Source: Bryum argenteum
Lineage: Eukaryota > Streptophyta > Bryopsida > Bryales > Bryaceae
NCBI GenBank assembly: GCA_037043015.1
Contig: CM073321.1
Span: 24,503,510-24,567,509 of the forward strand
Reading direction: 5' to 3'
DNA: 64,000 bases
Below are positions 1-64,000 of the stretch, in pieces; position 1 is the first letter of the stretch; the number at the start of each line of letters is the position of its first letter. The notes under the pieces were generated by a model. It searched no databases and was not told the origin of the DNA. It was given only the letters and a program-made list of their open reading frames with translations. Made by a program: the position numbers and the translations under genes.

Positions 1-55
1 TTTGATAATTTTGACAAATACGCTGGGAGGAAGGTTAGTCCTTGCCCATGAGCTG

Positions 56-330
56 GACCGGCGGTCGCCCACTGACCTACGTTCGCCCACTAGCTGGATC
101 GGCGGTCGCCCCAGCGACCGACGTTCGCCCGTCCGCTGCATCGGCGGTCGCGCGATCCAGAGGTCGCGCCCCCAGACATACGTCGCGCCCTCCCATTTGG
201 AGGTCGCGCCCTCTGACCGATAGTCGCCCACCACGTGGATCGGCGGTCGCCCTGGCGACCGACGCTCGCCCTTCAGCTGAATCGGCGGTCGCCCTAGAAC
301 CAGGGTTACATATACGCGCGCGGACACCGC
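56..330. repeat. GCGACCG palindrome array upstream of P1 (copy A)
   Basis: Dense short repeats related to GGCGACCGSCGGTCGCC, with variants such as GCGACCGACGTTCGCC, are spaced roughly 20-35 bases apart and often separated by CAGCTGAT- or CACGTGGAT-like spacers. The array lies directly upstream of P1, followed by a TATA-like CATATACG near 310. Open frames through it are a by-product of GC-rich repeats lacking stops. Confidence 0.85.
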
Positions 331-579
331 CAGTCGCCATTTTTCACCTCCACGTGTCGAGCCTTGCGCATTGTCTGGTGTCGACCTCTGGTTGCCGCCT
401 GCTTGTTCGAGCGCTAGAGCGTGCGGTGATTGGCACATACGTGCCACACGTGTGCATTTTACACATACATGCTGCCCGATTTTCGAGTTTTCTAAATTCT
501 GTGTTAGTCCACGGAATAGATATAACTTTGTTTTGAGTTAGTTTAAAAATTTTCTTCCTTGGTTAGCATTTGGGTGACC

Positions 580-1284
580 ATGACGCCTAGCCAGGAGCGG
601 AAGATAGCGAGAGACAAGGACCGCAAGAGGAAAGGAAAGAAGCAAAGGAGATTTCACAAGATTCTTATAGATCCCACGCAACATGCTTTTCCGGGGTGGG
701 CGCAAGTAGAGGAACCGTGGACCCTTAAGACTTGCAAGTGGTACATTGCTTGGTGCCACATCGGCCATTTGTTTCCACACTATCGTCACGAGTTTCATCG
801 TCCACTGAATTGCGCAAATTTGCACTATTGCCATCACGATGAATTTGTGCAACGATGCATTGAAGTGTGGAAGTTCTTCTACGCCGGTGTGCATGTGGTG
901 AGCAACGAGGTTTCGTACAACATAGCACAAATGGTGTACGCGGAGATAATTTTGCAGAGGGAGGTGGATTGGAGAACGTTAAAAAAATCCCCTCAAACAA
1001 TTAAGCCAACAGAACCCCATATTCCACGAGCTCCTTATCCAGCGGCCAACCCACGAGAAGGTCTTACAACGCCTAGGGGTTACAAAGGAGGAATCCCTGA
1101 TCAGGACATAGTTTGGTCAGATTCGGAAGAAGAAGGGACCGAAAGGCGAGAAGTGGATGAAGGGGAGCCGAACCAAACGATAGAGGAAGATGGAGCACAT
1201 TTGGATGAAGGGGGGCCAAGCCAAGTTTGTACAGAAGGGGGGCCAAGCCAACTTTACAATGAAGGGGGCCCAAGCGAAGAATGA
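580..1284 (+). CDS. P1 cargo protein of the giant hAT element, copy A (unrecognised family)
   Basis: A 234-residue protein of unknown function. I chose the ATG at 580 because the counterparts at 33986 and 63196 share MTPSQERKI there. The N-terminus is strongly basic (KRKGKKQRRFHK). The conserved core follows: AFPGW near residue 38, WYIAWCHI, LFPHYRHEFH, NLHYCHHDEFVQRCIEVWKF, then NEVSYNIAQMVYAEIILQ ending in VDW near residue 137. The tail is acidic with short GGPSQ repeats. P2, P3 and P4 share this core, so the family was duplicated within one element. The regular His, Cys and Trp residues suggest a folded, perhaps nucleic-acid-binding domain; that is inference. The frame is intact. An array of the shared palindrome lies upstream. 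Confidence 0.75.
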   Translation: MTPSQERKIARDKDRKRKGKKQRRFHKILIDPTQHAFPGWAQVEEPWTLKTCKWYIAWCHIGHLFPHYRHEFHRPLNCANLHYCHHDEFVQRCIEVWKFFYAGVHVVSNEVSYNIAQMVYAEIILQREVDWRTLKKSPQTIKPTEPHIPRAPYPAANPREGLTTPRGYKGGIPDQDIVWSDSEEEGTERREVDEGEPNQTIEEDGAHLDEGGPSQVCTEGGPSQLYNEGGPSEE

Positions 1285-1814
1285 CTGGTAGTTAGTTAAT
1301 CACGTCTTTTTAGCAGTTGTAGAAAAGTAGTGTACTCAATATCAAACACTAAGTGCAATTGCCATTTTGTATGCAAAAACGTTGAATGTGAATATGAAGT
1401 TTTTGATTTTCTTCAATTTAAATATTCTTGGTGAATGAAATCTCATATTGCATTTGGTATAAGCATAAGGGAAAAACCTTCAATGTCCAAGGTACCTTCA
1501 TTGATATATGGCAATTTTTACCATTCTTAATTATTTAAGAAACGTGGATTGAGCAAGATTCATCCCTTTATTATTTGGATTTGGAGCAAGAGAAGTTAAA
1601 ACTCTAGTTTCTAATATGAGTCCTTATTGTTCTCAATCTTCCCTTCCCATGTTCCCTTTATTTTTATTTTTTTATTTTTTTTAAAAGAAAAGCATTATTG
1701 CGAATCAAACATTTTTGAGCCGCATGGTCTCCGGGATTCTAGTTAATAATAGTTGTACTGCGTGGACCATGGATATTGACTTGAAGAGTAAAGTGCTCTT
1801 CGTCGAAAAAATCT
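1285..1814. other. AT-rich spacer between P1 and transposase (copy A)
   Basis: AT-rich, no credible gene. It contains a T-rich tract near 1660-1683. The same spacer occurs inverted at 32775-33300 in copy B, so it is element DNA and not host DNA. It must hold the 3' end of P1. Confidence 0.6.
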
Positions 1815-1990
1815 GTCATCGCTAGGGCGACCGGCGGTCCAACTGGGTCAGGGCTAGGGCGACCGACGGTCCACTTAGCGCGATGAAGTCAACGCCAAGG
1901 CGACCGCCGGTTCATATGGCGCGACAGCGTTGTTGTTAGGGCGACCGCCGATCTGGCTGTAGCGACCTAGCCGAACCGCCGGTCGCCTTC
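1815..1990. repeat. GCGACCG palindrome array upstream of the transposase (copy A)
   Basis: Several copies of the GGCGACCG/CGGTCGCC palindrome, partly as GGGCGACCGGCGGTCC, end about 35 bases before a TATA box. The mirror array in copy B is at 32600-32770. Confidence 0.8.
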
Positions 1991-2026
1991 TATGCGCATT
2001 TGCCCCCGACTTACAGAAGTATGGAG

Positions 2027-2033
2027 TATATAA
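2027..2033 (+). promoter_or_regulatory. TATA box of the hAT transposase (copy A)
   Basis: TATATAA lies between the palindrome array and the start codon at 2205. The identical context is present in copy B at 32557-32563. Confidence 0.6.
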
Positions 2034-3996
2034 GGAGTCCTTCACGGGCTCGAAGCCACTTTCTTTTGCGCTTGGCCCGTTGTCTTGGGTCTCCCCATGA
2101 GAAGCCCCCTGCTCGGTCTATATGTGCAAAGAGTAACTTGAGCCCTTGTAGTGCGTGTTGTCGTCACCGCTTTCATTGCAGCAGCGGAGGTGCGGTTCCA
2201 GAACATGGAGCATTCTTCCCAATCCAATAGGGTACCAGATAATAGAAGAGACACTTGCAAATGAGACGAGTGGCTACAAGTATCCACGGAACGGAACGAC
2301 AAGCCAAATACTCGCGTGTGCTTATTCTGTGGGAAAAGCACAGTCTTTGTAAAGCAACGAGCATTTGCTCATTTCGGATATCCTCACAATTCCCCATTAC
2401 CCCGGTGTACGAGGTTGCCCCGTGGAGTTCTCGAGCTATTCCGTGACTGCGGAGGGATAGTTCCAAAGAACACCATTTCTTATGCGGATGTTGTTCCTGA
2501 CTCGCGAGTGGATGCCGGCATACCATATGCGGCAAGGGAAACTATAGAGAACATAGATTCCCCTCGCATCAAGTCTGTACAAGTGCCATCCCCTAACCTA
2601 AGGTCTAATCAGGTGCCATCCTCTAACAAGGGGAGTCATGGCACCAATGGACAAAGGATCTCTACACTCTCTAGTGGACGGCGACATGGGCAAAGGAGTA
2701 TGGAGGATAGTTTTGAACTTGCCACTAGGCAAAATTTGGATGCAAAGTGGGCTTCATTTTTCTATGAGGCAAACATTGCATTCAATGTCGTACGACATCC
2801 AGCATTCATAAGTGCCGTTCAAGAGACAGCAAAGTCCGGTATTGGTGGATGTCAACCACCCTCGTATCATGCTATTAGGACTACGATGCTCGATGCGAAG
2901 AAGGCAGCTGTGCAAAGGTCGGTAGAGGATCGAACAAAACTTTCTATCGAGAAGTACGGAGGAACAATATGCTCAGATGGGTGGTCCGATGTCACAAGTA
3001 GACCACTCATTAACATGATGCTTGTTTGCCCAGTGGGAGAGGTGTTTCTGGGATCAGTGGATACTACAGGGAAGAAAAAGGACATCGCTTATGTGGCAAA
3101 AGAAATGGCGAAGTACATAGAGGAGGTTGGACCAGAAAACGTTGTTCAGATATGCACAGACAATGCAAACTCCATGTTAGGGGCTGTGAAGAAGTTGCAT
3201 ATAGACTATCCTCACTTACATGGATAAAGTTATGCGGCACATATTCTAGACCTCCTTCTAGAAGATTGGGGGAAAGAGGCATGGGTTAAGTATTTAGTGG
3301 AGCAAGCCAAGAGAGTGTGCACATTTATTAAAGGGTCGCACGTCCCCCTTGCTCTATTCAGAAAGTACTCTCTGAAGCTGCAGCTCAAGGTACCACCTCA
3401 GACTCGATTTGCAGCAAACTACTTGATGATAGAGCGGTTGTTAAAGCTACAAGAAGCTCTGAACAACATGGAGATCGATGCGGAGTGGCATGTGTTTGTC
3501 CAAACATTGTTCAACAGGCAAAACAGTCACCAGTTACAGACAAAGGCAAGGAATGTGCGGATTAGCATTAGGAGCGATGAGTTCTGGGAGAATTGTACGA
3601 AGTTTGTGAAAGTAGTTGAACCTGTACTCTTAGCTCTTCGGGAGTTCGACGGGGAAGTACCAGCCATGCCCAGGGCGTATGTGATCATGCGGACCTTAAG
3701 GAACACGTGTTCTCTTTGCGTGAACCTCCATTCAAACTATCCCCCGACATTGCTACAAAATACGAGGATGCATTTCAAAAACGATGGGAAATGATGCTCA
3801 CAGACCTCCACTATGCAGCAGCTTTGTTGAACCTTTATTTGACAAATATGGGAGCAATTCAAAACAATGGAGAAGCAAAAAGAGCTTTAAACCGGGTCAT
3901 AAGGAAGCTTAGCGCCCGAATGGGAGTGGTCTATGAGGAAGTGGTGCGGGAATTTATACAATATGAGGAGAGGACGGGTCCATTTAACACCAATTC

Positions 3997-5287
3997 TGTC
4001 GCGCACCTCTCCTTGAGGAGTGCCCGCAACACCAAGGGCCCAAGGGGGACACCGGAGTGACGCCCGGGCCTTGGGGTGCCAAGGTGAAGGGAACCTAAGT
4101 GGGCCTAGTGTGGGAGAGGACCCCGGGCGTTGGAGACGCCTCTCACCCACGGAGACTAGGAGCCACGAGGGAATGGACATGAGATTATGGAAGCTCATGT
4201 TGCCACGATTCCGGGATGCTAAGGAGCACCTCAGTTGGAGGTGTGAGCTAAAAGTTATGGGAGTTGGAAGATTGTGGGACTAAAAGGGAGTGCTGTCCAG
4301 GGACAGTGCTGGACTGGGAAGCTGGCCCGGGACTCCCGAATCTTCAGAGGGGCATAACTCCCTCAATACTTGTAGGAATGAGGCAAGTAAGGTGTCTATC
4401 GGCATCTACTTGACGAGTAGATGTCGATAGAGTGGTCGCTCGTCGCGTTTGGATGCGGGACGAGGTAGATACGAGCCCTGGAAGGTTCGGGAAGTCTCCG
4501 GGGCCTTCCAGCGGCTAAGGCATTGGGAGATTGGGTGGTCTTCCAAAACTAAGAGGTGTGAGGGTCCAGCCCTTCACCTAGGACCAGGGGCTGCCGAATC
4601 CCACAGAGTATACTATGGGGAGGGCTGGTCTCCTCCCCACTCCCATGGTGCCTTGGTGGTGACCAAGGTGGGAGTCCCAGTGGTGTGGCTAGTGTTGGGG
4701 CCTCACCATGGGGACTCCCAAGCCAAGGTGAGTCCCAATGGGTGGAGCTAGTGTTGGGGCTCCACCATGGAGACTCAAAGTGCAAAATGAGGCACGGTGG
4801 GTGGAGCTAGTGTTGGGGCTTCACCACGGTGGCTCATAAGGACAAGGTGAGTCCCGGTGGGGAGCTAGTGTTGGGGCTTCACCACGGGGACTCATATGGG
4901 CAAAATGAGGACCATGAGTGCTACCGATGTGGGGTGGTGTCTCACCGCCGGCGTTGTGATTACTTGGTGGCCTTGGGGTCACCATGGTGGTCATGGGCGG
5001 TGGTGAGGAGACACCACCAAGTGCGGTTAGGCCGCGTGGTATGGGAGTGCCACCAAGTTGGGCCTTGGACATAAGTGGAAGTCCGCACCTAACCATTGGC
5101 TACCTACGAAGGGGTTGAGTCCCGGTTGCATGAGTAGGAGGGATTGATAACCAAGCGGTGAGCTTGGTGGTTGGTATGGAGAGCTAACTTTGTGCATGTG
5201 GGGGATGTGCGAGTTAGCGCTCGTGACACTTGCTAGAGTTGGGAAAAAGTTGGTGTAAGCTAAGGTGAGCTAGCAAGGGTTGCGACA
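3997..5287 (+). repeat. 5' LTR of the chromovirus
   Basis: A 1,291-bp repeat almost identical to 10761-12053 and to the solo LTR at 30139-31434. It has TG...CA ends. The second half contains several imperfect tandem units around GGAGCTAGTGTTGGGG, near 4680-4880. Confidence 0.95.
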
Positions 5288-5288
5288 C

Positions 5289-5304
5289 TTGGTATCGAGC
5301 AGGC
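5289..5304 (+). other. Primer-binding site of the chromovirus
   Basis: TTGGTATCGAGCAGG immediately follows the 5' LTR. It resembles the common plant initiator-methionine tRNA site TGGTATCAGAGC with small differences. Confidence 0.45.
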
Positions 5305-5337
5305 TTTTAGTACCCAAGTGCAAAGTTGTGAGGAGCA

Positions 5338-8300
5338 ATGGGCAAGAAGAAGACCATTGAGGGTGATGAGCCTGGAGCTTCCAAGCGGCCACGCACGAGG
5401 GGAACAAAGACCCCGATCCTACAAGTGAGGCTCATTCTCATGACTCCAATGAGCAAAGTCGCCACTAGTGAGGGCAATGAGCAAATGGAATTGTCACTTC
5501 AAGAGGAGCCCTTGGGTGAAGAGGAGCGCTCTAGGTCGAGACGCCTAGAGTCTTCCAAGGGGTGGAAAAACAAGATCCTCAATTGGCTTTCCAAATGAGA
5601 ATGCTTGAGTTCATGGACTCGTGAATCAAGAGCTCAAGCGTGGGAAGGAAGAAAGGGATCGCCAAGAGAGGTTGATTGAACACCTCATGATGCAAGGGTC
5701 CCGACCTTCATCTTCCACCAAAAAGTTGGCTAAGGTAAACATGCCAAGCACCTTCTCGGGACTTGGTAAGGCAAGGAAGGTGAAGGAATTCCTTCTTGAG
5801 ATGGATAACTACTATGATGTCCAAAAGCCGGATGAGGAGGACAAGGTTTCCATTGCGGTGACATTTCTCAAGGATCATGCTCTTCAATGGTGGACAAGCA
5901 AAAAGGAGCAAGAGCCGGAGTTGGTGGCAAACTTGACTTGGGGTGGCTTCAAAGACTTGTTGAGTGAACGCTTCACACCGAGTATCGGGAGTTGAGGGAA
6001 GGCATGAACTTGGTGCAAATGAGGCACACTGGGTCTCTCAAGGCCTATGTGCGTGACTTCAATGCCCAAATGAATGCCACACCCAAGATGGATGAGTTCT
6101 CTAAGAAGTGCATCTTTTTGGGTGGGCTTCAAAAGTGGGTGGTGGATGCCTTGTTCAAGTTCCCAAAACTTCCTGAGGATGTGGCGGGCATCATCAAGAT
6201 TGTTGAAAGGATTGAGGCTGATGGACCCGAGAGGAAGTCAAGTGGCCCCTCTCAACAAAGGGGCTCAAATAGGAATGCGGCTCGAGGCAAAGAGCGCAAG
6301 AAGTTTGGCTTTGGCAACAAACACAAAGGACAAGTGGATGGTGGAGCCTCTAACAAAAGGGAACACCAAGGGGGAAAGCCATCTAAAGGGGGAGACAAAG
6401 GTGATGACACCAAGGCCAAGAGGTGCCATGGTTGTGGCAAGATTGGCCACTTCATTGCGGAGTGCCCCGACAAGAAGGTGAGTACCATTGCAAGTCTTGC
6501 TTGTGTTGAAGACCGCATACTAGAAGGAGGTTTTGTGGCCAAGGCAAGTAGCCTCAAGCCAAGGCCGGGCCTCTTGTTTCTTGAGGCCCAAGTGAAGGAC
6601 AAAGATGTCTCATGTTTGGTTGATACAGGGCAACGCACTCCTTCATGAGTCCCAAACTAGCAAGGGAGTTGGGCTTGCCACTGCAAAAGGCAAGCAAGCC
6701 CATCAATGTGCGTTTTGCAAAGGGCGAACCGCACAAGACGGAGGAAGTGGCGTTGCAAGTGACCTTGAAGTGTGGGACATTGGAGTTTGTTGAGAATTTC
6801 ACATTATGTGAGATGGATGAGGTAGACCTCATCTTAGGGGATACCTTCTTTGAGGCGCACACGGTGGATGTGAGGCGCAAGCCAAAGACGGTTAGTGGTG
6901 CGCCGTGATGGCAAGGAGTTAGTGTTGAAGTTAACTCGTGGCCCTTCAATAGCGGGGGGCAAATTAAACTTGGTCTCTTTAGACCAAATGTTGGAACATC
7001 AATTTGTGGTGATGGCTCGTGAAGAGCAACTTGGGCATGAGGGGAAGGGGTGCAACAACCACTTCCCAAAGAAATTCAAGAGGTGTTGGCCAAGTACAAG
7101 GATGTGCTTACCAATGAGTTACCCAAAGAGCTACCCCAAGAAGAGAAGTGGATCACAAGATCGAGGTGCTACACTGGAGCCGAGCCACCTTCTAAGGCAC
7201 CTTATCGGTTAAACCAAAAAGAGTTGATGGAGCTAAAGAAGCAACTAAACGACTTGTTGGAAAGGGGTTATGTGAGACCAAGCAAGTCACCATATGGTGC
7301 ACCGGTCCTCTTTGTGGACAAGAAGGATGGCAAGCTTAGGATGTGCATTGATTATAGGGCCTTGAATAAGGTGACCATCAAGAACAACTACCCTTTGCCT
7401 CGAATTGATGATCTCTTTGATAGATTGGCGGGAGCTAAGTACTTTAGTCGCATAGACTTGAAGTCGGGTTACTACCAAATCCGCATTGCGGATGCGGATG
7501 TGGAAAGAGACCGCGTGCCGCACAAGGTATGGGTCTTATGAGTTCCTTGTGATGCCCTTTGGGTTGTGCAATGCACCCTCAACATTCACAACCCTTATGA
7601 ACACCATCTTTCGAGAGGAAATGGATGACTTTGTGATTGTCTACATCGATGACATCTTGGTGTTTTCCAAGACGGCCGAGGAACATGCAAGGCACCTTGA
7701 GGCGAGTACTCATGAAGCTTAGAGACAACAAGCTTTATGCTAACGGGGAAAAGAGTGAGTTTGCACAACTTGAGATGGAGTTCTTGGGCCATGTGGTTAC
7801 CGGAGATGGAATCAAGCCGGACATGAAGAAGGTGAAGGCAATTCAAGAGTGGAAGCGGCCTTCTACACAAAAGGGACTTAGGTCATTCCTTGGCCTAGCA
7901 AACTACTATCGCCGCTTCATACGCAACTTCTCTAAGATTGCCAAGCCTTTGTCCGACTTGTTGAAAAAGGGGTGAACCAAGTATGGGATGAATTTTGCTA
8001 CCAAGCCTTTGAGGAACTCAAGAACAAGTTGTCATCTCCACCAGTGTTGAAGTTCCCTGAGTTTGATAAGCCCTTTGAGGTCCACACAGATGCAAGTGAC
8101 TTTGCCATTGGAGGCGTCTTGATGCAAGATGGTAGGCCAATTGCCTATGAGAGCAAGAAGTTGGATGGGTGTCAAAGGAGATGGCCAACTCACGAGAAGG
8201 AGCTCTTTGCGGTGGTGCATTGTTTGAAGACATGGCAACATTACTTGGGGTTGCACAAGACTAAGGTCTACACCGATAATGTGTCTTTGAAGTATTTTGA

Positions 8301-9958
8301 GACACAAGCACAAATGAGTGCCAAACAATTGAGGTGGCATGATGCTTTGGCGCTCATGAATGTGGACTTGATCCACAAACCGGGCCGTGACAATGTGGTG
8401 CCGGATGCGCTAAGTAGAAAGGAAGAGTTTCATGCCATGAGCACCACCCAAGTCTTGCGGCTCATGTATAAGGGTGAAGGCAATTGGGAACGGCGGATAA
8501 GAGAGGGGGTACATGAAGGACCCCGAGGCACAACAAATGCTTGGTGATCTTAGGAAGGGCAAGAAGCTCAAGGAGATCAAGTTGGTGAATGGATTGCTCA
8601 AGTATAAGCAAAGTAGGGTGTATGTTCCTCAAGGCAAGCTTAGATTGTTGGTTTTGAAGGAGGAACATGATAGTCCCATAGCCGGCCATAGGGGAGAAAA
8701 GGCTACCATTGCAACGGTGTCAAGGAGGTACTATTGGCCGGGGATGAAAGATGACATAACCCACTTTGTGAAGACTTGTGTGAAGTGCCAACTTAACCGG
8801 GCTTCATATCAAAAGCAAGCGGGCTTGTTGCAACCATTGCCAATTCCGCCGGGTCCTTGGCATAGTGTGTCTATGGACTTCATCACAAGCCTTCCCGAGT
8901 CGCAAGGGTATGATGCCATCTTAGTGATGGTGGATCGGTTTAGCAAGTTGGCTCATATAGTGCCAACTAGAGGAGGCGTGAATCGCGCTTGAGACCGCCA
9001 AGATCTTTCTCGATGCATGGTGGAAGCATCACGGGTTGCCAAGAGTGATTGTGTCGATCGAGACCCAAAGTTCACAAGTGCATTTTGGAGACACTTCTTT
9101 AGGAAGGTGGGAACCAAGTTGACATTTTAGCTCGCCTTTCATCCCCAAACAGATGGGCAAACTGAAAGGGTGAATGGGGTCTTGAACCAATACTTGAGGA
9201 ACTTTGTGAGTGCGGACCAACGTGATTGGGTAGACTATGTGGGGTTGGCGGAGTTCAGTTACAATGCGGCCACACACTCGGCGACTAAGGAGTCACCTTT
9301 CAAAGTGGCCTATGGAGTGGAGCCACTCCAACCTGCTGACTTAGCTCTCGAGGGGGCACATTCAACACCAGAGTTCAACCAAGATGGTGAAGACTTGGCC
9401 AAGAAGCGGGAACATATGTTGAAAAAAACCAAGTTGTTGTTGGAGAAGGCAAGAAGGCGCTATGAGAAGCAAGTCAATGCCGGAAGACGTGAAGTGGAGT
9501 ATGAGGTGGGACAAAAGGTGTTGTTGAATGTGAAGAACTTCACCATGCCCGAAGGCCTCACTCCAAAGTTCATGTCCAAGTTTGCGGGTCCGTTTCCCAT
9601 TGTGGAACGGGTGTTCAAAGATGTGTATAAGTTGGAGCTACCACCCGAGATCAAAGTGCATCCAACATTCCATGTTTCATTGTTAAAGCCATTCAAGGAG
9701 GATACCTTGTGGCCGGATCGCAAGCAAGTGATTCGGCCACCACCAGAGTTGGTTGGACAACATTTGGAATATGAGGTAGAGGCCATCCTCAAGAGTAGGA
9801 ACCTCAAAAACAAGAGCAAGGAATACCTTGTGAAGTGGCGAGGATACCACGAGAAAGAAGCAACGTGGGTGGCGGCAAAGGACATGGTGAATGCTAAGGA
9901 GGTGGTGGAGAACTTTGAGAAGAATAGGAGCTCCAACAAGAAGCAACGTAGGCATTGA
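5338..9958 (+). pseudogene. gag-pol region of the chromovirus, fossil
   Basis: Recognisable parts in order: gag (about 5338-6480) ending in a CCHC zinc knuckle (CHGCGKIGHFIAEC); an aspartic protease around 6550-6900 (CLVDTG); reverse transcriptase about 7150-7970 with the YIDDILVFS catalytic block; RNase H about 8000-8400 (HTDASDFAIGG); integrase about 8550-9350 (HHCC-type region and AYGVEP-like segment); and a chromodomain at about 9760-9930 (YLVKWRGYHEKEATW). The chromodomain assigns it to chromoviruses, which use it to target chromatin. The region is broken in roughly ten places and no longer forms a single frame. Confidence 0.92.
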
Positions 9959-10760
9959 TGAGGACATCAACCTCCGTAGTGGGGGAGGATGACTTGTAGC
10001 TTGGGCGTAGGGGATCCACAACACTTGTACTTGTTCTTTGGATTTGGCAATAAAGTTTGGCTTTGGTGTGTGCAAAGAGAAGAGTATGAGATGGAGTCCT
10101 AGTCTTGTACTTGTGCTAAGTTGGTGGAAGAGGGGGAATAGAGATGTGAAACCGAGTTGGGAAGGCCGAGTAATGGGGACCAAGGCTAGGAGAAAAAGTG
10201 GATAAAACCATGAAGTCCCTTGGCCTTGGGCTTGTCCGGGCGGGGACAAGGTAATGGCGCGTGCTCATAAAAGCGCCACTCCCACAAACTAGTGCAAGCT
10301 AGTGCATGGGAGTCATGAACCCATGCCTTGAAAGAGATAGTGGGATCCGAGTTGGGCGGAACTTGGCATTACCCCCGTGCGATCGAGTCGTGGTGTAAAA
10401 GCCATCTTGGGTTTGCAACCAAGACAACTTGGTGGAAGCATTGAGGTCCAGCCTAGTAGTCAAGGAAGAAGTGTTAGGCTAGTGGAGCCTAACTTGGAGA
10501 GCCAAGGTAAGGGCAATCCAAGAGGGTCTCAAAGTAGGTGGGTCTAGAGAAGTTTAGTTGCCTTGGAAGAAGTCCAGGGTTCTAAACGGACCACCTAGTG
10601 ACGACACCTTTGAGACTTTGCCAAAGTTTGAGAGTGCATTGTGGGGTCGCGCCCTGGTGAAACACAATGTTTGCACCAATGGGGATGGCAACCCAAGAGT
10701 TGGTGTGACCGACTACAAGTATAGTCGATGAGGGCATCGACTCCATTAGGTGGGGGTGAG
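9959..10760 (+). other. Untranslated 3' internal region and polypurine tract of the chromovirus
   Basis: No credible gene in about 800 bases between the end of pol and the 3' LTR. A purine-rich stretch ending AGGTGGGGGTGAG abuts the LTR at 10761 and fits a polypurine tract. Confidence 0.55.
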
Positions 10761-12053
10761 TGTCGCGCACCTCTCCTTGAGGAGTGCCCGCAACACCAAG
10801 GGCCCAAGGGGACACCGGAGTGACGCCCGGGCCTTGGGGTGCCAAGGTGAAGGGAACCTAAGTGGGCCTAGTGTGGGAGAGGACCCCGGGCGTTGGAGAC
10901 GCCTCTCACCCACGGAGACTAGGAGCCACGAGGGAATGGACATGAGATTATGGAAGCTCATGTTGCCACGATTCCGGGATGCTAAGGAGCACCTCAGTTG
11001 GAGGTGTGAGCTAAAAAGTTATGGGAGTTGGAAGATTGTGGGACTAAAGGGAGTGCTGTCCAGGGACAGTGCTGGACTGGGAAGCTGGCCCGGGACTCCC
11101 GAATCTTCAGAGGGGCATAACTCCCTCAATACTTGTAGGAATGAGGCAAGTAAGGTGTCTATCGGCATCTACTTGACGAGTAGATGTCGATAGAGTGGTC
11201 GCTCGTCGCGTTTGGATGCGGGACGAGGTAGATACGAGCCCTGGAAGGTTCGGGAAGTCTCCGGGGCCTTCCAGCGGCTAAGGCATTGGGAGATTGGGTG
11301 GTCTTCCAAAACTAAGAGGTGTGAGGGTCCAGCCCTTCACCTAGGACCAGGGGGCTGCCGAATCCCACAGAGTATACTATGGGGAGGGCTGGTCTCCTCC
11401 CCACTCCCATGGTGCCTTGGTGGTGACCAAGGTGGGAGTCCCAGTGGTGTGGCTAGTGTTGGGGCCTCACCATGGGGACTCCCAAGCCAAGGTGAGTCCC
11501 AATGGGTGGAGCTAGTGTTGGGGCTCCACCATGGAGACTCAAAGTGCAAAATGAGGCACGGTGGGTGGAGCTAGTGTTGGGGCTTCACCACGGTGGCTCA
11601 TAAGGACAAGGTGAGTCCCGGTGGGGGAGCTAGTGTTGGGGCTTCACCACGGGGACTCATATGGGCAAAATGAGGACCATGAGTGCTACCGATGTGGGGT
11701 GGTGTCTCACCGCCGGCGTTGTGATTACTTGGTGGCCTTGGGGTCACCATGGTGGTCATGGGCGGTGGTGAGGAGACACCACCAAGTGCGGTTAGGCCGC
11801 GTGGTATGGGAGTGCCACCAAGTTGGGCCTTGGACATAAGTGGAAGTCCGCACCTAACCATTGGCTACCTACGAAGGGGTTGAGTCCCGGTTGCATGAGT
11901 AGGAGGGATTGATAACCAAGCGGTGAGCTTGGTGGTTGGTATGGAGAGCTAACTTTGTGCATGTGGGGGATGTGCAGAGTTAGCGCTCGTGACACTTGCT
12001 AGAGTTGGGAAAAAGTTGGTGTAAGCTAAGGTGAGCTAGCAAGGGTTGCGACA
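10761..12053 (+). repeat. 3' LTR of the chromovirus
   Basis: A 1,293-bp near-identical partner of 3997-5287, with TG...CA ends, followed by the AATTC target duplication at 12054-12058. Confidence 0.95.
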
Positions 12054-13350
12054 AATTCAGAGGCCCCTAATCCAGCTCACTGTGACTTGTTACCACATCA
12101 ATGGTGGCATCAAATTGAGGGGAATGCCTTGCCAAAAATTGCGAAGAGGATTTTGGCATTGACATGTTCAGCTTCATCATGTGAGAGGAATTGGAGCATG
12201 TACTCTTTCGTGCACAACAAAGTGAGGAATCGGTTGTCAACTTCCAAAGCAGAAGACCTTGTGTACATCTATGCGAACGCCAAACTCGAGCACCAGAAAC
12301 GTACCAAATCGCCGAGAACGTGGTACGAAAAAAACTTAGAAGAAGAGGACTCTGACGAAGAAGACTATGTACCCGACAATGAATGGGATGATGGTGTATT
12401 CATGGATAACCCGGAGGCGGATGACAACAATTATGTCAATGACGGTAGCGAACACGATGACCTAGAGAATTGGAACGACAACGAAGGAAACATGACTATT
12501 CATGTCAAGGACCCGTTTGAGTTCGATGACGACCAGGATGTTCCACAACTGCCTCGCCAGTTTGCGGTATTTGCCAGCGACACAGAAGGAGAAGGAGTGG
12601 CAAATTTAAAACTCCAAGAGAGTACCTGCCTAGCAAAACAAGACTTGGTAAACCGGATGGATGAAGAGAACATTGGTCCACTTAAAGGCAGCCCACACAC
12701 TAACAACGACGATAAACTTGAGAGTGTGAAGTGCACGGTTACCACGACAGGAGTTCAAATGGACCAAACTAAAGTGGAACCTGCAGATGTATCCAATTCA
12801 GGTTGCATGGAAGTGGGGTCACCTCAAGTTTCAACCATTCGTTCAAGGAATTCAACTCTTAACGGAGATGACTCCGAAGATGGAGGTCAAGATAGAACCA
12901 TCAAGTCCAACATGCATCCGGGCATTGGCAGTGGCACGAGACGTCGGGCCATCTACACAACCTCGCAATCGTATTACACGAGGTCATAAGCGTTTGAGGA
13001 AGGCCCATGACTGGCGATGTCGGAAAGGAGCACGCGTACATGAAGAAGTCCATGCTGGGATTGCTTCATCCAATAATCCGAATACACGTACAATGCGCCA
13101 TCTACCACTGAACGCAAACGGGATCACTAATGCTTCACGGCCCTTGAAGCGCCTCGTTACAGTGAACAAGAAAACAACCACGGACACGGAATTGCGCAAT
13201 TTGGCGAGTGTGGTTGAGTGTGAAGTACGCAATGAGACAGAGGATGAAGACGAGGATGGCGACCAAAGCACTGATGACTCTCTAGGTGAAACCGATCCAA
13301 ACGCAGATGAAGTATCAAGCGACGATACGTATACATTGAGGGATACCTAA

Positions 13351-13685
13351 AGACGGGTTATTAGAATTTTGTTATTTTGGATTGGAAGCACGAAGTTCAT
13401 TGTTAGTACTCAGTACAATACTACAATGTACTGCAAGTAGGGCAATTATTAGCTTACAATACTTTGGTATCCTAGTATGTTTCGGAGTATACTATATATA
13501 GTTTGGTATATGTAATAGTTACATCATATATATGAATACTATGATTATAGACATGGACAAATTTGTACTATGAAATGCACCATTGACCTTGTTTCCGATA
13601 CAAAGGTATTCATAAACATGCTTTGAAGCTCATTTTGTACCAATATGAATTTATCTTTCTTGTTTCATATTCAACCATAGTGCTG
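13351..13685. other. 3' flank of the transposase (copy A)
   Basis: AT-rich, no gene seen. It is matched, inverted, by 27595-27925 of copy B and presumably holds the transposase 3' end. Confidence 0.5.
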
Positions 13686-13689
13686 GTCA

Positions 13690-13980
13690 CCACACACACG
13701 GTGGCCCAAGGCGACCAGCGATCGCCACATGGGCGCTACCCCCAGGGCGACCGCCGATCGCTATAAGCGACCGACGATCGCCCTGGGCGATCGTCGGTCG
13801 CTCAGTACTGGACCGGCGGTCGCCTAGTAGCGGTTGCCAGGGCGACCGCCGGTCTCCATACTGGACCGCCGGTCGCCTACGCGCGGCAGCCAGGGCGATC
13901 GCAGCAGGCGACCGACGTTCGCCCCTGTGCGACCGTCGGTCGCCTACCGAGGTCGCCCACCCGCGGTCGCCCAATTTGAC
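13690..13980. repeat. Subterminal GCGACCG palindrome array (copy A, right end)
   Basis: Repeats such as GGCGACCGCCGATCGC and GCGATCGTCGGTCGCTC lie between the transposase and the terminal repeat. The mirror array in B is 27210-27590. Arrays at both ends of the element resemble the subterminal transposase-binding motifs known from hAT elements such as Ac; that role here is inference. Confidence 0.8.
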
Positions 13981-14082
13981 GTGTATTTTGATTTTCCACG
14001 TCATTATCAACCCTACAGCACGTAGGAAAATAGCTTTTTACCTCAAGGTAAATCTCAACAAGTTTTTTACTATGTAATTTTT

Positions 14083-14182
14083 GGTACGGTCGACATTTTT
14101 GTCGATCGGACGTCTAACAGACATGTCCAATACGACAAATCAGACAGACATTCCGAAAATTGTGTCTAATAAGACAACCCTG
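14083..14182 (+). repeat. Right terminal and subterminal repeat of copy A
   Basis: Reads inward from 14182 as CAGGGTTGTCTTATTAGACA, then TGTCTGTC/GACATGTC-rich subterminal sequence. It is nearly identical to 27014-27112. CAGGG ends are typical of hAT elements. Confidence 0.9.
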
Positions 14183-15009
14183 GTTGGGATAAGATATTTC
14201 CGAATGATTGAAACATCTGCTTCATCTTGCCCAGTGCCATGCGGGTTTCAGACTGAGAGCTCAGGAATGTGGACTCCAATCTGTCCACTTGAGCATTCGC
14301 GGCTGCGATGTCTGCTAACCTTTGCTTCTCTCTCTCCGCTTCTTCCTTTGCCTTGCGAGCCTTTTGCGCCTCCGCCTCTTGCCGCTTCTGTGCTGGCTTT
14401 TGATCCTTCGTGAGCATAGGGGCGACAAATTCCAGCTTCACTGGTGGTTGTGAAGGCTCTCCAGGTTCCTTGGGCCCGTCAGGAAGTAGAGGATCATCCT
14501 CATCGCTTTTGGGCTTTGGAGAACTAGACTCCTCCGAGAAGTCGTATTACCGGATTACTTTGTTGTCCTCCGGCTCGTCTTCAGGCTTCCAGACTCCTTT
14601 CACAAACCATTTGTCGTACTTCCCCTTCTCAATCTGCCTCCTGGGTGCGCTCTGCGGGCATTGGGGAGGAGGCGCCAAAGTAGTCTCCTCCCGGGATGGA
14701 TCAGGAGCCACCTCGTCGACTAAGGTCATGGCCGCGAGGTCAGCATCATCAGCGCGGTCATCGTCGTCGCCGTCGCCATCGCTCGAACCCTCAACATCGT
14801 CATTGTCTGACGAGTCAGAGCTGTCGGATGTTGGTGCATCCCGTGGCAGTCGCTCTTGCCTAGGTACTACATCGTCTTCGCCAAAGAGATCCCGGTAGAT
14901 GTGATCATTCGAGTTCTTTGAACGAATCTCACTTCGAAAACCCGAGGGTGGAACCCTGTGTTGAACCCGAGTCCCAGCGGCCCCAAGATCAACGACCCCA
15001 GGAGACTGC

Positions 15010-15032
15010 TGGTTTAGCTCGACTCGAGCTAA
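15010..15032. repeat. TTAGCTCGA-type palindrome within the E tail
   Basis: One near-perfect copy of the 19-base palindrome (centre C on the + strand). In the minus-strand frame it reads as the peptide ARVELN, so it may be an exonised intronic repeat. Confidence 0.6.
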
Positions 15033-15289
15033 ATCCTCCTCCGATGGTCGACCACGACGCAAGCACTAGAGGGGGGGGGGGGCTCTCATTCTCCCCAACG
15101 ACATCGCAGGCGCCATAGTTGGCTTTGAGCGCCCTCTGTGCTTGAGGCACAGTAGCGCTTTTTGACCGAGAAGCCTCTCCAGCTCGCGCCTCAGAAGAAG
15201 AACGCTTGGCAGATTCACGCGGGGGGGGGGGGCATTCTGTACCGCGGCCATGAGACGCAGAAGACCGAGCTCGATCGCTTCCACGACCC

Positions 15290-15345
15290 TGAGGGGGAGC
15301 ACGAGCAGTACTACGACCACGAGGGGGAGCACGAGCAGTACTAGA
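15290..15345. repeat. Short tandem repeat in the E tail
   Basis: About two copies of a ~27-base unit containing GAGGGGGAGCACGAGCAGTA. On the minus strand they encode the peptide repeat around TARAPPRGRS. Two runs of about twelve G lie nearby at 15069 and 15222. Confidence 0.7.
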
Positions 15346-15696
15346 CGAAATTGCCACCGCAGCCCAGTCAAATGTGGGAGGAGAGACGAGAGGAACAGTT
15401 GAATCCATGGGGAAATTCATCCCTGCTCGAGAAGAAAGATCACCTTCATCTTCACAGTCGTGCTTAGAAGCTGAAGAGTCGTCGCTTGCAGGTTGGGTGG
15501 ACTTCTTCTTGGACTTCCTCTTCTTTCCCTTCCCCGACCCTTGAGCAGAAGGCTTGGGACCGCGATTAGCTTCCGGATTTACGTATGCTGCGACGTTGAT
15601 ATCGTTGTAGTCCAGATGTTGGTAGTCCGTCGCAGCATTTGTATAAGCCTTCGCCTCGGTCTTGCTGATAACAACATATGTCTCAGCTTGGCACAT

Positions 15697-15944
15697 CTGT
15701 TTTAGAAGGAGACAGAAACTTATAAGAAGACTAAGACGAAATAGCTCGACTCAAGCTAAAAAGCTATGGAAAAAATACAATGATTGAAGAGATTTAAGCA
15801 TGAGACCGTTTAGCTCGAGGCGAGCTAAACGAGCATGAGACCGTTTAGCTCGAGTCGAGCTAAACAGGCATAAGACCGTTTAGCGCGAGTCGAGCTAAAC
15901 GAGCATGAGCAGTTCCTATTAAAGAAATGGTGCGAGGTACTTAC
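15697..15944 (-). other. Intron of gene E carrying palindromes
   Basis: On the minus strand it starts GTAAGTACC and ends AAAACAG. Inside are a diverged copy of TTAGCTCGAGTCGAGCTAA near 15745 and three copies in a ~35-base tandem unit (GCATGAGACCGTTTAGCTCG...) at about 15798-15903. Confidence 0.65.
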
Positions 15945-17285
15945 AGTTCCAGCCAAAATTGGCTTTGTGCCACCCATTATCAATAAAAACTTCCCTCCCG
16001 GAGATGAGAACATCTTCAACACCCAACAGTACAACTCCAATCGCAGCTCCGAGTCACTGAGACCTAGGTCGTGTTCTCTGTACGCGCCGGGCTTCGAGTA
16101 GAGGGGCAACTCTGGAGCGTAGAATACAGAGGGTATTATATCCAACACACTCTGAGCAAGGCTGCTCCTCTTGACAAGAAAGAAGAGGGGGAGCAAGTGC
16201 TTCTCTGAAGCTTTTCCCTCTGCTATGCCATTGAAACGCTCGTTGCTGGAAGGCATGTAGTTGGCTGCCTTGCGAGCGTACTCACCCTTCAACTTCTTGT
16301 CGACGTAAACCACTGCCTCGCAGTGACGGTCGACGTTGGACGTGATGAACATCCAGACCTCGGGATTCTTGATGTGAGGATCGGTTACGGTGTTCGTTCA
16401 TACATCAAGGAATTCTTGGAAGTATGGACTCTCCGTGTCATCCACTCTACTTCCACTACCAGGGACAGATCGTAAATCAATCAAGCCGAGATCACACTTG
16501 CTAGATTGGTTCCAGGCGAAGTCTTTGTCCCAAATCCCGAATTTGAATTCGGAAGAGTAAAAGTACCGCGTGTAAACAATCGGTGCAGGAGGTTCAAACG
16601 TCCCTTTGACATCCAGAAACTTCTTGAAGAACTTGGCTGCATATTCCAAAATCTCTGCTGCACTCCTATTCTTCGTCTGCTTTTGGCGGTAGAGGGTGAA
16701 GAACGAGTCGTCCGGGACCGAGAGAAGCATGGACATAGTCTGACGAGTCAGATTGTATTCCATCTTAAATTTCTTCCAGTTGTCGACGTCGAATTGCCAA
16801 TCGGAGTCGAACAAATCCAGCGAGGGCTTCATGTTGTGCAATTCCCTCGTGACACTGTTCTTCCTCTTCTGATTCTCGACCCACTGCTTCGCACTCATAC
16901 ACTGGAAGTATTTCTTCGCAGGCTTCCTCACGGCCACCTTCGAGTAGGGCAATGTCCGATCCGGAGTCTCGTTTAGCAAGTGCTGCGCCAACACCTCGAG
17001 GTCCTCTGCGTCTAATTGTCCCATTCCCTTCAAGAACTCCCTGCTCAAGCTGAACTTCTTTGCGGCGGTTTCTCAATCCTTCGCCTGATTGAATGGGAGC
17101 TCGGTGTCGGGGTCGATCAGCTCTCCAAGACCGTAGTCGGTGATGAACCTCTTCCACAACTCGTAGACGTCGTTCGAAGATGTGATCATCAGGAGCTCGT
17201 TGCGAAGGTCGGACGGTCTGACGATCTTGTCCTTCGCGTTTGTGTTGATGCTTATGAACCTCTTCACCATAGCAGCCGCGAATGC

Positions 17286-17422
17286 CTGCACCAAAGCCAA
17301 ACAATTAATGAACAAGCTATGTTGTTTTAGCTCGAGTCGAGCTAAAACGACGTCCCCAAAAACGTCGACAGACAATGCAAACTACGCCAACCAGAAACAG
17401 AAAAGAACAAGTAATCTCATAC
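17286..17422 (-). other. Intron of gene E carrying one palindrome
   Basis: On the minus strand it begins GTATGAG and ends GGTGCAG. It contains a perfect palindrome at 17325-17347. Confidence 0.65.
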
Positions 17423-18420
17423 CTCATAACGCTTACGGTTATCTACTTCAACCGGTGTTTCACGTTGGTGTGGCTTCTTCAGTTTTAGAGGGCGGCCATA
17501 GTCTTCCCAAACCTTTCTAGCGCCCATTATGTTCGTTGTCGAGGAAGGAATGAACGTGCCAGCATTGTTCGTCTTGTTCGCCATGGCAGACATGTCCAGA
17601 ATCTTGCCAATGTCGGAATGCCACACAACATCGGCTTTACATGTCTGAAGGGCAAGGATCTTCGCGTTGTGAACCTTCTTGTCACGAATCAAGTGTTTCG
17701 CACCCTCAACGTAGTGCTGCCCGTCGATAATTTGGAACCGACAAGATTGGATCAGATCTTCCCAATCCCACATCTCAGGCTCATCATTAATCTTCGGCAT
17801 AATAATAATGGTTTGCTTGGAAGTAACATCGAGGGAATTTATCAAGATGTTCTTGTAATGCGCAATTCCGGCCGGTTCCAGAGATCGCACGATAAACCTT
17901 GGTTCTGCAGGGTCGAGCAGGTGGATCGACACGTCAAGCAGATTGTCGTGACCAAAGACATTACACTCTGCACAGTTGTCCCAATAGTCCTTCAGAGACT
18001 TCGTCGCTTCCTCATACTTGATCTCCTTCTCCGAGACAGCCACGTTCATTGTAGGGTTCATGAACGTAAGTGCGCTGCCGGAGGATTCGCTCCTTTTGGA
18101 GCCAGAGCTGGATGAGATCGGGTTTGGCCGCTTCAATCCCTGCCCGCCTAGACTTCCCTCTGGAGTGCCTAGACCCGACGGAGCATTCTCGGATGGAGCC
18201 TGCAACAGTAGACTCCCGGACCGTTTCATCGGAGCCTTGCCTTTCTTCTTTGCAGTTTCGAAATCAGACAGAGCCTTCCAAATCTGCGCCGTGTATGGAA
18301 TGTACGATCTCACGAAGGCTTTCGGCGAAGAAACATTGGGCAGCAATTTTGTGTCGATATGATGAAGCTGAGTGGCATCCACCTTCCCAACCATATAATT
18401 GCGGATGAAGTCATAGGATG

Positions 18421-18815
18421 AGCGACTGCGCCACGTAGGACTGGACCGGCGGTTGCCTCGTCCACCGCAAGTCGAGGCGATCGCCGGTCGCCAATTAGCG
18501 ACCAACTGTCGCCCCTATGCGACCGACTGTCGCGCTTGGGCGACCGGCGGTCTCGCTGGACTGACTATTGCCCAAACCTGCGTTCGCTCTAAACCGGCGG
18601 TCGTCTAGGACCGGCGGTCGCATCGTCCACCGCAAGTCGAGGCGATCGCCGGTCGCCTATTAGTAATCGAATGTCGCCCTTACGCGACCGATTGTCGCCT
18701 CTATGCGACCGACCGTTGCCCCTGGGCAACCGGCGGTCTCGCTGAATTGACGGTCGCCCTGACTTGCGTTCGCCCTAAACCGGCCGTCGCCCTGGACTGG
18801 CGGTCGCCTAGGGTT
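18421..18815. repeat. Subterminal GCGACCG palindrome array (copy D)
   Basis: Many GCGACCGNCGGTC-like units, two blocks of which repeat each other (about 18425-18560 and 18600-18770). Corresponds to 45930-46220 of B but is longer. Confidence 0.8.
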
Positions 18816-19222
18816 GCCTTACATTAGAGGCTTCCCTCGATTAGAATCAATCATTTTGCTATCCAACATTACCCAAAATTCTTCTGTTCACATTATCCAA
18901 ACGTAAATCAAGCATTAAGAATTTAAGATGAAACAAATTACAACAACCCACAAACCCCGTGAAGAAAAGGCTAACATCAACCATGAGGTCTTAAACTCAT
19001 GTAACAAAAAATGTGGTGACATACATATGTGGTTAGTGTGAAAAGCGAACATAATCAAAAGAGTTGCAAAAATCTATGAAAACTGGAACAATATGTCAAA
19101 AAGTAGATTGTACGTATTGCAAGTATATTTTGTGAACTACATGGCTAAATGAGCACTCAATGATGTGAGATGGTCATCCCTAGGAGCCTATGGCTTGCAT
19201 GAAGAAATACCGATATTGTATA
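18816..19222. other. 3' flank of kinase-like gene (copy D)
   Basis: AT-rich; no gene seen. Homologous, inverted, to 45525-45925. Confidence 0.5.
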
Positions 19223-20775
19223 CTAATTACTGTCTTCTCTAAATACAGACACTGGTGGAAGCATATGATATGGTTTTCCCATCAAGCGGTTCACCAACTC
19301 CCCATAGGTCAGTCTCTTCTCCGGTTCATGTCTGGTCAGTGATAACACTTTTGATAGGAATGAATCTCGCACCGTCGAATTTGGGAATAACTCTTCGTCA
19401 AATTTGTTTTGTACATTAATCAGCTGGATGAGCTTGCCAGCCCCATACGAATTTGATGCAATTGTGGTTGGATGTAGGAGTTCCTGGATGTGCAAATTTG
19501 TATCAGAACTTTCTGGTTCAAAATTATAGAACATCTCGGGCGCCATCCACCATCGAAGTTTCATCTTTTGATCCATTTTCTTCTTCGACTGGTATCCATA
19601 ACGTAAAGGTTGTTGTCCCACTATACGACATGCCAACCCATGATCACACACTCCAATACAAATCTTGTGATTTGGGAGATCTGGGAAATGCAATAGTATG
19701 TTTGAGCGGGATAGGTCGTTGTGGAGTACACCAGTCTTATGTACTAGAATCATAATGTACACTAAATCCCAAGCTAGCTTCATCCTATAACGACGGAAAA
19801 GCTAATTCTAACAGTCTCTTGTGTAGTGAGACTCGGAACGTCCTTTACTTTTGACCAGTGAAGATGTTTGTCGCCGACCTTCTCATCTAACTTCAGCATT
19901 TGGTGTAGTGATCCTCCATTCCACCAATATGTGTAAGCCTCGAATGTTCTTGTATGCAACACCCAAAACTTGATAATACCTGGATGATTCAAATGACAAA
20001 GAAGAACTTCTGCTGCAATCTCTATCCTCTTCTCCTGCATATTTAAATTTTTGGAAAGCTTTGTTGCAAAAGAGATCCAACTTGGAACGTTGTCTACTCC
20101 AACAATCCGCACCTTTCGCACCAGTCCATGGCCTCCCTGCATGTCGCGGGCCAATAGAGCTTCTATCATAGCGTCTTGAGGAATCCACACCACTCCCGTC
20201 CCGATGACTCGTTCAAATGTGGCTAGGAAAGCGTCTTTTTCCCATGCCATCCCTCGAGTTTTATTTTTGCTAAGCTTTTGGATTGAGAGTTGCCACCAAT
20301 CCATCTTATGTTTAAATTGCTCCTCCTCTTCAGTTAGAGGCCTCTGTCCAAATCGCTTCTTCCACAACTCTTTCACATTGAAGATGCATTGTTCAATTGT
20401 ATTCTCTAGCTACGATTGGTATTGCCAATGAGAATCCAAATCTTTGAATTCTTCTCATTCTGCCATGGCCTTCATAATTACTGACTGCAATTTTTCCTTC
20501 AGTCTCTCTCTACCCGTGCTAACATTCTTCAAGTAGTTGTGCTCCAAAAATTGAGCCTCCGTTTCCTCATACCAATCCAAACACGCTTTTTCTGCATACC
20601 TGCTATAACTTGATGTTAGGAATCCCGGATTTGCTTTTTTTTGGTGTCTCTTCTTCATCCTCCTATGGCCTGCGCTTGTACTAGGTTGTTGCAAAGCAAG
20701 GTCTGGTGCAAATGATTCGGGGGCATCAAGATCCCATGTTGGCTCTCCCTCTTGGTGCTTTTTGGATTTACTCAT
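19223..20775 (-). pseudogene. K: protein kinase-like cargo gene, copy D
   Basis: A protein-kinase-fold product of about 510 residues if unbroken. It starts MSKSKKH at 20775. A lobe resembling the N-lobe has FATKLSK (VAIK-like lysine) followed by a helix ending in LNHPGIIKF. The catalytic loop reads HNDLSRSNILL (HRD-type with Asp and Asn kept), the DFG equivalent is CDHG, and WWMAPEMF fits the APE block. The C-lobe ends with a VNRLMGKP segment. The reading frame is broken at least twice (near 20455 and near 19780). It diverges head-to-head from P4 across a shared palindrome array. Copy B has the same gene at 43975-45524. Confidence 0.75.
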
Positions 20776-20944
20776 CGTTGTACTTATTGGGGAAACCGGC
20801 AAAAAATTGGAGTGTTGCTATCAATGTGCACCAAACTCCAAAAACCCCTCTGACCCGGCAGTGCGCATTTCCACGAGCAAGGACACAGGGCGAAGGAGGG
20901 AGCGGTTTGGCGAAAAGTAAATTAAAAACTGCGGGTTCGGTTTA

Positions 20945-21290
20945 TATATCCCTTTGGACCAGCGGTTGCCCCACAATCGCGCACCACCGGTCGCCCCACA
21001 TCCCGCTGTCACGACAGTTGGACCGGCAGTCGTCCCACCTCCCGCTATCGCGACAATTGCACCGGCGTTTGCCCCACCTCCCGCTGTCGCGGCAGCTAGA
21101 CCCGCGGTTGCCCCACATCCAGTTGTCTCGACAACTGTACGCGGTCGCGCCCTCACTGAACCGCCGGTCGCCCATGCAACTTCCTAGCACTATTTGGACC
21201 GGCGGTCGCGCCCTCACTGAACCGTTGGTCGCCCATGCAACGTCCTAGCACTATTTAAACCGCCTGTCGCCTTGCTTCTGTACCAGAGAT
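20945..21290. promoter_or_regulatory. Bidirectional promoter region with GCGACCG array, K / P4 (copy D)
   Basis: Array units such as ACCGGCGGTCGC and CGCGGTCGCGCCCTCACTGA alternate with a CTGTCGCGACAGTT-like inverted motif. TATA-like boxes face both ways: GGTTTATATATCC near 20940 for K (minus) and CTATATATTC near 21310 for P4 (plus). Confidence 0.7.
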
Positions 21291-21448
21291 CGTCCCAACG
21301 CGAGGTTGCCCTATATATTCCCCCATTGTTTCTAAACCTCTTATTTGGGTTTACCAGCGTGGCGCGCTGTCTTACATCTATTAAATTGGTTGCATGCTCG
21401 TTCGGGGTAGGTAATGAAAGACTATTTTTGACTTTGGTTATTTTATCC

Positions 21449-23585
21449 ATGCCTACTCCCGGGCAACTTAGGAAGGCAGAAAACGACAAGAAGAGGAAGA
21501 GGAGGGGCAACCTACAATGGAAAAGATTGCACGTGCTTCAAAATCCGAATAAGCTTGCCTTTAGAGGTTGGGAAGATGAACTAGATACGTGGACAATGGC
21601 CACTTGCAAATTGTTCATTGAATGGTGTCACATTGACAAGAAATTCCCTCTTTCACATCACCATTTCCATTGGCACATCAACAAGGCAAATCTTAAGTTT
21701 TGCGATTGCCCAAACTTCAAACAATTATGCATTGAGGTTTACCAAGTCTTGTATGGCACGCCATGTGTGGAGCACAACGACGTTTCCTTGTTTCTTGCTC
21801 GTGGAGTATACGCTGAGGTTGCTCTTGGTAAACGTGTGGATTGGACAACTGTCAAAGATGAGAAGCATGTAACACGACCTGCAATGAGTAACATTCTGAG
21901 CGGCATTTTAAGATTCCCTGATGCTCCTAATGGTGGCATGGGAGTGACGGGGTCTATTACCAAGGCTATGGAAGAGGCTTCATATCATAGTGCTATATCG
22001 GAAGAGGACAATGACTCAGATGGTTCGCGGCATCGTAAGGCGGTGAGTCAAGTACGGTGTGCTATTCCTCCCTCCAGCGTTGTGATTGATGCGGATCATC
22101 GTCGTAATTTACCTGGCCGCGTTCCTGAAATAGGTGGCTCTCGCCCTCCAATAGCAAGTAATCATCCAACCGTAGTAGAGCCCATGGTACTTGCATCTTA
22201 CCATTGGAAGAACTTGACACATCTTCCGATCTCAAAGCTCTTCTGAAGAGTAAAGACGACGTCATAGCAAGATTGCAAGCGGATCTCGAAAAAACACGAG
22301 CAATGTATGAGGAGAAGGTGAAAGAAGGGGAGCAGCTTTCTGTGGAATATGCACGCATGCGCGAGAAGATGCAAGAACTATCTCACGCACGTAACATTGA
22401 TGGGATAATAGAGAAATTGGACATGGCGGATGTTGATAGAGTTGTCTTCAACCTTACAAAAGACTTGGCTTTTGGAGAAATGTCACCGCAACGCCCTCAA
22501 CTGCACCGCCCTGTAAAAGCTCAGCCATGTGTTGTTAATATGTCTGGCTTGGAACGGGAAGAAGATGTACGAAGTGATACCCAAGATTCTTTATCTTTAA
22601 CCGGAATCACCCCTTTTCGTAGTTCCCATTTCATGTCCTATGAGGGGTACAACTCTTTACTAAAGGGAAAACAACAACTGCAAGGTCGTTTGTCGCAGTT
22701 GTCTGCCACTTACTACCATTGGAAGGTGGCATGTATACTTTCGGTGGACAGAGGCAGACAAGTTGCAGCGGAGCTGGAGAAGATCGATAAGAATTTTACT
22801 AGTGGAGCTGGTCGACGAATGTTCGGTATGACCTCGTGGTTGGGTGTGGATACATTGTTTGATAATCTCCCTATGATGGACATCAAGATGGAAAATGACA
22901 CTTCTACAAAGATTGTAGATTGGAGCAAGGCCGGGTGGAAATTCAAACACCACATGTCGGCACACGTTGATGTAGCATCGAGGACATTATTGTGGCCCAA
23001 CCCTCCACAGTATGTATTGGATCACTCTACGTGTCCCATATGCCTAAATCAATTTGGACCTGAGGGTGGATGGGCTTTAGGCTCCTGTGTCTATATGTAT
23101 CATCCGTAGTGTTTTTGGTTCATTGTTTGACTCAAAGACGCTGTGCTATATACAAACCGCCTTTTCACGAGCGCTTTTACGAGATGTTCAATCTAAGAAC
23201 TTATATGCCGCATTTTTGGGCACACAATGCTGATACTACTGACGAGGTTCGATTTTGGGGTAAAGAGCTTATTTGGAGTTAGCGTAGAGGTGAACATGAT
23301 CTCGAGAAGAGTGCTCCTAGCTCTCAATTGAACTGGGAAATTGACCCGAATGAGATTCTAAGAGTTGCACCAATACTTGCGGGACAAGGTCCACAGCATG
23401 AGGGTAATTGGATGTTCTTCTTCCAATGCCTTGGGGGCTATTTTTATGTGAGCTCCAATACATTCAAGTGGGGGCCCCACCCCATGGGACATCGATCGAA
23501 TCAATTTGGGAAGAGAATAACCGATGGTGAAGGCCATGCCTCTATGCAATATTTGGAAGTGTATCAATTTGTTGAATCTACTTGG
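21449..23585 (+). pseudogene. P4: RING and coiled-coil member of the P family, copy D (split by F)
   Basis: Starts MPTPGQLRKAEND at 21449. The P core is clear: NKLAFRGWEDE, FIEWCHIDKKFP, a His-rich stretch, CIEVYQVLYG, ARGVYAEVALGKRVDW. A Ser/Glu-rich linker and a coiled coil (LLKSKDDVIARLQADLEK near 22230-22400) follow, then a RING-like segment starting CPICLNQF near 23037. In this copy the RING is damaged by a stop and lost cysteines, and the frame also changes near 22200. Coding continues to TTGG at 23582-23585, where element F begins; the last ~65 codons are found at 54960-55154 on the far side. Likely once an E3-ligase-like protein; function is inferred from the RING only. Confidence 0.75.
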
Positions 23586-23613
23586 AACACGTAATTCATT
23601 ATAATGGGAATAT
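23586..23613 (+). repeat. Left terminal inverted repeat of F
   Basis: 28 bases beginning AACACGTAATTC and ending GGGAATAT, a perfect complement of 54928-54955. Confidence 0.9.
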
Positions 23614-23943
23614 ATACACAAAATGGTAAATACAACCGCCTGTGATACGCCCGCCTTTAGACTGCACTAAGCCAAATACATTACCAAATAACCAAAGTTT
23701 ATCAATATAGAGAGGAGTATTCTCAAAATAAAAAGTACATTTTATCACTATAATAGACTATTCTCAAAATAAAAAGGCGATACAATGAATATACAAAACT
23801 ATACTAAAATAAAAAGAAGAATTAACAAATACAGACACGTCATAAAACAAATTTACTAAAGGAGAAAAGTTTATTGAAGGAAAAATCCAGAAAACAAATT
23901 ATTGGTGTAATTGTAGACCTCCTGAAGTAAAGCTTAGTAAAAT
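23614..23943. other. AT-rich left subterminal region of F
   Basis: No gene. A short internal direct repeat around ATTCTCAAAATAAAAAG occurs near 23721 and 23761. Confidence 0.5.
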
Positions 23944-25641
23944 CTAAATTGTACTACAAGGACGTGCATCACCAAAAGCGTCATATCTGTCTAGCTTTCC
24001 AAGAGCTCGGCGATAGTCAGCTGCAGAGGAGAGTCCCACACGGGCGGTTGAAGTTCGCAAAGGATCATTTAGGTTGACAGGAGCTAAATTGCAAGGTACA
24101 TCCGGGTCCGTGGAATGAATTGGGGTGTCACTAATCCGTGCCACGGTACTTGTCGTCCTCAATGGGATGTCATGACATGAAGCCGCGACAATTCGATTGT
24201 GTACATTGACATAACTATCGACGACATCATCATCATCATCCAGGACCTCTTTGGTGTAGTCCACAGCGGATGCTTCCTCTCGAGCAGGATATATGTACCG
24301 CCCTCGCTGCAACTCTGAGAGTGTCCTGGACCCCTCACTATTGGAGGAGGCATCCGAAATCGTAGAGGGACCAATAGGGGGAATATCATCGAGCGAAGAA
24401 CTTTGTTGTCGATCGCTGAAAACCTGAATATCATATAAACAAACACTCAATCAATAAAACTCATTCTTATTGTACAACTGGCAGTTGGAACAATTTGCAA
24501 TTTGCAAATTCGTGACTAGCAAATAGTAATGATCTGACGAGCGATTACAACGTAAGCATTGCAATTAAGCTATTCTGAGGCAAAATAATGCAAAACAAAA
24601 AATTTAAACTAATATCGTAAAAGAAAGGAATCACGACATTGTTTTCCCATTCACAAGGAGCTGGTTCCAAACATAGGGCAGATTCCGGGACATTATGCCG
24701 TACAACTCGGAGTCCTTGGAGAGGTCATTGTGAGAGGGTCTACCACTCATAACTTGACGGAAGTTCGGAGGACCTCTCAAATGTACGTCAAAACAAAACT
24801 CGTGGATTAATTTAAGTGGATAAGAGTCTGAGGGTGGACCCTGGTGTGAATGGACCCAAGGATCGGGAAAGAGAGTGTTCAATGGGGGAACACCCATACA
24901 AGCGGCGGGATTGCTTTCGACCATAATAAAGTTCTGGTGGTTGAAATTAGCATTCCTTCTAGTGAAGAGACGTCGACGAGGATATTTAAGTAGGATGGGA
25001 TTAGTCGTGCCAGGATACATGGCCTTCGAGTAATTCTTCAACAAAAGTCCATCGCAGGAGTTTGAAGCTAATATAATTTGGGGGACGGCAGAAGTTCTAG
25101 AGAAAAGAAAGGTGCAAAGACCGTGGACAACCTTAGGATGAAGGGTACTCCAAACATGGATGTGGCAAAAACGGTCTAACACATTAAGGAAGGGGGTAAG
25201 TCCAGGGCGACAGTATACTACCGTGTCAGCAGCTACGGTGGGGATAGTGGAGGAAAGAACAGGAGGGTGTATGGGATCGGGAAAGATAAGGTACTGAGAT
25301 GGCGCTTGAGACATAGGGGTAGTGGAACAAAGGACCCCGTTCAACTCCAACACCACATTCAGCCACTTGGTTATGGACCGGTGTCGATTGAGTGATGGCA
25401 CAGGCGGTAGGGGTTGACCGAGGGATGTAGGGAAAGTCCTACTTGAAGATTTGGACAATCTAGCCTGCAGCACGACAAGTGACAATTGCGGACGATATTA
25501 AAACAAGAGTGTTACCTTGTGAAATGCTGAAGCATGCAAATGACTGCTCGGAGTGATTGAGGACCGGACCACCACACCGACGCACACCACAAGGTGGTCA
25601 GTGGGGGTTCTGGTGGCAAGCGGACGGAATAAGGTACTCAT
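23944..25641 (-). CDS. FCP1/NIF-like pseudophosphatase, spliced, within F
   Basis: Exon 1 runs 25641-25516 (ATGAGTACC start). A 51-base intron, 25465-25515, starts GTAACACTC and ends GTGCTGCAG and keeps frame into exon 2 (25464 to about 24640). Exon 2 matches the FCP1/small CTD phosphatase fold: VVLELNGVLC where active enzymes have DLDGTL, YCRPGLTPFLNVL, HVWSTLHP, and VESNPAACMGVPPLNTLFP where they have the second Asp pair. Both catalytic aspartates of the first motif are replaced (Glu, Asn), so it should lack phosphatase activity. A further exon (about 24425 to 23944) adds an acidic, Ser/Asp-rich tail; the splice joining it is not resolved. No lesion is evident in exons 1 and 2. It may be F cargo, possibly binding a phosphoprotein. 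Confidence 0.55.
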
Positions 25642-25689
25642 AGGCGCACCCTGATAGAGAAATGACGATGTTTAGCGCCAGGTGGTGAG

Positions 25690-27005
25690 GAGAATGACGC
25701 GGCAAAGTCCAGACGCAAGTGATATAATAAAAGTCTTCATTTTATTGAATGATGTGACTAAATGGTACTATCAACAAAACGTGGTACACCATCCAATAAT
25801 TCGAAGACTAACTCGGAGGACCTACTCGCCGCCTTCAATGCCGGACTCCTGTAAAACAAGGAGCGCCGGCTTTAAGATTCCTACAAATATCAAGCAGCAT
25901 ACAAGCCGAGCAAAAGTACGAGCAAATGCTCATCAACCAGTCAAACGCGCAGACATGTAGGCTAATTATAACCCTATGAAAATGATGGAATAAAATAAAA
26001 AAATCATGGGAGAAACGCATCTATATGTCATAATATAGGTGCACCCACAAGAACTTTGAATAATAAGGAGATAAAGAATGAAAGGGTAATAGAAGTGATA
26101 ATAACACCTGCATTAGCTAATAGGGACCCTTTGAATGTGATGAAAGTGTTAAGGAAATCATAGGAGAATGGCAACTATGAGCTTGAGCTTACATGGGAAT
26201 ATTTAAATTGGGAGAGTTTGAAGTAAGGAAGCGTATGCAAATATATAAACAAGAACGGAGTAAAAGGAGTCTTGACAATTTTCCTAAGTAATTCATATCA
26301 TATAAAAAATATGGTAAAAATCTTAAGGCCACATGAAGAAGGGAAGTATTTTTCTCGAATTACCTATATCTAATTAGACATTTTTGAATTGGTGGTGACT
26401 GTGTGCAGATGTATAAGATGGAAAAGAGAGAGAATTGGTTTGTGTTTAGATAAGCTAATAAAGACCATATAAAAATGTGAGACCCATCAAAAAAATTTAA
26501 AAAAAATCACAACTATTTATCCCGAATTACTATACAATGGTCGAATTGACCAATACTTCGAAAAATAGCGGGAAAATAGTAAAGAGGGGACGAAAAATAA
26601 TTTTAAATCATAAACTAGTTAATAAGCACCTTATGATCATGATGCAACAATAAGAAAACTCATACGAGTGACGGATTCATAAGGTCGATTTTGGTTCAAG
26701 TATTCGAAACCACCACAAATTTCAAAAATAAAGGTTAAATAGATAGAGGTGAGGATAATATGATTTTAACACTTGGTCTAACTCATAATGACCCTATTGA
26801 AATGACGGAATCATAAAAAAAACCATAGGGGAATTGCATCTATATGTCTTGTTTTAATGGCAACCACCGGAACTTTGAATAATAAAGACATAAAGAATCA
26901 AAGCTTAGGGTAGAAGAGGTGATACTAACATTTAAACAAGCTAATAAGAACCCTATGAATGTTATGGAAGTGTTAAGAAATTCAAAGGAGAATGGGAACT
27001 ATCTG
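25690..27005. repeat. Divergent direct repeats in F
   Basis: AT-rich, no credible gene. A module of ~100-250 bases recurs in diverged form, recognised by phrases like CTAATANGAACCCTATGAA and ACTTTGAATAATAANGA (near 25960, 26050, 26115, 26790, 26870, 26940). The module at about 26160-26290 is a paralogue of the site into which copy B inserted. Confidence 0.6.
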
Positions 27006-27013
27006 CTTGTGCT
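27006..27013. other. Target site duplication of copy B, left
   Basis: CTTGTGCT, identical to 46397-46404. Eight bases is the hAT hallmark. Confidence 0.95.
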
Positions 27014-27112
27014 CAGGGTTGTCTTATTAGACACAATTTTGGGAATGTCTGTCTGATTTGTCGTATTGGACATGTCTGTTAGACGTCGAGTCGACGAAAA
27101 TGTCGACCGTAC
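27014..27112 (-). repeat. Left terminal and subterminal repeat of copy B
   Basis: Starts CAGGGTTGTC. After 22 bases shared with the right end, subterminal motifs TGTCTGTCTGA and GACATGTC follow. Nearly identical to 14083-14182. Confidence 0.92.
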
Positions 27113-27209
27113 CAAAAATTACATAGTAAAAAACTTGCTGAGATTTACCTTGAGGTAAAAAGCTATTTTCCTATGTGGCGTAGGGTTGATAATGACGTGG
27201 AAAATCAAA

Positions 27210-27590
27210 ATACACGTCACATTGGGCGACCGCGGGTGGGCGACCTCGCTAGGCGACTGACGGTCGCACCGTCAGTGAACGTCGGTCGCCTACTGCGACC
27301 GCCGATCGCCCTGGCTGCCGCGAGAAGGCAACCGGCGGTCCAGTATGGAGACCGGCGGTCGCCCTGGCAACCGCTAGTAGGCGACCCCCGGTCCAGTACT
27401 GAGCGACCGACGATCGCCCAGGGCGATCGTCGGTCGCTTATAGCAATCGGCGGTCGCCCTGGCAACCGCTATTAGGCGACCGCCGGTCTAGTACTTAGCG
27501 ACCGACGATCGCCCAGGGCGATCGTCGGTCGCTTATGGCTATCGGCGGTCGCCCTGGGGGTAGCGCCCATGTGGCGATGTGTGTGGTGAC
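27210..27590. repeat. Subterminal GCGACCG palindrome array (copy B, transposase end)
   Basis: Palindromic units alternate between GGCGACCGCCGGTCCAGTA and GCGACCGACGATCGCCCAGGGCGATCGTCGG types. A ~110-base block is duplicated in tandem (about 27350-27460 and 27460-27560). Confidence 0.85.
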
Positions 27591-27594
27591 CAGC

Positions 27595-27926
27595 ACTATG
27601 GTTGTATATGAAACAAGAAAAATATATCCATATTGGTACAAAATGAGCTTCAAAGCATTTTTATGAATACCTTTTTATCGGAACCAAGGTCAATGGTGCA
27701 TTTCAAAGTACAAATTTGCTCATGTCTATAATCATAGTATTCATATATATGATGTAACTATTACATATACCAAACTATATGTATTATACTCCCGAAACAT
27801 ACTAGGATACCAAAGTATTGTAAGCTAATAGTTGCCCTACTTGCAGTACATTGTAGTATTGTACCGAGTACTAACAATGAACTTCGTGCTTCCAATCCAA
27901 AATAACACAATTCTAATAACCCGTCT
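27595..27926. other. 3' flank of the transposase (copy B)
   Basis: AT-rich, no gene; counterpart of 13351-13685. Confidence 0.5.
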
Positions 27927-30900
27927 TTAGGTATCCTTCAATGTATACGTATCGTCGCTTGATACTTCATCTGCGTTTGGATCGGTTTCACCTAGAGAGT
28001 CATCAGTGCTTTGGTCGCCATCCTCGTCTTCATCCTCTGTCTCATTGCGTACTTCACACTCAACCTCACTCGCCAAATTGCGCAATTCCGTGTCCGTGGT
28101 TGTTTTCTTGTTCACTGTAACGAGGCGCTTCAAGGGCCGTGAAGCATTAGTGATCCCGTTTGCGTTCAGTGGTAGATGGCGCATTGTACGTGTATTCGGA
28201 TTATTGGATGAAGCAATCCCAGCATAGACTTCTTCATGTACGCGTGCTCCTTTCCGACATCGTCGATCGTGTGCCTTCCTCAAACGCTTCTGGCCTCGTG
28301 TAATACGATTGCGAGGTTGTGTAGATGGCCCGACGTCTCGTGCCACTGCTAATGCCCGGTTGCATGTTGGACTTGTTGGTTCTATCTTGACCTCCATCTT
28401 CGGCAATACCATACGAGTTGTATGGGCCCCTTTAGGTTGGGTAACCCTTGGGAACAATTGTTGTAGAGGTACATCGGAGTCATCTCCGTTAAGAGTTGAA
28501 TTCCTTGATCGAATGGTTGAAACTCTAGGTGACCCCACTTCCATGCAACCTGAATTGGATACATCTTCAGGTTCCACTTTAATTTGGTCCATTTGAACTC
28601 CTGTCGTGGTAACCGTGCACTTCACACTCTCAAGTTTATCGTCGTTGTTAGAGTGTGGGCTGCCTTTAAGTGGACCAATGTTCTCTTCATCCATCCGGTT
28701 TACCAAGTCTTGTTTTGCTAGGCAGGTACTCTCTTGGAGTTTTAAATTTGCCACTCCTTCTCCTTCTGTGTCGCTGGCAAATACCGCAAACTGGCGAGGC
28801 AGTTGTGGAACATCCTGGTCGTCATCGAACTCAAACGGGTCCTTGACATGAATAGTCATGTTTCCTTCGTTGTCGTTCCAATTCTCTAGGTCATCGTGTT
28901 CGCTACCGTCATTGACATAATTGTTGTCATCCGCCTCCGGGTTATCCATGAATACACCATCATCCCATTCATTGTCGGGTACATAGTCTTCTTCGTCAGA
29001 GTCCTCTTCTTCTAAGTTTTTTTCGTACCACGTTCTCGGCGATTTGGTACGTTTCTGGTGCTCGAGTTTGGCGTTCGCATAGATGTACACAAGGTCTTCT
29101 GCTTTGGAAGTTGACAACCGATTCCTCACTTTGTTGTGCACGAAAGAGTACATGCTCCAATTCCTCTCACATGATGAAGCTGAACATGTCAATGCCAAAA
29201 TCCTCTTCGCAATTTTTGGCAAGGCATTCCCCTCAATTTGATGCCACCATTGATGTGGTAACAAGTCACAGTGAGCTGGATTAGGGGCCTCTGAATTGGT
29301 GTTAAATGGACCCGTCCTCTCCTCATATTGTATAAATTCCCGCACCACTTCCTCATAGACCACTCCCATTCGGGCGCTAAGCTTCCTTATGACCCGGTTT
29401 AAAGCTCTTTTTGCTTCTCCATTGTTTTGAATTGCTCCCATATTTGTCAAATAAAGGTTCAACAAAGCTGCTGCATAGTGGAGGTCTGTGAGCATCATTT
29501 CCCATCGTTTTTGAAATGCATCCTCGTATTTTGTAGCAATGTCGGGGGATAGTTTGAATGGAGGTTCACGCAAAGAGAACACGTGTTCCTTAAGGTCCGC
29601 ATGATCACATACGCCCTGGGCATGGCTGGTACTTCCCCGTCGAACTCCCGAAGAGCTAGGAGTACTGGTTCAACTACTTTCACAAACTTCGTACAATTCT
29701 CCCAGAACTCATCGCTCCTAATGCTAATCCGCACATTCCTTGCCTTTGTCTGTAACTGGTGACTGTTTTGCCTGTTGAACAATGTTTGGACAAACACATG
29801 CCACTCCGCATCGATCACCATGTTGTTCAGAGCTTCTTGTAGCTTTAACAACCGCTCTATCATCAAGTAGTTTGTTGCAAATCGAGTCTGAGGTGGTACC
29901 TTGAGCTGCAGCTTCGGCGAGTACTTCCTGAATAGAGCAAGGGGGACGTGGGACCCCTTAATAAATGTGCACACTCTCTTGGCTTGCTCCACCAATTCCT
30001 TAACCCACGCCTCTTTCCCCCAATCTTCCAGAAGGAGGTCTAGAATATGTGCCGCACAACCTTGTCCATACAAGTGAGGATAGTCTATCTGCAACTTCTT
30101 CACAGCACCTAACATGGAGCTTGCATTGTCGGTGCATATGTCGCGCACCTCTCCTTGAGGAGTGCCCGCAACACCAAGGGCCCAAGGGGGACACCGGAGT
30201 GACGCCCGGGCCTTGGGGTGCCAAGGTGAAGGGAACCTAAGTGGGCCTAGTGTGGGAGAGGACCCCGGGCGTTGGAGACGCCTCTCACCCACGGAGACTA
30301 GGAGCCACGACGGAATGGACATGAGATTATGGAAGCTCATGTTGCCACGATTCCGGGATGCTAAGGAGCACCTCAGTTGGAGGTGTGAGCTAAAAGTTAT
30401 GGGAGTTGGAAGATTGTGGGACTAAAAGGGAGTGCTGTCCAGGGACAGTGCTGGACTGGGAAGCTGGCCCGGGACTCCCGAATCTTCAGAGGGGCATAAC
30501 TCCCTCAATACTTGTCGGAATGAGGCAAGTAAGGTGTCTATCGGCATCTAATCGACGAGTAGATGTCGATAGGGTGGTCGCTCGTTGCGTTTGGATGCGG
30601 GACGAGGTAGATACGAGCCCTGGAAGGTTCGGGAAGTCTCCCGGGGCCTTCCAGCGGCTAAGGCATTGGGAGATTGGGTGGTCTTCCAAAACTAAGAGGT
30701 GTGAGGGTCCAGCCCTTCACCTAGGACCAGGGGGCTGCCGAATCCCACAGAGTATACTATGGGGAGGGCTGGTCTCCCTCCCCACTCCCATGGTGCCTTG
30801 GTGGTGACCAAGGTGGGAGTCCCCAGTGGTGTGGCTAGTGTTGGGGCCTCACCATGGGGACTCCCAAGCCAAGGTGAGTCCCAATGGGTGGAGCTAGTGT

Positions 30901-32439
30901 TGGGGCTCCACCATGGGGACTCAAAGTGCAAAATGAGGCACGGTGGGTGGAGCTAGTGTTGGGGCTTCACCACGGTGGCTCATAAGGACAAGGTGAGTCC
31001 CGGTGGGGAGCTAGTGTTGGGGCTTCACCACGGGGACTCATATAGGCAAAATGAGGACCATGAGTGCTACCGATGTGGGGTGGTGTCTCACCGCCGGCGT
31101 TGTGATTACTTGGTGGCCTTGGGGTCACCATGGTGGTCATGGGCGGTGGTGAGGAGACACCACCAAGTGCGGTTAGGCCGCGTGGTATGGGAGTGCCACC
31201 AAGTTGGGCCTTGGACATAAGTGGAAGTCCGCACCTAACCATTGGCTACCTACGAAGGGGTTGAGTCCCGGTTGCATGAGTAAGAGGGATTGATAACCAA
31301 GCAGTGAGCTTGGTGGTTGGTATGGAGAGCTAACTTTGTGCATGTGGGGGATGTGCAGAGTTAGCGCTCGTGACACTTGCTAGAGTTGGGAAAAAGTTGG
31401 TGTAAGCCAAGGTGAGCTAGCAAGGGTTGCGACAGCATATCTGCACGATGTTTTGTGGTCCAACCTCCTCTATGTACTTCGCCATTTCATTTGCCACATA
31501 AGCGATGTCCTTTTTCTTCCCTGTAGTATCCACTGATCCCAGAAACACCTCTCCCACTGGGCAAACAAGCATCATGTTAATGAGTGGTCTGCTTGTGACA
31601 TCGGACCACCGATCTGAGCATATAGCTCCTCCGTACTTCTCGATAGAAAGTTTTGTTCGATCCTCTACCGACCTTTGCACAACTGCCTTCTTGGCATCGA
31701 GCATCGTAGTCCTAATAGCATGATACGAGGGTGGTTGATATCCACCAATACCGGCCTTTGCTGTCTCTTGAACGGCACTTATGAATGCTGGATGTCGTAC
31801 GACATTGAATGCAATGTTTGCCTCATAGAAAAATGAAGCCCACTTTGCATCCAAATTTTGCCTAATGGCAAGATCAAAACTATCCTCCATACTCCTTTGC
31901 CCATGTCGCCGTCCACTAGAGAGTGTAGAGATCCTTTGTCCATTGGTGCCATGACTCCCCTTGTTAGAGGATGGCACCTGATTAGACCTTAGGTTAGGGG
32001 ATGGCACTTGTACAGACTTGATGCGAGGGGAATCTATGTTCCCTATAGTTTCCCTTGCCGCATATGGTATGCCGGCATCCACTCGTGAGTCAGGAACAAC
32101 ATCCGCATAAGAAATGGTGTTCTTTGGAACTATCCCTCCGCAGTCACGGAATAGCTCGAGAACTCCACGGGGCAACCTCGTACACCGGGGTAATGGGGAA
32201 TTGTGAGGATATCCGAAATGAGCAAATGCTCGTTGCTTTACAAAGACTGTGCTTTTCCCACAGAATAAGCACACGCGAGTATTTGGCTTGTCGTTCCGTT
32301 CCGTGGATACTCGTAGCCACTCGTCCCATTTGCAAGTGTCTCTTCTATTATCTGGTACCCTATTGGATTGGGAAGAATGCTCCATGTTCTGGAACCGCAC
32401 CTCCGCTGCTGCAATGAAAGCGGTGACGACAACACGCAC
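27927..32439 (-). pseudogene. hAT transposase, copy B (interrupted by a solo LTR)
   Basis: Same enzyme as 2205-13350 but more complete. Start either at 32439 or at the internal ATG at 32385, which matches copy A. In order: BED-like zinc finger (WDEWLRVSTERNDKPN...CLFC), DUF659-like core with CSDRWSDVTSRPLINMML, CTDNASSMLGAVKKL, a long helical region, the hAT C-terminal block SASSCERNWSMYSFVHNKV near 29170, and a long acidic tail ending at 27927. About 1050 residues after removing the LTR. Breaks are the solo LTR at 30139-31434 and a one-base frame offset near 29580, at the same codon as in copy A. An intact relative in the genome would have to drive any remaining mobility. Confidence 0.9.
30139..31434 (+). 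mobile_element. Solo LTR of the chromovirus family, fossil
   Basis: 1,296 bases nearly identical to the LTRs at 3997 and 10761, flanked by a 5-bp duplication GCATA (30134-30138 and 31435-31439). It lies antisense to the transposase and at a different codon from the insertion in copy A, so it is an independent event. A solo LTR arises when the two LTRs of a full insertion recombine. It looks recent. Confidence 0.95.
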
Positions 32440-32556
32440 TACAAGGGCTCAAGTTACTCTTTGCACATATAGACCGAGCAGGGGGCTTCTCATGGGGAGA
32501 CCCAAGACAACGGGCCAAGCGCAAAAGAAAGTGGCTTCGAGCCCGTGAAGGACTCC

Positions 32557-32563
32557 TTATATA
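32557..32563 (-). promoter_or_regulatory. TATA box of the transposase (copy B)
   Basis: TATATAA on the minus strand, about 40 bases downstream of the array at 32600-32770 and about 120-180 bases before the possible start codons. Confidence 0.6.
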
Positions 32564-32599
32564 CTCCATACTTCTGTAAGTCGGGGGCAAATGCGCATA

Positions 32600-32770
32600 G
32601 AAGGCGACCGGCGGTTCGGCTAGGTCGCTACAGCCAGATCGGCGGTCGCCCTAACAACAACGCTGTCGCGCCATATGAACCGGCGGTCGCCTTGGCGTTG
32701 ACTTCATCGCGCTAAGTGGACCGTCGGTCGCCCTAGCCCTGACCCAGTTGGACCGCCGGTCGCCCTAGCG
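32600..32770. repeat. GCGACCG palindrome array upstream of the transposase (copy B)
   Basis: Mirror of 1815-1990, nearly identical. Units include GGCGACCGGCGG, GATCGGCGGTCGCC and GACCGCCGGTCGCC. Confidence 0.8.
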
Positions 32771-32774
32771 ATGA

Positions 32775-33305
32775 CAGATTTTTTCGACGAAGAGCACTTT
32801 ACTCTTCAAGTCAATATCCATGGTCCACGCAGTACAACTATTATTAACTAGAATCCCGGAGACCATGTGGCTCAAAAATGTTTGATTTGCAATAATGCTT
32901 TTCTTTTGAAAAGAAAAAAAAATAATAAAAATAAAGGGAACATGCGAAGGCAAGAGAGAGAACAATAAGGACTCATATTAGAAACTAGAGTTTTAACTTC
33001 TCCTGCTCCAAATCCAAAAATTAAAGGGATGAATATTGCTCAATCCACATTTCCTAAATAATTAAGAATGATAAAAATTGCCATGTATCAATGACGGTAC
33101 CTCGGACATTGAAGGTTTTTCCTTTATGCTTATACCACATGCAATAGTGAGATTTCATTCACCAAGAATATTTAAATTGAAGAAAATCAAAAACTTCATA
33201 TTCACATTCAACGTTTTTGCATACAAAATGGCAATTGCACTTAGTGTTTGGTATTGAGTACACTACTTTTCTACAACTGCTAAAAAGACGTGATTAACTA
33301 ACTAC
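32775..33305. other. AT-rich spacer between transposase and P1 (copy B)
   Basis: No gene; counterpart of 1285-1814, with an A-rich tract near 32911-32935. Confidence 0.6.
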
Positions 33306-33308
33306 CAG

Positions 33309-33986
33309 TCATTCTTCGCTTGGGCCCCCTTCATTGTAAAGTTGGCTTGGCCCCCCTTCATCAAAATGTGCTCGACCTTCTTCCATCGTTTGGTTCGGCT
33401 CCCCTTCATCCACTTCTCGCCTTTCGGTCCCTTCTTCTTCCGAATCTGACCAAACTATGTCCTCATCAGGGATTCCTCCTTTGTAACCCCTAGGTGTTGT
33501 AAGCCCTTCTTGTGGGTTGGCCGCTGGATAAGGAGCTCGCGGAATATGGGGTTCTGTTGGCTTAATTGTTTGAGGGGATTTTTTAAACGTCCTCCAATCC
33601 ACCTCCCTCTGCAAAATTACCTCCGCGTACACCATTTGTGCTATGTTGTACGAAACCTCATTGCTCACCACATGCACACCGGCGTAGAGGAACTTCCACA
33701 CTTCAATGCATCGTTGCACAAATTCATCGTGATGGCAATAGTGCAAATTTGCGCAATTCAGGCGGCGATGAAACTCGTGACGATAGTGTGGAAACAAATG
33801 GCCGATGTGGCACCAAGCAATGTACCACTTGCAAGTCTTAAGGGTCCACGGTTCCTCTACTTGCGCCCACCCCGGAAAAGCATGTTGCGTGGGATCTATA
33901 AGAATCTTGTGAAATCTCCTTTGCTTCTTTCCTTTCCTCTTGCGGTCCTTGTCTCTCGCTATCTTCCGCTCCTGGCTAGGCGTCAT
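33309..33986 (-). CDS. P1 cargo protein, copy B (unrecognised family)
   Basis: 225 residues from the ATG at 33986 (MTPSQERKI). It is nearly identical to the copy A protein through the basic N-terminus and the AFPGW / WYIAWCHI / LHYCHHDEFVQRCIEVWKF / YNIAQMVYAE core. It differs mainly in the tail, which has fewer GGPSQ repeats. The frame is intact; with the copy A protein it is the best preserved cargo gene here. It lies downstream of the array at 34255-34735 and is transcribed in the same direction as the transposase and P2. Confidence 0.75.
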   Translation of the reverse strand: MTPSQERKIARDKDRKRKGKKQRRFHKILIDPTQHAFPGWAQVEEPWTLKTCKWYIAWCHIGHLFPHYRHEFHRRLNCANLHYCHHDEFVQRCIEVWKFLYAGVHVVSNEVSYNIAQMVYAEVILQREVDWRTFKKSPQTIKPTEPHIPRAPYPAANPQEGLTTPRGYKGGIPDEDIVWSDSEEEGTERREVDEGEPNQTMEEGRAHFDEGGPSQLYNEGGPSEE

Positions 33987-34254
33987 GGTCACCCAAATGC
34001 TAACCAAGGAAGAAAATTTTTAAACTAACTCAAAACAAAGTTATATCTATTCCGTGGACTAACACAGAATTTAGAAAACTCGAAAATCGGGCAGCATGTA
34101 TGTGTAAAATGCACACGTGTGGCACGTATGTGCCAATCACCGCACGCTCTAGCGCTCGAACAAGCAGGCGGCAACCAGAGGTCGACACCAGACAATGCGC
34201 AAGGCTCGACACGTGGAGGTGAAAAATGGCGACTGGCGGTGTCCGCGCGCGTAT

Positions 34255-34735
34255 ATGTAACCCTGGTTCTAGGGCGACCGCCGATTCAGCTGAAGGGCGA
34301 GCGTCGGTCGCCAGGGCGACCGCCGATCCACCCGATGGGCGAACGTCGGTCGCTGGGGCGACCACCGATCCAGCGGATGGGCGACCGCCGGTCCACCTGG
34401 TGGGCGACCATCGGTCAGAGGGCGCGACGTATGCGTGGGGTCGCGAACTCTGGATCGCGCGACCGCCGATGCAGCGGACGGGCGAACGTCGGTCGCTAGG
34501 GCGACCGCCGATCCAGCTGATGGGCGAACGACGCTGACAGGGCGACCGGCGGTCTACGTGATGGGCAAGCACCAAGGAGAAAGTGTCCGCGAGCCTCCGC
34601 GCACCCTCCTGCTGGGGCGACCGCCGATCTAGGCGATGCGCGAACGTCGGTCGCTAGGGCGACCACCGATCCAGCTCATAAGCGAACGACGGTGACAGGG
34701 CGACCGGCGGTCTACGTGATGGGCGCAAATATCTG
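34255..34735. repeat. GCGACCG palindrome array upstream of P1 (copy B)
   Basis: The largest array in B. Units such as GGGCGACCGCCGATTCAGCT and GGGCGAACGTCGGTCGC alternate in head-to-head fashion. Part of it (about 34460-34560) is repeated at 34620-34720. Confidence 0.85.
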
Positions 34736-34739
34736 CTTC

Positions 34740-35450
34740 CCCCCCTTTTGCTACAAATCTTTTTCTGCATATTTGAAATCATGTACGAATCATTACCTTT
34801 AGATGTTTTGGGGGGTTTGTAAAAATATTCATCGACTCTAAAACTTGCAACTAAATCCCACCATATATTTATACGTAATTTCAACAACTTAGTTACGATT
34901 CCAAATTTTTACAAATTATTTATCATTACTTCATCGTGGAGCAATACTAATCAAAGCTTTCCAAAATTCAATATCATTATATATACATATGGAATGGTAT
35001 AGACGACATAATTTTCTAAAAGACCACTGTCCAAAGTATCCACCAACCTACGAACATACAAACCTACCAACTTAAATAATTACCAATCTACATACCATTC
35101 TAAGAACCTCTTTTTACATATTTCCAAATCATGCATTTAAAATAAAAAATAAAAAAATAAAAAGAATGAACAAGATGATTAAAATAACACCGTGCGCATA
35201 TATACAAATAATAAACATAACATCGTTCAACGGGTATCTTACTAGTAAAAACATATCATATAATCAAAAAGATACATTGTATAACATCCAGCCTAGCACT
35301 TATCTCCCAACTTTCAGTTCACAAATAAAATAAAGTAAATGGATATAACCAACACACGAACGTCTTTCTAGAATTTGATTCCGCTTACTCTAATCTTCTT
35401 CCATTGTACTTTCGATTTTTTATCAATGGTACCCGACTCGACATTTCTCC
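34740..35450. other. AT-rich spacer between P1 and P2 (copy B)
   Basis: No gene. A short stretch of ACCTACCAAC-type repeats lies at 35035-35100; the matching stretch in D (62140-62430) is expanded. Confidence 0.5.
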
Positions 35451-35456
35451 TTTGTC

Positions 35457-37004
35457 TTATTTGCAATACATAGATCTTCGATCCTTGCATTTAAGAACCT
35501 CTCCTCTTCTCATGAGCACAAGTAGCTTTTTGACCAACTCCTCGGTTGTTTCATTGCGTTGTGAACTTTGACCCTCTTTCGCAATATCCACGGTTCCATC
35601 TATTCTATTGAGGACTAACTTTTCCTTGTTCCCCTTCAATCTTATTGATGCTAGGTTCACCCTTTCGATCTTAGCTCTCAAGGCATCGCATGCCGAAATG
35701 AGTTCCTTTAGCTCCTTCTCAAAATGACCTTGGTCCTTGGCTCCTTCAACCATAAAATCCTTCTCGCGACCCCAATCATTGACCACAAACCATTCGTCGA
35801 CGCGCTTGTATCTCCTATGCACATCCTCGAAATGTTTCATCTTCTTTATGAGCTCTTCCTCATAATCGACCTGATCCGATGCAACCAGAGCTGGGAGAAC
35901 ATTTGTTGCCTCCTCTTGGATCTTCATTTTTGCATCCTTGATTACCTCTATGTCATGTTGGAGTTCAATACACTTTGCCCGTTCGTATGACAAAGCATGA
36001 AACAAATATTCATAATCCTCATAAGCCTTGTTCAACAACTTCATCCACGAATCATCGTTTTCATTCGGGCGTTTTGCTTTGAAGACTACTTGAACTTCCT
36101 TCTCGACTCTACTTCTTCATTTCCTTCTCTTTTCGGTTTGTTCAATCGTTTCCATTGGATATTCTAGAGTCCCATCCTCTACGCTAACATTTGTTTGAGG
36201 AGAGGCGCTCATAGCGGGCCGAACTATAACTTCGGATGGACCCAAAGTACAAGCACCAAAAATTGCTTCAACCTCCATGTATTCAATGACATCCGCTTCT
36301 CCTTCTATTCGTAGGTCCTCGACGTGCTTCACAGGTGCATCAATCACATCCAAATCTTGCACGCTTGTTTCACCCACATGAAAGTGTTCAACGCCACCAA
36401 TAGAACCTTCTACAAGAGGAGTATGATGCTCCCTCTCGTTAACCTCTTCTTCATCAGAATTAGGATTTTCCCAAACATACACATCATCAGCATCCCCATC
36501 TTTTCGATGCCTTGTCGCCGTAAGTCCTTCTCGTGGGTTTTTTGTCAATGGAGCTCTTGGAATATCTTGCTTGGTTGGAAGGAAGAATTGAGGCGATTTT
36601 TTCATTGAGCTCCAATCCACCACTTTCTCCAATAATACCTCTGCATACACCATTTGAGCAATATGATACGAAACCTCGTTCTTGGTGACATTCTTGCCTT
36701 TATAAAGGAACCTCCACACGTCAATACATCGTTGTACAAATTCGTCATGCTTACAATAGTGCAGATTTGCAGCATTTAATTTCAAGTGCGTCTCATGTCG
36801 AAAGTGTGGAAACAACTTGCTGATGTGGCACCAGGCGATGTAATTCTTCACTGTTGTCTGACTCCACACACCCTCTTCGGTCTCCCACCCCGGAAAAGCG
36901 CGTTGAGTGGCATCTTGGAGAATACGGTGATTCCTCTTCTGTGTTTTTCCTCTCTTTTTGCGTCGCTCCCCAAGTACTATTTTACGTTCCGCAATTGTAG
37001 TCAT
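35457..37004 (-). pseudogene. P2: coiled-coil member of the P family, copy B
   Basis: A roughly 510-residue product. Start MTTIAERKIV at 37004. The core reads RAFPGWETEEGVW, YIAWCHISKLFPHFRHE, NLHYCKHDEFVQRCIDVWRFLYKG, VSYHIAQMVYAEVLLEKVVDW. An acidic linker follows, then from about 36110 a second half rich in Lys/Glu heptads (EDYEYLFHALSYERAK; EELIKKMKHFEDVHRRY) that should form a coiled coil. One extra base in an A-run near 36120 separates the halves; copy D reads through that point. A palindrome array lies upstream at 37195-37400. Function unknown. Confidence 0.7.
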
Positions 37005-37194
37005 TGTTACCTCCGATCACGGAAATGCCGCTATGATGTGATGTTAGATACAAAACACCAAAAATAGTGCAGTCCACGTTGGCCTCCAAACGAGCAAGCA
37101 AGTGGCAACTTTGAGTCGACACCAGACAATGCGCAACACCACGGCACGTGGACTGAAAAGTGACGACTACGGGCAATTACGATTGTATTTAACC

Positions 37195-37400
37195 ATTTGT
37201 GGCAGGGCGACCGGCGATGTCCCGGCGAGATCGTTACGACGACCGCCGGTCCAGTGTTTCTTGCAAGACTTGCTCCAGGGCGACCGCCGGTCCAGCTGCA
37301 GCAGACCTCCGGGGCGACCGCCGGTGCAGCTTCAGAAGAGTTTCGATCCAGCCTCAGCGGAGCGCTTCGGGGCGACCGGCACTCTGCAGGGGCGACTTCG
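37195..37400. repeat. GCGACCG palindrome array upstream of P2 (copy B)
   Basis: Units such as GGCGACCGCCGGTCCAGCTGC occur several times between the P2 start and a spacer. Mirror of 58935-59130. Confidence 0.8.
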
Positions 37401-38705
37401 CGAGAGCTCCCGCTCTTTTTCTTGGATCCTCTTTATGCAATATTCAAATTTTGAATTAACCGATTCAAGCATCTCCCCCATTCCCCCCTTCAATCCCCCT
37501 CATCCCCCCTCATCCCCCCTCATTCCCTCTCATTCCCACTCACTTCTTCCTATATCTCATTCCCAATTGAAAATGATTTTCATGGTCATGGGCATTTTGC
37601 CAAGAGCGGTGACCATGATACATGAAAAATGATTTTATGCTCATTGGATACTCTTGTGGTGTAATATGGATTTAGATCAATACAAGTTTAATCACAATTT
37701 ACAAAATTATAATTTTCAACATTCTTAGAATTCTCAACATAAAATACTCATCAAATATTGGTTCCAAAAGTACCCTCAGGAACGGGTTGATAAGAATGTC
37801 CGCAAATCATTAGTCTTCTTCACTTCAAATATTTACCTTTATATACTGGTCACTCATTTTTTCTCCAAACATATAATATATCATGATATATCACCTTTTA
37901 ATTTGGTAAGCAACTATTTCTCTCAGTGCTTTCTAGGGTATATGCACTAATTCCATTCACTTAATTGTATTTCAAGGCCTTATTATTTGACTTGCCAAAA
38001 TTTTCAAAATCCTCCCCCCTCTCAATTTAACCAATTTCATAATGTTATGAGCCCATAAACTCATTGCAAGGATAATCTATCAGTCGGATATTGTATACGG
38101 AGATCTTATATTAAATAAATTAAAGTCTCCACTTATATATAAAAAGAAACTAGAAATTGTTCTTGAATGTGATGTTAGAATATGAGGTGGAGTTTTGGTG
38201 CAAAAATGGTATCTTATCTAGATGCTAGAAATTGACTACCTTGGATTACATTCTTAGATTGTAGGTATTGAATCGTTAGATTCATTAAAGTGTTTTCATG
38301 CATTGAAGAGGCTGATGCTCTATAAATGAATTCACATTTTATCACTTATTATAAATGGTTAGGCACAATATGACTTCTTAAAATATACACCATACAAAAT
38401 AATATATACCATTCATGCCTACAAAGAGGACGAGGAACTCTCACCCCATCCTTCCTCCCATTCATTATTATCCATTTACACATCTCTTGTCCATTTCTTA
38501 GGAATTGAATGATCATAAAATGGGAATTATGGGACCTACGATCCGAAATTCCTACCCTATGCATACCTTCCTAATTTTTAAATTAATACATTATAAACTA
38601 AAGGGCTCTTTTATTCCTCCCCCATCCAATATTCATCCTCATCTCATGATTCTCATCCTCGTAGGAGCTGCTATGAAACCTGATGCACTCCCATTCAACA
38701 TAAAG
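37401..38705. other. AT-rich spacer between P2 and P3 (copy B)
   Basis: No gene. A C-rich tandem stretch around CCCCCCTCAT lies at about 37480-37550. The D counterpart is 57395-58676. Confidence 0.5.
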
Positions 38706-38709
38706 AGGT

Positions 38710-39090
38710 GAAATAGGGCAACCGCCGATTCAGCTCATGGGCAAACGTCCGTCGCTAGAGCGATCGGCGGTCCGGCTTTTGGGCGAATGTCGTCGGCCGC
38801 TACGGCGCGATCGTCGTCGGCTTTGGGCTTAACGTCGGTCGCTAGGGGCGACCGCCGTCCAAACATGGGCGAACGTCGGTCGGCCGGGGCGTCGGGCGGT
38901 CAGCCAATGAGCGAACGTCGGTCACAAGGCGACCGCCGGTATACCTTATGAGCGAACGCCGGTCGCTCATGGGCTTAACGTCGGTCGCCGGGCGATCGGG
39001 CAGATGATATCTGGCGATAAATTTGGACCCGTGAAGCGACCGACGGTGCACATTTTGTAGACCGCCGGTCGCCTTATCATCGCGCTTAAG
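38710..39090. repeat. GCGACCG palindrome array upstream of P3 (copy B)
   Basis: Units GGGCGAACGTCGGTCGC and GGCGACCGCCGTCC alternate, more diverged than in other arrays. Confidence 0.75.
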
Positions 39091-39215
39091 AACGCGACGA
39101 GCGATCCATTTTCACACTTTGCGAGTTCCTCCTTTTCGCGCATTGACTAGTATCGACTTGAGTTCTTCGCTTGCTTGCTCGTAGAGGACTTTGCGTTTTT
39201 CTACGAATTTTTCTT

Positions 39216-40392
39216 ATGGAGGCACTACCCGTTGTAGCGGCCACATCCATGGTGCGCCATGACCGAGGTCGGATTGCGAAGAAGCGCAGAGCTATCTTGA
39301 AGAATCCAAAGATAGTAGCGTTTAGAGGATGGGAGGAAGAGAGGGGGCCGTGGTCTTTTGCCATATGTGAGAAATATGTGGAGCCACATCAACAAGCTCT
39401 TTCCTCTACATTGGCACAATATTCATCGGCACAAGAATGAAGCTAACCTCCGAGAGTGCCATCATTACGATTTCAAAGCGAGATGCATCTATGCTTGGCA
39501 TATGATATACGGTAACAACCATATTTTTAAATATGAGGTTCCCTACTTTTAGGCAAAAATGGCATATGCGGAAATGATTCTCAGGAAGGAGGTGGATTGG
39601 TGGACGCATCCACGTTTGCCTATACAAGAGAAGACCGAACCAATAGAGGTTGGAGAGACATCAAAGACTATTGAAGTAGATGGAACTGGAACTATACCTA
39701 TGAGTCCTAAGGCCAACGCGGAATTTTACACAGCAGGGTCTTCTTCCGAATCCTCGGAGGATGAACACACACACGAATACGAGCTCTGTGAACCAACTCG
39801 TCCTCCAATAAATTGGACTGAAGGAATTTCCTTTGAGGCAAATCCACTTCGAAAAGTGGGTGGAAGATTATCCAAAGTCATGGATACTTTTATCATTTTG
39901 CACAATTTCAGTATAGGAAAATGCGTGGAGTTAGTAGTGCAGAATATAAAGGAATTGGAAGCCCTCAAAGAAAGAATTCTTTCTGCACCATACGATGTAC
40001 AAGAAGACTGTCGGGAGCTTTCGGAAAAAGCTCTAGACAGCATAGCTGACATGGAGACCATGCTTGTGCTACGAAAAGAGGCTCGTGAGAAGTTTTTGGA
40101 GAAGAAAAATTCAAACAGCCTTTCCATAGAAGACTACGTAGAGTTCTGGACAGCGAAAAATATTTACCTGGAAGGGGTCCTAGCTGAGAAGAGGGATCGG
40201 TTGACGGATATTGAAGAATCTATTGCTCTAGAGGTAGATAAAGAGATGCTACGCATTCGTGATTTGGCATTTGCGGGTAAGTATGGCAAGACTCCAGAGG
40301 AAGTTGACAAATTAAAGAGGCTGGTGAAATGGAGTGAAGACCAGAATGTAAAACTCGCAAAGCAACTACGTGTAGCTGAGGAGAATGCTTGA
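39216..40392 (+). pseudogene. P3: coiled-coil member of the P family, copy B
   Basis: About 390 residues if unbroken. Starts MEALPVVAATSM at 39216. The core has KIVAFRGWEEE, a degraded YVEWCHINKLFPLH region, NEANLRECHHYDF, CIYAWHMIYG and MAYAEMILRKEVDW. The second half is strongly helical: LVVQNIKELEALKERIL, MLRIRDLAFAGKYGKTPEEVDKLKRLV and following heptads. Lesions are a small frame-changing deletion near 39380 and a stop near 39550. It is the only P gene of B on the plus strand. Copy D has the same gene at 55691-56931. Confidence 0.7.
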
Positions 40393-41000
40393 TTCGAGGA
40401 CGCATGGGCAGAGTGGGCTCATCGTAACGCAAAAGTTGACCAAAAGATAACGCAAAAGTTGACCAAAAGATAATGCAAAAGTTGACATCAACATAAACGC
40501 AATCGACGTTGATTTGGAACCGCAACGATCACTTTTTTCAAAGGGCAAGGAAAAAGTTGAAGATTCTTAACGTAGAGGCGATGGACTTACACCCCCAACA
40601 TTCACCAAACGATATTTGATTTACGTTAATTAGGTGTAGGGAAAGTGTACGTAATTTCTTCTATGTACTTTTTTGCATACACTTTATATATGGAAGTTTG
40701 TTTTTACCTTTCATCATGCGTAAATACGTGTTTGTGCATTGGTACAAGGGGTTGGGTGGGTTATTTGGACTATGAAGATGTAAGATACAATAAAAGCTGA
40801 CAAAGTACAATCGATAGACCACAAGCAAAGGAGTGAACCAAATACATACCATTGATTTAATCGATGCAAAAAGTAGTACAATAGGAAATGAGATACATTG
40901 TTGCAAAAAGCTGCCACTCGATAATACTATAATAAAATATAGTCCTATATAGCTAAAACCATACGCTATGCTGGAGTGTATGGATTCACAATATCGTAAT
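40393..41000. other. Spacer between convergent P3 and P4 (copy B)
   Basis: No gene. Near 40430-40480 a ~22-base unit around GCAAAAGTTGACCAAAAGAT is repeated in tandem. This is the shared 3' region of two convergent genes. Confidence 0.55.
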
Positions 41001-41002
41001 TA

Positions 41003-43326
41003 TCATTCACTAGGCTGAGGGTTGGAGCATTCTCCAACAAGAAGTTTACGCTTTGCCCGAGTTCGATTGAATGGACCATCTGCATTTAAGATCAGATCTA
41101 AGACTCTAGAGTCTTTCAAGTCCTGCAAAGTCCTTCTTGTGAGGGGACTATGTACATCCAGTAAATAGTCTAGAGCTTGTGACTGGTATCGTGGCCCCCA
41201 AGTAGACTCACCATACTGACACTCTTCCAAATCTTCCATGGAGGCATGACCTTCACCGTCGGTTACTCTCTTCCAATATTGATTCCATCAATGTCCTATT
41301 AGGTGGGGCTCCCACTTGAATGTATTAGAGCTCACATCAAAATAGCCTCCAAAGCATTGGAATAAGAACATCCGATTACCCTCATGCTGTGGACCTTGTC
41401 CGGCAAGTATTGGCGCAACTCTTAGAATCTTGTTTGGATCAGTCTCCCAATTCAATTGGGAGCTAGGAGTACTCTTCTCGAGATCATGTTCACCTCTACG
41501 CCAACTCCAAATAAGGTCTTTACCCCAGAATCGAACCTCGTCAGTAGTCTCAGCATTGTGTTCCCAAGAAGGCGGCATATAAGTTCTTAGATTGAACATA
41601 TCGTAAAACCGCTCGTGAAAAGGCGCTTTGCATATAGCACAACGACTTTGAGTCAAACAATGAACTAAGAGACACTGCGGATGATACATAGGGACACAAG
41701 AGCCTAAAGCCCATCCACCCTCAGGTCCAAATTGATTTAGGCATATGGGACATGTAGAGTGATCCAATACAAACTGCGGAGGGTTGGGCCACAATAATGT
41801 CCTGGATGCTGTGCCGACATGTGGTGTCTGAAATTCCACCCGGCCTTGCTCCAATCTACAACCTCTGTAGAAGTGTCATCTTGCATCTTGATGTCCATCA
41901 TAGGAAGATTATCAAACAATGTATCCACACTCGGCCACGAGGTCATACGGAACGTTCGTCGACCAGCTCCACTAGTAAGATTCTTATCGATCTTCTCAAG
42001 CTCCGCTGCAACTTGTCTCCATCTATCCACCGAAAGTATACATGCCACCTTCCAATGGTAGTAAGTGGCTGACAACTGCTCCAAACGAGCTTGCAGTTGT
42101 TGCTTTTCTTTTAGTAAGGAGTTGTATCCATCAGACGACATCAAAGGGGGATTACAAATAGGGGGGAACAGCGGTAAAGATAAAGAATCTTGAGAATCAC
42201 ATCGTACATCTTCTTCTTGTTCGAGGCCCGACATATTAACAACACATGGCTGAGCTTTCACAGGACGGCGCAATATAGGGCGTTGTGGTGACATTTCTCC
42301 AAATGCCAAGTCCTCTATAAGGTTGAAGACAACTCTATCAACATCCGCCATGTCTGATTTCTCTACATCTCCACGAATGTTACGTGCGTGAGATAGTTCT
42401 TGCATCTTCTCGCGCATGCGTGCATATTCCACAGAAAGCTGCTCCCCTTCTTTCACCTTCTCCTCATACATTGCTCGTGTTTTTTCGAGATCCGCTTGCA
42501 ATCTTGCTATGACGTCGTCTTTACTCTTCAGAAGAGCTTTGAGATCGGAAGATGTGTCAAGTTCTTCCAATGGTAAGATGCAAGTACCATGGGGCTCTAC
42601 TACGGTTGGATGATTACTTGCTATTGGAGGGCGAGAGCCACCTATTTCAGGAACGCGGCCAGGTAAATTACGACGATGATCCACATCAATCACAACGCTG
42701 GAGGGAGGAAGAGGTTGTTGTACTTGACGCACCGCCTCACGAGGCCGCGAACCATCTGAGTCATTGTCCTCTTCCGATATAGCACTATGATATGAAGCCT
42801 CTTCCATAGCCTTGGTAATAGACCTCGTCACTCCCATGCCACCATTAGGAGCGTCAAGGAATCTTAGAATGCCTGTCGGAATGTCACTCGTTGAAGGTTG
42901 TGTTACATGCTTCCCCTCTTTGACAGTTGTCCAATCCACTCGTTTACCAAGAGCAACCTCGGCGTATACTCCACGAGCAAGAAACAATGGAACCTCGTTG
43001 CGCTCCACACATGGTATGCCATACAGGACTTGGCAAACCTCAATGCATCGTTGTTTGAAGTTTGGGCATTCGCAAAACTTAGGATTTGCCTTATTGGTGC
43101 GCCGATGAAAATGGTGACGAGACAGAGGGAATTTCTTGTCAATGTGACACCATTTAATGAACGATTCGCAAGTGGCCATCGTCCACATATCTGGTTCATC
43201 TTCCCAACCTCTGAAGGCAAGCTTATTTGGATTTTGAAGCACGTGTAATCTTTTCCGTTGTGGAGCGCCCTTCCTCTTCCTCTTCTTGTCATTCTCTTCC
43301 TTCCTAAGTTGCCCGAGAGTAGCCAT
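41003..43326 (-). pseudogene. P4: RING and coiled-coil member of the P family, copy B
   Basis: About 770 residues if unbroken, start MATLGQLRKEEND at 43326. P core: NKLAFRGWEDE, FIKWCHIDKKFPLSRHHFHRR, CIEVCQVLYG, ARGVYAEVALGKRVDW. Then an acidic linker, a coiled coil (LKALLKSKDDVIARLQADLEK), a second helical region, and a RING finger: CPIC, 14 residues, C, YH, C, C, CAIC, a complete set of eight likely zinc ligands at about 41615-41760. The C-terminus includes YQSQALDYLLDVHSP. RING proteins usually act as ubiquitin E3 ligases. Lesions are a 10-bp deletion relative to D near 41812 and a stop near 41285. It diverges from K across a shared array. Confidence 0.75.
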
Positions 43327-43459
43327 GGATGAAATAGCCAAAAATGGCAAATAGTTATTACCTACCCCGCCTGAGCATGCAGCCAATTTAATGGATGTAT
43401 GACAACGCGCTAGGCCAATAAATCCAAATAACAAGTTAAGGTACGATGGGGGAATATAT

Positions 43460-43795
43460 ACGCCGGGGCGACCAGAAATTCAAGGCGACCGGCGGTCCAG
43501 ATAGAGGTATGGCGTTGCGTGGCGACCGCCGTTCCAGTGAGAGCGCGACCGCCGGTGCAGCTAATCGCGACAGCGGGAGGCAGGGCGACCGATGATGCAG
43601 TTGTTCGCGACATCGGGACGTAGAGCGACCGCCGGTGCAGCTGTTCGCGACAGCGGGACGCAGGGCGACCTCCGGTCGAGCTGTCGCGACTGTGGGACGT
43701 AGGGCGACCGCCGGTGCAGCTGTCGCGATAGGGGGACCTGGGGCGACCGCCGGTGGGCGACTGTAGGGCGACTGCCGGTCTCCAGGGATATATAA
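43460..43795. promoter_or_regulatory. Bidirectional promoter region with GCGACCG array, P4 / K (copy B)
   Basis: Seven or so ~50-base units of GCGACCGCCGGTGCAGCTG followed by TCGCGACAGCGGGACG-like sequence. TATA-like sequences face both ways: GATATATAAACC near 43787 for K (plus) and GGCGTATATATTCC on the minus strand near 43453 for P4. Confidence 0.75.
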
Positions 43796-43974
43796 ACCCC
43801 AACGCGCGGGTTTGATATTACTTTTCCCCAAACCGCTACCGAATTCTCCTCCGCCCTGTGTCCTTGCTCGTCTTAATGATGCGCACTGCCGGGTCGTCTG
43901 AGGAGTTTTTGGGGTTTGGTGCACATTGATAGCAAGGGGGAGATTTTTTGCCGGTTTTTTCAAGAAATTCAGCG

Positions 43975-45524
43975 ATGAGTAAATCCAAAAAGCACGGGAA
44001 GGGACAACGAGCATGGGATCTGGATGCCCCCGAAACATTTGCACCAGACCTTGGTATGCAACAACCTAGTGGAAGTGGAGGCCATAAGAGGAAGAGGAGA
44101 CACCCAAAAGAAGAAAGACCCGGATTCCAACATCGATTATACTAGGTTTTGCGGAAAAAGCATGCATGGATTGGTATGAGGAAACGGAGGCTCAATTCCT
44201 AGAGCACAACTACCTCAGGAATGTTAGCACGGGCAAAGAGAGATCAAGAAGAAATTGGCGGCGGTAATTTTGAAGGCCATGGAGGAAACGGATAAATACC
44301 AAGATGTGGATTATCATTCGCAGATGCGAGTTGTGGATGGATGTCTGGTTGAACAATGCATCTTCAATGTAAAGGAGTTGTGGAAGAAGCGATTTGGAAC
44401 GAGGCGTCTAACACAAGAAGAGGACCAGTTTAAACGCAAGATGGATTGGTGGCAACACACAATCCAAAAGCTTAGCAAGAATAAAACCCAAGGGAAGTCA
44501 TGGGAAAAAACCGCTTTGCGCGCCACATTTGAACGAGACACAGGGTCGGGGGTGGTGTGGATTCCTCAAGATGCTACGATAGAAGCTCTATTAGGCCGCA
44601 ATATGGAGGGAGGCCATGGATTTGGTGCGGAAGGTGAAGATACTTGGAGTAGACCACGTTCCAGAAAATGTCGAGTTTGCAGCAAAGCTTTCCAAGAATA
44701 TGAATATTCAGAAGAGGAGGATAGAGACTGCAGCAGAAGCCCTTGTATGTCTTTTGAATCATCCAGGAATTATCAAGTTTTGGGCTTTGCATACAAGGAC
44801 ATTCGAAGCTTACTCATATTGGTGGAATGGGGGATTACTACACGAGATGTTGAAGTTGGATGAGAAGGTCGGGGACAAACATCTTCACTGGTCGAAAGTG
44901 AAGGAAGTTCCGAGTCTCACTCCAGAGGAGGCTTTCAGAATTAGCCTTTTCCGTCAGCACATGATGAAGTTAGCTTGGGGTTTAGTGTACATCATGAATC
45001 TCGTGCATAAGACAGGAGTTCTTCACAACGACCTATCCCCCTCGAACATACTATTGCATTTCCCAACTTTCGGAGGAACCAAGATTTGTATTGGAGTGTG
45101 TGACTGGGGGATGGCATCTCGTATAGTAGAACAACAGCCTTCACGTGACGGATACCAGACGACGCCAAAAAAACAAGAAGATATGACACGTCGATGGTGG
45201 GTGGCGCCCGAGTTGTTCTATACTTATGGACCTGAAGGTTTTGATACAAATTTGAACGTCCAGGAACTTCGACATCCAACCACGGTAGTATCAGATTCGT
45301 ATGCGGTTTGCAAGCTCATCCAGCTAATTGGTGTGCATAACGAATTCGACGAAGAATTATTACCGAATTCGACGGTGCGAGATTCATTCCTAACGAAAGT
45401 GTTATCACTGACCAGACATGAATCGGAGAAGAGAATGACCTGTGGGGAGGTGGTGAACCGCTTGATGGCGAAACCATATCATACGCTTCCACCGGAGTCT
45501 GTATTTAGTGAGGACAGTTATTAG
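43975..45524 (+). pseudogene. K: protein kinase-like cargo gene, copy B
   Basis: Starts MSKSKKHGKGQRAWDLDAPE at 43975. The N-terminal ~100 codons carry at least two frame changes between 44130 and 44260; from about 44255 it reads VKELWKKRFG onward, with another shift near 44640. Kinase features: EFAAKLSKNM (VAIK-like Lys), LNHPGIIKFWALH, HNDLSPSNILLHF (catalytic Asp and metal-binding Asn present), CDWGMA (DFG equivalent), RWWVAPELF (APE), then a C-lobe ending near 45524. HND for HRD and DWG for DFG make it an unusual kinase, though the key acidic residues stay. A role in phosphorylating transposase or P proteins would be speculation. Confidence 0.78.
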
Positions 45525-45925
45525 TTTATGATATGAGTATATCTTCTTGCAATTCATAGACTCCTATGGATGACCATCTCACGTCATTGAGTGCTCATTT
45601 AGCCATGTAATTCACAAATTATACTTGCAATATATACAATCTACTTTTTGACATATTGTTCCAAATCTAATAGATTTTTGCAACTCTTATAATTATGTTC
45701 CCTTTTTACACTAGTCACATATGTATGTCACCACATTTTTTGTTACATGAGTTTCAAACCTCATGGTTGATGTTAGCCTTTTCTTCAGGGGTTTGTGGAT
45801 TGTTGTAATTTGTTTCATCTTGAATTCTTAATGCTTCATCTACGTTTAAAAACGTGAACGGAAGAATTTTGGATAATGTTAGATAAAAAAATTGACTTAT
45901 TCTACTCGGGGGAAGCCTCCAATGC
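45525..45925. other. 3' flank of K (copy B)
   Basis: AT-rich, no gene; matched by 18816-19222 in copy D. Confidence 0.5.
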
Positions 45926-45929
45926 AAGG

Positions 45930-46220
45930 CCAGCCTAGGCGACCACCGGTCCAGGGGCCAGAATAGGCGACCGCCGGTCCAGCGAGACCGCCGGTCCAGC
46001 GAGACCGCCGGTCGCCCTGGGCGATCGTCGGTCGCTCATGGGCGATCGTCGGTCGACCCTGGGCGATCGTCGGTCGACCTGGGCAATCGTCGGTCGACCA
46101 GGGCGATCGTCGGTCGCTAAGGCGACCGTCGGTCCAGAGAAGGCGACCGCCGGTCCGGCCAAGGCAACTGCCGGTCTAGATGAGGCGACCGCCGGTCCAG
46201 TCCTACGTGGCGCGGTCGCG
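45930..46220. repeat. Subterminal GCGACCG palindrome array (copy B, kinase end)
   Basis: Very regular ~25-base units: GGGCGATCGTCGGTCGAC type in the middle and GAGGCGACCGCCGGTCCAG at both sides. Confidence 0.85.
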
Positions 46221-46309
46221 AACCGTATTACTGAGCTGTAGAGGCCACGTGGCAGCCACGTAGGATGCAACGTGGACAGGGTAAATCCAGCGTAAAAAAA
46301 AGATTCTGT

Positions 46310-46396
46310 AGATTCTATTAGACATTCTGAGGCTCAATGTCTGTCTGACATGTCGTGTCTGTCTGACGTCCGTCTGTGTCTAATAAGACAACCCTG
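46310..46396 (-). repeat. Right terminal and subterminal repeat of copy B
   Basis: Read inward from 46396 it begins CAGGGTTGTCTTATTAGACA, then GACGTCAGACAGACACGACATGT-type motifs. It shares 22 exact bases with the left end, and the AGACAGAC motif beyond that. Confidence 0.92.
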
Positions 46397-46404
46397 CTTG
46401 TGCT
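46397..46404. other. Target site duplication of copy B, right
   Basis: CTTGTGCT, identical to 27006-27013. Confidence 0.95.
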
Positions 46405-49020
46405 TATAATTATGGGAATATTTGTATCGGTATGTTTTGAAGTAAGCGGGCGTAAAGGGAGTAAAAGGAGTGAATGATGATACTTTTTCTAGGTGATTCA
46501 TACAGTATGAAAAGAGACTGAGACATTTTAAGAAAATAAGCAACATTATCGAATCACCAAGAAACTTTATCTAAAATCCACTTGAAAACGTTGCTTACTT
46601 TCTTGGAAACGTCGCTAAAGCAAGTTCGAAAACTTTGCTCAATTTGAGCAACGTTTACACAAAAGCAACGTTTGTAACGTCGCAAACCCTTGTCTTTTCT
46701 GGTAGTGTAAAGCAAATTTAATATACAAAGATAGCTTCTTGTAAGTACAACCCGAAATTGACAATTGGTTCGAAAAACTGACAAAATAAAATGTTATAAG
46801 TTATAATTCCAAAACACGAGCAACAAGCAACGATAGCAATGATGGGTGTTTCACAAAAGTCAAAACTCCCTCTTATAATATAGGTTTATTTGTAAAGATT
46901 CAAAATTGAACCAATCACATGAAAGTACGGGAGGAGTTTGTATCCCCTTTTGCCCCATGTATGGCTTGATTTTCATGTAAACCATTCCATAGTATGAGGT
47001 GGGGGTTACCCCAAGTGCCAAATATTTAAAGTGATCTATAGGGTTCAACAAAGGGTGTGAGGGTCACCCTTGATTTGCATGGTCAATCTCTAATAACCCT
47101 AGTACGTTAAAGTATCAACAAATAACTACACTGAAGATGGAAATTATTAGTGGTGTCTTTAAGACCCAATATTAAAGTCAAGTAGTTGGATTTACCCCTA
47201 TTCCACAAAAATTCTACAAATAAGTAAATCCGGCTTTTAAAAATTATATTCAACTTGAACATATGGCTATTCTATGGAATGAGAGAAGGTGAATACTGCT
47301 TCAAGCACTTCGGTAACCCTATTAGAGCCTAAGAATAGGAGGCTCAAAGTTGAGGACCCAACAGAGGTGGGCATGCCTTTTTGTAAGACAACTCACCACC
47401 AAATTTGATTTAGTGTTGAATAATCATTTGTAAATGTGGGAGTATAATATTGGAAAATGAAAAGACATAATTGTTGTTGTGTTTTGAGTGGCCTCAAGGC
47501 ACGGACTACCTTCTTTTAATAGATGTAGTTCAATTACCTTTGACTCAATTGAAGAAAAACATTTATTTACCATGTTCTATTTTGAGTGGCTCTAAGGCAC
47601 AAACTACCTTCCTTTCAATGATGTAGTTGAATAACTCAATTAAAGATATGTAAGCGGCTACCATCTTCCTAGATACCCTATTTGGTTTACCAAAAGCCTC
47701 ATCCTTATAAGTAAAATACCATGTTCACTTACCTCAGATTTATTTGTCATACTTCAACTCCTTGACTTGAACATTAGTTGTTAATTTATTGTGTTTAGAA
47801 TAAAAATCAAATGATGTCCCCCTAATAAGGCCCTCTATCTCTAATTGGGCCCTAAGGGAGTAAAAACATTATAATTTTCCCAGTATCACCCTAGTCACTG
47901 GATTTAAACATATATTTGCTAACTTATATGAAATTTATTCATAGAACGCTATCGTAGAGTACTAATATTTGAAGTTGTGTAGAATAATTTAAATCATCCA
48001 ATTAAAACTCCGAACACTTCATTGACAAAGGACACTGAAAGTAATATTGGGGAAGGAAATTTGACAACAAATTACAACTTTATATCAAGTCAAGAGTGCA
48101 AACATTTGTACTAATGCGTTGCGGATTTGAGTTACCCTACTTGTACCTTAAATTCTCACTCAACTTTGAATACTTTTGAGTGTCAGCTTTATAAAACTAT
48201 TTGTAAGGCTTGGAATAATTTGAGATACATGAAACTGAATGAAAAATTTATAGTAAATGGAGGAATACAACATGTTTTGAAAACTATAAACTAAAGGTTG
48301 CTTGAATGACTAATTAGTTTTATCACTACTCTACTATACAATGAAATCAAAACATTCATCAAGAATTATCGTTTTTATACTAAGTCCTTGTGTAAACATC
48401 ATTATACATAGATAGAGTAAACCATATTAATTGACTTTAAACATTATATTTTGATTTAAAATCTCACTTGAGGGTGACCCTCATGCCCTACATACTCATG
48501 TAAACATATTTGAATATTGGGCATTTGGAATTGTTACTACTTGCATAGACCAAAAGTTTGATTGGTTTATAATCACGCCTCGAAATTGCCTATGGAAATA
48601 TCTTGCCTTATTTGTATTTGAAATTGAAAGCTTATAACAAATAAGCCACCAATTCAAATGGAAACGACACAAGAACTATTACTTATGCTTTAGTTCAGTA
48701 CATATTAGAGTGCAATTTAATTGAAGGGTCCCCAAGCTACTCTTTAATTTGAAGTTTTTATTTAATTTATTATTATACTTTCCATTGCTTTTGTGTTCTC
48801 GAGTTTTGTGCACCTTGACCAATTGCAAGCCTCCTACATGATTTTGTAAATCTCCAAATCTATCAACATAAATAGACGAGTATGTACTTCTGTCCTCTTG
48901 AAACAACCACATGTCTCTCTTAAAATGTCTTTTTTTTTGTTCCAATAAGAATAGTTAAATGATAAATTATTAATTTTTAACCATCACTCTTTGTTGAATT
49001 TTTAATAATTCAAAGTCGTG
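46405..49020. other. AT-rich interior of F, no gene seen
   Basis: No credible coding frame. Near 46580-46690 the phrase GCAACGTT/AACGTCGC recurs. A ~60-base unit around TTTTGAGTGGCCTCAAGGCAC occurs twice, near 47485 and 47580. GAGGGTCACCC near 47059 and GAGGGTGACCC near 48472 are short related phrases. Confidence 0.5.
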
Positions 49021-49025
49021 GGGTG

Positions 49026-49243
49026 TACACTAAATTTGATAATTAGTGTTAGATACACTAATTTACATAAACATGTTATAAGTTTTTATTGTTCAATAAT
49101 TTTACCCACTATATTGGCCAAGGTGGGGTCCTTATATAGTATTAGAATCAATGCTCTTGGTAATTCTTTTAAACAAAAGTAAAAAAATTTATAGCATTCT
49201 CAAATCTTATAATAATCTAACACTAATTATCAAATTTAGTGTA
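49026..49243. repeat. 218-bp inverted-repeat (MITE-like) unit in F
   Basis: Perfect 28-base arms, 49026-49053 (TACACTAAATTTGATAATTA...) and 49216-49243, enclose an AT-rich core. It could be a small nonautonomous DNA element or a hairpin; I cannot define a target duplication. Confidence 0.6.
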
Positions 49244-49279
49244 GTGCTAGAAAAGTCAAAAGTTAGTATATGAATTGTA

Positions 49280-49500
49280 GTGATGGGGTGGGGGGGTATT
49301 AATGGGGTTCAATGGGGGTATTAATGGGGTCAGGGGGGGTACTAACTTGGGGGTATTAATGGGAGGGGGGGGTTCATTAATGGTCGGCGGGGGGGGGGGT
49401 TTATTGATGGTGGGGGGGGAGTATTAACGGGGGTGGCTGCCAGGCAATCAACCAGCTCATAGGGGGCAGCCGTTGGAGCAATCAACAGCTCTCGGGGGGG
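49280..49500 (+). repeat. G-run tandem region
   Basis: Repeated GGGGGTATTAATGGGG units with runs of up to about twelve G, likely able to form G-quadruplexes on the plus strand. Confidence 0.75.
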
Positions 49501-49700
49501 GTGGCGGCCGTTGAGTCTCTCCCCTCCTCCCCGCCTCCTCTGTCTCTCGCTCCCGCCCGCTCCTCCTGTCCCGCCTCCTGCCTCCCTCCTCCTCCGTCCC
49601 GCTTCCCGCGCTCCTCCGCTCTTGCCTCCCCGCCTCCCTCGCTGTTGCTCCCCGCACAATCCCGCCCTCCTGCTCGCTCCTCCATTTGCCTCTTGTTTGT
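49501..49700 (+). promoter_or_regulatory. CT-rich tract at the likely 5' end of the F transposase gene
   Basis: Almost entirely C and T (CTCCCCTCCTCCCCGCCTCC type), directly after the G-run region. Such tracts are common around plant transcription starts. Apparent long frames here are low-complexity. Confidence 0.4.
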
Positions 49701-49847
49701 TCATGAGGAAGCTCCATCATTTGCTCCCACGTTTGCTTTTACATTTGGCATTTCAGGTCATTGTGATTGGGGTTTTTGGCAAGGTTTTCAGCTTCTGTTG
49801 CTCGATTGCGGCATAGGGATTTGTTGTAATCTCACATTCGCATCAGG

Positions 49848-51393
49848 TATGCCATTTCATTCGCAGTTCAACTTGAATTTTGCGACCTCCTTCCGTGCAC
49901 TGTATTTTTCGAAAGTAGGTTTAGAGTGTGCATTTAGCTCGCATACAATGTGCATTTAGGTCGCAAAAACAGGTTTCTTCAGTTTTACGAGCTAAACGCA
50001 CAGATTTTAGCTCGATGCGAGCTAAACTAGCTTATAGTTGAGCAGTACGCTTAGGCATTAAGCTCGAGTCGAGCTAAATCCCCGGATGTGACATAATCTG
50101 CGTAGGGATTTAGCTCGAGTCGAGCTAAATCCCCGGATGTGACATAATCTGCGTAGGGATTTAGCTCGAGTCGAGCTAAGTGCACATATATTTCACGTCC
50201 ATACGTAGGGATTCAGCTCGAGTCGAGCTAAACCCAAAGTTAGTTTAGTATTCTACTATGGTGGATTAACCATATAATGTACTGAATCTGCGCAAATTCC
50301 TCTGCTCTTTTACAGAACTGAATGGGGCAATTAGCTCGACTCGAGCTAAATCCCCAGCTGCGACATTATCTGCGTAGGTATTTAGCTCGAGTTGAGCTAT
50401 GTTCACGGCTGCTTCACGACCATACACAGGGATTAGTTCATTATTCTATTATGCGGGATTAACTAAATATAGTACTGAATCTACGCATTTCCTCTACTAT
50501 TTTCTTTAACCCCTATATTTCCTTAAAACCCGAAATGGGTTTTGGAGGATCCCGCAGGAGAAAAACTCAGCCAACTTTGACCATTATAATCTCACAAATG
50601 AGGAAGAATGAACGGTTCAAATTTAGTATGTGAGAGGAATGTCAAGTGAACTTTGAGATCTTACAATTGAATCTTTTGAATAATGCTTGGATTGAGAGTT
50701 TTTGAGCGTAATCTAAAGGAAGGTTAATTTTTATGACTTAGACCTTTTTGCAACAAGGAAATTTAGGGGTTAAATGTTCCAGAACTCAATGGGGCAATTA
50801 GCTCGACTCGAGCTAAATCCCCAGCTGTATCATATTTTGCGTAGATACTTAAATATTTGGCTTGAACCAAGATAATTGCACGACTGATTCATGACTATAC
50901 GCAGGGATTTAGCTCGACTCGTGCTAAGTCCACAGCTTGTTAATCATTTCACGCTGGGTGTTTAGCACAAGTCGAGCTAAATATTTTACTGAAATTGCGT
51001 AGTTCCTTCGCTATTAGCTCTTGATGTTTCAGAACTTTCTGAGGCAATTAAATCGAGTGAAGGTAAATAAAGTACTAGGTCTAGCCCAATTTAGCTCATT
51101 GCGAGATAAATTATAGTAACATCCTCATAGTATTATCCACATAGTTATAGTAATGCGAGATGATTTCGAACGTTTATTTAGCTCTAGTCGAGCTAAATAG
51201 TCCATGACAGTAACATTTGTTGGGTCGTATGCTTTCAAGTTGATTTTGATCGTTAGTTTAGCTCGAGTCGAGCTAAATGTCCATGTGTAGTGGCATCCAC
51301 ATCGTTGTTTAATACCTGTTGATTTTGATTTATAATTTATTTTAAATTTGTTTTCCGATCATAGAAGTTCAGTTCTTTTCTTTTGTTGTGTAG
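49848..51393 (+). other. 5' untranslated intron of the F transposase, filled with palindromes
   Basis: Likely donor GTATGCC after CATCAG near 49847 and acceptor TTGTTGTGTAG near 51393, both inferred. About a dozen copies of TTAGCTCGAGTCGAGCTAA (perfect or with one to three changes) lie at about 50008, 50058, 50107, 50158, 50212, 50331, 50381, 50797, 50908, 50963, 51177 and 51258. A ~51-base direct repeat containing CCCCGGATGTGACATAATC occurs twice at 50060-50160 and in diverged form later. Confidence 0.55.
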
Positions 51394-51442
51394 GATATTC
51401 ACAGAGCTTATTACCGGCTATACTTGACGTGTGACCATTCTA

Positions 51443-54380
51443 CATGGTGACTAGTGCGTCCGATGACGACTGGGACAATCGAAGTATTTCTTCAGAGGTA
51501 TTATATTCTTTACGACTTTGTTGCTTTCGACGTTTATGGTGGTTCCGTCTTTAACATAATTGTTTTCTGGTCATTAGGATTTGGAAGTTGTTGAGCTCGT
51601 ACTGCCGGATCGTTTGAAGGATTGTCCTGGACTTCCGAGATGCAAATGGATAACTAAATTTGTGACACTATTGAATCCTTGAGGGGCCATTGTTGCAGAG
51701 GGTATTTGTCAAAGTGTGGGGTCTGATTGTGTACTGGGCTCCGATGACGAGCCTTTGCGAGATGATCAAGTAGTTGTTCAGATCGTCAAGTGCTTGGATT
51801 TAGAGTTTGTGCCTTCTGATACTATATTTCAGTCATTGAAATGGGATCTCAGCCACGCCATTCATGACGGTTGGTCTTTACTTGATCATTTGCATCGCGA
51901 ACAATTCAATATTGCGGTTTATGCTCGTGATCAACCGAAAAGGAAAGGAGTTCGTCCGTATACTTTGAGACAAAGGCATCCTCAGATCTTGAGAACTAAG
52001 AGGGAAGATCGATTATTAACGATGGAGTCTGTCAATATGGTTGCAAGTATGTAGTGTTGCAAGAAGAATTGCTGTCAGCCATTTCCCCGCCAAAAGATTC
52101 TGGCCTTGCGAAAGCAGATGTACGAGTCTTCGGATTTCAAGTTCAAGGCGCACTTTAAGATTGATGTATATCATCGATTTCATAAAACTGCGGACGGGAG
52201 TATGATGGTTACAACGGAAGGTATTGATATTTGTGCTCGAGCTTGGCAGAATATTACTGGAGTTCCTCCTGCTACGTTCTACAGGAAGAAAGCGGAGGCG
52301 GCTGCTGGTTTACGTGCTCGACATCACGGGAATGTCGGATCCAAGAAACCAAGACTTCATGTGAAGCAAGCTGCTGCAACGTTAAAGGTGTTAATCGAAA
52401 ACGCAGCTGATCATATGCCGCACAAAGCCAAGATGCTCAGTAATGGGCTCAAAGTTGTTTCATGGTCATTGCCTTCGTCTTTCAAATGGAAAGATACGAT
52501 CCCACATATCAATCTCATCAATGAGAGGTTGGGGCTGAAATTCATCGCTCAAAGCACTCTCAGCAACATCAGGCGAACAATATTCTCTGAGTATTTCAAG
52601 AAAGCACCCGGAGATAATTTTGCGCGATGCGCAACGTGTGATAAACTTGAGACTATGATCAAGTCTATGGTGCCAGATTCAACTGAAGAGAATATGTGGA
52701 TTAAGAAGCTTAAACTCCACTTGGACCATCAGCAAACACATCGTGAGTATTATTATACGAACCGCTCTTTATCTATTCAAAGGCCCAAAGATGTTCTTTG
52801 CATTATCCACGACAAAATGGATCATGCGAAGACCGCTTGTCCTTTTTTTTTCTCATAAAACAAAAACTAATGATACGCGGATGAAACTTCCTATTGCTGT
52901 GACTGGAATGATTGCTCATGGGCATTGCGATGTTCGTTATGCTCATTACGGGCTTGACATTTATCCGAGTGATTGCAATCACACTGTTGGTTCTATTCTG
53001 AAGCTTCTGCGAGATCTAGAGCAAGTACCGATATCGCATTCTAAGTCATTGTTTGCTGGATCGGGAACGCATCCTTTGTTTGAGGCATTGCTTATCGGAA
53101 AAGATGCTTGTTTGAACTCTCGTTTACCTGAGAGTGAGTCAACAAGAGCTTCGGAATCCTTACCTCCGGTATTACATGTTCAACTTGACAACGCCGCCTC
53201 TGATAACAAGAACCGGTTCATGTTTTGCTTTTGGTCCCTTCTGGTACATATGGGCGTTTTCCGTGAAATTTATGTCAATTTTCTTTTAGTTGGACATACT
53301 CATGAAGATATTGACGCTCTTTTTGGACGTTGGAGTATGATTTTAAAAGAGAATGACTATTTGACGATTCCTCTTTTGATGAAGTCATTCATGGATGCTG
53401 AGGCACTTCGAGTCATTCCTCATTTGATTGAGGAAATTCCTGATTTTAAGGGCTATCTCAAGGATTTCATTGCTTCTAAAGACGAAATTCTTGTCGGTCA
53501 TTTGGAAGGGCAACAATTTAAGTTCTTCTAGCATGACAATGGGTGGCCTATGATGAAGTACAAGATGTTATGTTCTGACAATGAGTGGCTTCCATCGACC
53601 AGCGAAGGAATAAAATTGTGGAAAGAGAATTCTATTACCGGTATGCCTCTATTGCCCACGGGAGAAATGAAGCCTCTAGCGTCAATTCCTATGAAGAACT
53701 TGGATGAAATTGTGAAAGGTATATCTGGTTTCATTAAGTTGTGGGAAACTTCATGTGCCCAAGACTTGTCTGGAGAATATCGTCGACGTCACGATTCTGT
53801 TTTACGCTATTGGCGTGCAGTCAATGTTTCATTGGTGGCGCCTATGGAGGTTTCTTCTGTTTTGAAAAATGGATGTTGGCCTTTGACCCGGGTACCTTTG
53901 ATTCGAGAATTTCTTAACACGGGTGAATTACGCGAGGAATATGAGCAAGATCCCCATTTTATCGGCCGCTTGTGTGATAAACCAAGAGAGTCATTTCGCG
54001 TTGGTCGAGATGTTTATGCTGGCTACTTTTTGGCTTTACGTCCCGCAGATGGAGATGCTCGACCCTTTTGGATTGCGAGGGCTTTGACGGATTTTGATGT
54101 TGATCGCAACAATCCGGGATGTATTCAAATCCAATTTTTTAAACCTTCTAGCAAGCGCGCTCTTGTTCAAGATACCTATGTTGGTTGGGACACGCAGAAG
54201 AATTTCAAATGGGTGTTTGATGACAGCCAAGACCCAGTTTGGCTTTATGCAGGTGCTATTTTTACGTCATGGAAATCTAGTGCCAAAGCTGGTTCTCAAC
54301 GTCCAATAATCTCAATATCTGAGCAACAAGTAACAATCATCAAACAAAGTATTCTCCGTTTTGAGACTGAGGAGGAATAA
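51443..54380 (+). pseudogene. DDE (DUF7869-like) transposase-like gene of F
   Basis: ATG at 51443 (MVTSASDDDWDNRSIS), a short intron (51498-51579, GTATTATATT...TCATTAG), then a frame with several breaks: stops near 51680 and 52052, a frame change in a T-run near 52845, and a stop near 53529. A Cys-rich block CCKKNCCQPFP near 52055 leads into helices. Catalytic-type blocks follow: HDKMDHAKT, then LDNAASDNKNRFMFCF, then FLLVGHTHEDIDALFGRW. This spacing of Asp, Asp and Glu/Asp resembles the RNase-H-fold DUF7869 family of transposon-derived proteins. The C-terminal part (to 54380) adds a region with WDTQKNFKWVF. It is placed as the transposase of F because it lies inside the F terminal repeats; this is inference. 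Confidence 0.6.
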
Positions 54381-54927
54381 AGTTTGAGATCATTTAAGAC
54401 AGTGCTTTTTAGCTCACGTCAAGCTAAATAGTCTATCGTGGCTTTAGCTGTTATAGAGGAGAAAGTTGACAAGAACTCTTCCAGATCTTTTCTCACATTG
54501 GATTTTAGCTCGTTTAGAGCTTAATTTATATTGAAGTTGTTTACAGTTTTTCTCGGTATACGCACAATAGTAGATTGATGTAGTTTTTTTAAAGTATCAC
54601 CCTATTGTAACTGTTACTTTAAATAGAATTGTATGTTTAAAACTATATATAGTTTTGACATTGTTATAGTTTCTCATTTTAATGTGGTTACCGTTTCAAT
54701 GTGCTATTCCTTTTAGATTGGATGTCGAATGTATTTTGACCTTTCCAAATATTTGTTCTCAATATAGTTGAGTTTCTTGTTTTAGTGTGATGTTTTTTCA
54801 TATTCCAGAGTTTTGACTTTCTTGGTTTGGACTTTAGCTCTAGATGAAGTCCTTTTTGGCGGATTTAGGTTGATGATATTAGAAATATTCCCATTTTAAT
54901 GAAATATGTAATTTGATGATAATTTGA
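54381..54927. other. Right subterminal region of F
   Basis: AT-rich, no gene. A diverged palindrome (TTTAGCTCACGTCAAGCTAAA) lies at 54408-54428. An imperfect copy of the terminal repeat (AATATTCCCATTTTAATGAA) lies just inside the end, near 54885. Confidence 0.55.
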
Positions 54928-54955
54928 ATATTCCCATTATAATGAATTACGTGTT
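54928..54955 (-). repeat. Right terminal inverted repeat of F
   Basis: 28 bases ending GAATTACGTGTT, complement of 23586-23613; followed by TTAG, the altered duplicate of TTGG. Confidence 0.9.
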
Positions 54956-54959
54956 TTAG

Positions 54960-55154
54960 GGGCCCCGATACCAGTCCCAAGCGCTGGACTATTTACTGGA
55001 TGTACATAGTCCCCTCATAAGAAAGACTTTGCAGGACTTGAAAGACTCTAGAGTCTTAGATCTGATCTTAAACGCAGATGGTGAATTCAAACGAACTCGT
55101 ACAAAGCTTAAACTCATTCTTCGAGAATGCACCAACCCTCAATCTACTGAATGA
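54960..55154 (+). pseudogene. C-terminal remainder of P4, copy D, beyond F
   Basis: Encodes GPRYQSQALDYLLDVHSP and the rest of the P4 tail, matching the end of P4 in copy B (41003-41197). It resumes exactly at the base after the F target duplication. Confidence 0.85.
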
Positions 55155-55685
55155 TTATTACGATATTATTATTCCATACACTCCAGCATAGCGTATGGTT
55201 TTAGCTATATAGGACTATATTTGATTATAGTATTATCGAATGGTAGCTTTTTGCAGCAAGGTATCTCTCATCCTATTGTACTACTTTTTGCACCGATTAA
55301 AACAACAATATATATTTGGTTGACTCCTTTGCTTTTGGTCTATTGATTGTTCTTTGTAAGCTTTTATTGTATCCTTCATTTTCATAGTTCATATAACTCG
55401 CCCAACCCCTTGTACCAATACACATACACATACAAACGCATGATGAAAGGTAAAAACAAACTTCCATATATATATAGTGTATGTGAATAAGTACATAGAA
55501 GAAATTAAGTACACTTGCCCTACACCTAAATCAAATATTGTTTCGATGAATGTTGGAGGCGTAAGTCCATCGTTTCTACCTTATGAATCTTCAACTTTGT
55601 CCTTGCCCTTTGGAAAATGTGATCGTTGCAGTTTCAAATGTCGATTGCGTATATGTTGATCTCAACTTCTACATTATTTTTACGA
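55155..55685. other. Spacer between P4 and P3 (copy D)
   Basis: AT-rich, no gene; counterpart of 40393-41000. Confidence 0.5.
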
Positions 55686-55690
55686 TGAGC

Positions 55691-56931
55691 TCACTCTGCC
55701 CATGCGTCCTCAAACCGAGCATCCTCTTCAGCTACATATAGTTGCTTCTTGAGTTTTACATTCTGGTATTCACTCCATTTCACCAACCTCTTTAATTTGT
55801 CAACTTCCTCTGGAGTCTTGCCATACTTACCCGCGAACGCCAAATGACGAATGCGTAACATCTCTTTATCTACCTCTAGATGATTAGATTCTTCTATATC
55901 CTTCAACCGATTGATCTCCCGAGCAAGGACCTCTTTCAGATAAGTGTGTTTCGCTGTCTACATCTCTACGTAGTCTTCTATAGAAAGGTTGTTTGATTGT
56001 ATCTTCTCGAGAAACGCCTCACGAGCCTCTCTTCGTAGCACAAGTATGGTCTCCATATAAGCTACAATGACTACAACTTTTTTCAAAGTATTCTGACAGT
56101 CATCTTGTAAATCTTATGGTTCAGTAGCAGAAAGGGCTCTTTCTTTGAGGGCTTCCAATCCTTTTGCCCAATGCATTACTTCCTCCAATTGAATGTATTC
56201 CATTATACTGAAATTGTGCAACATAATAAGCATCTCCATGTAGTCGGATAATCTTCCACCCACTGTTCGCAGTGGATTTTTCTCAAAAGAAATATCCTCT
56301 ATCCAACTTATTATGTTAATAGTAAGTTCACTCAGTCACTGAGCACGTATACGTGTGTGTGTTCATCCTCCAAGGATTCGGAAGAAGACCATGTTATGTA
56401 ATATTCAGCATTGGCCTTAGGACTCATAGGTACAGCTCCAATTCCATCTCCTTCAATAATACTTGATGTCTCTCCAACCTCTATTGGTACAGTATTTTCT
56501 TGTAAAGGCAAACGTTGACGCGTCGACCAATCCATTTGCTTCCCGAGAATCATTTCCGCATATACCATTATTGCCAAGAAGTAGAGAACCTCATATTTAA
56601 AAATATGGTTGTTACCGTATATCAAATGCCAAGCATATATGCATCCGTGTTTAAATAGGTCATTATGGCACTCTCGGAGGTTTGCTTCATTGTGAGACTG
56701 ATGAATGTTGTGCCGATGTAGAGGAAAGAGCTTGTTGATGTGGCACCACTCCACATATCTCACACACATGGTAAAAGACCACGGCTCCGTCTCTTCCTCC
56801 CATCCTCTAAACGCTAATATCTTTGGATTCTTCAAAATCTCTATGTGCTTCTTCTCAATCCTCTTTTTTATCTTCCAACTTTGGTCATGTGGCACCATAG
56901 ATGTAGCAGCTACAACGGGTAGTGCCTCCAT
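55691..56931 (-). pseudogene. P3, copy D
   Basis: Same gene as 39216-40392. Start MEALPVVAATSM at 56931. The core is better kept than in B: KILAFRGWEEE, YVEWCHINKLFPLHRHNIHQSHNEANLREC, CIYAWHLIYG, MVYAEMILGKQMDW. After about 56335 the frame is broken repeatedly, but the helical C-terminal part (LRIRHLAFAGKYGKTPEEVDKLKRL) is recognisable at 55700-55880. Confidence 0.7.
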
Positions 56932-57039
56932 CAAAAAAATCCGTAGAAATCCAAATTCTCTCCACGTGCAAGCAATCAACAACACTAAAATTGATACTAG
57001 TTAATGCGGGAAAGGAGGGACTCGCAAAGTGTGAAAATG

Positions 57040-57395
57040 GACTGTCGGTCGCCTTCTTAAGCACAGTAATATGGCGACCGGCGGTCTACAGAATCTGCAC
57101 CGCCGATCGCCCGAGCCACCAGCTATCGCCCTATCTGTACCACCAATTGCCCAATCTGCCCCGTCGGTCGGCTCTTTGAACCCCCGATCGCCCTCTCAGC
57201 AACGTTCGCCCATCAGTTGGACCGTCGTCGCCCTCTCGGCAACGTTTGCCCATCGGCTGGACCGCCGGTTGCCCTGCCACAGGAAGTCGCTCTATTTGCA
57301 CCGTCGGTTGCCCTTTTCTGCACCTTCGGTTGCCCTTCCGCACCGCTGGTCGCTCTATCTGCACCGCCAATTGCCCTATTTGCAAACGGGAATTC
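57040..57395. repeat. GCGACCG palindrome array upstream of P3 (copy D)
   Basis: Diverged units: GGCGACCGGCGGTC, CGATCGCCCTCTCAGCAACG, TCGCTCTATCTGCACCG. Counterpart of 38710-39090. Confidence 0.75.
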
Positions 57396-58676
57396 TCCCT
57401 GTTTATGTTGAATGCGAGTCCATGAAGTTTCGTAGCAGCTTCTAGGAGGATGAGATGAGGATGAATATTGGATAGGGGAGGGGTAAAAGAACCCTATAGT
57501 TTATAATGTATTAGTTTAAATTTAACAAGGTACGCATAGAGTAGTAATTTCGGATCGTTGGTCCCATAATTCCCATTTCATGATCATTCAATTCATAAGA
57601 AATGGACATGAGAGGTCTAAATGGATAATAATGAATGAGAGGGAGGATGGCGTGAGAGTTTCTTGTCCTCTTCGTAGGCATCAATTGTATATATTTTTTT
57701 GTATGATATATATTTTAACAAGTCATATTGTGCCTAATTATTTATGATAATCCATAAAATTTAAATTTATTTATAAAGCCTCAGCCTCTTCAATGCATGA
57801 AACATTTTAATGCATCTCACGATTTAATAGCTACAATCTTAGAATTTCATCCAGCCATCAATTTCTAGCATCTAGATAAGATACCATCTTTGCACCAAAA
57901 CTTCACGTCATGTTCTAAAATCACATTCAAGAACAATTTGTAGTTTCTTTTTATATCAGTGGAGCCCTTAATAAATTATAAGTTCTCCATATACAATATC
58001 CGAGTATATGTATGCTAATAGATTATCCTTGCAATTAGTTTCTCGCTCCATAACATTATAACATTGGTTAAAATGAGAGGGGGGAGGAATTTGAAAATTT
58101 TGGCGGGTTAAATAATAACGCCTTCTAATACAATTAAGAGTAAGGGATTAGTGCATATAGCCTAGTAAGCAGTGAGAGAAATAGTTGCTTACCAAATTAA
58201 AGGGTGATATAAAACATATTATATGTTTGGAGAAAAAATGAGTGACCACCATATGAAGGTAAATATTTTAAGTCAACAAGAATAATCATTTACAGACATT
58301 CTAATCAACCAATCACTCAGGGTACTATTGAAACCAATATTTGTTGAGAATTTTATCTTGAGAATGTTGATAATGTTGAGAATTTTATTTTAAAATTGTA
58401 ATAAACTTGTATCGATCTAAATCCATATTACACCACAAGAGTATCCAATGCGCTTAAAATTTCATCTTTCATTTATCATGGTCACGGCTCTTGGCAAAAT
58501 GCCCATGACTATGAGAATCATTTTCATTTGGGAATGAGAAATAGTAAGAACCGAGTGGGAATGAGAGGGAATGAGGGGGGATGAGGAGGATTAAAGGGGG
58601 AATGAGGGAGATGCTTGAAGCGGTTAATTCAAAAATTTGAATATTGAAGAAAGAGGATCCAAGAACAAGAGCGGGA
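57396..58676. other. AT-rich spacer between P3 and P2 (copy D)
   Basis: No gene; counterpart of 37401-38705. A GGGGATGAG-type stretch near 58555-58620 matches the C-rich repeat of B. Confidence 0.5.
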
Positions 58677-58933
58677 ATCGCCAATTCCGTAAAAATGGCG
58701 TTATGCCGCTAAAATGGCACACCTTAACTTTCTGAACTGCAGTTCAAAAACCATGTGATATAACAGAATTTGAAGGTGATATTATGGAAAATGAGTGACA
58801 ATGTATATAAAGGAGTGATATTATAAAAAAATTTGTGATATAACATAATACACCACTCCTTGTGAGCGCATATGTAAGATTTGGTGTGACAAAATGGCAC
58901 ATGGCATAGTGCCATTTTAACGGAATTGAGGTT
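58677..58933. mobile_element. ~257-bp MITE-like insertion in copy D
   Basis: Absent from the same place in copy B (near 37400-37420), which reads GAGCGGGAGCTCTCGCG. In D this is split, with GGGA on both sides (58673-58676 and 58934-58937). The ends share CAATTCCGTWAAAATGGC in inverted orientation. No coding capacity. Confidence 0.7.
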
Positions 58934-58937
58934 GGGA

Positions 58938-59130
58938 GCTCTCGCGCAGTCGCCCCTGCAGAGTGTCGGTCGCCCGAACCGCTGCGCTGAGGCTGGACCT
59001 CTTCTGCAGCTGCACCACCTGTCGCCCCGAAGGTCTGCTGCAGCTGGACCGCCGATTGCTCTGGAGCGAGTCTTGCAAGAAATAGTAGACCGCCGGTCGC
59101 TCTAATGGTGTTGCCCTGACACCATTGGTC
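58938..59130. repeat. GCGACCG palindrome array upstream of P2 (copy D)
   Basis: Diverged counterpart of 37195-37400. Confidence 0.7.
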
Positions 59131-59335
59131 GCCCTGCCATAGGAGGTTTTATACAATCGTTCTTGGCGGTAGTCGTCACATTTCAGTCCATGTGCCGTGC
59201 TGTTGCGCATTGTCTGGTGTGGACTCAAAGTTGCCACTTGCTTGCACGATTGTTCGGAGAACGTGGACTGCACTATTTTTGGTGTTTTGTATCAAACATC
59301 ACATCATAGCCGCACTTTCGTGTTCGAAGTTAACA

Positions 59336-61803
59336 ATGAGTACAATTGCAGAACCTAAAATAATACTCGACCACCGAAGCAATAGTACAGGAAATCAACA
59401 CAAGAGGAATCACCGTATTGTACAAGATGCCACTCAACGCGCTTTTCCGGAGTTGGAGACCGAAGAGGGTGTTTGGAATCAGAAAAAAGTCAAGAATTAC
59501 ATCGCCTGGTGCCAAATCGCCAAGTTGTTTCCACATTTTCGACATGAGACACACATCAAAGTAAATGGTGCAAATCTGCACTATTGTAAGAATGACAAAT
59601 TTGTACAACGATGTATTGAAGTGTGGAGGTTCCTTAATAAAGGCAAGAATGTCACCAAGAACGAGGTTTCGTATTATATTGCTCAAATGGTGTATGCAGA
59701 GATAATATTGGAAAAAGTGGTGGATTGGAGGTCATGGAATAAAACGCCTCAAATCTTCCTTCCAACCAAGCAAGACATTCTAAGAGCTCCATTGTCAAAA
59801 AACCCACGAGAAGGTCTTACAACAGCAAGGCATTGGAAAGATGGGGATGCCGATGAAGTATATGTTTGGGAAAATCCTAATTTTGATGAAAAAGAGGTTC
59901 AAGAGGGGGAGAATCATACTCCTCTTCTAGAAGGTTCTATTGGTGACGTAGAACACTTTCTTGTGGATGAAACAAGCGTGCGGGATTTGGAGGTGACTAA
60001 TGCACCTGTGAAGTACGCCGAGGACCTACGAACAGAAGGAGAAGCCGATCTCATTGAATACATGGAGGTTCAAGGAATGTTTGGTGCACAAGGTTTGAGT
60101 CAACCTGAAGTTATATTTGGGCCCAGTATAAGCGCCCCTCCTCAAACAAATGTTAGCGTAGAGGGCCAATTAAAGCACACTAAGGTGGATCTCTTAGTAC
60201 GTTTCAAATTCACTTCTGCAGAGGTAACCAACTTCAAGGGCTAGTTTAGGCTACACCCCAATCTATAAGTACTCATCTTATTCGAGGCGATGATGTCAAT
60301 ACTTATGAATATTACGTTATCATTGTATTCCTCTACAAAATTAAAATGGGACACTTACAAATTTGTACTTTTACACCTTTTTCAGAGTACACTCGCGCCT
60401 GCCAAAAAATTACAAAAGTACAAAGTTTGCTTTGAATTAAGGAGGATAGTACAAATTCACACATGAATTATGTAAATAAATGTATAAAGCCATCAAAAGC
60501 ACACTAAGCATGTGAAGAAATCTTTTTTGCTTCTGGTAATTTTTACGGTCAAAGGGCTAGAATTGGATTTGCATAGAATTGACTCAAAAAGGATCCACAC
60601 TTGTTTTTGTATTTTGCACATCCTCTCTGAATGGCGTACAAAAAGGTGGTACACGGCTAATTCTTTGGAAATCATAATGATTTTATCCTTTTTGGATACC
60701 CCACTTTTTTTCCATCAAAGTACAGATTTTACCTGTGCTATCTTCATAATGGCAGCGTTTTGTCATAATAGGGGCTGACATCCATTAGTGGTTACTTCCA
60801 TAGTTAAAAGCTCTTAATAAGGCATGTGCATTCCAACAACTTGCATTGGATTCCATCTATTTCTCTCTGAGTTATTTGATGCTTTCAAAATTTTTTATTC
60901 GAAGTACGATAGAATTTTTTCCTAAATTAGGCGTTGACTTTTGGTACTTTTTTAGTACAAGTGAGCTGGCCGCAAGTGCACCCACTTTAGTATGCTTTCA
61001 CCCTAGAGGAGGGGACTCAAGAACATCCTATGGAAACGACTACAGGGCCAGAAAGAGAAGGAAATGAAGAAGTAGAACTAAAGAAGGAAGTTCAAGTAGT
61101 CATCAATGATTACCGCCTGAAGAAAATCAAAGATAGGTGCATCGAGGAGATCAAGTGGGCTTATGAGGATTATGATTATTTGTTTCATGCTTTGTCATTG
61201 AAAGAGAGAAGGTGTGTTGAACTCTAATATGACATTGAGGAAATCAAGGATGCGAAACTTTAGAGCCAAGAGGTGCCGACGAATGTTTTTCCAGCTTTCA
61301 ATGCATCGGATCAGGTCGATTATGAGTTAGAACTCATAAAGCAGGAAAAACGTTTCAAAGATGTGCGAAGGAGATATTATGAGGTCAGCGAATGGTATGT
61401 GGTCAATGATTGGGGTCTCGAGAAGGAGATTATGGTTGAAGGAGCCAAGGACCAAGGTCATTGTAAAAAGGAGCTAAAGGGATTCATTAGGGCATGCGAT
61501 GTCTTAAGCTCTAAGTTCGAAAGGGTGAAGTCAGCTAGTAGTCAAGCATCAGGAAGATTGAGGGAGAACGAATAAAAGCTAGTATTCAATCCAATAGATT
61601 GCATGGAAATTGTAGAAGAAGGTCAAAGTTCACAAGGCAGTGAAACAACTGAGGAGTTGGTCAAAAAGCTACTTGTGTGCGTAGAAGAGGAGAGGTTCTT
61701 AAAGGCAAGGATCAAAGATCTATGTAATGCAAATAAGACAAACGAAAAATATCGGAGATGGTACCAAAGAGAAAAAAGCGGAAGTACAATGGAAGAAGAT
61801 TAG
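59336..61803 (+). pseudogene. P2, copy D (split by an 839-bp insertion)
   Basis: Start MSTIAEPKII at 59336. The core is kept: RAFPELETEEGVW, YIAWCQIAKLFPHFRHE, NLHYCKNDKFVQRCIEVWRFL, VSYYIAQMVYAEIILEKVVDW. The first half runs into an insertion at 60165. The second half (61010-61803) reads METTTGPEREGNEEVEL and a coiled coil, with stops near 61227 and 61263 and another near 61575. It shows that P2 is one gene joining the core to a coiled coil. Confidence 0.75.
60165..61003. mobile_element. 839-bp nonautonomous DNA insertion in P2 of copy D
   Basis: Absent from copy B. Flanked by TAGAGG at 60159-60164 and 61004-61009. Imperfect inverted ends: the left has AAAGCACACTAAGGTGG, the right (complement) AAAGCATACTAAAGTGG. 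AT-rich, no gene of its own. Confidence 0.7.
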
Positions 61804-62725
61804 AGTAAGCGGGATTAAATTTTAGAAATACACTCGTGTGTTGGTTATATCCATTTACTTTATTTTATTTTTGAATTAAAAGTTGTAAGATATGTTCAAG
61901 GCAGGATGTTATACAGTGTACCTTTTTGATTATATGATATGTTTGTACGAGTAAGATACCTGTTGTCTCGACGGGGAAGCTCTTTATATGGTACTCTCAA
62001 AAAAGTATCACGTGTCTACCATTGCGTTGAACGGTGTTATGTTTATTATTTGTATATATGCCCACGGTTTAAGTTTTATCATCTTTTTATTTTTTTATTT
62101 TTATTTTTAATTTTAAATGCATGATTTTAAAAAATGTAAAAAAAGGTTGGTAGAATGGTAGGTAGGTTGGTAATTTTGTAAGTTGGTGGATTTGTATGTT
62201 GGTAGGTTGGTGGATACTTTGGATGGTGGTATTTAAAAAAAAGTATCTCGTGTACACCAATCCATATTAAATTTATATATGCCCGTCTGTTTTTAAAAAA
62301 AAAAAAAAAAAAATTTTGATTCATTTTAATTTCCTCAATCTATAAAACATAAAAGAAGTTAGGTAGATAGGTTGGTTGGTAAGTTTGTACGATGGTAGAT
62401 TGGTACGTTGGGTAGGAAGGTTTAGTCGGTAGGAAGAATCGCCGTACTGTATTTATGATATATATAAATTTTGAATTCGGAAAAGCTTTTATTAGTCTTA
62501 ATCTACGTTTAAATAATGATAAATAATTTGTAAAAATTTAAAATCGTAACTAAGTTGTTGGAATTACGTACGAATATGGTGGGATTTACTTGCAAGTATT
62601 TAGAGCCAATAAAAATTTGGACAAACCCCCTAAAACATTTAAATGTCATGATTCAATATAATCTTACATGAATTCAAATATAAACAAAAAGATATGTAGG
62701 AAAAGGGGGGGAAGCAGATATTCGC
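61804..62725. other. AT-rich spacer between P2 and P1 (copy D)
   Basis: No gene. Repeats of GGTTGGTAG-type phrases lie at 62140-62430, with an A-run near 62295-62313. Counterpart of 34740-35450 but with more repeat units. Confidence 0.55.
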
Positions 62726-62729
62726 GCCC

Positions 62730-62960
62730 ATCAGGTGGACTGCCGGTCGCCCTCTCACCGACCAACGCCCATCGGCTGGACCCCCGGTCGCCCTCTCAGC
62801 AACGTTCGCCCATCAGATGGACCGCCAGATGCCCTTTCAGCGACGTTCGTCTATCAGCTCGACCGCTGGTCGCCTTGTGACCGACGTTTGCCCATCGGCT
62901 GGACCGCCGGTTGCCCCAGTAGGAGGGGTACAAATACGATCGCGGACACCGGCAGTCGCC
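62730..62960. repeat. GCGACCG palindrome array upstream of P1 (copy D)
   Basis: Units such as GGACCGCCGGTTGCCC and CTCAGCAACGTTCGCCCATC, diverged from those of A and B. Confidence 0.75.
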
Positions 62961-63195
62961 ATTTCTCACCTCCATGTGTCGGGCATTTGCGCATTGGTTG
63001 GTGTCGACCTTTGGTTGAGTGCTCCAATGCGCGGTGATTCGCACACATGTGCCACACGTTTACACAAACGTGCTGCCCGCGAACGCAATAGATTCACGAA
63101 TTAGTTTTTCAAATTGTATGTTATTTCATCAAATAAATAAAACTTTGTTTTGATTTTTTTTTATAGATTCTTAGTTGGTTAGCATTTTGGTAACA

Positions 63196-63873
63196 ATGAC
63201 GCCTAGCCAGGAGCGGAAGATAGAAAAAGACAAGAACCGCAAAAGGAAAGGAAAGAAGCAAAGGAGATTTCACAAGATTCTTGTAGATCCCACGCAACAT
63301 GCTTTTCTTGGGTGGGAGACAGTACAAGGACCGTGGTCCCTTAAGAATGCCAAGTGGTACATTGATTGGTGCCACATCGGTTATTTGTTTCCACACTATT
63401 CTCACGAGTTTCATTGCCGCTCGAATAGTGCAAATTTGCACTATTGCAATCACGATGAATTTGTGCAATGTTGTATTGAAGTGTGGAGGTTCCTCTACGG
63501 CGGGAAGCATGTGCTGAGCAATGAGGTTTTGTACAACATACTACAAATGGTGTACGCGAAGATAATTTTGGAGAAGGAGGTGGATTGGAGGACGTTAAAA
63601 AGAACGCCTTAAACTACAAAGCCAACAGAACCGCAAGCTCTGTGAGCTCCTTTTCCATCGGAGAACCCACGAGAAGGTTCTACAACGCCTAGGGGTTATA
63701 GAAGAGGAATCTCTGATAAGGACATATTTTGGTCGGATTCAGAAGAAGAAAAGAGCGAAAGGCGCAAAGTGGATGAAGGAGAGCCGAACCAAACCATGGA
63801 TGAAGATGAAGCACATTTGAATGAAGGGGGGCCAAGCCAAGTTTAAAATGAAGGGGGCCCAAGCCAAGAATGA
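63196..63873 (+). pseudogene. P1, copy D
   Basis: Start MTPSQERKI at 63196. Core: HAFLGWETV, WYIDWCHIGYLFPHYSHEFH, NLHYCNHDEFVQCCIEVWRFLYG, VDWRT. A CAA-to-TAA type stop near 63610 truncates it to 138 residues; the acidic tail with GGPSQ repeats continues recognisably to 63873, with a further stop near 63844. One core Arg before Cys is replaced by Cys. Confidence 0.7.
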
Positions 63874-64000
63874 TCGGTAGTATGTGCATCACGTTGAAAT
63901 GCAGTTGTTGAACAGTAGTGTACGCAATACCAAACACTAAGTGCAATTGTCATTTTGTAAGTATGCAAAAACATTGAATGTGAATATGAAGTTTTTCTTT
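63874..64000. other. 3' flank of P1 (copy D)
   Basis: Matches the start of 1285-1814 in copy A; element D continues past the window. Confidence 0.5.

Follow-up and report, generated by a model that had tools for sequence, protein, structure and literature searches.

The 64,000-nucleotide stretch of Bryum argenteum DNA analysed here (the window) contains a hAT transposon of 19,383 bp (27014 to 46396, forward strand; element positions 1 to 19383). We consider it likely that this element represents a giant family of autonomous-type hAT transposons, mobile as a fixed and self-regulating unit of six genes and about 19 to 20 kb, with P proteins that would act on arrays of the motif GCGACC. As the first-pass annotation had stated, identical 8-bp target-site duplications (CTTGTGCT) lie at 27006 to 27013 and 46397 to 46404, and the terminal inverted repeats (27014 to 27035, forward strand; 46375 to 46396, reverse strand) start with CAGGG and match perfectly for 22 bp and no further (CAGGGTTGTCTTATTAGACACA). 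The hAT superfamily is characterised by short inverted termini of the CAGRG type, and the element in the window combines such ends with the 8-bp duplication and the transposase domains of that superfamily. Its description as complete holds for its extent; it is not intact, given that a solo long terminal repeat (LTR) interrupts the transposase gene and that P2, P3, P4 and the kinase gene each contain a stop or a frame break, P1 being open.

The internal hAT transposase gene (27927 to 32385, reverse strand) was recovered as expected, its pieces matching the Pfam families DUF659 (E values of 3.1e-22 and 1.1e-11) and Dimer_Tnp_hAT (5.7e-6), all above the curated cut-offs. Comparison of the C-terminal piece with solved hAT structures by sequence gave no match, only four chance rows with E values of 0.52 to 0.73. 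The solo LTR is 1.3 kb long (30139 to 31434) with a 5-bp duplication, GCATA, and the same LTR borders a retroelement in a neighbouring copy of the element, copy A (at 3997 to 5287 and 10761 to 12053). In another copy, copy l (C1, 30.63 Mb), the transposase pieces lie in a single frame with two stops, and two further copies have transposase frames without stops, of 1,059 and 1,073 amino acids.

The remaining genes reported earlier, P1 to P4 and a kinase-like gene, are all present. Judged by their sequences, P1 to P4 are four paralogous proteins with a common, previously undescribed domain, here called the P domain. P1 (33309 to 33986, reverse strand) has the P domain in about 225 amino acids; P2 (35457 to 37004, reverse strand) has the domain followed by a tail that is largely helical in a predicted model of low confidence, with one stop in the window copy; P3 (39249 to 40392, forward strand) has the domain in a broken frame. 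P4 (41288 to 43326, reverse strand) combines the domain with a candidate C-terminal RING finger (41627 to 41755, reverse strand; PF13639, E value 2e-4), the score of which, 22 bits, falls under the curated cut-off of 27.3. The frame break of P4 in the window precedes the RING finger; copies h, m and f read through this junction in a single unbroken frame, and P4 frames without stops of 760 amino acids and more occur elsewhere. P2 is open, at 526 to 544 amino acids, in 8 of 30 loci. The P proteins have a basic N terminus, and Cys and His residues are conserved within the P domain. Since the domain matched no Pfam family and gave no confident fold match, the assignment of DNA binding to it is guesswork based on composition and anatomy.

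The kinase gene (43948 to 45524, forward strand) matches PF00069 with an E value of 1.6e-11 and has a frame break in the window copy. In 24 kinase sequences, K31, E48, N151, D170 (the Asp of a DWG motif) and G172 were invariant, and D146 (the Asp of an HND motif) was kept in at least 90%. We take K31, E48, D146/N151 and D170 to be the positions of the Lys, the Glu, the catalytic Asp/Asn and the DFG-type Asp, respectively; on these residues the product is a predicted protein kinase, with catalytic residues kept in nearly all 24 sequences. A relative from Ceratodon purpureus is 35% identical over 76% of the query.

A search of the source genome for the exact 20-base element end, the check proposed with the first-pass annotation, returned 269 occurrences (136 on one strand and 133 on the other), and the same pattern written backwards returned none. 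Beyond the window element, we inspected 22 end pairs out of these 269 ends. Fourteen were large, and each contained at least three of four marker genes, as read from sequence for four pairs and from gene positions, with only the ends read, for the other 10. The eight smaller pairs (0.8 to 11.8 kb) had the same ends and none of the genes inside (tblastn), and none of the 22 further pairs enclosed just a small transposase unit, the arrangement that had been named as counting against a multigene element. Target-site duplications were exact for 12 of the 15 large copies tested, the window element counted, and for 19 of 23 end pairs overall (1/1 for the window, 10/12 and 8/10 in two further sets). 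Among the other four, copy a2 matches at 7 of 8 positions, copy h has no matching duplication, and in two copies the flanks are exchanged reciprocally, the pattern that an inversion between them predicts. Copies of the element have also rearranged their chromosome, through this apparent inversion of about 218 kb (C1, region 10.218 to 10.456 Mb).

Gene order was likewise preserved. Among the matches listed, all four markers occurred in order in 23 of 208 clusters, on contigs 1, 5, 7 and 8, with a span of 16.0 to 18.2 kb in 17 of the 23; single-marker clusters made up 98 of the 208. The nearest partner lay on the expected side and strand in 66 of 75 cases for P4 to kinase, 53 of 75 for transposase to P2 and 76 of 125 for P2 to kinase; shuffled positions (five pairings, 200 shuffles each) gave means of 1.3 to 2.5 and a maximum of 8. 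The large copies agree in gene content and gene order, and therefore the six-gene set is the element itself. The earlier claim of a stable set agrees with an order kept far above that of shuffled positions; the word "cargo" is probably wrong, and the genes so named behave like accessory genes of the element. Pack-type transposons carry captured pieces of host genes that differ from copy to copy; here, set and order are constant in many copies.

We think it unlikely that an ordinary one-gene hAT took up host genes by chance and that a few master copies then carried the block along passively as they multiplied. Gene capture does occur in other plant transposons, and many changes in the recent amplification look neutral: across 30 loci, private changes in P2 were neutral (1.00), and those common to three or more loci fell only to 0.75. 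Constraint on the genes is weak in recent copies; the between-copy comparison showed coding constraint for P4 and the kinase, and no shortage of replacement changes for P1, P3 or four of five transposase comparisons. Against chance capture stand the lack of any one-gene copy in the 22 further end pairs and an older copy in the window with 0 stops in P4 and the kinase gene, versus 7.2 and 5.8 expected. Database relatives also argue for long-term upkeep, as a P2 relative is still full length (563 amino acids) at 56% identity and the two nearest kinase relatives have 525 amino acids at 89% identity and 520, again full length, at 72%.

The motif GCGACC/GGTCGC forms seven arrays in the window element, inside both ends and upstream of all six genes, an arrangement that likewise speaks against chance capture. 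The left and right subterminal arrays comprise 14 sites (27226 to 27552) and 9 sites (45939 to 46219). The others lie 219 bp upstream of the transposase start (6 sites; 32604 to 32763), 288 bp upstream of P1 (16 sites; 34274 to 34705), 203 bp upstream of P2 (4 sites; 37207 to 37377), 177 bp upstream of P3 (7 sites; 38837 to 39072) and between the divergent P4 and kinase genes, which share 9 sites at 142 and 200 bp, respectively (43468 to 43748). Site density was 8.2 per kb outside genes versus 0.35 inside. Of the 33 gene starts located in seven copies, 32 have an array 142 to 323 bp upstream, a count over copies of common ancestry and not 33 independent events; the sole exception was P3 of the older copy. 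In copies m, l, h and f, an insertion has split the array preceding P1, leaving an extra array that is not close to a gene start. Spacings between sites in the window element fit a period of 10.4 bp (R = 0.52, n = 58), a value reached by none of 10,000 uniform-spacing sets. When same-strand spacings were pooled from five large and seven gene-less copies, however, 19.6 to 19.7 bp fitted better than 10.4 bp, and the phasing may therefore reflect only tandem duplication of 20- to 21-bp and 41-bp units.

Arrays resembling the subterminal ones also occur between genes, and the gene-less copies contain internal arrays too, as would be seen if separate, array-flanked one-gene elements had fused between two compatible ends. 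We regard such a composite as improbable, because the internal arrays are located at gene starts and the first 10 bases of the element end (CAGGGTTGTC) have no exact internal copy in the window element. A virus-derived element of Teratorn or Maverick type using hAT ends is very improbable: its size, the number of its genes without introns and the presence of both a kinase and a RING protein would suit it, but polymerase, capsid and packaging families were absent from a Pfam search of ten open reading frame (ORF) pieces at E values up to 1, and no P2 relative was confirmed in viral contigs.

Under the preferred reading of a self-regulating six-gene hAT, the P proteins would bind the GCGACC arrays, as their basic N terminus, their domain with conserved Cys and His and the helical P2 tail suggest. 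Bound there, they could activate the six genes, or lift their silencing, all together and help the transposase join two distant element ends. The RING protein P4 and the kinase might tune this control or target host silencing; their roles are the least certain part of the explanation. More tentatively, this moss hAT lineage could be a small self-governing genome, with one array code, perhaps helically phased, read by the P family, and with its own RING ligase and active kinase set against host control.

Cut-and-paste hAT elements are usually regarded as one-gene parasites, with one gene in a few kilobases. The accessible text of PMC3260210 gives 4.6 kb for Ac. The element described here resembles the superfamily (Ac, hobo, Tol2 and the DUF659-type plant hATs) in its 8-bp duplication, short inverted ends starting with CAGGG, DUF659 and hAT dimerisation domains, subterminal repeats and short non-autonomous derivatives; it differs in its six genes, its 19 to 20 kb and its arrays before each gene. 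En/Spm belongs to the CACTA superfamily, with a 3-bp duplication and two products (TnpA and TnpD) from one transcript, and has an accessory protein whose binding to short motifs, close to each end and in the promoter, resembles the putative binding here. VANDAL elements are of the Mutator type, and Pfam found no Mutator-type transposase family in the ten ORF pieces, which gave hAT domains instead. VANDAL21 of Arabidopsis, with VANA, VANB and VANC, is also a multigene plant DNA transposon whose noncoding DNA carries tandem arrays of a short motif, and it encodes a protein acting on the element itself, according to the accessible parts of PMC5735166 and PMC10398659; unlike there, anti-silencing by the P proteins is putative and their domain lacks a Pfam family. 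Fungal ToxhAT/ToxTA and Starships are likewise large DNA transposons with several genes; as far as the accessible text of PMC12506042 goes, ToxhAT has a 2-bp TA duplication and 74-bp ends and was proposed to be a non-autonomous Tc1/mariner element, renamed ToxTA, and Starships use a tyrosine recombinase. The Starship recombinase family, DUF3435, was absent from the ten ORF pieces searched with Pfam.

Neither this element nor any multigene hAT is described among the open-access papers that the literature searches listed; the whole word hAT is absent from the accessible text of PMC6431247, on giant transposons, and hAT, cargo, giant, kinase, moss and bryophyte are all absent from PMC13317346, on plant gene capture. 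If the six-gene reading is true, the hAT superfamily too would have evolved multigene self-control, as VANDAL did, and would bring with it a new type of protein domain, a DNA code that can be tested and, retained in a transposon, both a kinase and a RING protein. If the kinase's 109 database relatives are likewise part of such elements, the class would be old and widespread.

Two other copies lie in the window, both reversed. Copy A (1 to 14182) has its left end at 14182, runs beyond the window and carries the inserted LTR retroelement (about 3997 to 12053). The older copy is split by another DNA transposon of 31.4 kb (23586 to 54955), which has 28-bp inverted ends and an imperfect 4-bp duplication (TTGG/TTAG) and within which the 19.4-kb element is nested. 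Its right half, labelled C (18705 to 23585; element positions 14185 to 19022), contains P4 and the kinase gene, and its left half, labelled D (54956 to 63996, running beyond the window; element positions 6176 to 14188), contains P1 to P3. The same gene set had been ascribed to copy D, which proved to be half of this older copy; it is the two halves together that keep the order.

The hAT element at window positions 27014-46396 is bounded by inverted ends that are identical over 22 bp and by an 8-bp duplication (CTTGTGCT), and its minus-strand pieces at 27930-32448 matched the Pfam DUF659 and hAT dimerisation domains above curated cut-offs. The exact 8-bp duplications, 22-bp inverted ends and internal hAT transposase claimed in the first-pass annotation were all borne out in this element. 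Across the source genome (258.8 Mb in 25 contigs, with the window on the 44.1-Mb contig C1), exact matches to a 20-base pattern from the end numbered 136 and 133 on the two strands, while a control, the same pattern written backwards, had no occurrence genome-wide.

We fetched 12 end pairs, drawn from end positions listed on C1 up to 37.6 Mb, and found an exact 8-bp duplication in 10; copy a2 matched at 7 of 8 bases, and the flanks of copy h held no matching 8-bp duplication. Four pairs (f, 30.0 kb; h, 17.7 kb; l, 13.2 kb; m, 19.7 kb) were colinear with the window element apart from insertions and deletions, l being without P3 and P4 and h without part of the transposase. The remaining eight (a1, a2, c, d, e, g, j, and k) measured 0.8 to 11.8 kb, and tblastn found none of the element's genes inside them; common to them and the window element were about 0.2 to 0.4 kb per end, patches rich in the motif, and a number of noncoding segments. 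Copy a1 lies within the kinase gene of a different large copy. The long ORFs in element g (L018-L019, C1:18325254-18339005) differ from all six genes and perhaps belong to a nested retroelement.

Ten further large copies, picked from gene positions adjoining listed ends, were read at their ends only. Eight spanned 18.9 to 20.0 kb and two 29.7 and 32.9 kb; exact 8-bp duplications were present in eight, and in eight the far end differed from the 20-mer by 1 to 3 bases. The genome search for end-bounded copies suggested by the first-pass annotation covered, with the window element included, 15 large copies: 12 with exact 8-bp duplications, 2 with reciprocal flanks, and 1 (h) without explanation. 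The reciprocal copies (C1 10.218-10.238 and 10.437-10.456 Mb) are opposed and have no 8-bp duplication of their own. Because their swapped flanks, TTCACACG/CCGGTCAG and CGTGTGAA/CTGACCGG, are mutual complements, the sequence points to an inversion of ~218 kb, the expected outcome of recombination between this opposed pair. Separately, the ends at C1:1296248 and C1:4334308 have, by eye, an identical flank (CCCCAGAC) and next bases, with P2 ~4 kb inside both, and are likely a segmental duplication.

The six genes had also been claimed to form a stable set. P1 and P3 were traced in fetched copies, and P2, the kinase, P4, and the transposase served as genome-wide markers. Protein searches, in which only the best candidates were scored, so that every count is a minimum and a match listed alone may still have a partner, returned at least 132 matches each for P2 (best 131 of 1331 candidates scored) and the kinase domain (best 128 of 895), at least 86 for P4 (best 75 of 1550), and at least 85 for the transposase C-terminal piece (best 75 of 958). 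Merging of pieces left at least 125 P2, 126 kinase, 75 P4, and 75 transposase matches. Among the merged matches listed, the nearest partner within 25 kb lay on the expected side and strand for 66 (kinase) and 56 (P2) of 75 P4 matches, for 53 (P2), 33 (kinase), and 27 (P4) of 75 transposase matches, and for 76 (kinase), 56 (P4), and 54 (transposase) of 125 P2 matches. Within-contig shuffles of positions (200 for each of five pairings, with lengths estimated for contigs other than C1) gave means of 1.3 to 2.5 and a maximum of 8. Among the matches listed, 23 of 208 clusters, counting the window's own, held all four markers (17 on C1 and 2 each on C5, C7, and C8), 35 held three, 52 two, and 98 one. 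These clusters, and pairings far above the shuffles, upheld the claimed gene set. Contig C1 carried 93 of 125 P2, 94 of 126 kinase, 54 of 75 P4, and 54 of 75 transposase merged matches listed; possibly this contig represents a sex chromosome or a chromosome poor in genes.

All six genes were single exons as read in the fetched copies. The transposase pieces formed one frame with two stops in copy l, and stop-free frames of 1059 and 1073 aa were found on C4 and C7. The P2 frame (526-544 aa) was open in 8 of 30 fetched loci, and P4 continued into its RING in one frame in copies h, m, and f, with stop-free P4 frames of at least 760 aa in other loci. Proteins P1 to P4 have ~130 residues in common, with 22 to 24 invariant positions including Trp-Cys, two His, and two additional Cys, and this domain matched no Pfam family.

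The window element is nested in a second DNA transposon (23586-27005 and 46405-54955; ~12 kb not counting the nested element), which in turn interrupts an older copy of this hAT. The second transposon has 28-bp inverted ends and an imperfect 4-bp duplication (TTGG/TTAG), and contains a DUF7869 protein (52743-53531) and a NIF-type phosphatase match (24631-25485). Copy A (1-14182) carries a Ty3-like retroelement encoding RNase H, integrase zinc-finger, and chromo domains; the LTRs of this retroelement are 99.5% identical to each other and 98.6 to 98.8% identical to the solo LTR of the window element (30139-31434).

The window element contains 68 GCGACC/GGTCGC sites, 64 of them outside genes (8.2 per kb versus 0.35 inside); three other window stretches had 0.2, 1.6, and 0 per kb. 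Seven arrays hold 65 of the 68 sites: two lie 0.2 to 0.5 kb inside the ends and five lie 142 to 288 bp upstream of the six gene starts, one being common to P4 and the kinase. In seven copies (the window element, m, l, h, f, A, and the older copy, halves C, 18705-23585, and D, 54956-63996), 32 of 33 locatable gene starts had, 142 to 323 bp upstream, an array with at least three sites, the exception being P3 in D (2070 bp). Copies m, l, h, and f each have an extra array that lies between P1 and P2 at a distance from any gene start and seems to have been severed from the P1 array by an insertion; the left subterminal array of h is split. Gene-less copies had 2.6 to 16.4 sites per kb inside (g, 3.5 inside and 6.0 outside).

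In the window element, spacings of 130 bp or less fitted a 10.4-bp period (R 0.52, n = 58), a value reached by 0 of 10,000 uniform-spacing controls. Same-strand spacings pooled from five large and seven gene-less copies were best fitted at 19.6 to 19.7 bp (R 0.54 and 0.74 versus 0.40 and 0.67 at 10.4 bp), and tandem duplication may therefore explain the spacing.

TnpA binds motifs in En/Spm. The ends, duplications, whole unit, and arrays are demonstrated here; the P proteins are putative binders of the arrays, comparable to TnpA and to VANC, a protein that binds tandemly repeated motifs of VANDAL elements (PMC5735166). A large element must bring its ends together and keep its genes on despite silencing, and one code shared between the ends and the gene starts could meet both needs.

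Copy-versus-copy Nei-Gojobori ratios were mostly 0.3 to 0.9; P3 gave 0.8 to 1.6, and P2a 0.7 to 1.1 against D and 1.9 between m and l. In neutral simulations of 25 gene-pair comparisons (p < 0.05, uncorrected for their number), replacement changes were fewer than neutral in six (window element against f and m for P4, C and a1 for the kinase, f for P2a, and m for transposase piece TnpC) and stops in seven (C and m for P4, C and h for the kinase, D for P2a, m for P2b, and f for TnpN). Against C, 0 stops were observed versus 7.2 expected in P4 and 0 versus 5.8 in the kinase. P1 and P3 had no shortage of either in these simulations. P4 and the kinase are kept no worse than the transposase. Across 30 P2 loci, private changes scored 1.00 (neutral), those common to two loci 0.78, and those common to three or more 0.75. 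Together with the copy-pair tests, these classes show that constraint on P4 and the kinase acted mostly between amplification bursts and was not strong within the last one.

Of 844 candidates, 109 were relatives of the kinase at E 1e-5, and the one with a species label is from the moss Ceratodon purpureus; P2 had four relatives, one full length at 56% identity. At locus L038 (C6 near 15.96 Mb), an ORF adjoining a P2 gene has a start that closely matches the Ceratodon kinase P0067; this second kinase type beside P2 perhaps marks a sister element.
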